Shown: piece after piece, positions 1 through 64,000 of the stretch
Position numbering within the stretch: position 1 is the first letter of the stretch
Layout: the number at the start of each line of letters is the position of its first letter
NCBI GenBank assembly: GCA_947561395.2
Contig: OX387187.1
Location: 41,521,829-41,585,828, forward strand
Origin: Buxus sempervirens
Taxonomy: Eukaryota; Streptophyta; Magnoliopsida; Buxales; Buxaceae
Reading direction: 5' to 3'
DNA: 64,000 nucleotides
Translations under genes and position numbers: made by a program
The notes under the pieces: generated by a model
Seen by the model: the letters and a program-made list of their open reading frames with translations, nothing else
Databases searched by the model: none
Told to the model about the DNA's origin: nothing

Positions 1-1822
1 CTGCTTGGGATGGGCGGAGCGGCCGGCTCTCCATTAGCTGGCTGCGGGAGAGTCTGGCTCGTCATTTCGAGAGGAGGCACGAGACCGTCTCCGTGGAGGA
101 TGCAGCCTTTGCGCCGATCTTCCGACATGTATTCTTGCTGATGTTGGGGAGCTGCTTCTTCCCGGAGGATACCACTGGTGTCAGCCCACTTTTCTTGGAT
201 GCCTTGAGAGATTTCCATCAGACCCGCCAGCTGGCAGGGGGCCGACTCATTTATGGGACCATCTTGGCCGGGTTGTGCCGTGCAGTTCGAGGTCTGGCAT
301 CCCCGAGAGGTGATGGCGTCAGCAGCCGGTTCTTCTGGCAGATTTTACAGGTATTGCATTCATCTGTCTGGCTTAATTCTTTAGGCTTTATCTTTTCTTG
401 ACTGATTTTTCTTTTGCTAGGTGTTCATGTACACCTATATGACCTTCTTCCGTCCCTCCCCGGTTCCTGAGGTTGCGGATTTCCCTGTGGCCCTGCGATG
501 GTCGGCCCAGGTTCGAGATGCCGATAGGAGCCAGCCTCGTACCGCCCGGGTGCACTTAGACCGTGCCCGCCGATCTGATGTAAGTCCTCTATTTTTCCTT
601 TTATTTTCTTTCCTGTATCTTGACTGTATCTGACCACTTTGCTTCTTTGCAGCTCATTCTATCCCGTCCAGATGACGTGGATGTCGGAGTTGCCCGTGAG
701 ATGGTAGTACAGGATGCTTTTGAGAGAGATCTCCGACGTCAGCCTTACCAGTGCTTCCTTGGGAGGCTTGGTAGGGTGGTGCACTTGGGAGAGCGCCTGT
801 ACTACCAGCACACTGGCGCATTTCGCATCCCCGTCCCTCCTCCTGCTGTGGGTCCCGATACTCTCCTTCCTGGCTTCGATGTGGATCAGTTCGATCACTT
901 CCTGGATGCCGAGGGGCTCACAGCAGCTGGAGATTATGACGAGTGGTTCCAGCGGGTGTCTATCGGATGCTTGATGGATCGACCCACTCGTGCTGGGGTG
1001 ACTGAGATTGGCGGGATCCGTATCCGGATCCATGAGGACACGGTAAGCCTTGTACTCTTCCCATTTTTATCCTCTTTTCCTTCCTTATGCCTTTCTGACC
1101 ATGCTTCCGTTCTTATTGGCAGGTACACGAGCTGAACTCCATTCGGGACCGGTTCGAGAGCCAGCGGGCTGCGATCGATGATATGATCGCGGAGCACGAT
1201 GCGGTCTTGGCCCAGCGGGATGCCCGGATCAGGGAGCTGGAGGCCCTAGTTGCTGAGCTCCAGTCTAGACAGGTATCTGGCCTTCTCATATGTTCATTTC
1301 TTTCATTATTTTCTGTTTCTGCTATTCTGATATGCTTGTTTGACTTGTGCAGGGCCCGGTCCATGATCAGGATGCCTTCTTTGAGCATGATTTCCTGATT
1401 CCTGACCCATCTCCTGCTCGGGCCTCTGATCCCGAGGATGTCCCAGCTGCTGATCCTGACGAGCCGGATCCTCCTGCTCCTTCTGCAGACATTCCTGGTA
1501 TGATCTTCTTTTCATTCTCTTCTTTTATTCTTCCTTATATCTGAATCTTCTGATTTTTCTCTTTTCTGTGGACTCAGCTACTTCTGATCCTGGCCCCTCT
1601 GCTGCTGATGCTGGGCCTTCTGGAGCTGCGGGAGCAGAGGATGCTTTGGATGAGGGCCCAGTTGGGCCGGTTGCTGCTGAGCCTGAGGCTTCTTCCCCAG
1701 ATTCTACTCCTGCTCCTCCCCCAGATCTCGAGGATTATTGCTTGGAGTATCATCTTCAGCAGGTGGTAGGTCGGCATCCTCGCCATGCAGCCGAGCGGAT
1801 CCTTGCATACTCTAGAGGCTGA
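1..1822 (+). CDS. Antisense plant-mobile-domain (PMD) gene of the Tat element, 5' part off-window
   Basis: Six exons joined by GT-AG introns keep one frame: to 350, 421-579, 653-1042, 1123-1272, 1353-1497 and 1578-1822. The first exon is open to the window edge. Exons 1-3 resemble the aminotransferase-like plant mobile domain (PF10536 type): an AWDGRSGRLSISWLRE stretch, then FLLMLGSCFFPED and a following conserved tryptophan-rich part. Exon 4 (VHELNSIRDRFE...) is a short coiled coil. Exons 5 and 6 are acidic and rich in Pro, Ala, Ser and Asp. PMD proteins occur both in host genes (MAIN/MAIL family, linked to silencing) and in transposons. The gene runs opposite to gag-pol and sits nearest the missing 3' LTR. 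Its function in the element is unknown. Exon borders are read by eye from splice consensus and unbroken phase. Confidence 0.75.
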
Positions 1823-2101
1823 GCACTTTGGGGGAGACGCCGTAGAGGTGGACGCGGCCGAGGACGCGGGGATGATCCTGCATAGGAGTAGATTAGGATT
1901 ATATTTTTCATTTTCATGTATTTTTATCATCCCTGTACAAAAACTTCCAGATATATATGAAAAAACTTTTTATTCATTCTATCATGTCTTGCACATCTTT
2001 TGCTCTCCATTCTATGCAATTATGACTTGTAAGCAGGTAAAACAGGTAAAAAATTCGGATTTTTTCATCCTTAGCTCTTTTTTTTTTGCATTTTTTCTCG
2101 G
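1823..2101. other. Spacer between the two antisense genes
   Basis: Holds the 3' flank of the PMD gene and AT-rich DNA with T runs. No further gene is seen. It leads into the palindrome array that precedes the second antisense gene. Confidence 0.5.
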
Positions 2102-2240
2102 TATCCGGTCTGACATACCGGATACATTGATTGGTCTTTGTATCCGGTATGTCATACCGGATATTCATCGGATCCTTTGTATCCGGTATACTTATCCGGA
2201 TATTACCAAAGCCTTTGTATCCGGTCTGAGTTACCGGATA
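2102..2240. repeat. Palindrome array A: four 23-bp TATCCGG-N9-CCGGATA units, 39-bp period
   Basis: Units start at 2102, 2141, 2180 and 2218. The ends (TATCCGG and CCGGATA) are conserved while the central nine bases and the roughly 16-bp spacers vary, as expected for selected binding sites rather than a fresh tandem duplication. The array lies immediately upstream of a TATA box and the DUF7745 gene. The same unit and period occur at 14032-14132 and 17613-17752. Confidence 0.9.
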
Positions 2241-2253
2241 TGTTAAAAGATGC

Positions 2254-2260
2254 TATAAAT
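2254..2260 (+). promoter_or_regulatory. TATA box of the antisense DUF7745 gene
   Basis: TATAAAT stands 13 bp after palindrome array A and about 110 bp before the chosen ATG at 2371. The expected start of transcription is near 2285-2290. This suggests the antisense gene has its own promoter inside the element. Confidence 0.6.
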
Positions 2261-2370
2261 GCAACCTGCCTCGGGATTTGAGCATTTTTTACGAGTTTTT
2301 GAGTTTAGAAACCCCCTTTTTCGCCTCTTTCTTCCTCCTCTTGAGTTCTAGCTTGCTCCCGTCCAATCCA

Positions 2371-4068
2371 ATGGAATCCGGATCATCTTCTGCCCCATTA
2401 TTGTCTGTCCACACTGCCTCCCCTGCAAAACAGCCTTTTAGATCAAAACCCCCAAATCTCACTAGGTACAACCCTGTGGATTCCTTTTACACAAGGTGGG
2501 TTAACTCTATGTCCCTAGATGATGAGAGGAGATGGGGTACTACCAATCTAGGCCATACCCTGCTCATTCCCAAGGTTCCCTTCAGGTGGGAGATTATAGA
2601 GGCCATGATTGGTCATTGGGTTCCTGATCTCAACTTGTTCCGTTTTGGGACCCATGAGATGACCCCAACCATTGAAGAGGTGGAAACCATCCTGGGCCTG
2701 AGGTTTGATGAGAAGGTGGTGAATCCACCTCTTAGGCCCAGTTACAAGAAGGAAGCTTCTACTTTTTTGGGCATAGGGAAGAAGGACTTGGGGGATTCTG
2801 ACACCCTTTTGACCCTATCTAAGGCTTTTTTGACTGAGAAGCTTTTGAGGGGAGAAGATAAGGAGGCCCGATTCAACGCGTTGACCCTGATAGTGGTCAA
2901 CCAGTTGCTTTTCCCACGGGAGGATGACGAGGTGGACTTGGCCTTGATTTCTGTGATATGCCAGGTTAGGGAGCGGGAGAGGTTGGCCCCTATGATTTTA
3001 GCTGGGATATATCAGGCCTTGACTGACTGCTACAACAGGAAGTCGAAACGCTTCTTAGCATGTGCCCAGATCCTGCAGGTAAACAAGTTTTTTTTTTCTT
3101 TTTTTCTTGCTTTTTGGCTTTCTTTTTGCCTTTTTTGCTTTTTTTTTTTTTTTTCTACCATGTGCTGACAGCTCTCTCTTCCTTTGCAGCTTTGGCTACT
3201 TGATCATTTGAGCCAGATTGAAGAGATCAATCGACACTTCTTCCCGAGTCTGAAAGTCCCTCTCTTGATGAGCAACAGGGGGTGCCCCGATATTCCAGGG
3301 GGCAAACAGGGCTGGTTTACTTTCTTGGGCTCACTTCAGGAGGACCAGGTGAGATGGCCTGGCACTTATCAGCCCAATGCGGAGACAGTGATTAGCTTCC
3401 GAGACCGCAACTTTCTGATTCTGGCTGGCCTGAGGCATGCAGTGCTTTATCTTCCTCTGCGGGTCCTTCGTCAGTTCCGAGCGACCCAGGGGATTATCAT
3501 CCCATATGGATACGAGGATCGTCTTGGGCCTCTTTCTATGAAGCTGAATGCCTGGTTGATGAAGGAGTGGTCTTATGTCCGCTTTATGCATGGTCCCGTC
3601 TTCTCGGAAACCCATGTGAAGGATTATCTCTTCTGGATCAAGGAACAGATACAGACTCAGGCCCCAGTACCCGAAGATCCTCCTGTAGTCTTGGCTCCCA
3701 TCTATGAGGACATTCTAGAGTCTGAGCGGGCTTCTCATAAGCGGCTTCAGCAGATATGGGTACGGGAGGCCCAGGAGCTCAGGATACAGAGTGCTTATCT
3801 GGAGAGGCAGCTTGATGAGCAGACCTCACGCCGTATTGCCGCGGAAGAGAAGCTGGAGGAGCAGAGGCAGGCCCGTTGCTTTGAGGTCCGTATGATCCGG
3901 CAGAAGTACCAGGATACTTTGGCCAGCCTTAGGAGTATGAGGATCCAGCAGGCCCTTTCAGATGAGGTCATTTCCTTCCTGAGTGATCCCGCTGCAGAGG
4001 GGGCTTCAGGAGTTATTGCAGCTCAGGCAGCTCGGATTCGGGAGCTTGAGGAGCGGCTAGGAGATTAG
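2371..4068 (+). CDS. Antisense DUF7745-type gene of the Tat element
   Basis: Two exons, 2371-3078 and 3190-4068, joined by a 111-bp GT-AG intron with a T-rich 3' end, give about 528 residues. The start ATG at 2371 is the first that fits the TATA box. Residues 30-240 have the DUF7745 pattern seen in plant transposon-linked proteins: DSFYTRWVNSM, then a WVPDLNLFRFG segment and PTIEEVETILGL. Residues 240-400 continue this fold. The C-terminal 130 residues are heptad-like, rich in Glu, Arg, Gln and Leu, and predict a long coiled coil, so a dimer is likely. DUF7745 is related to the plant mobile domain, so both antisense genes may belong to one superfamily. Role unknown; a DNA-binding or anti-silencing role is only inference. 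Confidence 0.75.
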
Positions 4069-5003
4069 CTTTATTTCCTGCACATTTTTCATACCTTTGT
4101 ACAAAATTGAACTCCAATAGTGGAAATACAAAGGATTTAATTCAAAATAAAGTTTTTATATTATTGGCCTCAGAATGCTCAGATGCTTGTAAAAACAAAG
4201 GTTTTATGAAAAGTATTTGATTTCTCATCACTGGCCAAAGTATAATTTTTCCTTTTTATATTTTTTTTGTATTTTTTGAAATTTGGTCCATGCACTTAAT
4301 CACCTATAATTAAGGGAATTAAAACCAGGTTAAATAATGAAAAGGGTAGTCCACAAAATACTGAAGGATCAGAACCGTCCATCTTAGGACCTTTAGAGTC
4401 ATCCCCAACTGCCAAAACTGCCCCATTCTGCTCATGCCGACTTTGCTTGAAGCTCAGATCCCCATGATCAACTCAACCTCTGATTTTCTTTCATTTTTCT
4501 TATTTTTTTCTTTTTTGCCTTTTTGCCAATATTGCCCCTAGCGCCAGTTACGGTTTTCACTAGGGCCGGCTTCTGAATTCCGTCATCACCCATCTTACTC
4601 TGATATTTAAATGAACAAGCCAAGATCACCGAGGGCTTAAAAATAGGACGAAATAAAGGCTAGGCTCAGTTTATGAAAGAAAGGGTATTAAAGGCCCAAA
4701 AATTTTCAAGTGTGGAAATAGGTCAACCGGACTTACAGTCATGATGAATTTAACCCTTTTCCCCCAAATTGCATTTTTTGCATTTTTTCACACTTGGCTT
4801 TCATTTGCCATTTCCATTGCTTTTCCTCTCTTTTTCTTTTTCTTTCCTCACTTTTGCCCCAATTGATTTTGCCCCAATTTGACTGTAAATCCGGTTTAGG
4901 TTGGTCAAAGAAACGAACCGGCTCAACTTGGCTAGACTAGGGATTAAAATTTTTGAAGGAAATAAAGAAAAATGGCCTCGGATCATTTCCTAGAAATATT
5001 CAC
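4069..5003. other. Spacer between DUF7745 gene and gag-pol end
   Basis: About 0.9 kb of AT-rich DNA between two converging genes. It should hold the 3' ends of both transcripts. Several T-rich runs are present, but no gene, palindrome array or clear polypurine tract was found. The polypurine tract is expected beside the off-window LTR. Confidence 0.5.
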
Positions 5004-8000
5004 TCAAGGAAAATACCTTTTTACCGCATCAGAGTTAATGGGCTCAGGAAAATCTGACCCATCCATTTCTGCTAAGATGAGTGCTCCCCCTGATAGGACT
5101 TTCTTGACGACATATGGGCCTTCCCAATTGGGCTTGAACTTACCACGAGGATCTTCCAAAAATGGTAGGATTTTCTTTAGCACTAATTTTCCTTCTTGGA
5201 AAGTTCTGGGCCTCACTTTCTTATTGTAAGCCCGGGCCATTCTCTTCTGGTACAACTGTCCATGGCAAAGCGCTTTCAATCGCTTTTCTTCTATCAGGTT
5301 AAGTTGATCATGTCTCGACTGGACCCATTCATCTTCTTCTAGTTCTGCTTCCATGAGCACTCGGAGTGACGGGATTTCTACTTCCACGGGCAAGACTGCT
5401 TCCATCCCATAGACTAGGGAGTATGGGGTTGCCCCAGTTGAAGTTCGGATCGAGGTTCTGTATGCATGTAGAGCAAGTGGCAGCATTTCATGCCAATCCT
5501 TGTAGCTCACTACCATCTTCTGAATGATTTTCTTTATGTTTTTGTTTGCTGCTTCTACTGCCCCATTCATCTTTGGCCTGTACGGAGCTGACTTATGGTG
5601 GGTGATCTGAAACTGCTCACACATTTTCTTCATGTCCTTGTTCTTAATATTTGAAGCATTGTCTGATACTATGGCACTTGGCAGTCCATAGCGACAAATG
5701 ATATTGTGCTTCAAAAATTTAATAACATGGTTGCTAGTGATGTTTGCATATGAGGCTGCTTCCACCCACTTAGTGAAATAGTCAATCGCCACCAGGATGA
5801 ATCTGTGTCCGTTCGATGCCTTAGGTGAGATCATGCCAATAACATCTATGCCCCACATAGAGAAGGGCCAGGGTGATGTCATGTTGTGCAGCTCACCTGG
5901 GGGTGCATGCTTATTATCTGCATATATCTGACATTGGTGGCACCTCCTGACATGTATACAGCAATCATGCTCCATGGTTGTCCAGTAATACCCTAGCCTC
6001 AGGATCTTCTTTGCCAACATGTGCCCACTCATATGGGGCCCACAAACTCCTCCGTGTACAGTTTCAATCAATCTTTCTGATTCAGCCTTGGCAACACATC
6101 TTAGCAGAATGTCATTATGTGACCTCTTGTACACATGTCCACCACTTAGCAGAAACTGACCAGCCAATCTCTGTATTGTCCTCTTCTCAGTGGCAGTGGC
6201 ATTTTCTGGCAAACTCCGATTATTCAAGAAATTCTTGATATCTTGAAACCATGGTGCTTCTTCTTCTGGTGCTCCCTCTAGAACGAGACAGTAAGCCGGT
6301 TCATCTCGGACCTCAATTTCCAGTGGTCTGATGTCTACTCCTTCTGGTATGCTGACCATTGAAGCTAATGTTGCTAGAGCATCCGCAAACTGATTCTTGG
6401 CCCTTGGCATATAGTTGAAGGAAATTCGAGTGAAATTTGTGCTTATTTCTTCCAAATACTGGTGATAGGGGATCAATTTGTGATCCTTGGTTTTCCACTC
6501 ACCAGTTGTTTGGAAGATGATAAGACTCGAATCCCCATATACGTCAAGTTCCTCTACTCCATGATCCATGGCTGCTTGCAATCCAATTATGCATGCCTCA
6601 TATTCTGCTATGTTATTGGTGCACTGGAATCTCAGCTTTACTGCAATCGGGATGTGTGAACCATCTGGTTTAACCAAGACTGCCCCTATTCCGTTCCCAT
6701 TCATGTTGGCGGCCCCATCGAAGAACATCTGCCAAGAACTCTCACTGTCCTCCTCTTCAGTGTACAGAATCGCCTCATCTGGGAAGTTGGTCTTCAAGGG
6801 TTGATATTCTGGCAAAGGATGTGCGGCCAGGTGATCAGCTATGGCTTGACCCTTGACCGCCTTCTGGGTGATGTATGTGAGGTCAAACTCGGACAGTAGC
6901 AGTTGCCACTTTGCCGTCCTGCCAGTCAGTGCCGGTTTCTCAAATAAATATTTCAGCGGGTCCATCCGGGATATCAATAGTGTGGAGTGACTAAGGAAAT
7001 AATGCCTTAGCCTCTGAGTGGCCCACACTAGAGCACAGCAAGTCTTCTCCAATGGTGAGTATTTGGCTTCATATTCTGTGAATTTTTTACTCAGATAGTA
7101 AATCGCCCTTTCTTTTCTACCAGTCTCATCATGCTGCCCCAAGACACATCCCATCGACGTTTCCAACACTGACAAGTACAAGATCAGCGGTCTTCCTGGA
7201 GTTGGTGGCACTAGCACAGGTGGGTTCAGCAAATACCTTTTTATTGTGTCAAATGCCTGCTGGCAATCCTCATTCCAGACCGTTGGGTTATCCTTCCTCA
7301 GAAGTTTGAAAATTGGTTCACAGATAGCAGTGAGCTGTGCTATGAACCGGCTTATGTATTGAATCCTTCCAAGAAAGCCCCTGACCTCCTTCTCGGTTCT
7401 GGGTGCTGGCATTTCAATTATGGCCTTGGCTTTAGCCGGGTCAATTTCAATTCCTCTTCGGCTCACTATAAACCCAAGTAACTTCCCCGATGTAGCCCCA
7501 AAGACGCATTTAGCCGGGTTAAGCCGTAGACTGTACTTCCTGAGCCGATCAAACACTTTCTTCAGATTGATCAAGTGGTCCTCCTCTTTGCATGATTTGG
7601 CAATCATATCGTCCACATAGACCTCCATCTCCTTGTGGATCATGTCATGAAATAGTGCAGTCATGGCCCGCTGGTATGTTGCCCCAGCGTTTTTAAGCCC
7701 AAATGGCATGACTGTATAGTGGAATGTGCCCCAAGGCGTGATAAATGCTGTTTTCTCTTGATCCTCCTTAGCCATCTTGATCTGATTATATCCTGAGAAA
7801 CCATCCATGAAGGAGAACAGGCTATGTACCGCAGTATTATCGACCAGAATGTCGATGTGTGGAAGCGGAAAATCATCCTTTGGGCTTGCCCTATTTAAGT
7901 CTCTATAATCCACGCACATTCGGACCTTCCCGTCCTTCTTTGGTACTGGCACTATGTTTGCGAGCCACTCTGGGTACGTAGAGACTGCCAGAAATCCAGC

Positions 8001-11000
8001 TTGGAACTGCTTGACCACTTCGTCCTTGACCTTTAAGGTCCATTCAGGTTTCAATCTTCTCAGCTTCTGCTTAATCGGCTTAACCCCTGGCAAAATTGGC
8101 AACTTGTGCACCACCATGTCAGTGTCCAACCCCGGCATGTCCCGATACGACCAAGCAAACACATCCTTGTAATCTGCCAAGAACTGTGACATTTCATTTT
8201 TCTGCACATCAGACAAGCATGATCCGATTTTCACAATTTTTGGGTCCTCTTCGGTCCCAAGATTTATGGCTATGGTCTCCTCAATATTAGGTTGGACCCC
8301 CTTTTCATGACGTTCCAATTGGTATTCAATTTCTTTTGGAACGTCTTCTTCTTCGACCTCGGTCTCTTCTTCGACCCCCATGAGATCAAAGTCGAGCTCA
8401 AGGTCGAAGTCATATTCAACCTGGTCCAATTCGGTCTGATTATATGGTTCATAAGTGGTTTGGACCTTTTTGAAAAAATTAAATTTTCTAGAAAAAATAG
8501 AAAAATATTTTTGGGTTTTTTGTGGGCCTTCTAAACATAATTCCCCTGAAGACGAAGGCCCATTAGAACCTTCAGGGAAATGGCATTCCACTATTGGAGT
8601 TTTTTTTTGGAAGCCGTCAGTTTGCCGAACTAACGCTGCTTCAAAGGTAAGGGGAGTTTCCTCCCAATTGTTTAATACAAAATTTTTGGGAGCAGGGGAA
8701 ATAGGGAAAGCCTGCTCTTCAAGCCCAGCATCCGATGCCATCATCACCGGGTGGGTACTGCCCTTTTTTGCTGCGGGGCTCAATCCAGAAATGACCTCTT
8801 CCGGAATCTTTACTGCGGCCCAGTCAATAAACGGTAGCTCGTTGTCACTACCAGTCTTCTCGCCTTCAGTCATGGCGAAGAATGCACCAACATCCTCAGA
8901 AAAGTCCACCTGCTGCTCGGGCTGTGGTCCAGGCCTATCCACTGCTCCCAGTATTGGAGATGGGTTATAGGGTTGTAGGGCCGAAACAGAAGGCTTTTGA
9001 AATGGGTTGACATTGTAGTAGGGAGGTTTTGATTGGTCCATAGGAGGAGAAATTTGGATTATATAAGCGGGTTTTGGGAAGTTCACCCTCAGATGTGGGA
9101 GTTTTCCTTTGCTTCTGCTCTCCCCTTCTTCATGCTTCATTCTTCTCCAGCCTCTGGGCTTGAAACCCAACCCTACCTTGGGGATCAGTTTCTTAGCCGT
9201 GATTGGCTCCACCATCCCCTGCAGATTGATCCCCAGGCCTTTCCCTGGGTGAAAGTGGTATTTCTCCATCACTTTCTTGACCATCCTTTCTGCAGTGGTC
9301 CCTTTTTCTTTCTTTTTCTCCCACCCCCCAGGTATGTAATTGACCGCCTCAAATTGGAATGAGTGGAATGCAATCTTGTCGACAGTTAGATCCACATTGA
9401 TCAATGGTACATCAGGTGACACGATGGGCGGCACCAAGTTTTCAGCTAGGACTGTTATCACCCTTTGCCCTCTTATGTATTTCACCCTCTGGTGGAGCGT
9501 GGATGGTATTGCCCTAGCCGAATGTATCCACGGCCTTCCTAGGAGCAGATTGAAGTCTGCGGGTATATCCATCACTTCAAATGTGATGTTAAAGATATTC
9601 GGCCCAATTGTGACCGGTAGTTCAATCTCCCCTAGGGAGTGGGTCTTGGAGCTATCAAAAGCCCTCACTATCCGCCCATTCCGTTTGATCCTTGACTGGT
9701 CCAGGCCCAGCTTGGTAAAAGTGATTAACGGGCAAACGTTTAACGCTGACCCGTTGTCAATTAAAACCCGTGCAACCATGCAGCCCTTACAAAGCACAGT
9801 GATGTGCAAAGGGTCCACATGATAACACCCACCTGGGCTGATCTCACCCTCTGAGAAACTTATCACATTATGTGACAAGATTTGACCAACCATTTTACCA
9901 AGCTGGTCCGGATCAATGGTCTGGGATACGTGTGCACTCTGTAGCACCCTTAACAATGCATTCCTGTGCTTCTCAGAATTTAGCAAAAGGCCCAGTATTG
10001 AAATCTGGGCCGGGACCTTGTTTAGCTGGTCCACAAGATTGAATTCACTCTTCTTTATTATTTTTATGAGGTCTGCTGCCTCATTTTCTGCACCCTGGGG
10101 GGTGTCTTCTCCCACTTTATTTTTTCCTTTCTGTTTTCTTTTTTCTTCATTTTCTTTTTCTATTTTTTCTTTTTCTGTTTCTGTCACCTTTTCTTTCTCT
10201 TCACCCCCTGCACATCTCCCCGACCTCGTCATGAGGTTCACCTCCTCCTGGTTCTGGTTCCTGACCATTGGAACCGTAGCCGTGATTCCCTCGCTGTAGC
10301 TCCATGGTACAGCGGCCTCTGAATAGGCTAATTTAGGGATATTAACCACTAGTGGCTGGAGTTTGGACCGGGATGTATGGGCCGGTTTAGGGATAGTTTG
10401 GGCTGGCTGCACATTTACAACCAGGGGTTGAAGTTTGGATTTGGTGGGGACAGAAGAAGTGATGGAAGCAGTGGTGGGGTCAAGATTGATGACCAGTGGA
10501 GCCTTAGACGGCTTGGATGGGGAATAAGTGGATGGACTGCAATTGAAGACCAATGGGGGTCTTGCAGTATTCATCTGGGCCATGAGTGAAGAGACCCGGT
10601 TTAAAGAGGAACTTATGTCCTCAGCAGCAAGATTATTATTTTTTTGGGAGACCATGTTGATCTCCTCTTCGTCCTCCTCTGGGAAAAAATGGACCTGGAC
10701 AGTGGTCCCTACTGGTGCTATAAGTTGTGATGGGTCAAAGGCCCTTCTGGTGGTGGATATGGCAGTGATGGAGTTGGATGGGCCTGCCCCATTGTGGTAA
10801 GGCAGAGGATTCTGCCCAATATCATTCCCGGACGGGGCCGGTGCAGCAGTGTTGAACACCAAGGCCTTCTGGTCCAACAAATCCTGGACTGCATGCTTCA
10901 ATACCCAGCATGTATTAGTAGAGTGCCCCGGTGCACCCATGTGGAAGTCACAGGTGACCGATGTGTCAAAATTTCTTCCCCTGGTGGCATTCGGGTTAGG

Positions 11001-12302
11001 CTCCTTCAGAGTCAAGTATTCCCCTTTCAGCAGGGTTGGCAGTAGTTGGGACAGAGATATCGGGAGAGGGGTGAAAACCCGGTTCTTTCTTGCTGCGAAC
11101 CAGACATCCCGCTCCTCCTTAGAAAAAGTCCTCCTTGTGTTAGCTGGCACAGAGGGGGGAAAGTTGACATTCAGTGGGGTCTGGTACGACTGCTGGGCCT
11201 GCTGGGCCTGTTGGGGTGCCGAGATGTTCACATGAAGTGGCTTCTTGGCTGGAGGAGCCTGGACCAGGTTCACCTCCCCTTCTTTTCGGGCCCCCGTCTT
11301 TTTAAACCCGGCCCCTTTCTTCTGGGCCATGGAGGAAGAGGAATCAGACTGCCCAGTCAAAGTAGAGTAGTCTATCAGCCTTCCTGACCTGACCCCTTCC
11401 TCGATCCGGTCCGCTACCTGTACCAGGGCTGCAAAGTTGGTGGTGATCTGACCCACCAGATGGTTGTAAAAGGGCTGCCCTAGTGTGCCCATAAATGTGG
11501 AGATCATCTCCGGCTCTTGCATAGGTGGCCTGACCTGGGAGGCGGCCTCTCTCCACCTCTTGGCGTATTGCCGCACCGGTTCATCCTTCCCCTTGGTCAT
11601 CCTCATCATGTCGTACCGGTCCGGCACGATCTCCGAGTTGAACTTGTACTGGTCCAAGAAAGCGTCTGCTAGGTCCTTCCACCTCCTAATCCTTCCATGG
11701 TCCACTGTAGCGAACCACCGAAGGGCTGACCCGGTCAGACTCCTCTGGAAGAGCTGGATCAGTATTCCATCGTCCCGGCCAAATTGGCACAGGGCCCCGC
11801 AGTATAATTTGAGATGGCTCAATGGGCAGCCCGTGCCATCAAACTTGTCAAAATCTGGGCACCTGAACTTAGCCGGTAGACAGACGTCCGGGTACATGCA
11901 CAGGTCCTCGAAGGTGGTGCCTGCATGGCTGCCTCCCCCCTTCACTTCCTTCAGCTCTGCCTGGATCCTCTCTATCCTGAGCAGCATCTTCTTTTCCATC
12001 TCATCTCGGGCCTTTTCTTTCTCCAGCTCTTTCTCAGACTCCGCCATATTTTCCCTGATCAGAATGGGTTCAGGGACTGGTTCAGAAATGGGCTCAGGCA
12101 TGGGCTGAACCGGAGGCGGAATGTAGGCCTGAGGTGGTGGTGCCTGATGGGAAGTAGATGCCTGGTTCGAGGCTTGGGCCTGTTGGGCTTGAGCCGCCAG
12201 TAGGTCCCCCAGCATTTTGGCCAGACCAGCCACTTGCTCCTGCAGTTGAGTAAAGTCCTGAGCAGGGACGGTAGCTTGGGCTTGGTTCTCTTCAGTATTC
12301 AT
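5004..12302 (-). CDS. Gag-pol polyprotein of the Tat element
   Basis: One open frame of about 2,430 residues from the Met at 12302 looks whole. Rough order from that Met: Gln/Pro-rich start; gag capsid domain (about 140-290, with FRCPDFDKFDG and ALRWFATVDHG); a zinc-knuckle-like CDFHMGAPGH...C segment near 455; protease with DNGSALNV near 850; a G-patch-like glycine motif (HPGKGLGINLQG) near 1035; an acidic linker; reverse transcriptase (about 1400-1620, YVDD near 1560); first RNase H; a second, archaeal-type RNase H with FFDGAANMNG near 1865; integrase with its His/Cys zinc part near 2080-2125 and the DDE core at about 2150-2250; a C-terminal tail. The open frame continues upstream to 12623 through the tandem repeat, but the Met at 12302 precedes gag proper and is the likelier start. 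Confidence 0.93.
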   Translation of the reverse strand: MNTEENQAQATVPAQDFTQLQEQVAGLAKMLGDLLAAQAQQAQASNQASTSHQAPPPQAYIPPPVQPMPEPISEPVPEPILIRENMAESEKELEKEKARDEMEKKMLLRIERIQAELKEVKGGGSHAGTTFEDLCMYPDVCLPAKFRCPDFDKFDGTGCPLSHLKLYCGALCQFGRDDGILIQLFQRSLTGSALRWFATVDHGRIRRWKDLADAFLDQYKFNSEIVPDRYDMMRMTKGKDEPVRQYAKRWREAASQVRPPMQEPEMISTFMGTLGQPFYNHLVGQITTNFAALVQVADRIEEGVRSGRLIDYSTLTGQSDSSSSMAQKKGAGFKKTGARKEGEVNLVQAPPAKKPLHVNISAPQQAQQAQQSYQTPLNVNFPPSVPANTRRTFSKEERDVWFAARKNRVFTPLPISLSQLLPTLLKGEYLTLKEPNPNATRGRNFDTSVTCDFHMGAPGHSTNTCWVLKHAVQDLLDQKALVFNTAAPAPSGNDIGQNPLPYHNGAGPSNSITAISTTRRAFDPSQLIAPVGTTVQVHFFPEEDEEEINMVSQKNNNLAAEDISSSLNRVSSLMAQMNTARPPLVFNCSPSTYSPSKPSKAPLVINLDPTTASITSSVPTKSKLQPLVVNVQPAQTIPKPAHTSRSKLQPLVVNIPKLAYSEAAVPWSYSEGITATVPMVRNQNQEEVNLMTRSGRCAGGEEKEKVTETEKEKIEKENEEKRKQKGKNKVGEDTPQGAENEAADLIKIIKKSEFNLVDQLNKVPAQISILGLLLNSEKHRNALLRVLQSAHVSQTIDPDQLGKMVGQILSHNVISFSEGEISPGGCYHVDPLHITVLCKGCMVARVLIDNGSALNVCPLITFTKLGLDQSRIKRNGRIVRAFDSSKTHSLGEIELPVTIGPNIFNITFEVMDIPADFNLLLGRPWIHSARAIPSTLHQRVKYIRGQRVITVLAENLVPPIVSPDVPLINVDLTVDKIAFHSFQFEAVNYIPGGWEKKKEKGTTAERMVKKVMEKYHFHPGKGLGINLQGMVEPITAKKLIPKVGLGFKPRGWRRMKHEEGESRSKGKLPHLRVNFPKPAYIIQISPPMDQSKPPYYNVNPFQKPSVSALQPYNPSPILGAVDRPGPQPEQQVDFSEDVGAFFAMTEGEKTGSDNELPFIDWAAVKIPEEVISGLSPAAKKGSTHPVMMASDAGLEEQAFPISPAPKNFVLNNWEETPLTFEAALVRQTDGFQKKTPIVECHFPEGSNGPSSSGELCLEGPQKTQKYFSIFSRKFNFFKKVQTTYEPYNQTELDQVEYDFDLELDFDLMGVEEETEVEEEDVPKEIEYQLERHEKGVQPNIEETIAINLGTEEDPKIVKIGSCLSDVQKNEMSQFLADYKDVFAWSYRDMPGLDTDMVVHKLPILPGVKPIKQKLRRLKPEWTLKVKDEVVKQFQAGFLAVSTYPEWLANIVPVPKKDGKVRMCVDYRDLNRASPKDDFPLPHIDILVDNTAVHSLFSFMDGFSGYNQIKMAKEDQEKTAFITPWGTFHYTVMPFGLKNAGATYQRAMTALFHDMIHKEMEVYVDDMIAKSCKEEDHLINLKKVFDRLRKYSLRLNPAKCVFGATSGKLLGFIVSRRGIEIDPAKAKAIIEMPAPRTEKEVRGFLGRIQYISRFIAQLTAICEPIFKLLRKDNPTVWNEDCQQAFDTIKRYLLNPPVLVPPTPGRPLILYLSVLETSMGCVLGQHDETGRKERAIYYLSKKFTEYEAKYSPLEKTCCALVWATQRLRHYFLSHSTLLISRMDPLKYLFEKPALTGRTAKWQLLLSEFDLTYITQKAVKGQAIADHLAAHPLPEYQPLKTNFPDEAILYTEEEDSESSWQMFFDGAANMNGNGIGAVLVKPDGSHIPIAVKLRFQCTNNIAEYEACIIGLQAAMDHGVEELDVYGDSSLIIFQTTGEWKTKDHKLIPYHQYLEEISTNFTRISFNYMPRAKNQFADALATLASMVSIPEGVDIRPLEIEVRDEPAYCLVLEGAPEEEAPWFQDIKNFLNNRSLPENATATEKRTIQRLAGQFLLSGGHVYKRSHNDILLRCVAKAESERLIETVHGGVCGPHMSGHMLAKKILRLGYYWTTMEHDCCIHVRRCHQCQIYADNKHAPPGELHNMTSPWPFSMWGIDVIGMISPKASNGHRFILVAIDYFTKWVEAASYANITSNHVIKFLKHNIICRYGLPSAIVSDNASNIKNKDMKKMCEQFQITHHKSAPYRPKMNGAVEAANKNIKKIIQKMVVSYKDWHEMLPLALHAYRTSIRTSTGATPYSLVYGMEAVLPVEVEIPSLRVLMEAELEEDEWVQSRHDQLNLIEEKRLKALCHGQLYQKRMARAYNKKVRPRTFQEGKLVLKKILPFLEDPRGKFKPNWEGPYVVKKVLSGGALILAEMDGSDFPEPINSDAVKRYFP

Positions 12303-12539
12303 TGTTCTGGCTTTGGATCTAGTTACTGGAGCAATGATTGCAAGTGTACCTGGGTTGAATGTACCTGATGAATAAAAGTGAATAGAACATGTTAGCTTCC
12401 ATTTAACTTGAGTCACACCCCTATATATGTAAACCAGTAGGTTAGGTGAACACCAATCCAGAAAAAAATTTTTTGTTTTTGTTTTTGTTTTTTTTTTTTT
12501 TGTTTTGAGTTGGAATATTCTAGGGCTTCCAAGGGTCCC
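12303..12539 (-). other. Leader next to gag
   Basis: Short stretch between the gag Met and the tandem-repeat array. It is open on the minus strand in the gag frame to 12623 but has no recognised domain. Confidence 0.5.
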
Positions 12540-13712
12540 AATTTTTTTTGATTTGATTGATAAAAATAACCAACCAAGGTTTTCATTTTTTTTTTGATTT
12601 GATTGATAAAAATAACCAACCAAAGGTGTCTTGGACTACTCTATCCAAGTATCCCACAAATGTTTTGATTTGATTGATAAAACCAACCAAAGGTGTCTTG
12701 GACTACTCTATCCAAGTATCCCACAAATGTTTTGATTTGATTGATAAAAATAATCAACCAAAGGTGTCTTGGAATATTCTAGGGCTTCCAAGTATCCCAC
12801 AAATGTTTTGATTTGATTGATAAAAATAACCAACCAAAGGTGTCTTGGAATACTCTATCCAAGTATCCCACAAATGTTTTGATTTGATTGATAAAAATAA
12901 CCAACCAAAGGTTTTCATTTTTTTTTTGATTTGATTGATAAAAATAACCAACCAAAGGTTTTCATTTTTTTTTTGATTTGATTGATAAAAATAACCAACC
13001 AAAGGTATCTTGGAATATTCTATCCAAGTATCCCACAAATGTTTTGATTTGATTGATAAAAATAACCAACCAAAGGTGTCTTGGACTACTCTATCCAAGT
13101 ATCCCACAAATGTTTTGATTTGATTGATAAAAATAACCAACCAAAGGTGTCTTGGACTACTCTATCCAAGTATCCCACAAATGCTTTGATTTGATTGATA
13201 AAAATAACCAACCAAAGGTGTCTTGGACTACTCTATCCAAGTATCCCACAAATGCTTTGATTTGATTGATAAAAATAACCAACCAAAGGTGTCTTGGACT
13301 ACTCTATCCAAGTATCCCACAAATGTTTTGATTTGATTGATAAAAATAACCAACCAAAGTTTTCATGGAATATTCTAGGGCTTCCAAGGGTCCCAATTTT
13401 TTTGATCTTTTTTATTTTGATTTGATTGATAAAAATAACCAACCAAGGTTTTCATGGAATATTCTAGGGCTTCCAAGGGTCCCAATTTTTTTGATCTTTT
13501 TTATTTTGATTTGATTGATAAAAATAACCAACCAAGGTTTTCATGGAATATTCTAGGGCTTCCAAGGGTCCCAATTTTTTTGATCTTTTTTGATTTGATT
13601 GATAAAAATAACCAACCAAGGTTTTCATGGAATATTCTAGGGCTTCCAAGGGTCCCAATTTTTTTGATTTTTTTGATTTTGACTTGATTGATAAAAATAA
13701 CCAACCAAGGTT
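12540..13712. repeat. Tandem-repeat array in the Tat leader
   Basis: About 17 units share the core GATTTGATTGATAAAAATAA followed by CCAACCAA. Core starts near 12556, 12601, 12672, 12739, 12816, 12886, 12933, 12980, 13051, 13122, 13193, 13264, 13336, 13424, 13513, 13598 and 13687. There are three unit classes: short (45-47 bp), middle (67-77 bp, mostly 71) and long (85-89 bp, at the LTR-side end). Tandem repeats in untranslated parts are known in Tat elements such as Retand. Confidence 0.9.
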
Positions 13713-15548
13713 TTTTTTTTCTTCTTCAAATTTGCTGAATTTTCTCAGTTTTCAAGTTCCAGAGTTTGATTGACACATGTTTGAGTTGAGTTGGTGTCAA
13801 AAAATATGACACCTTGGTTTCCTCTTTGATTTTCAAACTTAGGTTAAATCCTGAAAGAATATTTTATTTTATTCTTTTTTTTTTATTTTTCTTTTTTTTT
13901 GTATATTTTTTTTTGTATTTTTGGGAACATTTCTTATGTTCTTTTCAGGGTGCCTAAGGATTATCCACAGTGTTTTAGGCATTTTATTTTGAAAATTTGG
14001 GCTGAAAAGCCAATTTGTGCATTTTTGAACGTATCCGGTATAACATTCCGGATAATAATATGCCTTATTGTATCCGGTTACCATAACCGGATTCACGCAT
14101 ATGCCTTTTTATCCGGAAATATATACCGGATATGAACAGGGTTGTTATTAACCGGCCTGAGTTGCCGGTTATTGCCGAAATGGCCCTTTTTGACTCATTT
14201 TTTCACCAGATTTGATTTTTTTTCATTCCCAATTGATGTTCACCTTAATTTGACCTTCAAAACTTGCCCCAAATCGGGCTTGGACATCATACTTGCAAAA
14301 TTCCCCAAATTTAATAAAAGGACATGGCTTTACCTTGCCACCTTGTATTACCTTCATTCAATATGGTATGCACATTATACCTTGGCCTGTAAAACATGCA
14401 AACGGCCTTCCCACATTTACACCCAATTCCCCAAACGCAATTGTGTGCTTTTAGCCAAAAACGTGTTTCTCCACCTTCAAGCGTATGGTTTTTGGGTTTT
14501 GGCTTAATTGGCAACTTAGAACTCAAGTCTAGTGATGCCCGGAATCGAATCACAGATCCCATTGTCATCACATCATTGACCCAAATTCTAAGGTAAATGT
14601 TTTCACTTTCGCTTTCCGAAGTCACGACCTCGGTGCGCCAAGCTACACACATTCATGGTTCAACTTCCTAATAGGTAAAGGGTAGGCTGTGCAAATTGTT
14701 TCAAGTGCTCAAGTGCAATTTTAAATTGTGGTAACATTCACAACGTCCCAGCCCCTTGCCACTCTTTTTCGTAGCCATGCATTCAATTTCAAGCCAAGGT
14801 ACATATGACAAAAATAATGAAGCTAACTACAAGCAAGCAAGAGCCAAAGCAACCAAATATGCACAAAAAATATTACATGCCCAAAAAGTGTTATACAAAA
14901 CATGTCATTTGTACAAACAACCATTAAATCATGTAAGCATGCTTGAAACTCAAAAGCATTCCCTAAAATCCCAGATTTCATGCTCTTTTTCATGCTCAAA
15001 GTGTACCATTTCTACCCCAAATTGGAGCCTAAAATTTTAGCACTACTTGACATGATACCAAAGTGTTTCAATGAGGTAAAATATGCTTGAAATCTCCAGA
15101 AATATGCACTAAAATTTTCAGATTTCTCATGCTCTTGGTTTTCATGCTTAAATTGAATCCCCCTATACCCCAAATCAAAGGCATGGCATAACAAAAATTT
15201 TTAAGCACCAAAAAGCATGCTTTATAGGAATCATGTTTGAATACCCCAAAAATTCTGAACTCCTAGATTTCATGTTTCTAATTCTCATGTTCAAACCATG
15301 GTATTCAAAATCCAAATTAGAGCATGTTGTCAAAAATATAACCAAATCATGCTTCAAGATAGGCTTTTCCTAAATCAACCTTTAGGCAACATCAAGTAAA
15401 ACATACATGACTTGATTCATATAAAATTCAAAAGCATCCCAATCTGATTTGAAATACAAGAATATGCACAAATAAAACAAACAAAATAGCAAGCATTCAA
15501 AAGTGATGAAAAAGCATGAATATACACAAAATGGCTTAAATCCACAGG
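13713..15548. other. Tat leader between repeat array and primer site
   Basis: About 1.8 kb of AT-rich untranslated leader. It holds palindrome array B (14032-14132) and a loosely related AACCGG...CCGGTT palindrome at about 14150-14171. No gene is supported; the short open frames are scattered and without recognisable domains. Confidence 0.6.
14032..14132. repeat. Palindrome array B: three 23-bp units, 39-bp period
   Basis: Units start at 14032, 14071 and 14110 with the same TATCCGG-N9-CCGGATA layout as arrays A and C. The second unit ends CCGGATT. It sits in the leader between the primer site and the tandem-repeat array. No TATA box was seen beside it. Confidence 0.85.
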
Positions 15549-15566
15549 TCCCCAGCAGAGTCGCCA
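15549..15566 (-). other. Primer binding site of the Tat element
   Basis: The minus strand reads TGGCGACTCTGCTGGGGA two bases inside the LTR end. This is the primer-site type common in Tat/Ogre elements, where it is usually ascribed to tRNA-Arg. I have not aligned it to a tRNA. Confidence 0.8.
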
Positions 15567-17447
15567 GTTGTGAGACATGGGAAAAAATCACCGGGGTGAT
15601 CGTCCCTCCGTCAACACACGGGCTCAACGCAAAAATTGGGAGAGTCGCCACCATTCATGATTTTGGGGTGAGAATGGACACCAAAGATTCAAAAATAGGC
15701 AAAAATAGCCAAAAGAAACATTATAGGATAAAAATAATCCTACTTGAAAATCAAATCCAGAGATGGGTAAGGGGATTAGATTATGAACGGGGGAAGGTGT
15801 TAGGCACCCCCATTCATCCACACGAAGTGGTTGCCAAGTGTATGTTCATGCTAAAAAGAAGTAAGAAAGCTTGCTAAAAATCATGGAAAAGCCTTGAAAA
15901 AGGAACAATGTATGATATTTTCACATGAAGATCCAAATAGATTTTAGATCTTCTCTTATGTCAATATCACTTCTGGAGTATTTCAAAAGATGGAAATCAA
16001 AGTAAGAGTGGCCAAAACCAAGTTGAGGCAAATCCGGGAATTTTGGTAAAAAGTATGCCATTTGCATTAAAATCATTCAAATCCAATTCTGAATTGAACC
16101 AAACCAAATCCATTTGAAAGATTAGGGTAAATAAGAGTCTCATGCAAAATTTCACTTCATTCCGATGAAAAATCTAGGAGTTATGCTCCTTTGAAGTTGC
16201 TGTTGGGGATTTTTAAAAGTGATAAGTGGGCAACTTTGGAAAATTGTCTAGAAAAATCCACTACACAAAAGTCCATGAAATTTGGTGTGATTGAAGTTTG
16301 TATGGCCATCTTTCCATAGAAACTAGCCTCATACAAAAATCCCTTCGGATGTGCCTTGGGTGGTCTCCCGAACAGGCCCCGAAGATCACAGATTTACCCA
16401 GAAAAATGCAAATGAGCAGTTCTGAGTAAATCGGCTACCAATAATTCAAATAGAATCGAAAAATTATGAAACCAACTGGATTTGAAAATAGACTCATAAA
16501 GGAGTACTCAGAAACAAAAATCACTCGAATCGGACTTAAAACGAACACATGGCGGTCCGTCGAAGTGACAAGTTCTGTACTTGGACCTGAACTGTCCACT
16601 TAACTTCGACAGAGCAGTGTCAAAAATCGGCTAGATATAAATTCATGAAATTTGGTGGACATAAATTAGACAGCCCCACCTTTCCCATGGTTCTGGAATC
16701 GCCCCAAAATTCATTCGGATGATGAAGTTACGGACGTCCGAAGTAAGGGTACAGGTGCTGTCAAGCTAAGCCATTTTTGAGTAAAAACCCAATCCGAAAA
16801 TTGATAAAAAAATGAAATTCGGGCAAGATGAACACAAATACTTTAAAATCATCCGAAAGGCATTCCAGAATTGATTGAGGCCATTTATTTGAGATTTATC
16901 GCAATAAATGCAATAAACCCCAAATATGAGCCTATCCCGCCAAAATAGTGATGTGTGTGCAAAAGTGAAAAAAACCTAGCAAGATCCATACACATGCATA
17001 TAAATTCAACAAAATAGGTTCTAGCATAGCCTAGGGTTCCGTTACATTATCGTTTCCCTCTGTTCTCTTTAAGATAATCAAGGGTACTTTGAATATGGAA
17101 CGGTTTACAATCAATCAAAAAGGCCTTATGCTACATAGGTTCTAGCACTAGGGTCAATCCCTAGTCTCGTTTCTCCTAGATCCGCCTTCACGTTTTACGG
17201 CTAGGGGAGTCTTGAGATACTTTGAGCCAGGGAAGGATTTCCACACATACAAACAAGGCTTTACACTACAGAAAGGTAGAAGAAGAGATCTAGATCTAGG
17301 AATGTAAAGACAGAAAATAAAAAGAAAAGTTGAGGCTTACCTGAGTTCTGGAGGCGATTCCACAGCGGTTTCCTTCTTCTCTTGGAGTTCTTCTTTGCGA
17401 GAATTCAAAACAAGAGTTGTGTGTCATTTGCTCAAGGAGGAGGCTCC

Positions 17448-17455
17448 TATTTATA
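17448..17455 (-). promoter_or_regulatory. LTR TATA box
   Basis: The minus strand reads TATAAATA within CCTATAAATAGG. Transcription of the element should start about 30 bp downstream, near 17420, placing about 1.85 kb of the LTR in the transcript. Palindrome array C lies 158 bp upstream. Confidence 0.7.
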
Positions 17456-17612
17456 GGCAAGGGCCAAGGTCATTGGTAGACACAAATTAATGTCTAGAAC
17501 CCCTCCAACCTAAACCCTAAGGTTATTTCCGCGATTTCCCCTCATTTAATGAGGGACATGATGGTAAAAGTGAAAAGCTCTCGGAAAACCCTAATTTTGA
17601 GCAAACTTAAGG

Positions 17613-17752
17613 TATCCGGTATATCAGACCGGATAACAAAGGGCCTTAAGGTATCCGGTACATGGTACCGGATACGCTAAGGCTCACACGTATCCGGTAT
17701 GAGTATCCGGATACGGGGAGGAGTACTTGTATCCGGATTGAGTATCCAGATA
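17613..17752. repeat. Palindrome array C in the LTR: four 23-bp units, 39-bp period
   Basis: Units start at 17613, 17652, 17691 and 17730. The fourth ends CCAGATA, one base off the consensus. The array lies in the upstream promoter part of the LTR, before the TATA box. A second copy is expected in the LTR outside the window. Confidence 0.9.
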
Positions 17753-17843
17753 CAGGTAAAAATTTATTTTCTTCAAATTCTGTGCTGGCTTTCCAGGAGA
17801 TAGTGATTTTTGATGATTGTTTGTGCAATTTGGGGTGTCTACA

Positions 17844-19066
17844 GACGTACTACACACTCAAGATTTAAAATACCAATAAATCTCACAGAGTCTAGCCGAT
17901 GCAATATATCAAAACAGAGTAGCACTGCTGAGTTATTGCGATATACTAATCTTATCATACGGGATGAAGCTCCAATGGCAAAGCAAATGGCAATTGAAAC
18001 TTTAGATAGAACTCTACAGGATATCATGAGCAATAATATAACTTTTGGTGGAAAGGTTATTGTCTTTGGAGGTGATTTTCGTCAAGTACTTCCGGTAGTT
18101 CCTCGTAGCACAAGAGCTGAAACAATTAATGCAAGTTTGGTGAGCTCATATCTATGGTCGAAAATGGAAAAACTATATTTGACAATAAATATGAGAGCAA
18201 GTTGTGATTCATATTTCAGCAAGTTTCTTTTAAATGTTGGCAATGGTGAGGAGCCTACTATTAATGGGGATATGATACGAATTCCAGATGAAATGGTAAT
18301 CCAATATGAAGGTGATAAAAAGTCAGAAGGTTTGTTGATTGAAAGTGTCTTTCCTTCGCTGAAGCAAAATGCTAATTCAGCAACTTATATCACTCAACGC
18401 ACAATTTTGGCCACTAAAAATGATTTAGAGGATAAGTTGAATGAAAAGCTGATCATACAATTTCCTGGTGAGGTGCTTACATACTACAATTTCGATTCAG
18501 CTTTTGATGACTCACATACTACGTACCAAGAAGAATTTTTGAACTCATTAACACCAAATGGACTTCCCCCTCATAAGTTCATGCTCAAATTAAACTATCC
18601 CATCATATTACTACGAAATTTAGATCCTGCAAATGGACTGAGTAATGGCACATGGATGGTTTGTAAGGGTTTCAGTCAAAATGTCATCCAAGCTGAAATA
18701 ACAACAGGCCATCACTATGGAAAACAAGTGCTGCTTCCGAGAATACCTATGTCTCCTGCAGAAAATGAAGGATATTCATTTCATTTCAAGCGGAAGCAAT
18801 TTCCAATACGACTTTGCTTTGCAATAACAATAAATAAGGCACAAGGGCAAACTATAGAAAATGTTGGTATTTATTTACCAGAGCACGTTTTCTCACATGG
18901 CCAACTATATGTAGCACTATCTAGAGGAATTTCAATGTTTACAACAAAAGTAATGATCAAGCCGGATTCATCTATTAAGAAGAGGGGAATGTATACAAAA
19001 AATGTTGTCTATAAAGAAGCCCTAGCTGGAGGGAGGTATAAATATAATTGCACCATATTTATTTAA
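17844..19066 (+). pseudogene. Pif1-like helicase domain of a Helitron RepHel, split by the Tat element
   Basis: The frame is open from the LTR junction (THSRFKIPIN) to the stop at 19066, about 405 residues. Visible helicase motifs are IIRDEAPMA (motif II), VIVFGGDFRQVLPV (motif III), and near the end FAITINKAQGQT and QLYVALSRG (the last two Pif1 motifs). The Walker A motif and the Rep nuclease with its HUH motif are absent here and must lie upstream of the insertion. DEAP replaces the usual W before DEA. In an intact Helitron this protein cleaves and unwinds the element's ends during rolling-circle transposition. The open frame shows that the helicase part itself decayed little. Confidence 0.9.
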
Positions 19067-19300
19067 TATTTACAATTTTTATTCAACAATTTCAAATTTT
19101 TATATATGCTTATGATTACATTTTATAGTTGCACTGGTTAATTCAAATAATGTTATTATTCTTAATTATATTATTATTATTATTATTTAGAATTTGAAAC
19201 AAATAATTATTTCTCAACAAATAAAATCATAAAATTTAATGACTTATATTCTTTGTGTTGTAAAAAACTAACTTTGGTTTTTTGTCATCTTATTTTTCAG

Positions 19301-21272
19301 GACAAATCCTTCGTATGGATGACCAGATGGAAAAATACGTGACCATCAATTCCCTTAAACCATTTGATAGAAACTGGACAATTAAATGTCTTATTCTTCA
19401 GCGAGGATCCATTGACACATACAATAATGCAAAGGGATCTGGAAAGATTTGGAAATTAATTTTATTGGATGAAGAGGTAAAAAAATATTATTGCTTTCAT
19501 TATTTTTCGAAAATTTAAACACCAAATAGTTTCTTCATTTTTTTTACTTTAATACTTAATATTATTATTTTTACTAATTTCATAGGGAACCAAAGTACAA
19601 ATGGTACTTTTCAATGATATTATCTCAAAGTTCGAGACCACTTTATTCACGAATAAGACATATGTTTTCAAATGAACTTGTCAAACAAGTAAGTCCCGGA
19701 TATCGTAATGTCAATGAAAAGATAGAGCTTACCTTTTTCACCCATAGTGATATTAAGGAACGGAGGACTTAGTTAGTTTGGACAACTTTAATATCAATTC
19801 AGTTTGATTGAAGCTACAAGAAGAATGGAAGATAGTACTTCTCTTATCGGTATGCAAAAGTTTAAATTATTAAGGTAGTATTTACTAATATTTGATTAGT
19901 TTATATTATATAAATTACAATTTTACTTTATTCGAATTTTGCTGCAAATATATTTGGAATTGTTGTTAGCACAGGTCCTTTGATTCCAATTACAAGAGTA
20001 AGAGATGGTGTACTGACATTCAAATGTGACATCATTATAGCTGATTTGGAGTAAGCTTACATCTTGTCTTTTATGTAATTAAGAGAATAATTTTAGTTTG
20101 AATTTTAACATGCATTTTTTTTATTATATTTATACATCTAATAAACAATTCAAATACTATTACATTAACCCTGTGGGGAGATTTGGCACAAAGCGAAGGT
20201 GAGTAATTTACAGATTTGGAGTCCCAATACCCATTAATCGCTATATCATCAGTGACAATAACATCCTACCAAGGTAATATGTTTTTAATAATGTCTTTTC
20301 GTATATGAATAACTATGGTTTAAATGTGGGTGTATGTCATTTGTTGATATATGTTGTGCATATCTATACTTTCTCAATTACTTAGTAATGCCCTTATGAT
20401 GAAAATCATTTATTTTTTTCTATTAATGACAAAACATCTTCAATTTGTAACAGGAACATCCTCACTGTCAACACTTACTGTGTCCATTGTACAAATTAAT
20501 CCAAAAATCCCCCAAGTAGAGGACATCAAAACAGGGTAATCCTTTTAATACTCAAATTTTAAATCTAATAAATAATATTAATGAGTACATGTATTGTTGT
20601 ATTCCAAAAGCAGCACAAACTTAAAATTCATTGATTTTTTTTTTACATATGAATTATTATTATTAATTCTTGAAGTTATCAATAGGTTGAAGTTAGAAAA
20701 TTGGCTGCGAAACAAAGATTCAAATATCTTGGAAAACGATTTAGAGAAGCAGACAACATGCAAATTAAAGATATAATTGAGAAATCTTTTTCATCTTTTA
20801 AGGTAATTTTGTAATTAACTTGTTTAATATGAAATTTACATATATCAAATATTATGTTCTTCATTAATGACATGTGTTTATATTTTTTTGTCAAATGAAA
20901 TAGAATACATTTGTAAGTTTCAAAGCAATTGTGATTAATGTTGAGAATATGGAGGAGCTTTGGTATAGTTCATGTACAGCATGTACAAAAAATGTTATCA
21001 TCAAAGATAATGTTGCTGAGTGCAGGGCGTGTAACAAAAACAATGTTGAGTTCTTTCCAAGATGATATTTGTAAAATATTTTATCGATTATATTTTAATT
21101 ACAAAGACCTAACACTGAATTGTGAAATCACATTTTATCAATTTTCATGCAGATTTAGAATGAAGCTTGTTGTTTCTGACGGTGACCAAAGAGCGTTGCT
21201 CACATTATTTGACGAAGCAACCAAACTCATTGGATGCTCAGTTGCAAACTACATCAAGTCAATGGAAGAGGT
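19301..21272 (+). pseudogene. RPA1-like single-strand-binding gene carried by the Helitron, degenerate
   Basis: Exons matching replication protein A large-subunit paralogues are visible. The first, 19301-19476, reads YVTINSLKPFDRNWTIKC and a DEE donor edge (OB fold A). The second, from 19586, reads GTKVQMVLFNDIISKFE but changes frame before SPGYRNVNEKIEL. A later exon near 19980-20050 holds GPLIPITRVRDGVLTF-like sequence. Near 20910-21060 a zinc-ribbon C-x2-C-x12-C-x2-C (SCTACTK...ECRACNK) is followed at 21152-21272 by an OB-fold part, FRMKLVVSDGDQRALLTLFD. In-frame stops and the shift near 19670 show that it is a remnant. Helitron RPAs are thought to coat single-stranded transposition intermediates. 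Confidence 0.75.
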
Positions 21273-21727
21273 TTGACTATTCCTCCCCACATATTCGTTC
21301 CTTAAATATTTACATATACATATTCTTTAAAATTAATAATATATATGTATATTATGTCAGGATAGTACAAAGAGTGTTTATTACAACAAGCTGCTCAAGT
21401 GTAAAGGGAAAATTTACTTTTTCCTTGTAAAATTGATGGCAATATGAAGTCCATCCAATATGAAGATCCAATTTCCATGCATCAACAAATGAAGATCAAA
21501 ATTGAGAAGGATTAGGAAAAACTTTTCTCTTATTGAACAGTGATATTGTAATTCATGTTTAACACTATTTCACTTTTTTTATATTTCATCTTCTGTCATC
21601 ATGGTTCAAAATAGTGAGCTGAGTTATTGTATTTCATTGCAAATAGTATATGCCTTTTTTTTTTTTATCATAGTTATCTTTCATTTTCTTTGCATCTTAT
21701 TTTTTACTATTACTCTTAATAAAATTC

Positions 21728-21757
21728 GCATGTGCAACGCACGTGCATATTTACTAG
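21728..21757 (+). other. Helitron 3' terminus: hairpin plus CTAG
   Basis: An 8-bp stem (GCATGTGC and GCACGTGC, one G-T pair) with loop AAC at 21728-21746 is followed by ATATTTA and CTAG at 21754-21757, then host T. This fits the Helitron rule of a short hairpin about 10 bases before CTRR. Confidence 0.85.
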
Positions 21758-22610
21758 TGTAGAAAAATAAGGGAGGGAATAGTTGTACAACCGCTGAAGT
21801 TTTAAAAGAATTAGACAGTTATGACTTTTATACCCTTTATTAAAGAATCTTAATAATGATTCTTAAAGGTTTTTTTAGGAAAGGAGAACATTAAGATTGG
21901 CACTCTTCCCAAAGGACCTCTTCTCATTATATTTAGTATAGATTTTTTATGAAGCTAGGGGGTCTGTTATGTTCAAAAGATTTCTCAACGAAGTTTGTCT
22001 CTTTTGATTATTTAAAAAAAAAAAAAAGAAGCATACGGTTTCATCTTGGTCTTCTCTTCCACATAAAAATTGCCTCTTGAAGTCGAAATTCAGTATGAAA
22101 ACTCAGATTGATTGATCAAGTGGGTTCACCGAAATTGATTTTAAAATTATCTTACGAAATTTTCTAATATTAAAACCTGTCAATCTATGTTTTTATATGG
22201 TTTGGAGGATGAATCATGATAAGGAGCCCTACCTAGAAATTATTGACGTGGTGAAGGGTTGGTATATAATAATTCACCAATATATAAAGCGAGACACCAT
22301 TTTAGAAATTGTGCCAAACAAAATGTGCAGCTTTCCACAAACACCCTTACATAACAATGTCAGATTCTTTAATAAAAGGATAAAATGGTCAAAATTCCCT
22401 CAAACCTTTCAAAACCCAGCAATTAGTTTTCAAGTTGCAACCACTTTCCCTCTCGTTACGTGCAATACTACACGTGAAACCTTGCTAGTCATAATAGTTC
22501 AAAGCACCTTGTATTGTTAGCCAAAGTCGTTCCACGGTTTTTCCTTTTCTTTAATAACATTTGTTCCCTACGTCATGTTATTATTGTATCAATGATCCTC
22601 TTATTCTAAT
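21758..22610. other. Unassigned AT-rich DNA right of the Helitron
   Basis: No gene is supported. It contains an A run at about 22016-22027 and a segment (22283-22480) that resembles 24430-24640 in the same direction. It ends at the left target duplication of the LINE. Confidence 0.4.
22283..22480 (+). repeat. Diverged direct repeat, copy 1
   Basis: Shares AAAATGGTCAAA, CCTCAA, TTTTGTAACT-like and CTCTC-CGTTA blocks in the same order with 24430-24640. The pair flanks the LINE and the foldback element. Family not recognised. Confidence 0.4.
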
Positions 22611-23729
22611 ATTAACATTTACACCTGATCACTCGATCTGGGCACAGTGGGTAAAGGCTTATTTGTTGAGGGGAAGAAACTTATGGCAAGTCCCAATCCC
22701 GTCTACAACTACTTGGGTATGGAGGAAGATACTAAAGCAATGAGATGACACATTTTCTTTGATCAGGTACAAAATAGGAAATGGTGATAATACATGGCTG
22801 TGGCTGGATAATTGGCATCCTATGGGCTCGTTGATAAGGAGGTATCGTCACAGACTTCGTTATGATGCAGGTATCCCGTTGAACGCAAAAGTTGCAACTG
22901 TCATTGATGGACAAACATGGGATCTGCCTATTACTCAAAGTCAGGTCTTTAATGAAATATGGCAAGCATTATACTTGCTACCGCCTCCCAACCAAGTATG
23001 ATGTGATAAAGTAGTATGGAAACCGTCACCTTCAGGAATCTTTTCCATTAAATCAACTTACAATGCATTGAGGATGGTCTCTCCGAAAGTGGTATGGAAT
23101 AAGATTGTGTGGTTTAAGGACAATATTCCACGACCTACATTTATTCTTTGGACAGCCGTTCACCAAAGGATTCTTACTCAAGACAGGCTTCAACAGTTGA
23201 ATATAATCGCTAGATCTCGATGTGTACTATGTCAAGCAACTCATGAGGACCTTGATCACCTCTTTTTCCAATGTAATTATTCAAAACAAATTTGATCAAG
23301 AGTAATGGGAAAAAATGGAATTTCTATTCGGCCAACTCGTTGGGAACAGGTTATTGAATGGGCAGTTTTGAATCTTCAAGGTAAAGGTCTTATACCATTG
23401 GTAAAGAAGGCATCACTTGCAGCAATGACTTATCATGTATGGAGAGAAAGGAACCGAAGACTATTTCAAAGCAAAGCTACCCCGGTGGAAAATCTGGTGG
23501 GATTAATTACCATGGACATAAGCATGAGATTTTTGTATATCCATGAAGGAGTAAGAGACAATAGCTCAAACAGAATTTTTTGTACAAATTGGAATCTACA
23601 CCCCAATTTCATCTAGATTGGGTTTTTAGATTTTGTAAGTGTCTCTGGGAGCGCTATGTTTTTTTTCTTTTCTTGTAACTCCTTGTAAATCTTTACTGAT
23701 ATATATATATATATACATTAACATTTACA
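22611..23729 (+). mobile_element. 5'-truncated L1-type LINE with 13-bp target duplication
   Basis: The body is 22624-23716. Both sides carry ATTAACATTTACA (22611-22623 and 23717-23729). It encodes the end of ORF2: WVWRKILKQ, then RYKIGNGDNTWLWLDNWHP, then a zinc-binding zf-RVT domain (CVLCQATHEDLDHLFFQC), and a tail with YHVWRERNRRLFQ. The reverse transcriptase core is missing through 5' truncation. At least three in-frame stops (near 22741, 23000 and 23295) show that it is dead. The 3' end is a short TA-repeat tail (about 23699-23716), not a plain A run. Confidence 0.9.
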
Positions 23730-23816
23730 GCATAATCTTTGCAGCGACTTTTGGCTTATTGGCTTTTGACTATTCTGTTTTCGAACTTTGACTTTTCAAT
23801 GCCTCTAAAGCCAACA

Positions 23817-24179
23817 GGGGAAATTGGTTTTTAGTGATATTTTTCAAAAGAATTCAAATTCAATTATCAAATTTTAGGCAATTGAGAATTAGTAACACTT
23901 TTTAAAAACAATTGAGGAACAGTATCATTTTATTCATGAAAAAATTTATTCCGAAAATACCCTCAAAAGACTTTGAAAACCTCTTTACTCATTTTGTTAC
24001 AAGTGAAGTTTGTAATTCTTTTGAGGGTATTTTGGAAGAATTATTTCATAAACAATAAAATTACACTAATTTTCAATTATGTTAAAAAGATACAACTAAT
24101 TCTCAATTACCAAGTTCTTCAATTAAACGACTGAATCTGAATTATGCTATAAAAGTATAACTAAAAACCAATTTTCCCC
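23817..24179. mobile_element. Foldback MITE-like element
   Basis: The left end GGGGAAATTGGTTTTTAGTG is matched in inverted form by the right end at about 24155-24179 (AAAACCAATTTTCCCC type). The similarity continues inward through ACCCTCAAAAGA on the left and its complement near 24020, so nearly the whole 363 bp folds on itself. There is no coding capacity. I could not find a target duplication, so the superfamily is unassigned. Confidence 0.75.
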
Positions 24180-25023
24180 TCATAACTCAACTTCAAATAT
24201 TCTAAACAGATTTGAGTTGCCACCTATTTAAAAAAAAAAAGAGATTTGTTGCCACCACCGACAAAACAAAGGGTTGTTGGCATGCAATTTGAGGTCTACC
24301 TAAAACTGTTGAATGGCTGATCACATATAAACCATTCGGGGTCACTCTCAAATATACCATTAAAACTTACAAATTCACGCTTGATAATTCATTTCCACAC
24401 ATAATAATGAGAGCTATACTATATATAATAGGAGGCGTCCCCTTGGGAAGCGTGTCAAAACAAAATGCACAACTTATCAGAACAACCCTTGCAAACTATT
24501 GAGACGATCTATTAATATAGGGGTAAAATGGTCAAACTGCCTCAATTTTTTTTTTCAAAACTTATAATCGATTTTGTAACTGTTTCCTCTCACGTTATCC
24601 ATCCTTCATTCCCTTCTTACACATGTGCAATTTTGCACATGCACCTAGCTAGTTTTATTAATCGCAGCCAACTCTTCTGTAGACTTCTCTCTTGGCGACT
24701 ATACTCATCTATTAGTATTTAATGTAGTACCATGCCCATACATAATTCCAAGGCATTTTAATCCAATCTATAGGTCATCCCTTCTATGACTCAAACCCGA
24801 AAGATGATGATTGGCGCCGATACCATTTGTTACTAAACTAACTGTTGCACCAAAAGCCTAAAGGCTTATGGAGACTTCGTTTAAACACTTAACCACAACA
24901 GACAATAAAAAAAAGACGATCTTAACTATAAAAGATTTCTAATTTTCAACGTCAGTAGTTTACTATTGAGTTTTCGGATGCACTAGACTATCAAGAGATT
25001 TATTGGATTAAAAAATCAACTAT
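24180..25023. other. Non-coding stretch, kinase 3' flank at its right end
   Basis: The part up to about 24430 is AT-rich without a gene. A possible LTR-kin fossil lies at about 24813-24900: GCCGATACCA, the complement of an iMet-type primer site, then TGTTACTAAACTAACTG. From about 24950 to 25023 the sequence matches the 3' flank of the second kinase (about 57230-57320), so it is the broken-off flank of the kinase locus. Confidence 0.45.
24430..24640 (+). repeat. Diverged direct repeat, copy 2
   Basis: Partner of 22283-22480, with the same block order. It also contains the short palindrome ACATGTGCAATTTTGCACATG-like at about 24623-24643. Confidence 0.4.
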
Positions 25024-25028
25024 CCACT

Positions 25029-27541
25029 TGTCACGCCCTAAATCCTCACCTCACGACTTACTATGCATGAGTAGGACCGAGCGTAACCTTGCTCGTAAGC
25101 GAATCCGAAAATGCATTTATTTCTCAATAAATACTTGAGAATTTCATTTAATACTTCTTCAATCAGAGTTAAGGTGGAATTTAAACCAATATAACAATTA
25201 AAAATCAAAATTGAACCAACCCGAACCATGGTTTATCCACATACATCCAATTACAATTCTTGAACCCCAATGGTTCATAAAATGCATCAATTCAAAGATT
25301 CTTGCAAAAGCAATAACATCTCAAACAACATGTTCATCATTCTAATCACCATCCCGTCACCATATTTCATTATCTCAAGATTGCAGGTTTCCTGTGAAAA
25401 TATAAGGGGTGAGTCTCAACGAAACCCAGTAAATGAGGATAATACACCCCGTATGAGAATATGCATAATATTCCTTATTTAAATAATATATGTACACCAA
25501 ATTGATATTTAATATATTATCATTAAATATGCAGGGTTTTCCTAAGTTGGGTTCATAACATATTTACATATATATTTTAATATTAACAATATTAAACATA
25601 AGTGATCATGAATTCTAACATGAGAACAATAAATTAATCATGATAAAAAGAAACAATAAATAAATCTTAATCTAAGTGTTAGAAATACTTACCTGTGATT
25701 TTTTTTTTATGGACATATACCTTGCAGAAATATAAATAACAAAATAAAAGTAACCGAATGTAAAGAAATATTAACCACCAAGTATCATCCTCACATCCCA
25801 GTAGACATCTAGGTCACGCTGGGTACTGAATTAGCATTATGTTTGCTAACAGTACAATCATCTCAATATCCTCTTCCAGTGGGCGTCCTTCATTGGATAC
25901 TGAACTAGTATAGACTAGCAGTAAACACACTCCCAATAGAACGTCCCTGATAGACTACTTAACTAGTGTGTGGCCTCACAACTAGAAGTACCATCATATA
26001 TGTGTCTACCAGTCTTCATATTGGGTACTGGACTAGTGAACCCTTGCCACTATCAGTACAATCGCATCACAATCATCCCAGTGGTTAATCACACACCGGG
26101 TACTGAACTAGCGTAGCTAGCAGTACAATTTAATCATCATCTTAGACATCTCAAAATGCTGGGTATTGAACTAGCAACTCATGCCAGCAGTACAAACATT
26201 ATATCTCCCAACAACACTTGGTGCTGGGTACTAGACTAGTATCAAGATACTAGTAGTACTAATATCCATATCATTATGTCTCATTTAAAACTACCAACTC
26301 AACATGCCATGCTTTGATTTAATTCCAACAATAGTTAAACATTCCACAAATTCATATAATTTCAAATTTATAAACAACAATAGGGTGTATGCTTATGTTA
26401 TGGAATAACTAAATCAACATAAATAAATATTTAAAAACCACTGTAGTTTCTTTCTTGTCCCATGTGGTTGTTAAACCAAGTTAAAGAGTGTCTTTGTCAA
26501 AAGGAAGACCATGGTACGACATGATCCCATGGCTTGCATATGGGCCACCCATGATGAAAAAGATATATACCATGGGAAGACCATTGTCTCGTCGTTTGCA
26601 ATTGATCAAACCATGATAAAAGTTTCACCCATTCGTATGGCATGAGATACACCCATTTAAAGACAATCTGATTTGACAGATGCCTCTATTCATTACCCAT
26701 GCACAACAGCATGTAGTTTTATCCATTCGTATAAGTAGTTTTATCCATGGATCAAACACATGATAAAATAAGTAGTTTAATCTATGATAAAGTAAGTGTG
26801 GGTCCAACACATGAGTCAAACCCATGTGACTTGACACATCACCAAGCACATCACCAAAATAAAATAAGTGATTTCATCCATTCGTATAGCATATAATACA
26901 ACCATTCAAAGACAAAACCTGATTCGACACATCACCAAACACATTACCAACACTATTTCACAACACTCTTTGACAAGGTAAACAACTCTTGCTCTTGATA
27001 CAGTAAATAGTATGACACTCATCTCACAACACTCATTGACATTCGTAGGACACATGCTTTTGATTTTTGATTCATTGAGTTGAAACTAGAGAGAGAAAGT
27101 CATGAACCAACTCATATATGAAATCTAACATTCATCTCCATGGGGTTTCATGATATCTTCTAAATAATATATTATTTCATATAAATGATGCACAAATCAT
27201 AAAGGAAGATTAACCCACTTACTTGTATCAAGAGCACCAAGTTTGAAATCTATCTTCAATGTCTTTTTCCCCAAAATAATAGACACTAGGGTTTTAGGAG
27301 AGGGAGAAGGGGATAATGGCAAAAGGGTGAAATGGGAGAGAGGGAAAGAAGAGGGCGTGAGGTGAGAGAGAGTTTTGAAATTTTTTTGCAAATGTTTGGG
27401 TTTGACGGCTAGGGTTTGTTTTAGAAGTTATTGTGTGTGTGTGCAAGTAGGGAGTGTGTGTTGCTCACCCATAAGTCTTAAAACAAAAGCAACTTGACCG
27501 GTCAAAGTTTGACTGGTCAAAGTTCCAAAGCTTTTTTTTTT
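25029..27541. repeat. Solo LTR, left piece (interrupted by the MULE)
   Basis: Starts TGTCACGCCC right after CCACT (25024-25028). Its last bases, ending CGTTACA, and the second CCACT (44253-44257) lie beyond the MULE. The LTR is about 2.5 kb and has no internal element region. It is a Ty3/gypsy-type fossil, lineage not assigned. It holds a hairpin repeat at 25821-26270 and a diverged copy pair at about 26625-26945. It entered the 3' flank of the left kinase copy. Confidence 0.8.
25821..26270. repeat. Seven degenerate 58-75-bp hairpin repeats in the solo LTR
   Basis: Units start near 25821, 25894, 25952, 26023, 26098, 26161 and 26226. Each has GGGTACTGAACTAGC, or a close variant, followed after a short loop by the inverse GCTAGCAGTAC, so every unit can form a hairpin. 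Spacers vary freely. Confidence 0.75.
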
Positions 27542-27772
27542 CAGCCCGCATCCTCTCTTTTCAACGGTCGTTCGAATGGTCATTCGAACGACCTAAACGC
27601 GACACGTGTCTCCCCTTTAAACAAATGCGCCAAACGGCGATTAACGCAATAGCCCCGTTAGTTTACGTTTTCAGCCGTGAGCCGTTACTTTTGATTTTCG
27701 GCCAAACCAGTCTCAACCACTAGACCAAAGAGGCATTAGACCGTGGTTCGCTCAGGCATTCTTCTTCCTATT
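27542..27772 (+). repeat. MULE left terminal inverted repeat
   Basis: About 230 bp matching the complement of 44007-44231 in ordered blocks: CGCATCCTCTCTTTTCAA, GTCGTTCGAATGGTCATTCG, ATAGCCCCGTTAGTT, CCGTTACTTTT and GACCGTGGTTCG. The outer 60 bp are best conserved. It contains a nested palindrome around TTCGAATGGTCATTCGAA. Confidence 0.85.
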
Positions 27773-27884
27773 CAAACGAAGTCGACGAACGCCCAAATAC
27801 CTGTTCCGACGAGCGCGAGAGGCAGAGGATTTTCAAAAAATCCTTCAATGTATACAAAACCACCTTCCTCATCAACATTTGCAA

Positions 27885-28025
27885 GCTTCTTGGTTTATCT
27901 TGTTCCTCTCCAACGAACGAAGGGCACCAAACTTCTTGGTTTACCTCCTTTCTCTCCAACGAACGAGAAACAACGTTTACATCTTTCTTGGTTTACCTCC
28001 TTCCTCTCCAACGTTTGCATCTTTA
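27885..28025 (+). repeat. Short tandem repeat inside the MULE left end
   Basis: Three units of 47-52 bp starting near 27885, 27932 and 27984 share CTTCTTGGTTTACCTCCTT and CTCTCCAACGAACGA. They lie just inside the terminal repeat, where a promoter is expected, and no long gene is supported across them. Confidence 0.7.
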
Positions 28026-29690
28026 ACTGATTTGTAAGTGTTGACTTGATTAGTATCATTTCATTTCCCTTGTTTTTTTGTATGCAATATTCATGAAATG
28101 ACTGATACATACATTTCTATGTTTCGAATTTTTCCACACCCATATATACATTATACATGAATTAAAGTCAGAGAAAAAAGGAAAAGAAAAGAGAACCACA
28201 TATTTCCCCCATTGCTTCTCATTGGGGAACTCTAGGGAATTTTCCCCTAAATGGATGTTGCCAATGATATTATATTTGAATTGATTAAATATCCTAAAAC
28301 ACTCCAGGAAAAAAAAACGAAAATAGGGAAACTGGCGGAATAGAGTTAGGTAACCACCTTGTCAAGGTTCCTATGCCCAAATATTTTCAAATTAAAAAGT
28401 GTATAAATTTTGCTCTAATAAAGCATTGTAAAAATCCAAAGACTCATGAATTTTTGTCTTGAAATGGATTTATCGTTATTGAACGATTGTGTTCTCTTAA
28501 AAAATGAGATTTTGGAGGAAACCAAAAGTTTTCCAGGTATACAAAAGAAATTATAATTAACGAAAAGCTAGTTAATTTAAAATTATAAACAGCAATTCAA
28601 TCTTATATCTTCATAATTTTAAATTTTTTGTAATTTTTAATTACATTTTATTGTATTTAAAATATAATTTTTTAATTGTTTTGAAATTTTAAATATAATA
28701 CCACACAGGAATAGGGAAAATAAAATAGATATACAAGACCAACTTATCTTCAACCCAATAGAGAGGAAAAACAACTGGTTTAATGTTCTTGTGGTAATGT
28801 TTGTTCTTTGCTAAGTAAAATATTTTGAATATTAATATCTTCGGAGATACACATAGTTTCTTTGATTTCCTATGTTTTGCTGATGAACATGCTCAGATTT
28901 CTCAATAAACCAACGCCTTGGTTTGTCATGTTGTTTCTTAAAGAATGCATGCCATATTCATATTCTTCTTGTTACTTTTCATTGCTATTTTTTTTTCTTA
29001 CATAGTTACATGTGCATAGAAGAAGAACAAAACAGATAAGAAAAATACTTATTTTATGGGGCTACAAGTAGCTCCATTGGAGATGAGTTCAGTTGAGATG
29101 GTATGAGCTGTGCTACAAACAAGTATGATTTTTAAGAACTTTTGCTTTTAAGTCTTAAATCAATCTATGTATGATTACTATATAATTTATGTCAATTTTA
29201 TCACCAGAATTCATGAGTCTTTTTTTTTATAGTTTGTTTTTCCATTAATGCTACAACAACTCCACCAAGCCACCTGTGCAAGCCAAAGAACAAGAATTGA
29301 ATTGTGTTAATGATTTTTGCTTATGAGTAAAAGATTATGGTTTTCACATTGTTTAAAGTTTTGTAAGGTCATTAATTTTGTAATGAATTCAGGTCTGAAA
29401 GGGGTTGAGACATTAATGTAAACTTTTGGTTAGTTTTTGTTCAGAACTTGAAGGAAATGTTAGTCATCTCTTTTGTTGTTAGTTATTAATTTGTAATGCC
29501 ATGTGATCAACACTTATCATTGATATAACCCTATGTAAATACAAAGGCTTTTAATGAGAGTTTTGTCTTTATTTTAAAATTCCTTTGTTACGTAATGTTG
29601 TTGGCTTTAATGAGAGTTTTTTGCTTGAAGCTGGAAATATAAATTGTGAAATTGCCTCTGTTAATGTGCAGGAAAAGTTTGACTACTACA
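28026..29690. other. AT-rich MULE interior upstream of the Ulp1 gene
   Basis: About 1.7 kb without a recognisable gene. It probably holds the promoter and untranslated leader of the HMG/Ulp1 gene. TGTGCAG at about 29664-29670, just before the first coding exon, looks like a splice acceptor, so an intron in the leader is likely. Confidence 0.45.
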
Positions 29691-32600
29691 ATGGAAACTG
29701 TTGGATCATCATTAACAGGACAAAAACAGCCGCGCAACAGTTGGCTACACTTTAGGTAAAGTTTCCTTCACTTATTTATTTGTTTTATTGTAGAAGTAAG
29801 CATGGAAGCAATCCAATATTTTGGATCATTCTCTTTGTATAAGTTTGGTTATGGTTGTCAAGATGACGGTTATTTTAATTCCTTTTGCATCCTTGTAATT
29901 CTGAATATATTATTGACCATGATTTTCCTTTTGTTCTTTCAGGGAATATTATGTAAACGAAAGAATGAAGAATCGTATTGAAGGTGAACAAATCCCGACG
30001 AAGCAGCAGGTAGGCATTATCAATGGTACCGGTTAAGGAACAGCATTAATTTTATTTATTTTGCACTTCGTCAATCCTATGCAAATGAATTAATCTATTT
30101 AGTTATTGCATTTCAGTTATTTGCGGATGCTGCTGGAGCATGGAGGTCGATGAATCAAGCTGAGAAAGAAGAATTTAAGCGAGCACCACGGCTTGAGTGG
30201 GACGAATACAAGAGGGCTATCCCACAGCAAGAGCCGCGAAAGAAACAACAAGTTCGTAAAATATCTTATCTATAATTGGAATTATTGTGGATAATTAGTT
30301 GAGACTGATATATTATTTCGTTTTACCTTTCTTTTTTGTAGGCTGAGATAAAGACACGTTGTTCACCTGGACGTTTCATTACGGTCTTTCATTCACGGAT
30401 TCTCAGGAGCAGTGCCTTAGAGATAGTGGCTTTCGCTGTCTACTGAATTTACACGCGACGAAGCTTTATCGGCGACTCTGTCATTGGATTTTTCCGAATG
30501 TAGATACTAAGAAGAGATGTATCAGAGTTGGGTCCCAGAATATTTTCTTTGACACACACGACGTGAAGACTATAATTGGGTTACCCATAGAGGGGATAGA
30601 TGTTGATACATCTAAATCAGAAATCCCCGATACGACAGAGTTGCATAGATTTTACGGGGTACGCAATGGAAGCATCCCTATTGAGAATGTCGAGAAGAGC
30701 TTGAAGAGCCCTGAGAACGATCATGAGTGGATCCGTTCGTTTGTATTATATTCGTTGACGACCTTAGTAACTCCATCTTCAATGATTGATGTGAGTGCAT
30801 CCTATCTTCCCTTGTTGGTCGATGTAGAGAGGATAGGAGGTTACAACTGGGGGAAGTACCTTTTAGACACATTGATGCATCACGTAGCCAAGTTTCAAAA
30901 GGGGAAACGGAAATCCGTCAATGGCTGCTTATTATTTTTACAGGTATGTATAGTATTTAAAAGATGCATTAGCTTCTTTATCCTAGCTTATCATTATTAT
31001 AGTGCGTCTAATGATATTTCGATCGTTGCCTAGTATTTGTATTACGATTGGATGATCGTTGGTCAAGCAACACCTCCTACCACTCCACGTATGGCAGTGT
31101 GGACGGATGCATTGCTTTTCCAAAGGGAGAAAGATGAAATGGTGCTCGGTGGATATGGAAATGGGAAGGTATACATATATATATATATATTTGAGTTGAA
31201 CTGATTATTGTAGGTTTTGTTGTCAATTTTGCAAATAATTCAACATTTCTATGTACTGACTAATATACACGTTAAATATTGTAGGTGATTGAGCATCGTG
31301 TTGACAGCTGTGTCGAAGATGAGGCATCAGGCGAATCCCATGAATTAAATTTCATTGATCTTCGGCAATTTCGTGGAGATCCAGATCCTGTAAGATTGGG
31401 TTTTATTTATTTATTTTTTATTAGTTTTCTTATTACGAACACCTCTGCATGTTTTATGATTGGATGTTGTGTATTCCAGGTTATTCAAGGTCATCTCACG
31501 AGGATGTTGGACACGTATACCGAGATGCTAAATCATGTGAGGTCAAGGGAAACCGTGGACCCCTCCGATATCCACATGCGATGTGAGAGCCCTGCTCATA
31601 TGGATACTCCCGACTGTTGCATGCCTGATGTTCCTGATGAAGCAAGGATGGCACCCTCCCATCATAGCACCCACGAGAGCGGTGATCATACCACCGATCT
31701 CGACACGGCGGTGGTTGTGGAGGTAGAAAAAGATAAAATGCAAGAGGATGAGGTGGTGATAGTTCCGTCTCGAAGCAGCATCGGGACCGAGGTAACCAAA
31801 CTTCGAAGAGGGTCACGCAAGAAGACGCGTGGGAAACATTATCGCACCCCATTTATTGGCCATCGCTTGCGTCCTCGATTGGGCCCAGAAGGAAGCTCAA
31901 TCCTACAATACGTTCGTGGAAACAAACATTCTGAGTAAGATAATATTCCTAAACTAACTTGTAAATGTTATTTATGTATTATAATTCGTAGTGAATAATT
32001 CCTGCTTGTGTTTTTCAGTGAAATAATATTCAAATTTGATTCCATCTTTGCGTCGGCAACTGAATTGGCGTGTTTATTAGACAACAAACATGTTAATAGT
32101 GTGGTATGCAAAGCTTATCTTGTGAATAATATATTGTTTATTCAATTGTGCATGTCATCGCTCATGGTATTTTTTTATAGGCTATCAATGCTTTTGGAGC
32201 ATGTCTTATGAAGAACCAACAATTTTCGACTAACCGCAAAGTTAGCCGACATTATTGTCCCACATATATTTGTGTAAGCACTTTTTGTGATAGCACTAGT
32301 AGTCGTTATGATTATACAAATGTTGTTGTTCAAGGCTAGACTAATGACTAAAATTTCCTTTCATATATTATGTAGGAGTGGATGATGAAAAGTGATCGTG
32401 GTTCCACTGAATCCTTGCGTCCTTACTTCGATCCAGGGCGACTAGGGTATTCTGTGCTTGCATGCAATCTTGTAAGTTCCTTGGGATGCAATGTGCCACC
32501 TTCACAAATGATTACTTTCAGATTTTTATGCTTGTATCCTTACTTACTTAGCAGTCTGTAGTACGTTCTTTACTTATAAGGGTGTCTTACTTGTATGTAG

Positions 32601-33412
32601 ATTTTTGTTCCCATGTGTCTGCGCAATCATTGGTTTCTTTTAGTTTTAAACCTAAAAGAGCGGAGAGTGGATGTGCTTGACTCAATGGATGGGGGGCGTC
32701 GTGCGGGACATCAATCCATAATTGAAATGCAGGTAATTTTTTTATTAATGAAATTTTCTCATACCATTTACAACACTTAGCATATTGACCCATGGTTCGT
32801 CACTTGTAGATCCAGATGTTGGATAAGATCTTACGTGACTTCGGAGGTGGTGATCAATTTCCACTTCTACTGTGGGAGTTGCGGCGGGTTAAGGTCCCAC
32901 ACCAAACCAACGGGTAAGCCGTTAGGTTTGTTTTGCTTGACACTCGTTTTGTTTTGCTTCATACATATGTTAGCTTCTTACAAGTGATGTGATGTGATTA
33001 TATACCATCAGGTCTGATTGTGGTGTTTTCATGATGAAATACATGGAGGTGTGGGATGGCAGCACCTTGTCTGAAGAATTTGATCAGGTGCACATATAAC
33101 TTAAATGGTTTATTTATAATTATAGTTATGAAGTACGTCGCTAGTAACACACAAGTACATCTTCTATGAATTCAGAGTTATATGACACATTTTAGGGATA
33201 AGTTCCTTATTGACCTCGTTAAGCACCCTTCTAACCAAGTGCGGGACATAGTTCTGTTTAAGGCAGCAAACACAACTGAGGCGGAGACTAGTGAAGGTGA
33301 AGAAGCCGAAGAGGTAAGACGTACCTGTCACATGTTCAATAACAAGGTGATTTGAAACTAATAACATTCAGGTGCATACATAAACTTATGATTGCATTGT
33401 TTATAGGTATGA
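29691..33412 (+). pseudogene. HMG-box plus Ulp1-type cysteine protease gene of the MULE, probably one frameshift
   Basis: About 13 exons: 29691-29755, 29943-30009, 30117-30251, 30342-30943, 31034-31169, 31285-31389, 31480 to about 31935, 32019-32103, 32181-32273, 32376-32471, 32601-32732, 32810-32913, then 33012-33087, 33176-33313 and a last short one to the stop at 33412. Exons 1-3 encode an HMG-box-like domain (NSWLHFREYYVNERM...AWRSMNQAEKEEF). Exon 4 starts KTRCSPGRFITVF and then must change frame near 30395-30405 to reach SFTDSQEQCLRDSGF, a transposon-protein domain. The C-terminal part is an Ulp1 protease with His in RNHWFLLVLN, Asp in VDVLDSMD and Cys in SDCGVFMMKYME. Such proteases cleave SUMO-like proteins. 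ULP genes in MULEs are known (Kaonashi), though their role is unclear. Confidence 0.75.
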
Positions 33413-33747
33413 TTCACAACTCCAGCATTCCTGGCTCGATAGCAAGGTGAAGAAGCTGAAGGACGTCTTAAATATCCAAGTAGGACGGAAGATTGTGTAT
33501 AGAAAACTTGTACATTAAATTGTTTGTAAATTTATTTTGCTAATGAGTGAAGATGGTTGTAAATTTCGGTCTCTATCTGTGAGAGGAAAACAATTGTAAA
33601 TTTACAATATTTGTACATAATTTTAGGTTATATAATTTTCATTATATCCCCATTTTTTTCCTATATAATTTTCTGGTAATCCAAATTATCATTACGAAGC
33701 AACACCACCATTGTAGTGAGAACAGGATGAAGCACTGTCATGTTACA
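33413..33747. other. Spacer between Ulp1 gene and minisatellite
   Basis: Contains the 3' untranslated end of the protease gene and AT-rich DNA. No gene seen. Confidence 0.5.
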
Positions 33748-35515
33748 AGTCCAACAAACCCTACTTACAAGTCCAACCATGCCTACTTACAAGTCCAACC
33801 TAGCCTATTTACAAGTCCAACCTACCTCACTTACAAGTCCAACGAACACTACTTACAAGTCCAACCTACCCTATTTACAAGTCCAACCTACCTCACTTAC
33901 AAGTCCAACCTACCTCACTTACAAGTCCAACCTACCTCACTTACAAGTCCAACGAACCCTACTTACAAGTCCAACCTACCCTATTTACAAGTCCAACCTA
34001 CCTCACTTACAAGTCCAACGAACCCTACTTACAAGTCCAACCTACCCTATTTACAAGTCCAACCTACCCCACTTACAAGTCCAACCTACCCTATTTACAA
34101 GTCCAACCTACCCCACTTACAAGTCCAACAAACCCTACTTACAAGTCCAACCATGCCTACTTACAAGTCCAACCTAGCCTATTTACAAGTCCAACCTACC
34201 CTATTTACAAGTCCAACCTACCTCACTTACAAGTCCAACGAACCCTACTTACAAGTCCAACCTACCCTATTTACAAGTCCAACCTACCCCACTCACAAGT
34301 CCAACCTACCCTATTTACAAGTCCAACCTACCCCACTTACAAGTCCAACAAACCCTACTTACAAGTCCAACCTAGCCTATTTACAAGTCCAACCTACCCC
34401 ACTTACAAGTCCAACCTACCTTACTTACAAGTCCAACCTACCCTATTTACAAGTCCAACCTACCCCACTTACAAGTCCAACGAACCCTACTTACAAGTCC
34501 AACCTACCCTACCCTACTTACAAGTCCAACCTAGCCTATTTACAAGTCCAACCTACCCCACTTACAAGTCCAACGAACCCTACTTACAAGTCCAACCTAC
34601 CCTACCCTACTTACAAGTCCAACCTAGCCTATTTACAAGTCCAACTTACCCCACTTACAAGTCCAACCTACCCCACTTACAAGTCCAACCTACCCTATTT
34701 ACAAGTCCAACCAACCCCACTTACAAGTCCAACCTACCCTATTTACAAGTCCAACCTACCCCACTTACAAGTCCAACCTAGCATATTTACAAGTCCAACC
34801 TACCCCACTTACAATCCAACGAACCCTACCTACAAGTCCAACCTACCCTACCCTACTTACAAGTCCAACCTACCCTACTTACAAGTCCAACCTACTTACA
34901 AGTCCAACCTACCCTACTTACAAGTCCAACCTACCTTACTTACAAGTCCAACCTACCCCACTTACAAGTCTAACCTATCCTACTTACAAGTCCAACCTAC
35001 CCCACTTACAAGTCCAACGAACCCTACTTACAAGTCCAACCTACCCTACCCTACTTACAAGTCCAACCTAGCCTATTTACAAGTCCAACTTACCCCACTT
35101 ACAAGTCCAACCTACCCCACTTACAAGTCCAACCTACCCTATTTACAAGTCCAACCAACCCCACTTACAAGTCCAACCTACCCTATTTACAAGTCCAACC
35201 TACCCCACTTACAAGTCCAACCTACCATATTTACAAGTCCAACCTACCCCACTTACAAGTCCAACGAACCCTACCTACAAGTCCAACCTACCCTACCCTA
35301 CTTACAAGTCCAACCTACCTTACTTACAAGTCCAACCTACTTACAAGTCCAACCTACCCTACTTACAAGTCCAACCTACCCCACTCTACTTACAAGTCCA
35401 ACCTACCCCACTCTACTTACAAGTCCAACCTACCTTACTTACAAGTCCAACCTACCCCACTTACAAGTCTAACCTATCCTACTTACAAGTCCAACCTACC
35501 CCACTTACAATTCGT
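33748..35515 (+). repeat. 22-bp minisatellite, about 80 copies
   Basis: The unit is ACTTACAAGTCCAACCTACC plus two variable bases. The last part alternates between CTACCCTATT, CTACCCCACT, CTACCTCACT, CGAACCCTACT and CTAGCCTATT variants, with a few shortened or lengthened units (about 16 and 27 bp). The plus strand has only about one G per unit. The unit has no stop in any forward frame, so an open frame of 581 codons (33727-35472) is forced by the repeat and is not evidence of a protein. Confidence 0.95.
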
Positions 35516-35535
35516 AAAAGATGGAAAAAAATACT

Positions 35536-35806
35536 AAGGGTGACGATTTTGGAACGCTTTACGCCCGCTCGAGCGTCAAGCGCAAATTTCAGATTGACAG
35601 GCAAACCAAGCGTGACGCGTTCTGCGCGTTTTTCACCCGCTCGAGCGTCAAGGCAAAAGGTAAAAACTCAGAAAACCCGAGCGTGACGCGTTCTGCGTGG
35701 TTTTCGACCGCTCGAGCGTCAAGGCAAATTTTAAAAAAACTCAGAAAAGCCGAGCGTGACGCGTTCTACGCGTTTTCTTCCCGCTCGAGCGTCAAGGCGT
35801 AAATTT
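35536..35806 (+). repeat. GC-rich 72-bp tandem repeat, four copies
   Basis: CGCTCGAGCG palindromes at about 35566, 35638, 35709 and 35782 give steps of 71-73 bp. Each unit also has GCGTGACGCGTTCTGCGCG. CpG content is far above that of the surrounding AT-rich DNA. The array ends just before a likely 5' untranslated exon of the next gene, so it may be promoter sequence. Confidence 0.85.
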
Positions 35807-36809
35807 CAAAAAACAACCACGAACCCTAAATACTTGCGCGCGCCCTTCTATTCTCCTATTGCAACCTTCAAACCGCCGCCCCCCGCCACCCCTTTCACTA
35901 TTGGCAGTGATTTCGTTAGGAATTTTCGAATTTGTGCTTGGGATTGGATCAAGGGCATATTTGCGTTCGTCCAAGGTACGTGGGGTGTATCTTTTAAAAT
36001 TTATTTCATGCTTTGAAGATTTCATTTAGGATGGATTATACGTTGAAGAAGACGACTCTTGTCATCTTCTTCATGGATTATACGTTTCCTTTTTTCTTGA
36101 GGTTTACTTTACTAAATTCGAACTCTAAATAGATAGACACATTTGAAATAGAAAATTTAAGTAATGTATCTTAGATACGTGGAAATAAACAAACACTTAA
36201 AGTGGTTCATATATGCTTTGGTTAGTAGTTTATGGTTTTAGGTATTTATACTTTTATTTTTATTCCTTACTATTTAATAAAACTGATAATCGAATTTAAT
36301 AAATATATTATTTTGGTTAGAAAATGGAAATAGTTGTTGTACTTAGGTCTTTTTCTTTAAGTCTGAGAAAATGTTTTTTAACTCAAGCAAAGAATATTGA
36401 TATTGAAAATTTTAATATAAAAATGAAGCAAATCTTTCAATGAGATAGTGCTCAACTCACTGAAAGTAGTTGACTAAAATGCAATATGTTGTATGCCTAA
36501 TAATCATTGAAAAGGTGATCTAGAAAGAAGATATCCTTTTCAAATGAAGGAAATTAAATCTCCTTGTAATATGACTATATTTGATAAGTGTTCTTTTTGT
36601 CAAAAGAAGACTAAAAAATTTATTCCCTCCACTAGATTCATTGCACTACATTGAGACCTTTATTTAGGTCCAATCTGACTTCACGTGGGGTGTATCTCTT
36701 AAATTTTATTTTATTTTTGTTATATTTCCTTTCTCCTTCTTCCATTGCTTGAATATGTGCATCTCAACCTTTCTTTTCATCGCGATCTAATACTATACTG
36801 TTCATGCAG
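35807..36809 (+). other. Likely 5' untranslated exon and intron of the PF20167-like gene
   Basis: A strong donor, CCAAG then GTACGT at 35976, and an acceptor, TTCATGCAG ending at 36809 directly before the ATG, suggest an 834-bp intron in the leader. The rest is AT-rich with no coding signal. Confidence 0.5.
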
Positions 36810-37945
36810 ATGCCTAAAAGACGCATCCGAGGGTCTACGTCTAACGTACAACCTCATGATTTTGATACCGAATATTTTATTGACCGCCATGCGCAAATGA
36901 GGTTTCGTCAATACTTGCACAACCGGAGTCTCCTGTTAGAGCGGGAGGTAATAATCCGCGAGCTTGATCCCGAGATTACTTCAGTTTTTACTTCTAGGGG
37001 TTGGGAGCCTTTGCTCATAAATCTTCCTGCACCCCAAGCCATCCTTGTTCGGGAGTTCTATGCAAACGTGCATGATTGGTCCCTTACCCCTCCCAGATTC
37101 AAAGTGTATTTTCGCGGTCAAACAATTTCCATCATCCCTGGTATCATCTCTGAGATATTAGGGATACCAAGAGTGCCTGAGCCTCGATATCCTTACCATG
37201 AGACAGACACCCCTTCACCTACTGTTATGGCATCTTTTGTGTTAGGCAGTACTACCCCTTTCTATGGAACACATCTAGTGATTGATAATATTCCAACTCA
37301 TCGGTCAGTTGTTCTTCGGATTATGAGCACCAACATATGCCCAGTGGCTCATTTGCATACCCTCCCACTCCAGAGACTTAGCTTCTTTTATGCATTACTC
37401 CAAGGTCATTCAATAGACCTTCCTTCTCAAATGATTCGTTCCATGCTACACATTATAATGCATGTCAAACGGAAGCGGAAACTTATTTTTCCTTGCGTCA
37501 TTACCCGACTCTTGCAAGGACTTGACGTATTAATCCCAGAAATTGAGCGACCTTAGTGCTTCCACCGCCTATTGGGCCTACCACCGTAGCACAAAGTGTT
37601 GCGCATGCTAATGCTGCTACTCGGGCTGGTGCTCTTCGTCCACGGCGTCAATCATCTTCCCAGGCTGGAACCTCTCATTCTGGTTCATCTTCGGCTGCTC
37701 CTTCATTTGATCCACCTGCCGTTATGGATTATTTGTCAAGGATTTATGAAGTCCAGCAACAATCGCGTGCAGAACTGGCGCTGATTCGATCTACCCAAGA
37801 GAAGCACGGCCAGCAGCTTTCAGAGTTACAGGGAGCAGTGTCGCAACTTCAACTGCACCGTAACGAGGGTGCAGAGGACGAAGACGAGGATGAAGACGAG
37901 GATGATGGCGAGGATGACGACGATGAAGGAAGTGAGGCAGACTGA
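36810..37945 (+). pseudogene. Putative plant transposon protein (PF20167-like), copy 1, one-base deletion
   Basis: Starts MPKRRIRGST. Residues 60-240 match the putative plant transposon protein domain: FTSRGWEPL, ILVREFYANVHDW, VYFRGQTISI and ISEILGIPRVPEP. A Ser/Ala/Pro linker, a short Gln-rich coiled coil and a tail of almost pure Asp and Glu follow. At about 37551-37556 this copy reads GACCTTAG where copy 2 reads GACCTCTAG, so one base was lost and the frame stops before the tail; the tail stays open in the next frame to 37945. It converges on the transposase gene. Function unknown; the acidic tail suggests a nuclear or chromatin partner, by inference only. Confidence 0.75.
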
Positions 37946-39712
37946 AGTAGAGAGGGGAGCAGAAATTTTTCTTTTTTTGTCGTGGCTTTGATTTGCTCTA
38001 TTTTGTGGCCAAATGCTTGGTTTTTTTTTATTTGTATTTAAGGTTGTACTCTATTACTGGCTTGCACTCTTGCAAATTTAGCACACTAAGCTTGCTTCTT
38101 AGAAAAATTGTTTTCATCTCACCATGGAATATTTTGCTTACTGTATTTGGAAATTGGTTTACGGTTCGTATTGGTTCAGCAGCGTACACATGAACGAAAG
38201 TCTCGTGTCTTATCGACACGGCGTTTTGTGGTTGGCGCCGTAAATGATGAGGTTTACTATCAATGAAAAAATGAAAGCATATCAGTTGGAGCTACTCCAT
38301 ATAAGATCAGGTCGCCCTACGATAAATGTGTATGCAGGAGCTCGTGTCCACATATTTCACCATTGGTTATAGCAAACTAAAGAGCTCATGCTCCAACTAA
38401 TATTAAGTCATGAAATTGATTAGTGACCCTATATCATTGATTTGTTACGAAACGGGTTTCTTGTCACTTATTTTCAAAAACTGGAAAACAATTTGAACTT
38501 TTTATTGTTAGTTTTTTTTTTTTTTCCAAAACATATGAGTTGGGTTATTTAAAGGGAAGATTTGGAAATATCATCCAACTAACATATGACCCTCTACATA
38601 TATATTATATATTATATTCGTAATAACTTTGCCCCAAAAATATATATGTCAAATCAATTTGTCACACATCATTATATAAGATTGATTGTTGTTAAGAATC
38701 CCCATGGTAAGATTTTATCATTGGAGTTAGTTCTACTAAAGAGATTATAGAAAGGAAAAAGGAACTTTTCAAGTAATAGCGATTTAAAGAGAAAAATAAA
38801 AATAACAACAGAGGCTGCAATAAAAGGAATTTTAAATCTAATCTATTGGCTTATAAGTGTAGAGTTGGAGAATTTCTTTTGATCATTATTAGCAAGACAT
38901 TACATGTAAAAGAAAATAATAAAAAAGTTCAACTTAATATCTTTTCTTAACAAGATTTTGATTTGGTCCTTTTTTTTTTTTTTTTTAAAAGATCGATCCA
39001 TCAAGGTAAATAAAGAGAAAATATTAAATCCACAAGGGTCAATAAAGAGAAAATATTAAATGTACTTAAAAAAACATAGATCGAATTTAAAATGTGATCA
39101 TTTTTAAGAAAATAAGATAAAGATTATATGCATATGTATTATATGTAAGCATCTAGGAGTAGTGGCTAAATTCTAAATAATTTATCTTCACATATAAACT
39201 TAGATATCATTCATATTAATCTTTTCCATGCTAATAGCATATTGTATTTTTATGATTTTAAATTTTCTAGATTATAAAAAAAGAAAAATATGAAAATTAA
39301 AGATTAAAACATGCAAAGTATCACGCAAACTCAAATAACATGTAATTGTCAGTTGTCTAACTGATTAACAATAAATTGAAGCAAGCCACTAAGATGAATA
39401 TCTATACAAGATAAAACTCAAAGTACCACACAAACTCACACGTCTATGCTCATTTAATTGCTACATTTACTTTTTAACTCAAGTTTAATAATGAACCCAT
39501 ATCGGGTTAACAATTAGGACCGAGGAGGAGGACAAAAGAAAACAATAGGAGCAGGTTCAAACAAATCCAAGCTGCAAAGCTATGGGGCAAGAAGCATTGC
39601 TTTAGTGGCAGGGCAAGTTGAAGGAATCCGCTACCTGGAAAAAGTGAACAAGTGACTTAATAAAATGAAACGGCAAGAGCAAGTTAGAGTATTCACAACT
39701 TGAAGTATTCAA
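37946..39712. other. Spacer between converging MULE genes
   Basis: AT-rich and without a gene. Two stretches (about 38500-39092 and 39126-39228) are absent from the right arm, either inserted here or lost there. Twin AATAAAGAGAAAATATTAAA copies near 39006 and 39040 lie in the first. Confidence 0.6.
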
Positions 39713-42503
39713 CTAATACCGTAGGTTGTCCCATTGTGTGCTTGCATTCGGTGGATTGCCATGCTGCATCACAAATGGCTGCAAAAACGATAATTTTGTT
39801 ATTACAACAGGTTTGTAAATTATTGATTGTGAGTCAAGAAATTTGAATTATTACTTGCAGCACCTGAGTGAAGCCATAATTCCCTTGAATACCCTGGGCG
39901 AAAATCCTATGATCAACAACACCACCTTGTGACATTTGGTTGGAAGCAAAATATGCCTGCATATTTTGTCAGTTGCCTTATAAGAAACACCAAGACTGGG
40001 GTTGTTTGCAAAACAAAAATAATGGAGTAAAGTATACCTGCACTACTGGCGTATGTGGAGTCATCGGTGCAATAGGCATCATAAATGCATCCCTCATATA
40101 AGGTGTTAGTGGAGTGCAAGAATTCTGAGTAGATTGGCTACTAGAGGTAAACGCCCCACAAGTTGCTGCAACCTCTGTTTAGTTCATGGTTTCCTCTACT
40201 GACTCATTGACCGCTTGTTTTGCTTTCTTCCGTGTACGCTTGATAGCTTGTTCCAACGCACCTTTTTGCCTACGAACACTTGAGCCAACCCGACCACCCC
40301 TTACCTTCTTTTTAATACCTTTTGCCATTGAAAGGATCTCCCTATCGTCAAAGCCGGTAGCTGGAGAATCATTGTCCCTAACACTATTGTCCCCAACACT
40401 ATCTAGAAGTGTGCACTCTGGCTGAGAATTTGCTTGTGAAACATTCACCCTTCCAACTTCACTTTGACTTCCTTATTTTCTTGATGCATCATCCATATCT
40501 CTAGCTTTGTTTTTTTCTTTTACTATTCTATTCGCCTCACATTCAATCTGTTTAACCAGATCACTCGCAAAAGCAGAGGACTCTTCATGCAGTGAGGCCT
40601 TCCTTGCAGCTTGAACAAAATTGCGACACAATTCTCTAAACCTCCTCCCAATTGCTGCTTTGGAGTCCTCCTCAGCAACATTCCTTTCTTCATATGCAAC
40701 CAAACCACTCTTTGCATCTTTAGTCCATCTTTTCAAGATATATTGATCAGGAATCTTCTTTATCCTATTAGCACGAAGAATATAAAATGCATGACTGCAC
40801 AATATGCCACTGAATTCAAATTTCTTACAGCTACAATTGACTGAAGTAGTTTCGCGATCGAATGTAACCGTATGTTGACGAACTCTCCTTTCGGCATCAT
40901 TAGTGACTTTATACTCAACCAATCCGCCAACTTCCCCACAAACATACATCTCACAATTAAGGACACCATCAAGTATTTCTTTACGAACTAATTCAAGGAT
41001 TGCTTCTGTGTAGACGTTTCGTGCACATTCCAACATTTTATTTCCCTCAATCGGCAACGCAGGAGTACTATTTATCATCTTACAATCAACCTTCAGTTCC
41101 TCATACCGCCTATCATCCAGTAATTCATCGAAGCGCCCCAAGAATCGCAATAAATCCTTTTGCCTCTGTAGATGACTTTTCAGTGAAGCATTCATGCTCT
41201 CGGACCTTTGTGTCGTACTCATGTTTGCACAAAACGTGTTTATTCCGTATGCCAGAGACCATTTCTCCTTTTCCTCAAACTTTGCTTTCAACCATCTATT
41301 GGAAGCTAAATCATATTTGTTAATCATTGTGTTCCATGCTTCTATGAATTCCTCATCGTCTTCATACTCGTAAACACATCTACTAAAATCTTTTGCAAAC
41401 GATTTCTCACTGTTAAACACATCGCTAAGATGCTTTGCAGCGTTTTGGAACATGTGCCAAACACAGAAGCGATGGAATGTATCCAGAAGCACCGAAGCTA
41501 TTGCACTCGTCATAGCTTGGTCATGATCAGTGAGAATTGTCTTCGGCCTCTTACCAGACATTGCTCTTACAAAGCTTTCAAATAACCAACTGAATGTCTG
41601 AACGGTTTCATCATATAATAGGGCAGCGCCAAAGATCTTGGTTTGTCTGTGATGATTAACACCAACAAATAACCCGAATGGTCTACCGTACTTGTTTGTT
41701 CTATATGTGGTGTCAAAACAAACCACGTCACCAAAGTAAGTATAATCTGCCATCATCCCAGAGTCAGCCCAAAATATGTTACTAATAAGATCGTCTTCAT
41801 CTAACTGAATGGCATAGAAGAAGGATGCATCTTCCGATTGTTTTCTTTGAAAGTATTCCAATAAGGCTCCTGCATCTCCCTGTTGCATGGCTACCCTACG
41901 TTTGGACCGCAAATAATTCTGATAGTCTACCCGCATGAATCCTAGGCATTCAACGCCACCTACTTCCTTTCTCATCATTTCGACAGTTCTCTTGGGCTGT
42001 ATCCCTGTCGAATCTGCAAGATCAATTTCAGCTGCCTGGGCCTCTGTTACTTTCCGATGCGATCGTAACATATGGACCATGCTTGGCAAAAGTAACTCAT
42101 GATTATGCCCCTCCTCGAACTGTGTAATTATATATTTTCCACTCGCTTCCAATACAATTTTTATTCTTGCCTTACACCCAGTCCTTGTATCTGCACGATG
42201 TTTTACAACCGCCATATCCCTTTTATCTGTCCGACGATAACCTTCCTTTGAGCAACAAAAAACCCTATCCAGCAGGATGCCCGTTCGTTGATGCTTGTGC
42301 TGTAAGTATTTTCTCGTTCCGAAACCAGTTCGTCTTGCATACTCATTATAAAACTGATGTGCGTCGTCTTCTGAATCAAACACCATCCCAATCTTTGGTA
42401 AATATGCTGTCTGCATCGATTCTTGCAAACCATCAACATCCCTATCGATGGTGTCTTCAATGCCATCAATTGATCTAGATGACAATTCCTCCGCATTATC
42501 CAT
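39713..42503 (-). pseudogene. FAR1/MURA-type MULE transposase, copy 1 (stops in the C-terminal part)
   Basis: Exon 1 runs from the ATG at 42503; two short exons end with the stop at 39713-39715, matching copy 2. Full length would be about 877 residues. Residues 45-140 are a FAR1 DNA-binding domain (AHQFYNEYARRTGFG, VFCCSKEG, TGCKARI, FEEGHNHEL). Residues 255-450 are the MULE transposase core with FDTTYR, LTDHDQAM and RSESMNASLKS as likely D, D and E regions. Residues about 550-585 are a SWIM zinc finger (CSCKKFE...GILCSHAF). A Lys/Arg-rich tail follows. Stops occur at about 40473 (after ASRK) and at 40179-40181 (CAA to TAA). The catalytic part is open, so a shortened protein might still be made. 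Confidence 0.9.
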
Positions 42504-44006
42504 TTCCACTGTGTTTTCTGTTTACATATAAAACCCTCATTATTGTATAAGAAAATAACCAGACTTAAAATGAAAGATCATAAGAGGCCAGGTTTGTTTC
42601 ATCCTTCTTAAAACCAACAAATACAATGGATAAACAACATTCACGAAATAATTAACATCCAAGATGATCAAGGCCATGGTACATTCAAATTGAACCCAAA
42701 AAAAATAATTAAATAAAATAAAGGTTTATTTAAAACGAGAAGAAAATAAGCATTACTCAGACACGAGCACATGATCAAGCCACTAGTAAAGAATAATAAT
42801 AACAAATGGATAATTACTAAAAATGAGAAACTAACTTAACTAAATATATAAGCCTAAGGGGGTGTTTGGTGGGCAATATAGTAATATTAATAATTCATAT
42901 TATATTGATTTACATATTATAATATAATAAACATATTATATTTATTTATTGCCATAAATAATATTATATTTATAATAATTTAATTATCTTAATATAATAT
43001 TATAATATATATACTATTTTACAATTTCATATTCTAATAAATTTCTTATACTAATATAATAAACATAAATTATATTATTATAATCTGATTTATATTATAA
43101 TATAATATAATATTATAGAAATGTGCAATTATTATAATTGTTACGTATATTATATAATATTATAATAGTATTATATAATGTTACAATAATATTATTATAA
43201 TACACATAATATAACATTATTATATAATATTATATATAATATTATTAATATATAAATTTGAATATTTAAGTAAAAAGATACATATTATATAATAATATAT
43301 ACAACTTTAAGTAAGACATTTATTTTTCTATATATATTATATTATATTATTTTTTATGCAATTTTTTATACAAAAACTTCAAATTTAATCTCAATAATCA
43401 ATGTCAATCAAACATGATTTTTAGATTATAGTTTACAAATCTGACTTCATAATCTTGCTTATCTAAATAGGATTTTTAGATTCTTAAATCTTGAAAATAT
43501 AATTTGGAATATAGAATCTAGGTTTACTAACAAAAAAAACGAAGAAACACAATGTCACTTGAAGATTACTTGATAGTGAAAAAGCAAATAATCCATTCCA
43601 TGCATTTTCAAAAATATTTAAACGTTCACCGTTCGCGCAACTCGATTCCGAAGCAACTCCTTCAAGCCGTTAGCTCCAAAAATTCGGGCAGTTCCTCAAG
43701 ATGTCAGGTATGAACTCCTTCAGACAATTTAATCAACCTGAACGCAATGTACAATGTTGCACAATTAAATTTAGATGAATTTCCAGGTCGATGGAAACCA
43801 AATGGGGAAGAAGAAGCACCTGAATCTACAGTCTCACACAATCAATCAACTTGAACTCAATCGGTGGGTGGGGCAAATCAATCATTCTCTTCTCCAACAA
43901 ACATGAGGGGAAATCAATAAATTTCAATCGTCTGTGCGCAACAGGAATCGGAGAAGACAAAGGAGGGAGTTTTGAAAACTTCGTTCGTTTCGTGTTTCAC
44001 GGGCGC
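42504..44006. other. MULE region upstream of the transposase gene
   Basis: Leader and promoter region, then about 700 bp of nearly pure A/T (42880-43600) with many TATAATATTA repeats. About 43590-44000 is ordinary sequence with no recognised gene. The inverted-duplication match ends at about 43101. GGGGGTGTTTGGTGGG at about 42857 resembles a MITE end, but no partner end was found. Confidence 0.5.
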
Positions 44007-44231
44007 AATAGGAAGGAGAAAATCCATTCGGCCGAACCACGGTCGAATGGTTCTTATTAACCATTCGGCCGAAAAGGAAAAGTAACGGGTTTTGGCTGAA
44101 AACGGCAACTAACGGGGCTATCGTCATCGTTAATTTGCGTTTTCGTTTTCGTTTTAAAGGGGGACACGCGTCGTGTTGAGGTCGTTCGAATGACCATTCG
44201 AACGACCATTGAAAAGAGAGGATGCGGGTTG
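44007..44231 (-). repeat. MULE right terminal inverted repeat
   Basis: Complement of 27542-27772 with blocks in mirrored order. It ends GGATGCGGGTTG next to ten T's. Confidence 0.85.
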
Positions 44232-44252
44232 TTTTTTTTTTAAATCGTTACA
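44232..44252. repeat. Solo LTR, right piece
   Basis: The final bases of the LTR interrupted by the MULE: the T run, then AAATCGTTACA, followed by the CCACT target copy at 44253-44257. Confidence 0.7.
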
Positions 44253-44369
44253 CCACTGCCAGAATTCGTTGATGAATACAACCGTGCAATTTCTGGTACA
44301 AAAGGAGATAGTTTCAGGAGAAAAAGGAACCCCAAAAAAAATGAATAAAAGAAAGGGAACAAACATTCG

Positions 44370-45062
44370 AAACAAAAACTTGAATTTGTCAAGGGACCGA
44401 ACTAAAGGAGATGGGGGTAAAGGAACCTCGACGATTCCTTCAAGCATGTTCATCACCTTCTTCATGGTAGGCCTCAACGAAGGATCTTCTTGAATGCACC
44501 AAATTGCGATCATCACCCATCTTTGCACCCTCTCCATGTCCTGCAATGCCGACTTGTCATTAGACACCAAATCTTCTAGCTTCTGTTCACAGAAGCAATC
44601 GTAAACCCAGTCTGTTAGTGTGGCTCTGTCTACTACTTCAAGCTTCGATTCAAGACTTCTTCTGCAACTGATAATCTCGTGCAAAATTACACCATAACTG
44701 TACACGTCTACTTTAACCGTGACTGGTTTGTTCCTGAACCACTCAGGTGCGACATATCCTCTTGTTCCTCTAATGCTTGTGCAAGTTCGAGTTTGGTCAA
44801 CCATCAGCAGCTTCGCCAATCCAAAATCAAATATCCTTGCTGTAAAGCAATCATCTATGAGTATGTTTTGTGGCTTTATATCACAATGGATGATCTGGGT
44901 TTTGCACTCTTCATGTAAGTAAGCAGGCCCTCTTGAAATGTCGATTGTAGCTTGGATCCTTTGGCTCCAAGCAGGCCTAGGATTTCCAAAGAGGAAGCTT
45001 GCCAAAGTGCCATTGCTCATGAACTCATACACTAGAATCCTGTGTGGCCCCTCCTGGATCCC
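44370..45062 (-). pseudogene. G-type lectin receptor kinase fragment, copy 1
   Basis: Matches only the C-terminal two thirds of a kinase domain, starting at QEGPHRILVYEFMSNG. HCDIKPQNILIDD, FDFGLAK and GTRGYVAPEWFRNKPV are kept. The glycine loop and the VAVKK lysine are missing, so it cannot be an active kinase. Similarity with copy 2 (57428-58110) ends abruptly at about 45062. An indel near the end removes the copy-2 stop. Its 3' flank continues across the solo LTR and MULE to about 24950. The HCD motif and GTRGYVAPEW are typical of LECRK/RLK1-type kinases. Confidence 0.85.
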
Positions 45063-45741
45063 TCCAAAATACCGCTGGCAGGCCCAACCAAAAGAGAAAT
45101 AGAGGGTAATATATACATTAAGCAAAAACTAAAGCAGATCGATGAAGGGGGAACGAAACCAGCTTTCCAACTAGAAAAAGCTGATGGTAATCCCTCACCG
45201 TCATCCTTGTCTGAATCGTGGGAGTCTTCTTCGACGATGTCCATTCCTTCCAACTGGAGAGGCCGATGCAGGTGCTTCAAGGAGACAGGAGCTAAGAAGA
45301 CCAACAAGGAGAAGACGACCTCCTCAAACCCCAATCGCCAGCCTCGAGCTCCTCATCGCTACTGTCGCCTCGAGACACTGTTAAAACTACCACCATTCAT
45401 AGGCTGTTTCTCTTCCACCTATTTCTCAACCCATGGGCCTTTCATTGCCCCATCAAAGAAACTCCTGGGTTCGGGCCTTCCCGGCAATGGATACCGGTAC
45501 TTGGTGAAATACATGACATCTGCGTTACAATAATGCCTTTAATTTCCATAGCTTTATTGACGACTATGGACATCATGTTCACGTAAACGCTGGCTATTCA
45601 CAAGGAGTTCACTAATAGTGGAAGAAGACGAGGTAAAGAGGGAAGACCAATTGGGTACTGCGCTGCGTGGTCATTTTACGATACTTGAAATGAGTGCAAA
45701 TATGGATATATGGAACGGAAGCTTGGTTGGTTTTGATAAAT
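45063..45741. other. Unrecognised sequence beside the kinase fragment
   Basis: Less AT-rich than its surroundings. On the minus strand about 45130-45340 holds a hydrophobic start (FEEVVFSLLVFLAPVSL) then an acidic stretch (DIVEEDSHDSDKDDGEG). This looks like a captured 5' exon of some gene, but I do not recognise it and the frame around the upstream ATG is broken. Confidence 0.3.
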
Positions 45742-46140
45742 CACTACAAAAAAGCGGAGTTTTAGCGTCGGATTTTTAGCAGCAGTAGATAATACCGCCA
45801 CTAATAGTACTTATTTACCTTTAAATGGTGGGAGAAAAGTTGCCGCCATCCAAAGATGCATTTAGCGGTGGTAAAACCCTACCACCGCAAAAAAGAATGG
45901 CACGAACCGCGATTTTGGTGTGAATAGTTGGCAAGTCTTTTTACCAGCGGTAGATCCGCTGGTAATAATGTTTACCACTACCCCTCTTAAAAGTGTTTTT
46001 TGGCAATGTTAGCCGCCGGTAAAAAATGTAAATTTTGCTTTGTTATGGCGGTAAAGTTACTGCCGTTAAAATATAGATTTTTTACGGTGGTAGTTTCTAC
46101 TGGTATAAAGTGTTTTAAGCAGCGATAACTTATTACCGCC
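45742..46140 (+). repeat. CACTA left end and subterminal repeats
   Basis: A 26-bp terminal repeat is followed by many variants of ACCGCCGCTAAT and its inverse, spaced 15-30 bp. These are the type of sites that CACTA TNPA proteins bind. Confidence 0.7.
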
Positions 46141-47829
46141 GCTAAAGGGGTATAAAAATCCCAATTCATGTAAAGAAGCCCTTTGCGCAAATTGGGGTTT
46201 CTATTCCGTTTTGCCATTTTTGCCGTTGTCTGGTTTTGTTGCCGCCGCTTTCTCCTCACCGTACGTCGTCACCGTCGCCAAGCCACCGTACAGCATCACC
46301 TTCGCGAAGTGGGGTTTCTATTTTGCCGTCATCTGGTGTTGTTGCTGCCGTTTTCTCCTCGCCATACGTCGTCACCATCGCCAAGCTGCCGTTAAGCATC
46401 ACCATCGCCAAGCCACCGTTCTCAAGTTAGTATTTTTCTACCGCCATTCACTTGAGCGTGTTGATCTTCACTTTGAAGAAAAGGTTACCTTTGCCTTCAC
46501 TACCTTAAGCATTTAGGTTTCAGTTTGAGTTCCAGTGCTTGATCATCCAGTAGAGGATAAAAATATTAAGGTTGGTTTGGCTGCATCTTTTTACTCTTAA
46601 GAAGATCTTTTTGATGTAGGAAATACTAAAGGTTTATTTAATTGTTGCTTCATTGGTTTGGGTATTCTATTTCTGTGGGATATTTTTGAGTAGATTATAT
46701 GGTTGATAGAACCTAGTTATATATTGCTGTATTGATTTCATAGATGCTTGGGAATATCCATTTTGAAATTAATTTTTGGTGGTTACGAATCACCTCGTTT
46801 GAAATTGGATTGGATTAATTGACGAGCACATCTAGGTGGTTTTTTTTTCATTATGATTCATCAGCTCTTCACGGACATGGGGATGCTAAAATCAAAATTA
46901 ATGAACGCATGCTTTCTCTGAATTAGGTCGTTTTCTGTCTGCTATAATTGTTCTGTGAAATCCTCATCGTGATTTTTTTTTCTTATTATCTTGAGAAATT
47001 TATGTTTCTGAATGGATACTTGTCCTTTGGAAAATTTGATTGTTGAGTGCTCCGGGAATTAAATGTTGGGGTTCCCATTGAAACTCCCCTTCTCTTTATC
47101 AGTAGCTTCTTTTCCTTTTTAGAATGTATGGTACGATATACTGTGTTGTAGTGTAAAAAGTAAAGGCCTTAAAGACAAAGAAGTGTACGAAAGCCATTTA
47201 TATGCAAAGCTTTAGGCAAAAAATTGTAAGCAAGACATTTCTGTTGTGCATATAATGTCGAAAAGTTGATTATGCCAAGAGGACCCCTTGAAGTATATCT
47301 AGCCATGTGATTAATTCATATAATGGGTTTGGTGAGATTCATTAAATAGATCAAGTTTATTAGAAATTTTAATCTTCAAATATTTTGTAGCTTTTAATTT
47401 CATTAATTATTTTCCTTATATTGGTAAATAAAGTAGTATAATTAGAAAAAAAAATTTATGAAAATTATGTTAGCTATAGCGATCCAATAAAAATGATTTA
47501 TACATGGATTGTAGGTATTTTTATAAGTGGAATATTTAAGAAACTCTCTAAAGAGGTTTAAGCTACATAATCCCTACACCTTGAGGCCATCCTCTATTTT
47601 ATTTTATTTTTTTCTCTTTTTTTCAAATGCATAGTGGCATTCTTTCTTGCCTTTACTGGTGGGGCATTAACCTAATAAGATTACCCTAAATTGGAAATTT
47701 CAAAATTTTTTTTTTGTTCTTTTGGTGCATCAGCACAAGACAATTCAAACACTTCCAAACGTCTCAACTTGAGGTGGGGCTATTGAGTAATTTCCCCTTT
47801 TTATTGAGCAGTAGGAGTGGAACCCCAAC

Positions 47830-48116
47830 CTTGCAACAACACAATAAAGGAGATGCCTCAACCTTAAAACCTAGGCATTAAGACTTATATGGTGGGTGAA
47901 AACAATGGTTAATTCCCAATGTGGGACAAATTCCAATTGCCCTCCTCACGCTGAACAGCACAGCGTGAACATGAGTTAGGTTCCGATACCATGTTGAAAG
48001 CCCAAAAACACAAGAGGAGGGGCCTTAACCTTAAAACCTAGGCATTAAGGTTAGGAAAGTCCATTTCTTATATAGTGGATGAAACAATGGTGAATTCCCA
48101 ATGTGGAACAAATTAC
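47830..48116 (-). mobile_element. TRIM-like small LTR fossil
   Basis: Two similar segments, about 47830-47935 and 47992-48116, share CCTTAAAACCTAGGCATTAA and AATTCCCAATGTGG. The minus strand right after the second reads TGGTATCGGAAC, similar to an iMet-type primer site. The unit between them is about 56 bp, which suits a TRIM. No target duplication was seen. Confidence 0.5.
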
Positions 48117-48282
48117 AATTTGAGTTTAGATTATATTTTAAGGATGCTTTTAAGGGAAAGTTTATTGGCATGTTTTTAATGATGGTTTTGGTGTATGGAT
48201 GCAATTGTGCCATAATATTGATTAATTGTGATGATTAAAATGGTAATAATAATAAATATTATTGTTAATACTATTTCAGGGA

Positions 48283-48305
48283 CTATTATTATTATTATAA
48301 TAATA

Positions 48306-48339
<34 letters not shown>

Positions 48340-48352
48340 CTGCTGCTGCTAG
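48283..48352. repeat. ATT/AAT microsatellite ending in TGC repeats
   Basis: Interrupted ATTATT and AATAAT runs followed by a short CTGCTGCTGCT run. Confidence 0.8.
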
Positions 48353-48836
48353 AATAATCCAAATAAAAATTCTGAAGGGAAAGATCTTGAACTAGAATTT
48401 AAAAAAAAATTATTAAATTGTATAAACTTCTTTTGCACAATTAGTTTTCTTACATTTGGAAAAAGCATCTTGGGAATTTTAATCTACTAATCTTTATTGA
48501 ATTATATTGTTTAGCATGTGATATTCTGTATTTAATTTATGAAAGGGCTTGTCATCAATAAGCACAAACTTCAATGTTCGTTTGAGTTGTTACAATTAAA
48601 AAAGTGGAAACAATTCAAATGCCCATCTAAAAGGTTACATGTGTAGTTAGCATTCTTAGTATGTCATTCTAGAGCCTCCATGCATGTAATATAGAAGAAG
48701 CACAACGAAGAATTTGTGAAATGGTTTAAGGAACATGTATGTGTTGATATATAAATTAATGACTGTTTTCATTTGGTTTGTATTATTGCTTATAGTATGT
48801 CTGAACATTTTGCGTCCCCTTAAATAAGTTGAGACA

Positions 48837-49550
48837 TTGAAAAATTCAAAATCCCATTTATCAGAAGAAATTGTGTTGTTCACTCAAGGTCCACGAACTA
48901 TAGCTACAAGAATGAAGGACTACATAAGTAATGGATATCGATTCTGCACAATAGAGAATGAGAGATTTTCTAAGAGTCAAAATAGTGGTGTTGTAGTCAA
49001 AGCAAGCACTACTAGCTATTAAAGTGCCAAGGACAAGAGATCAAATACAGGCTACATCTCTTACTATGGGTGTCTAACTGATGTGATTGAATTGGCGTAT
49101 TCAGAGCACCTCAAGTATATCCTATTCAAGTGTGATTGGGTTGATGTCATGGCACAAGGAAAGGGCATTAAGACTAATGAGTTTGGGTTCACACTAGTCA
49201 ATTTCAACCTATTGTTGTATATTGGCGAACAAGTTATGGATGACCCGTTTGTGTTGGCATCTCAAGCAGAGCAAGTTTTTTATGTAGTGGATCAAATAGA
49301 TGAAAATTGGAATTCAGTTGTCAAGACAAAACCTAGGGACTTGTTTGATATGGATGTGGATGTCGATAAATTCCTTGATTGTGAGTCATATTGGCCACAG
49401 CATTTACATGATAATGACCAAGATGATGATGGTGTTAGTTGGGCGAGGGAAGATGTATCTGCAACAACTGTTGATTCACCATCTCATCCATTCATGGAGG
49501 AACAAAGTCTTTTAGCCAATTCGATTTATGACAAGGAGGATTCTGAGTAA
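48837..49550 (+). pseudogene. CACTA TNPD transposase C-terminal remnant (DUF4216 type)
   Basis: The first part reads NGYRFCTIENERFSKSQNSGVVV and the second, after a stop near 49020, reads EHLKYILFKCDWVDVMAQGKGIKTNEFGFTLVNFN and DPFVLASQAEQVFYVVD, the DUF4216 pattern of plant CACTA transposases. An acidic tail ends at 49550. The catalytic part is absent from the window. Confidence 0.85.
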
Positions 49551-49765
49551 CATTGTGTTGCAGTTGCTTGTTTTGCTTTCCGTCATTATTATTATTTCTA
49601 TTGTTGCTAAGGAACCTCTTTATTTTATATATTTAATGTTCTTAGTTGTGATCGAATACTATTTTGTATTTATTTTTCTTAGTATTCTGTTTTTTCATAC
49701 ACCCATACTTCTAATTTGTGTCACTTTCCTTTGAATTTACCTTAAACATCAATATGTGCAAAGAT

Positions 49766-52700
49766 ATGTCAGAAAGTCAATCAGGTGCAGCTGGTGGCGA
49801 AGGCTCCTCTTCTGCAAGGAAGGTAAGGGGCCCTACTCGATGTCTATCACTCCATAAGCAAACAAGGTATGGAGAAAAGGTTCACATAGATATTGATGAG
49901 CACGGTCAGCCTATCAGGCACAATGTCTCTAAATTAGCAAATTTTTGTGGGAAATTGGCTCGAGATGGCCATGTCATACCTGTTGACCGCTTCTCCTGGA
50001 AAAAGGTTTCACTAGAATCAAAGGACCAAGCATGGCAATACGTTCAGGTAAATTATAGATAGTCATTTCAATTAAATATCTCTTTAATTAATTTATTTCA
50101 TTGCAGCACTTATTGGTTGTGACTTAGAAAATTGATTTGGTGTGCAATGTAGGAAAAGTTTGACTTGGACAAGCGGTAGAAAGAGTTTGTGTTGCAGTCG
50201 TTGAATAAGAAATGGAAGACTACAAATCAGACTTAAAGGTAAAGTATTATGATCCCTACACGACTAATGAGGATAGATTTCGTAATTGTCCTCCTAGGGT
50301 GCTTCCAGAGCAGTGGGAACCACTTGTATATTACTAGAATGATGAAGCAACACAGGTAAAAAGATATTCACTTTGCTTTTACATATGCTATGTTTATTAT
50401 ATCTGAAACGGATTCTAACATTTTTGTATGTACTTGGTATGAAGTAGCAACTGTGTACAAGGAATAAACAAAATCGTGCCCACCAGATGCTCACACACAC
50501 CCCTGGCACGAGGAGCTTTGCTAGAGTGAGACATAAGAAGGTATGAAACGTTGATATTTTTGAGTTGAGTTGAGTTGTATAATGCAATGTGGCGTATAGA
50601 TACAAAATTATGATGTTAAGAATGTCAGGTGAGAATAATTTTCATTTAATATTTTGTCGAATGATTTAATAATATTCTCGTGATCAAAATATGACTAAAT
50701 GAAAAATAATGAGTAATACTTGAAACTCTAATAATGGCTTTTTGTTCATCAATTTGGTATTTATTTGTTCTGCTTCTTTAATTTTTGTTGATGTATCATA
50801 TGTGATGAAACATTTTTAACCAATGCTCTAAAATAATTAAAATAGTAATTTTTAGGATAATTCTTAAAAATAAGTGGCTAGTAATTGATAGGAGTTTCCA
50901 GGAAATCATATTATGACTTACAATAGCTAAAGTTTAGTAATGGTTTCAAATTCACGTCCTTCGTTCCAAAATCCAACCTTCTTATCGAGTTGGAATCCAT
51001 CACTTCCAGCAGCTCAAAATAACCCAAATACAACTTATACAATCGACCGAATCCAGGAAAAACCATCGGTGGAGAATTTGGGTACGAAAACCTAACTGGT
51101 TGACACCTTAAAGCTAATTAAATTTCCAACCGAATGCCCAAATTTTGATCTACCTAGAATTAAAGGATTCAATCACCTCAAACATCCTAAAATTACCATT
51201 ATAAATGTGCTACAAGGGTTGAAACCATGTAAAAACCACTTCTTGAAGAATTTCCCACCAAAAGTCCTCTTTTCAACATTAATTTGGTGAAAATTGACGT
51301 CCTTCGTTCCAAAATTCAACCTTTTTATCAAGGTTGGAATCCACCACTTCCAACAGCTCAAAATAACCCAAATACAACTTACACAATCAGCCGAATCCAG
51401 GAAAAACCATCAATGGAGAATTTGGGTACGAAAACCTAACTGGTTTAGGGAAAATTCATGTCCTTCGTTCCAAAATCCAACTTTTTTATCGAAGTTGGAA
51501 TCCACCGCTTCCAGCAACTCAAAATAACTCAAATACAACTTATACAATCGACTGAATCCAGGAAAAACCATCGGTGGAGAATTTGGGTACGAAAACCTAG
51601 CTAGTTGACACCTTAAAGATAATTAAATTTCCAACCGAATGACCAAATTTTGATCTACCTAGAATTAAAGGATTCAATCACCTCAAACATCCTAAAATTA
51701 CCGTAATAAATGTATTACAAGGGTTGAAACCATGTAAAAACTACTTCTTGAAGAATTTCCCACCAAAAGTCCTCTTTTCGACGTTAATTTAGGGAAAATT
51801 CACATCCTTCGTTCCAAAATCCAACCCTTTTTTTTTTTTTATCAAAGTTGAAATCCACCGCTTCCAACAGCTCACAATAGCCCAAATATAACTTATATAA
51901 TCAATCGAACCTAGGAAAAACCGTCGGTGGAGAATTTGGGCATGAAAACCAAGTTTAGGGAAAATTCACGTCCTTCGTTCCAAAATCCAACTTTTTTGTC
52001 AAAGTTGGAATCCACCACTTCCAACAACTCAAAATAACCAAATACAACTTATACAATCGACAGAATCCAGAAAAAACCATTGGTGGAGAATTTGCGTATG
52101 AAAACCAAGTTAATGTTCACCCGTAAATGCAATTTAAGATTTATGTGCTAATTTTGTCCTTTGAATAAACAGGTCAATTGTTTGTCTCATGTTAGTACAC
52201 GGATACATTATTTAGTTCATAGTTTCTGTTATCTGTTTCACGTGTGTTTATAAGATTAGTGTTCTTATATTACTTTCTTTTAAATAAAGTTATATTGTTT
52301 CTCTGTTTTAATGGTTATTACTCATTTTATCCTTTTTTTTTTCTCATTTTTCTTTCCAAATTCATGTGCCACATAGCAACTAGCTGGCCGAGTAGAGACT
52401 TTCATTGAAACACATACTCAAAAGGATGGCACCCGAGTAAGCGATGATGTAGCTGATAAGATTGTAAGTTGGATGTAATTAAGAATTAACCTTTATTTTG
52501 AATTTCATAAAATTCATGTTATTCTTATCGTTCCTAAATACTTTTCTTTATTTCTTGAACAGATGAGAAACATTATGGTTGGAGGCACGCAAGATGGTAC
52601 AGTGCACGATGATGTCTACACTCAGGTCATGGGACCTGACAGCCATGGGCGAGTTAGATGCTGTGGGATGGGGTTGACTCCAAGCAGAATGTGGGGCCCA

Positions 52701-53010
52701 AAACCTCCAGCCATTCTGTAGACATGCACGAATTTAATCGAATGAAAGAACAGCTAGATGAGGAGAAGCACCTACGAGAGATGCAACATAAGCAGCATAT
52801 TATAGAGAGGGCGGAGCTTCGACGCTTAGTCCTATCAATTGCAAGACAGGTATTTTGCACCCAATAATAGAAATAGTAGAACAAATTATTGATTATATTT
52901 TAAATATATATATTTAATTAAACAATCCTCATCATCATGCTTCTCAGGGTGGACAAGCATCTGCACAATCATCTGAACGTGGGAGTCCTTTAGATCTTGC
53001 CGAGATGTAA
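49766..53010 (+). pseudogene. CACTA TNPA-like gene, degenerate
   Basis: The first exon to 50047 encodes MSESQSGAAGG, then RGPTRCLSLHKQTRYGEKV and GKLARDGHVIPVDRFSW, as in plant En/Spm transposase accessory proteins. Later exons hold YDPYTTNEDRFRNCPPRV, LPEQWEPLV, HTPGTRSFARVRHKK, a VETFIETHTQKDG exon after the 1.75-kb repeat-filled intron, SHGRVRCCGMGLTPSRMWG, and a coiled coil (EFNRMKEQLDEEKHLREMQ) ending at 53010. In-frame stops near 50177, 50233 and 50335 kill it. In CACTA elements this protein binds the subterminal repeats. Confidence 0.8.
50955..52110. repeat. Composite tandem repeat in the TNPA intron
   Basis: CCTTCGTTCCAAAATCCAAC recurs at 50958, 51301, 51462, 51806 and 51972, steps of 343, 161, 344 and 166 bp. 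The long unit is the short unit plus about 183 bp. The array is therefore a higher-order repeat of about 505 bp, two copies plus a half. Confidence 0.85.
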
Positions 53011-53921
53011 TGTTTAAGGTTTGTATAATATTATATAAGATTTTTACTTACTTATTTTTCTTTTTTAGATATAGCATATATGTCAATATATCCTATATCT
53101 ACTAATGAATTGTTTTTTTTCCATGTAGGAAAGCCAAGCGCAACAATTACTTGCATTGTGGAAGCTATGCATTAAGACATTTTGATACTAGATGGATTTA
53201 ATTGTTTATATTTCAGCTTCATTTGTTAGTTATTATTTTCTTTGTATTGATTTCATTGTTAATATGGTGCTTGTAGAGGTAGAAGGGTTATATTAGATAT
53301 TAGTTACTTAGTTTTTGTATTATTTGTTATATTGTGCTTGTAATAGGTAGAAAAGTTATATTAGATTCAAATTACTTAGTTTTTGTAATATTTGTCAAAG
53401 GTACTTTTTAAACAGGTTCGGAATACATAAAAACTAATACAGCTTTTGTTTTTGCAGGTCAGAGCATTAGCAGAGGTAAATATAATTCCGCCGCTAATTA
53501 TTAACAACGATGGTAGGTTAACGTTGCTGTTAGACCCCAGGGAAGGCCAATAAACGTATTAGCGGTGGTAATATCTACCGCTAATAAGGATTTTAGGGGT
53601 GGTAGTTACCGCCAGATATCGTAAGATTATTAGCAGCAGTAGACTCCCGCAGCTAATTGTTGCATAACGTCTGGCAGAAATTTACCGCCGATCGTTGAGG
53701 TCATTAATGGTGGAAACTTACCGCCAGTAATTTTTTATAACATCCAGCGGTAATTTACCACCGCTCATTCCATTTATCAGTGATGGTAGCATTCCACCGC
53801 TAATAATCTTGAGTGGCAGTATTTACCACCGGAACTACATGGGTCATCATTTCTAGGGTCTTTAGAGGCAGTAGTTGTTTACTACCGCTATTTGCACCGG
53901 TAATTCCTTCAGTGTCGAGGC
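53011..53921. other. CACTA 3' part with right subterminal repeats
   Basis: After the TNPA end the DNA is AT-rich to about 53460. Then CACTA subterminal motifs (ACCGCCGCTAAT variants) run up to the solo LTR and resume right of it. Confidence 0.6.
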
Positions 53922-53927
53922 TTTCAA

Positions 53928-56921
53928 TGTGACGCTCCGGACCCAAACATGTTCATTAAAAGTATATGTCGGTTCCTTGACATTAGGTGAGGTCCCAGAA
54001 ACGCATTTCTAAGTTTTAAAAACTAACCAAAGCAATTATATTCTAATCCTAAAATTTTCGAAAAAACGGATATATAACGCCTGTATTTATAAGAATGGGC
54101 TAAGCCCTCAAACCAAGACCTGATAAACACAAAACATATAGACAATATACATCATTTAAAAAAACTAAACCATCCAACATCTACATATTTGAAGTAAAGT
54201 TCACTAAGGTTTTCACTTCCTTTCTCTCTTTCTCATTTACAATCTATACAAGTTCCAAAAAAAATAGACGACTACACAAAAAATACTGCCCAACCCTATC
54301 CAAGATAATAATAATCCTCAAGGTTGTAGTCGTCATCCGGTTCGTTAATTCTGCCTACCCCAATTTGTGCTCGCTCTGCAGATTTATTTGAAAACAAAAC
54401 CGGTAAAAACAAAACACGCTTGAGACTAACGTCTCAATAAGCAGCATGATACATGATAAGAACATTTTATGCAGTTTCAACATTAAAGTAGCATGATAAT
54501 GTAATATACAATCAAACTCTGGCAACTCATGCTAAAACCATATCATGTAATAACATTACTTTGAATTCTGTGGAATCATAAAACAGATAAAATACAAGCC
54601 ACAATCTCAGCAAAACCTCATGTAATGACAATGATTTAATTCACTTGTCCAATTCACCACCTTACAACTTACAATGGAAAGATCTAGCTATGATCGCTCT
54701 TCCAAAGTGGAGCACTCAAGCATGAGACATGCATGAGCTGGCAAGTACAACCCATCCAACAATAGCAAGTTAGTGATCTCTTCAAACCATCGAGTTAGTG
54801 ATCTCACTGAGACCATTTAGTTGAATTTATGGGTTGCTGTGGCACATTCCGAGGAGGATGCAAGTTCACAACCCCCGGCCCCTAATGAGCTAGGGTGAAC
54901 TGCCGTCCTCAACCCCCAGAACCGTGTATCACATGCTAGACAAGATTATAAATTACGCACGCAATACCTAATGAGGGAACCACATTGGCCTATGTTACCT
55001 CATCCCAACGCAATAGAAATTCACATTCCAAAGACCCAAGCCATAGGATTTCTTACACTACATAGGACCTCAATCCTCAAGGCAATAACGTCTGAGTTTA
55101 CAACAACAATCCCGATGCAAGTTTCCTTGCTGAAACTATACAGATATTTCCTAAAAGAAGTCATTTTGAACTTTCTCATATGCATCAACCTTATCCAACG
55201 GCTAGACTTACAAACTTAGGTCAGTGTAGCTATCTTTCTAAACACTTATAAGAAGCTATTTTGCTAACCTTTCTACATATTATGTGGTTTACCTATATCA
55301 CATTAAGAGAATCTAACCAGAACCCCATCAATTTAAAAGAACTTGAATCAGCACCTATTCTTAATAAATCAACTAGTTTTTGAAAAAAGTATATAAATCA
55401 CATGCTATTTTAATTTGAATGATTCTGTAGAGAGCATGATAAAGAAGTTTTGGTTTTTTTTTTAAAATTGGCTTGGATAATGCCTAAGAACATGTAAATT
55501 GAAAATATCTCTTTTACGCCCAAGAAAAATAAGGCTTACACAAGAAGAAAAAGTCAAAAGTGCTTTTCTCCCTCCCATTTCTTAGTTATCATCAATTGGT
55601 AACCATATGTCTCTGTTCAACTAAAAGTCTTAAAAAAATTTGATACTACCTTTTCCATTAATTGTGATAGGAAATGCTCTAAAACTGGTTCAAGATATCA
55701 AACATGTTCTGATCAAAAACTCCCACAGTGATTCCTCTCCAGGAATTCCAAAACAATAACTCTTAAAAAATAAAATTGTTTCACACTTTTGCGTCATATC
55801 AACTGTTCCTATAATTTTCATTCAGAACCATCTAAAGCTCTTTAATATGCATTTGAAAAGATTGAAGTTAATGCACTTTATATTGCATTGCACATATTAT
55901 AATCCAAATATTAATGGAAATTACTTTAGGACAGAGAAAAAACCTAGTAGCATTCCCTGGTACAACCATGGAAACATCATTTTCTTTAGCTCATAAAAGT
56001 GCTCATGAATCATGAGACAAACCCAATATCTTTCATTCCCTATTTTGTGCTTTTTATAATTAGAATAACCGAAAAACCTCAGGCTGCCAAGTATGGAAAC
56101 AAAGGTTCCAATCTAACAGCCACTTTAATCTAATACATGCTTAGATCAAAACAGAAATCCAACGAACCCAGCAGTAATCGATTGCATAAACCAAAACAGA
56201 AATCGACAGAAACAGAAACCCAACAGAAATCGACAGAAACAGAAACCCAACAGAAATCGACAGAAACAGAAATAACCAAAACCAAACAATAATCAAATGG
56301 AAGTTGATCAAAACAGGATTCCATCGAAAACTCAACAGTGGTCGAATGAGCAAACAGAATCAGAAAAACCTAACGAAAATTGATTAAATCGAATAAACTA
56401 TTCTACTTACAGATTTCCGCCAAAATCCACGCCCACTCTCTCTATTTTCCTCTTCCTCTTCTCTTTTCCTTCTTCTCCTTCTCGTTTTCTCTCCTTTCCT
56501 TCACTCAATTTCTTCTCTTTTCTCTCATCCTCCACTCGTTTTCCTTCTTCCACGATTTCTTCTCCTCTTCTCTTCCACTCGATCTCTTCCTCTCTTCTTA
56601 TTCTTCTTCTTCTCCAACGATTTACCCTTTCCACGATTTCCCCTTCTCTTGATTCCTTCTTCTAACCCTAACGAACCAAGCTCCAAAACCCCAAATGCCC
56701 AAATCGTCAATTGCTTGTCTTTTTTTTTCCTTTTTAACCCATGGAACCAATGAGCCGGTTCATTAACTTGAACCAACCCCCCTTGAACCACTAAACTAAA
56801 CAACCCTTTTAACCCACTAAACTAAATGAACTAATTCAACCAAATGATTTTTTTTTCTATTTGTTCTTATTTAATAATTTTAAATCTTAATTCCAATTTC
56901 TAAAAATTCCGGGGTTTTACA
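53928..56921. repeat. Solo LTR nested in the CACTA right end
   Basis: Starts TGTGACGCTCCGGA and ends TTCCGGGGTTTTACA, with TTTCAA on both sides (53922-53927 and 56922-56927). About 2,994 bp. It holds a threefold 27-bp CAGAAATCGACAGAAAC repeat at about 56190-56270 and a CT-rich stretch at 56430-56660. No internal element region. A Ty3/gypsy-type fossil, similar in build to the LTR at 25029 but not a close copy by eye. Confidence 0.8.
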
Positions 56922-56999
56922 TTTCAATGGTCGTAGATCGTACCGCCGCTGTTTCATTTACCAGTGGTTATGTGTCATTTACCGGTAGTAGGCTACCAC

Positions 57000-57025
57000 C
57001 AGTAAAACTGGGCTATTTTGAAGTG
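57000..57025 (-). repeat. CACTA right terminal repeat
   Basis: AGTAAAACTGGGC then TATTTTGAAGTG; about 20 of 26 bases complement the left end. Confidence 0.6.
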
Positions 57026-57427
57026 CGCATTGGAGGTGAAAACGAAGGCGGCAAACTCGATCAACGCATTTGAGATGAAGATACTGGAGAGTGTAATTAA
57101 TCACGAAGAAAGGGGACTCCAGTAGAACGGTTTCTTCAAATGAAACAGTAGGAAAAATGATCAAAATATTACACGTTGGTTGCAGAGAACCAAGTCCAAA
57201 ACTTATAGAAACGGCTCAAGAACAATCTCTCTTTACTGGTTTCAAGATTTCTGATTCATTAGACTGTCAAGAGCATTAATGGATTACACAAAATGAAATC
57301 CCCATAGCCAGAATTCCTTGATATAGTAATTACACAGAAATTGCAACTACAAAAGATAAAAACCTTAATTAACTAATTAAACACACAGGAATTAAGGGAA
57401 GAAACGATAGAAACAAACTTGAAATTG
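57026..57427. other. 3' flank of kinase copy 2, equivalent of the empty insertion site
   Basis: Non-coding. From about 57230 to 57345 it matches the joined flanks of the solo LTR on the left copy (to 25028 and from 44253), including TAGACTGTCAAGAG and GCCAGAATTC. It shows the locus before the LTR and MULE entered. Confidence 0.7.
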
Positions 57428-58717
57428 TCAAGCGATCACTGCACCGCAGGAATAAGGTGGTGGGGGCAAATGAACATCAACGTTTTCTTCAAGCATGTGC
57501 ATCACCTTCTTTATGGTAGGCCTCAACGAAGGATCTTCTTGAATGCACCAAATTGCGATCATCACCCACCTTTGCACCCTCTCCAGGTTCTGCAATGCCG
57601 ACTTGTCATCGTACACCAAATACTCTATCTTCCCTTCAAATAAGCAACCGTAAGCCCAGTCTGTCAGTATATCTCTCTCTTCTCCTGCAAGGTCAATTTC
57701 ACGACTCTTCCTGCAAGTGATAATCTCAAGCAACATCACACCAAAACTGTACACATCCACCTTAACTGAGACTGGTTTGTTCCTAAACCACTCAGGCGCC
57801 ACGTATCCTCTTGTTCCTCTGATGTCAGTTAAAGTTCGAGTCTGGCTATTCAATAAGAACTTTGCCAATCCAAAATCAGATATCCTTGCTACAAAGTAAT
57901 CATCTAAGAGTATGTTTTGAGGCTTTATGTCGCAATGGATGATCTGGGTTTTGCACTCTCCGTGCAAGTAATTGAGCCCTCTTGCGATGTCAATTGCAGC
58001 TTGGATTCTTTGGCCCCAACCAGGCCTGGGATTTCCAAAGAGAAAGCTTGCCAGTGTTCCATTGCTCATGAACTCGTACACCAGAAGCCTGTGTGGCCCC
58101 TCCTGACAGCATCCAAGCAATTGAACCAAATTCCTGTGATGAGTTTTGCCAATTGCGGTCACTTCGGCTTTGAATTCTTTCTCACCTTGTTGAACCACTC
58201 TGTCTAACTTCTTGACTGCAACAAGATTTCCAGAGTCTAATCCTAAGACCCCTTTGTAAACAGTGCCGAATGATCCCCTTCCAAGCTCTTCCTTGAACCC
58301 ATCTGTTGCTGCTTCCAGTTCTTTGTAGGTAAATACACGCAAGTTCGTTTCTGAACCACTTGAATCATCTTGGTTAAACGTTCTTTTTCTGCGGTAAATT
58401 AAGAGAAAAATCACAGTTAAAAGAAAGTTAACCAATAAAGAGCTACCCAAAAGAAAAGGCCAAGTTAGCCTCCCCTGATCTTTCTTGTTTCCGCCTGAAT
58501 CCCGAGGGCAAGGAACTTCAGAAGCAGCTGAAGCATTTCTCCTCACTTTGATCAGAAGTTTATCTGCTGCGTTAGCACGCCTACCATTTGAGAGCGGTAG
58601 CTTCTTCTTCCAACAAAATTCTTTGAAAACAACTACAGCACACAGGCAATCATTCATACAAGATCTTCGGCATTCTTGTTCCGAAGGAAGTTCCATACAA
58701 GCCATCATACAAGCCAT
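57428..58717 (-). pseudogene. G-type lectin S-receptor-like kinase, copy 2, N-terminal half missing
   Basis: The open frame covers the end of a PAN/apple domain (SEQECRRSCMNDCLCAVVVF), a membrane segment (WPFLLGSSLLVNFLLTVIFLLI) and a complete kinase domain: LGRGSFGTVYKG, VAVKKLD, IIHCDIKPQNILLDD, ISDFGLAK, GTRGYVAPEW. HCD instead of HRD marks a non-RD kinase, common in immune receptors. The B-lectin and S-locus glycoprotein domains of this family are absent: upstream the gene meets the inverted MULE copy at about 58752. The first codons (MACMMACM) come from a 12-bp repeat at the junction. Without a signal peptide and lectin domain it is unlikely to work as a receptor; a shortened product cannot be excluded. 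Confidence 0.85.
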
Positions 58718-58751
58718 TATGACACGCGTCGCCCTATTTCATACAAGCCAT
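58694..58751. repeat. Junction repeat: three copies of CATACAAGCCAT
   Basis: Copies at 58694-58705, 58706-58717 and 58740-58751. The last two enclose about 22 bp with GACACGCGTCG (58721-58731), an 11-base match to the MULE right end (44163-44173). The second MULE copy starts directly after the third repeat, so this looks like a rearrangement scar. Confidence 0.7.
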
Positions 58752-59169
58752 TATAATATAAATCAGATTATAATAATATAATTTATGTTTATTATATTAG
58801 TATAAGAAATGTATTAGAATATGAAATTGTAAAATAGTATATATATTATAATATTATATTGTCCATTTGTTATTATTATTCATTACTAGTGGCTTGATCA
58901 TGTGCTCGTGTCTGAGTAATGCTTATTTTCTTCTCCTTTTAAATAAACCTTTATTTTATTTAATTGTTTTTTTTTTTGGTTCAATTTGAATGTACCATGG
59001 GTTGATCATCTTGGATGTTAATTACTTCGTGAATGTTGTTTATCCATTGTATTTGTTGGTTTTAAGAAGGACGAAACAAACCTGGCCTCTTATGATCTTT
59101 CATTTTAAGTCTGGTTATTTGCTTATACAATAGTGAGGGTTTTATATGTAAACAGAAAACACAGCGGAA

Positions 59170-61960
59170 ATGGATAGTGCGGAGGAGTTGTCATCTGGAT
59201 CAATTGATGGCATTGAAGACACCATTGATAGGGATGTTGATGGTTTGCAAGAATCAATACAGACAGCATATTTACCAAAGATTGGTATGGTGTTTGATTC
59301 AGAAGACGACGCACATCAGTTTTATAATGAGTATGCAAGACGAATTGGTTTCGGAACGAGAAAAGACTTACAGCACAAGCATCAACGTACGGGCATCCTA
59401 CTGGATAGGGTTTTTTGTTGCTCAAAGGAAGGCTATCGTCGGACAGATAAAAGGGATATGGCGGTTGTAAAACATCGTGCAGATACAAGGACTGGGTGTA
59501 AGGCAAGAATAAAAATTCTATTGGAAGCGAGTGGAAAATATATAATTACACAGTTCGAGGAGGGGCATAATCATGAGTTATTTTTGCCAAGCATGGTCCA
59601 TATGTTACGATCGCATCGGAAAGTAACAGATGCCCAGGCAGCTGAAATTGATCTTGCAGATTCGACAGGGATACAGCCCAAGAGAACTGTCGAAATGATG
59701 AGAAGGGAAGTAGGTGGCGTTGAATGCCTAGGATTCATGCGGGTAGACTGTCAGAATTATTTGCGGTCCAAACGTAGGGTAGCCATGCAACAGGGAGATG
59801 CAGGAGCTTTATTGGAATACTTTCAAAGAAAACAATCGGAAGATGCATCCTTCTTCTATGCCATTCAGTTAGATGAAGACGATCTTATTAGTAACATATT
59901 TTGGGCTGACTCTGGGATGATGGCAGATTATACTTACTTTGGTGACGTGGTTTGTTTTGACACCACATATAGAACAAACAAGTATGGTAGACCATTCGGG
60001 TTATTTGTTGGTGTTAATCATCACAGACAAACCAAGATCTTTGGCGCTGCCCTATTATATGATGAAACCGTTCAGACATTCAGTTGATTATTTGAAAGCT
60101 TTGTAAGAGCAATGTCTGGTAAGAGGCCGAAGACAATTCTCACTGATCATGACCAAGCTATGACGAGTGCAATAGCTTCGGTGCTTCCGGATACATTCCA
60201 TCGCTTCTGTGTTTGGCACATGTTCCAAAACGCTGCAAAGCATCTTAGTGATGTGTTTAACAGTGAGAAATCGTTTGCAAAAGATTTTAGTAGATGTGTT
60301 TACGAGTATGAAGATGATGAGGAATTCATAGAAGCATGGAACACAATGATTAACAAATATGATTTAGCTTCCAATAGATGGTTGAAAGCAAAGTTTGAGG
60401 AAAAGGAGAAATGGTCTCTGGCATACGGAAGAAACACGTTTTGTGCAAACATGAGTACGACACAAAGGTCCGAGAGCATGAATGCTTCACTGAAAAGTCA
60501 TCTACAGAGGCAAAAGGATTTATTGCGATTCTTGGGGCGCTTCGATGAATTACTGGATGATAGGCGGTATGAGGAACTGAAGGCTGATTGTAAGATGATA
60601 AATAGTACTCCTGCGTTGCCGATTGAGGGAAATCAAATGTTGGAATGTGCACGAAACGTCTACACAGAAGCAATCCTTGAATTAGTTCGTAAAGAAATAC
60701 TTGATGGTGTCCTTAATTGTGAGATGTATGTTTGTGGGGAAGTTGGCAGATTGGTTGAGTATAATGTCACTAATGATGCCGAAAGGAGAGTTCGTCAACA
60801 TACGGTTACATTCGATCGCGAAACTACTTCAGTCAATTGTAGCTGTAAGAAATTTGAATTCAGTGGCATATTGTGCAGTCATGCATTTTATATTCTTCGT
60901 GCTAATAGGATAAAGAAGATTCCTGATCAATATATCTTGAAAAGATGGACTAAAGATGCAAAGAGTGGTTTGGTTGCATATGAAGAAAGGAATGTTACTG
61001 AGGAGGACTCCAAAGCAGCAATTGGGAGGAGGTTTAGAGAATTGTGTCGCAATTTTGTTCAAGCTGCAAGGAAGGCCTCACTGCATGAAGAGTCCTCTGC
61101 TTTTGCGAGTGATCTGGTTAAACAGATTGAATGTGAGGCGAATAGAATAGTAAAAGAAAAAAACAAAGCTAGAGATATGGATTATGCATCAAGAAAAGAA
61201 GGAAGTCAAAGTGAAGTTGGAAGGGTGAATGTTTCACAAGCAAATTCTCAGCCAGAGTGTACACCAACAACTAGTGTTGGGGACAATAGTGTTAGGGACA
61301 ATGATTCTCCAGCTACCGGCTTTGACGATAGGGAGATCCTTTCAAGGGCAAAAGGTATTAAAAAGAAGGTAAGGGGTGGTCGGGTTGGCTCAAGTGTTCG
61401 TAGGCAAAAAGGTGCGTTGGAACAATCTATCAAGCGTACACGGAAGAAAGCAAAACAAGCGGTCAATGAGTCAGTAGAGGAAACCATGAACCAAACAGAG
61501 GTTGCAGCAACTTGTGGGGCGTTTACCTCTAGTAGCCAATCTACTCAGAATTCTTGCACTCCACTAACACCTTATACGAGGGATGCATTTATGATGCCTA
61601 TTGCACCGATGACTCCACATACGCCAGCAGTGCAGGTATACTTGACTCCATTATTTTTGTTTTGCAAACAACCCCAGTCTTGGTGTTTCTTATAAGGCAA
61701 CTGACAAAATATGCAGGCATATTTTGCTTCCAACCAAATGTCACAAGGTGGTGTTGTTGATCATAGGATTTTCGCCCAGGGTATTCAAGGGAATTATGGC
61801 TTCACTCAGATGCTGCAAGTAATAATTCAATTTTCTTGACTAACAATCAATAATTTACAAACCAGTTGTAATAACAAAATTATCGTTTTTGCAGCCATTT
61901 GTGATGCAGCATGGCAATCCACCGAATGCAAGCACACAATGGGACAACCTAGGGTATTAG
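59170..61960 (+). pseudogene. FAR1/MURA-type MULE transposase, copy 2 (one stop in the core)
   Basis: Exons 59170-61635, 61717-61818 and 61895-61960 would give about 877 residues. Domains are as in copy 1: FAR1 zinc domain, MULE core with D near residues 264 and 326 and E near 435, SWIM from about 557, basic tail. A stop at 60085-60087 (TGA; TGG in copy 1) cuts the core between the first and second D. The C-terminal stops of copy 1 are absent here, where CAA and GAA are kept. The protein would bind the MULE ends and cut them. Confidence 0.9.
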
Positions 61961-63041
61961 TTGAATACTTCAAGTTGTGAATACTCTAACTTGCTCCTGC
62001 CGTTTCATTTTATTAAGTCACTTGTTCACTTTTTCCAGGTAGCGGATTCCTTCAACTTGCCCTGCCACTAAAGCAATGCTTCTTGCCCTATAGCTTTGCA
62101 GCTTGGATTTGTTTGAACTTGCTCCTATTGTTTTCTTTTGTCCTCCTCCTCGGTTCTAATTGTTAACCCGATATGGGTTCATTATTAAACTTGAGTTAAA
62201 AAGTAAATGTAGCAATTAAATGAGCATAGACGTGGGATTTTGTGTGGTACTTTGAGTTTTATCTTGTATAGATATTCATCTTAGTGGCTTGCTTCAATTT
62301 ATTGTTAATCAGTTAGACAACTGACAATTACATGTTATTTGAGTTTGCGTGATACTTTGCATGTTTTAATCTTTAATTTCCATATTTTTCATTTTTTATA
62401 ATCTAGAAAATTTAAAAGCATAAAAATACAATATGCTATTAGCATATAATCTTGATCTTATTTTCTTAAAAATGATCACAAGTTCAAATTGTTTTCCGGT
62501 TTTTGAAAATAAGTGACAAGAAACCCGTTTGGTAACAAATCAATGATAGAGGGTCACTAATCAATTTTCATGACTTAATATTAGTTGGAGCATGAGCTCT
62601 TTAATTTGCTATTACCAATGGTGAAATATGTGGACACGAGCTCCTGCATACACATTTATCGTAGGGCGACCAGATCTTATATCGAGTAGCTCCGACTGAT
62701 ATGCTTTCATTTTTTCATTGATAGTAAACCCCATCATTTACGGCGCCAACCACAAAACGCCGCGTCGATAAGACACAAGACCAGCGTTCTTGTGTACGCT
62801 GCTGAACCAATACGAAGCGTAAACCAATTTCCAAATACAGTAAGCAAAATATTGTAGCATGACAGAGATGAAAACAATTTTTCTAAGAAGCAAGCTTAGT
62901 GTGCTAAATTTGCAAGAGTGCAAGCCAGTAATAGAATACAACCTTAAATACAAATAAATAAAAAAACCAAGCGTTTGGCCACAAAATAGAGCAAATCAAA
63001 GCCATGACAAAAAAAGCAAAATTTCTACTCCCCTTTCTACT
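61961..63041. other. Spacer between converging genes, second MULE copy
   Basis: Same sequence as 37946-39712 in inverted form but about 700 bp shorter. No gene. Confidence 0.7.
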
Positions 63042-64000
63042 TCAGTCTGCCTCACTTCCTTCATCGTCGTCATCCTCGTCATCATCCTCGTCTTCATCCT
63101 CGTCTTCGTCTTCTTCACCCTCGTTACGGTGCAGTTGAAGTTGCGACACTGCTCCCTGTAACTCTGAAAGCTGCCGGCCTTGCGTTTCTTGGGTAGATCG
63201 GATCATCGCCAGTTCTGCACGCGATTGTTGCTGGACTTCATAAATCCTTGACAAATAATCCATAACGGCAGGTGGATCAAATGTAGGAGCAGCCGAAGAT
63301 GAACCAGAATGAGAGGTTCCAGCCTGGGAAGCTGATTGACGCCGTGGACGAAGAGCACCAGCTCGAGTAGCAGCATTAGCATGTGCAACACTTTGTGCTA
63401 CAGTGGTAGGCCCAATAGGCGGTGGAAGCACTAGAGGTCGCTCAATTTCTGGGATTAATACTTCAAGTCCTTGCATGAGTCGGGTAATGAGGCAAGGAAA
63501 AATAAGTTTCCGCTTCCGTTTGACGTGCATTATAATGTGTAGCATGGAAAGAATCATTTGAGAAGGAAGGTCTATTGAATGACCTTGGAGTAACGCATAA
63601 AAGAAGCTAAGTCTCTGGAGTGGGAGGGTATGTAAATGACCAACTGGGCATATGTTGGTGCTCATAATCCGAAGTACAACTGACCGATGAGTTGGAATAT
63701 TATCAATCACTAGATGTGTTCCGTAGAAAGGGGTAGTACTGCCTAACACAAAAGATGCCATAACAGTAGGTGAAGGGGTGTCTGTCTCATGGTAAGGATA
63801 TCGAGGCTCAGGCACTCTTGGTATCCCTAATATCTCAGAGATGATACCAAGGGTGATGGAAATTGTTTGACCGCGAAAATACACTTTGAATCTGGGAGGG
63901 GTAAGGGACCAATCATGCACGTTTTGCTTGGGGTGCAGGAAGATTTATGAGCAAAGGCTCCCAACCCCTAGAAGTAAAAACTGAAGTAATGTCGGGATCA
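63042..64000 (-). pseudogene. PF20167-like gene, copy 2, cut by window edge
   Basis: Open from about 63920 to the stop at 63042 and carries the Asp/Glu tail in frame with the domain, unlike copy 1. Upstream, about 25 bp present in copy 1 between CCCCAAGC and AAACGTGC (near 63922) are missing, which breaks the frame. The N-terminal part is beyond the window. Confidence 0.75.

Follow-up and report, generated by a model that had tools for sequence, protein, structure and literature searches.

The closest described counterparts of the arrays reported here are the repeated motifs of Sireviruses, which Bousios et al. (2010) presented as multi-copy, CpG-rich palindromes with a CGG-CCG core (PMC2829016). 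They occupy the upper LTR, ahead of its TATA box, and extra copies lie upstream of the additional gene (PMC2829016). Tat retrotransposons, which abound in certain plant genomes, have antisense genes whose role is open; for the antisense ORFs of Retand a regulatory role was suggested (Vicient 2025, PMC11963269). Among the additional domains described for plant Gypsy elements are the plant mobile domain (PMD) and G-patch (PMC6317226, PMC9289625). PMD was reported in 57% of Ogre elements (PMC6317226), so that a PMD gene is typical of Ogre but not universal. In the stretch of 64,000 bases analysed here (the window), a Tat element carried three arrays of a 23-bp palindrome. We think it probable, at roughly 0.7, that these arrays are cis-regulatory sites for a dimeric DNA-binding regulator common to the LTR and the antisense promoter.

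By its sequence organisation, the host element is a Tat retrotransposon of the Ogre/Retand type on the minus strand. Its gag-pol (5004..12302, minus strand) was a single open frame of 2432 aa containing gag, G-patch, reverse transcriptase, RNase H, a second RNase H (RVT_3) and integrase. The order of the Pfam matches (RVT_1 1453-1613, RT_RNaseH 1702-1806, RVT_3 1861-1979, rve 2146-2243) placed the second RNase H between RNase H and integrase, the arrangement by which Ogre/Retand-type Tat elements are recognized. In Ty1/copia elements integrase lies ahead of reverse transcriptase; here it followed, which is not the order of a Sirevirus. The putative gag/pol intron of the Ogre type was absent, the frame being open from 12302 to 5004.

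The 5' LTR (15569..17843, minus strand, 2275 bp, TGTAGACACC...TGTCTCACA) was delimited by its termini from the single LTR in the window, the 3' LTR lying outside it. A primer binding site, presumably complementary to tRNA-Arg, the tRNA expected for the Ogre type, was located 2 bp past the LTR (15547..15566, minus strand, TGGCGACTCTGCTGGGGACC). The leader contained minisatellites (12542..13714, no strand assigned) with periods of 71 and 89 bp and a sequence unlike the palindrome. The right LTR boundary at 17843 agreed with a similarity to PIF1 that begins at 17846, where the Pfam match sets in at profile position 70 of 223. An ORF for PIF1 (17813-19066) was considered as an element gene driven by array 3 and rejected, its homology beginning just outside the LTR end. 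It looks like a fragment of a Helitron that was probably cut by insertion of the element; a match to the C-terminus of replication factor A, below cut-off, was seen at 20935-21276 (E 0.0011). The other half of the Helitron and the putative target-site duplication would fall beyond the window. In non-plant collections, where misses say little, the paired-palindrome pattern occurred in 0 stretches (viral_contigs and genome_contigs) and peptide patterns from exon 1 of antisense gene B had no match, while those from a 998-aa piece of gag-pol matched 4 and 8 stretches with no confirmed relative.

The palindrome, TATCCGG-N9-CCGGATA, was found 13 times in the window when up to 3 mismatches were allowed, compared with a mean of 1.02 in 100 shuffled windows, none of which (0/100) reached 13 or more. 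All but one of these matches made up the three arrays; the thirteenth, at 3894 with 2 mismatches, fell within an inferred coding exon. No further tandem copies were present elsewhere in the window. An inverted-repeat scan of the window (perfect 7-bp arms with at least 3 G+C, loops of 3-15 bp) gave 92 matches; apart from four overlapping registers of the TATCCGG motif, no arm sequence among them recurred at three places or more. Array 1 (2102..2240; units at 2102, 2141, 2180 and 2218) lies upstream of antisense gene B, array 2 (14032..14171; units at 14032, 14071, 14110 and 14149) in the leader and array 3 (17613..17752; units at 17613, 17652, 17691 and 17730) at LTR positions 92-231, in U3 and upstream of the LTR TATA box; no strand was assigned to any of them. 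Each thus has four units, as the array at 14032 includes a fourth, degenerate one at 14149 (TAACCGG-N9-CCGGTTA), whose two changes are symmetric. One mismatch apiece was seen in units 14071 and 17730, and CCGG was present in 23 of the 24 arms. Neighboring units were 39 bp apart in eight of nine intervals and 38 bp in the remaining one (2180 to 2218).

The array starts listed in the initial annotation recurred in our scan except that the unit at 14149 had been missed, and the period given there as exactly 39 bp is so with a single exception. Its assignment of the sites to LTR promoter, leader and antisense-gene promoter named the right three kinds but, if read in coordinate order, exchanged the first and the third: the array at 2102 belongs to the antisense-gene promoter, that at 17613 to the LTR promoter. 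That the three sites are distinct is supported, given that the PIF1 ORF lies outside the element.

All figures on conservation compare the 12 units of one element copy, not separate elements, a restriction that we count against a regulatory reading. Mean pairwise identity was 0.952 in the arms, 0.406 in the centres and 0.323 in the spacers, and each arm column was better conserved than any non-arm column. The spacers were not fully free: a G immediately preceded the unit in 10 of 12 cases, and the base six positions ahead of it was T or C in all 12. Units of one array resembled each other no more, at any significant level, than units of different arrays did (permutation p 1.0 for arms, 0.90 for centres, 0.10 for spacers), and the similarity of units in register, such as TGAGT in fourth units, was suggestive, not significant (32/576 permutations). 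Since the gag-pol frame is open, the divergence of centres and spacers probably does not stem from decay after insertion. Only one of the nine intervals had changed in length despite the strong divergence of non-arm DNA; under neutrality, if indels are assumed to occur at 0.05-0.15 of the substitution rate and each site to have changed 1-2 times, 5.6-33.8 length changes would be expected. Duplication of the arrays as blocks was also considered and rejected: flank comparisons were unusual in 3/24 cases with simple and 1/24 with dinucleotide shuffles, and the sole pair remaining with the latter (array 1 left against array 3 right, 5/300) was not counted as significant because 24 tests were made.

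These data make it very improbable that the arrays are a neutral minisatellite, born by slippage, like those of many Tat elements, and devoid of function. Large plant elements, Retand included, often contain tandem repeats (PMC11963269 for Retand), and the leader itself holds two other minisatellites; uniform decay, however, would not spare 14 arm columns while losing the other 25, nor would it hold the spacing, and the units were not homogenised within arrays. The earlier observation that the palindrome ends are kept while centres and spacers differ was thus confirmed (95%, 41% and 32% identity), and its interpretation as a selected array rather than recent copying is supported by conserved arms, by centres and spacers close to random and by units no more alike within arrays than between them.

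The arms also retained their CpG. The observed/expected ratio was 1.37 for the arrays (1.24-1.55 per array, at 41-49% G+C over about 140 bp), 0.62 for their non-arm parts, 0.57 for the rest of the LTR, 0.30 for the rest of the leader and 0.41 for gag-pol. Measured against the CpG island expected of a Sirevirus-type cluster, the ratio was raised but G+C was low. By plain count, 2-4% of the element's 140-bp windows reach the level of the arrays, which is therefore high, not unique; this, too, was entered against a regulatory role.

Arms of this kind are compatible with RNA hairpins as well, another point on the debit side of a DNA-level regulator. Hairpins in the genomic RNA might serve packaging, dimerisation or translation, and the arrays would be contained in that RNA if the 3' LTR beyond the window has the same array. 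All three arrays gave far more stable folds than shuffled sequences did (z -7.1 to -10.5 over four folds), and nearly all arm pairs are kept in the minus strand. Stable folding, however, is a consequence of palindromy itself, and neither the 39-bp spacing nor the place 13 bp before a TATA box has an obvious reason in RNA. Loop-side covariation was not significant (20/36 pairs, p 0.087), and of the three events that altered arms one was compensatory, one left a G-U wobble in the minus strand, which is the genomic one, and the third broke a terminal pair. We regard a role of the palindromes in RNA as improbable.

Antisense gene B (2371..4068, plus strand; 528 aa) was assembled from splice sites with putative exons 2371-3078 and 3190-4068. 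Pfam identified its product as PMD (E 2.1e-19) or DUF7745 (E 1.1e-25), and by eye its C-terminus resembles a coiled coil; a PMD extra gene is a feature of the Ogre type. A putative TATA box (TATAAA, 2254..2259, plus strand) lies between array 1, from which 13 bp separate it, and the ATG at 2371, which is 111 bp further on; the chance of a TATAAA within 20 bp of any array is about 0.03. The LTR TATA box (CTATAAATA, 17448..17456, minus strand) is 156 bp from array 3. Around array 2 in the leader, 1 kb of sequence contained no TATAAA in either direction, which we count against a regulatory role of the arrays. Antisense gene A (3..1822, plus strand; putative exons 3-350, 421-579, 653-1042, 1123-1272, 1353-1497 and 1578-1822) reaches the window edge and is incomplete; in this incomplete form it had no Pfam domain above cut-off. 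The two genes shared a C-terminal match only, and because it is weak (E 0.012) we do not claim paralogy.

One of the antisense proteins may itself bind the arrays, regulating its own promoter together with the LTR and possibly acting as an anti-silencer like VANC. An array stands both at the LTR and at the promoter of the protein itself. VANC proteins recognize motifs repeated in tandem within non-coding regions of the transposons that encode them (PMC5735166), and for antisense proteins of the Retand lineage DNA binding was predicted and a regulatory role suggested (PMC11963269). That prediction, however, concerns TRP28 (PF04195), the Retand-type antisense domain, which had no match in gene B or in gene A, the latter cut by the window edge; protein B is a PMD/DUF7745 protein, and PMC5418596 calls the function of PMD undetermined. 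Neither homology nor structure supported DNA binding: the antisense proteins matched no DNA-binding family (Pfam, and a PDB sequence search for B), which also counts against the regulator reading; protein B had 0 matches among PDB sequences at E up to 1, and the AlphaFold2 model of its exon 1 (mean pLDDT 36.9) was unusable as a fold. Overall, an antisense protein as the binding partner is a tentative proposal with clearly less than an even chance. Its narrower form, in which the PMD protein binds four-dimer arrays at its own promoter, LTR and leader, as part of a feedback loop or of an anti-silencing system sensitive to methylation, appears rather unlikely; methylation sensitivity is invoked because 23 of the 24 arms hold CCGG.

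The arrays could instead serve a host transcription factor, like the boxes in other plant LTR promoters, and be repeated at the antisense gene. Sireviruses, which belong to another superfamily, have comparable CGG-CCG palindromes, and the consensus from Citrus, AATCCGGCTWRCCGGATT, has ATCCGG...CCGGAT in common with ours (PMC2829016). The gap between arms, however, differs between the Sirevirus motifs and the 9 bp seen here, so one fixed host dimer would not explain both, and no known plant factor was matched. On balance, a host factor is plausible but falls somewhat short of even odds. LBD proteins are presumably candidates for binding such palindromes; at the level of titles, nothing on such a link appeared among the literature matches listed.

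Whichever protein is the partner, our preferred reading is a shared cis-regulatory switch. Each array would be a row of four sites for a dimeric, sequence-specific protein that touches both CCGG-containing arms of the 23-bp palindrome, with adjacent dimers kept 39 bp apart; that 39 bp is a non-integer number of helical turns was counted against it. Arrays would be placed in U3 before the LTR TATA box, directly before the TATA box of the antisense PMD gene and in the leader. With an array at both promoters, and both TATA boxes presumably in use, one regulator could govern the antisense gene along with transcription of gag-pol. The reading is based on 12 units at three non-coding places with no more tandem copies in the window, conservation concentrated in the arms, the conserved spacing, the CpG levels of the arrays, a TATAAA 13 bp from array 1 and a TATA box downstream of array 3, and on the parallel layout in Sireviruses.

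The locus shares traits with several known systems. As in VANDAL transposons with their VANC proteins, short motifs form tandem arrays in non-coding parts of the element (PMC5735166, PMC10398659). The VANC21 motif YAGTATTAY, however, has no CpG (PMC5735166), whereas the arms here hold CCGG, and "palindrom" is absent from the text of that paper. VANDALs are Mu-like DNA transposons for which binding was proven; here it is predicted from sequence. A VANC system is marked by a protein of the element that both binds the motif and takes off silencing marks. Retand, also a Tat element, has tandem repeats like ours and carries its antisense genes in the same place, between pol and 3' LTR (Vicient 2025, PMC11963269), but its antisense domain is TRP28 instead of PMD and its LTRs measure 315-1,194 bp compared with 2,275 bp here; the accessible part of the paper names no cis-site for the antisense proteins. 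Ogre and the element have in common large LTRs and a second RNase H, located between the first one and integrase (PMC6317226, PMC9289625). In Ogre, however, a putative intron separates gag from pol (PMC9289625), and gag-pol is a single frame here. If the PMD protein did bind the arrays, the antisense genes of Tat elements would gain a function, and a VANC-like system would have evolved independently in a retrotransposon. Already the presence of one array type at LTR and antisense promoter provides a concrete candidate DNA target for antisense proteins.

The likeness to Sireviruses is the closest. Both have CGG-CCG palindromes in many copies (here 12 units), one array before the LTR TATA box (156 bp) and one before an extra gene (13 bp from its TATA box), and the Citrus motif even shares the half-sites. 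The claim that no Tat element with such arrays has been described was not contradicted among the literature matches listed, and those listed for TATCCGG looked unrelated by title; the Sirevirus parallel, however, is published (PMC2829016). Palindrome arrays at LTR and extra gene are therefore already known, and new are the Tat element and the antisense PMD gene. Sireviruses are Ty1/copia elements with an envelope-like extra gene, and their arm gap differs from the 9 bp here; a leader array, equal arrays of four units and a 39-bp period were not found described for them in the available text of PMC2829016. The likeness suggests either convergence or a common host factor, and extends the Sirevirus pattern of CGG-CCG boxes at LTR and extra gene to the other LTR-retrotransposon superfamily.

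The element is a Tat retrotransposon on the minus strand. Its gag-pol gene (12302-5004, minus strand) forms a single frame of 2432 aa in which gag, G-patch, RT, RNase H, second RNase H and integrase domains follow one another. According to Neumann 2019 (PMC6317226), the angiosperm Ogre and Retand clades of Tat are marked by an additional RNase H located between RNase H and integrase. The 5' LTR (17843 down to 15569, minus strand, 2275 bp, TGTAGACACC...TGTCTCACA) forms the right side of the element, with the primer binding site 2 bp past it. The window yielded no second LTR copy, so the 3' LTR must lie past its left edge. Left of pol, two antisense genes occupy the plus strand, their exon models inferred from reading frames and GT-AG sites. 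Gene B, with its exons at 2371-3078 and 3190-4068, codes for a plant-mobile-domain (PMD)/DUF7745 protein. Gene A (exons within 3-1822) starts beyond the window; its part within the window gave no domain over the cut-off and appeared PMD-like by eye only.

With up to three mismatches allowed, TATCCGG-N9-CCGGATA had 13 matches in the whole window, against 1.02 expected. Twelve make up three arrays of four units each (array 1, 2102-2240; array 2, 14032-14171; array 3, 17613-17752), and the remaining one, at 3894, falls inside an inferred coding exon. The palindrome arrays of the initial annotation were thus recovered, with corrections: its unit counts held for arrays 1 and 3, whereas array 2, credited with three units, has a fourth at 14149 with a symmetric change to TAACCGG...CCGGTTA, and the supposedly exact 39-bp period applied to eight of nine intervals, the other being 38 bp. 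Units 14071 and 17730 carry one mismatch each, and CCGG is retained in 23 of 24 arms. A palindrome scan of the window (perfect 7-bp arms, at least three G+C per arm, loops of 3-15 bp) revealed no other arm sequence at three or more places.

Array 3 occupies LTR positions 92-231, and the LTR TATA box (CTATAAATA, 17448-17456, minus strand) lies 156 bp downstream of it. Array 1 is followed after 13 bp by a plus-strand TATAAA at 2254, itself 111 bp from the ATG of gene B. Array 2 sits in the leader, about 1.4 kb past the LTR and 1.7 kb ahead of the gag start, with the closest TATAAA on either strand more than 1 kb off. Leader minisatellites at 12542-13714 have periods of 71 and 89 bp and share TTTTGATTTGATTGATAAAAATAACCAACCAA. 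An ORF at 17813 was rejected as the gene behind array 3: it represents a piece of a PIF1 helicase, with homology starting at 17846, directly past the LTR end. This fragment is most likely part of a Helitron that received the insertion, the other half of which should lie past the window's left edge. A replication-factor-A C-terminal match, below cut-off, accompanies it within 17846-21276 and fits a Helitron broken by the Tat element. With the ORF placed outside the element, array 3 belongs to the LTR promoter and array 1 to the antisense gene.

Elsewhere in the window, the Transposase_32 gene at 36804 has a 71-73-bp repeat in about 3.4 copies (35564-35813, GAGCGTGACGCG...CGCTCGAGCGTCAAGG, internal palindrome CGCTCGAGCG) about 1 kb upstream, a place comparable to that of the arrays but with a different motif. 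The Transposase_32-type ORFs at 36804-37556 and 63042-63944 are very similar and in opposite orientation, as are, by eye, two copies of a FAR1/MULE-type gene (40473-42503 and 59152-61695, the latter with one in-frame stop), which suggests either that a large segment was duplicated in inverted orientation or that one transposon is present twice. A 22-bp repeat (TTACAAGTCCAACCTACCCTAC) is present in about 79 copies at 33743-35510. The multi-exon gene at 30347-33400 has a PMD match just under cut-off (E 1.8e-8), preceded by an HMG-box-like and followed by a Ulp1-protease-like stretch, both recognised by eye only; the gene probably stems from a DNA transposon. A reverse-transcriptase zinc-binding domain (zf-RVT, 23002-23295, E 8.7e-26) is probably a LINE remnant.

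Constraint was assessed by comparing the units of this one element copy. Mean pairwise identity among the 12 units was 0.952 for arms (14 columns), 0.406 for centres (nine) and 0.323 for spacers (16), bearing out the earlier reading that palindrome ends are kept while centres and spacers differ. Even the weakest arm column (1.59 bits) exceeded the best non-arm column (1.35 bits). Spacer identity was 0.358 within and 0.310 between arrays, a non-significant difference (p 0.10); as units were not significantly closer within arrays, nothing clearly pointed to recent local copying. Comparison of the array flanks gave no convincing homology. Spacing was almost unchanging despite strong non-arm divergence (about 1.2-1.8 substitutions per site): one interval length change was observed against 5.6-33.8 expected, a rough estimate assuming indel/substitution ratios of 0.05-0.15. 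The CpG observed/expected ratio was 1.37 for the arrays as a whole and 0.62 for array sequence outside the arms. For comparison, it was 0.84 next to array 1, 0.57 in the remaining LTR sequence, 0.44 from pol to gene B, 0.41 in gag-pol, 0.38 across the gene B exons and 0.30 in the remaining leader; by plain CpG count, 2-4% of the element's 140-bp windows match the array level. Judging from its open gag-pol frame, the element appears to have inserted recently; the unit divergence therefore probably arose during its propagation.

In the simplest reading, each array offers four dimer sites in a row to a DNA-binding regulator, which would act at the LTR promoter, the antisense promoter and the leader, so that one factor would govern both transcription units. 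The constant spacing suggests that adjacent dimers could cooperate, although 39 bp is a non-integral number of helical turns. With CCGG in the arms, binding would potentially be sensitive to CG and CHG methylation. The arrays could conceivably function as RNA hairpins instead, given their strong folding (z -7.1 to -10.5), but such folding is inevitable for palindromes, and covariation on the loop side was not significant (p 0.087). The three arm-altering events (one compensatory, one wobble in the genomic strand, one breaking a terminal pair) do not separate the RNA and DNA readings.

We put the probability that a host factor reads the arrays at roughly 0.4. An antisense protein of the element is only slightly less likely in the same role. 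For antisense proteins of the related Retand lineage, PMC11963269 predicts DNA binding and proposes a regulatory function, but that prediction concerns TRP28, which was not found in this element. Ikeda 2017 (PMC5418596) describes PMD clades encoded by Gypsy elements only and speculates that MULE-captured PMDs serve anti-silencing; the paper also terms PMD function undetermined, and "DNA binding" is not among its wording. The initial interpretation, protein-binding arrays under selection with an antisense product as possible binder, was supported in part. The arrays are of interest chiefly as a concrete target for testing Tat antisense protein function.

Such arrays were said to be undescribed in Tat elements, and indeed none was reported among the literature matches listed. 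VANC systems (PMC5735166) offer a functional analogy at most. A closer parallel comes from Sireviruses, in which Bousios 2010 (PMC2829016) describes palindromic repeated motifs of high copy number that cluster upstream of the TATA box in the upper LTR; in 12 of 13 elements these motifs have a CGG-CCG core. Extra copies occur in the linker, upstream of the envelope-like gene in 77 of 79 cases. The layout is parallel, and the half-site of the Citrus consensus (AATCCGGCTWRCCGGATT) is nearly identical to that of the Buxus element. Sireviruses, however, are Ty1/copia rather than Tat elements and, in that account, carry an envelope-like gene where the Buxus element has an antisense PMD gene, whereas the leader array and the equal four-unit arrays with their near-exact 39-bp period are features of the Buxus element.
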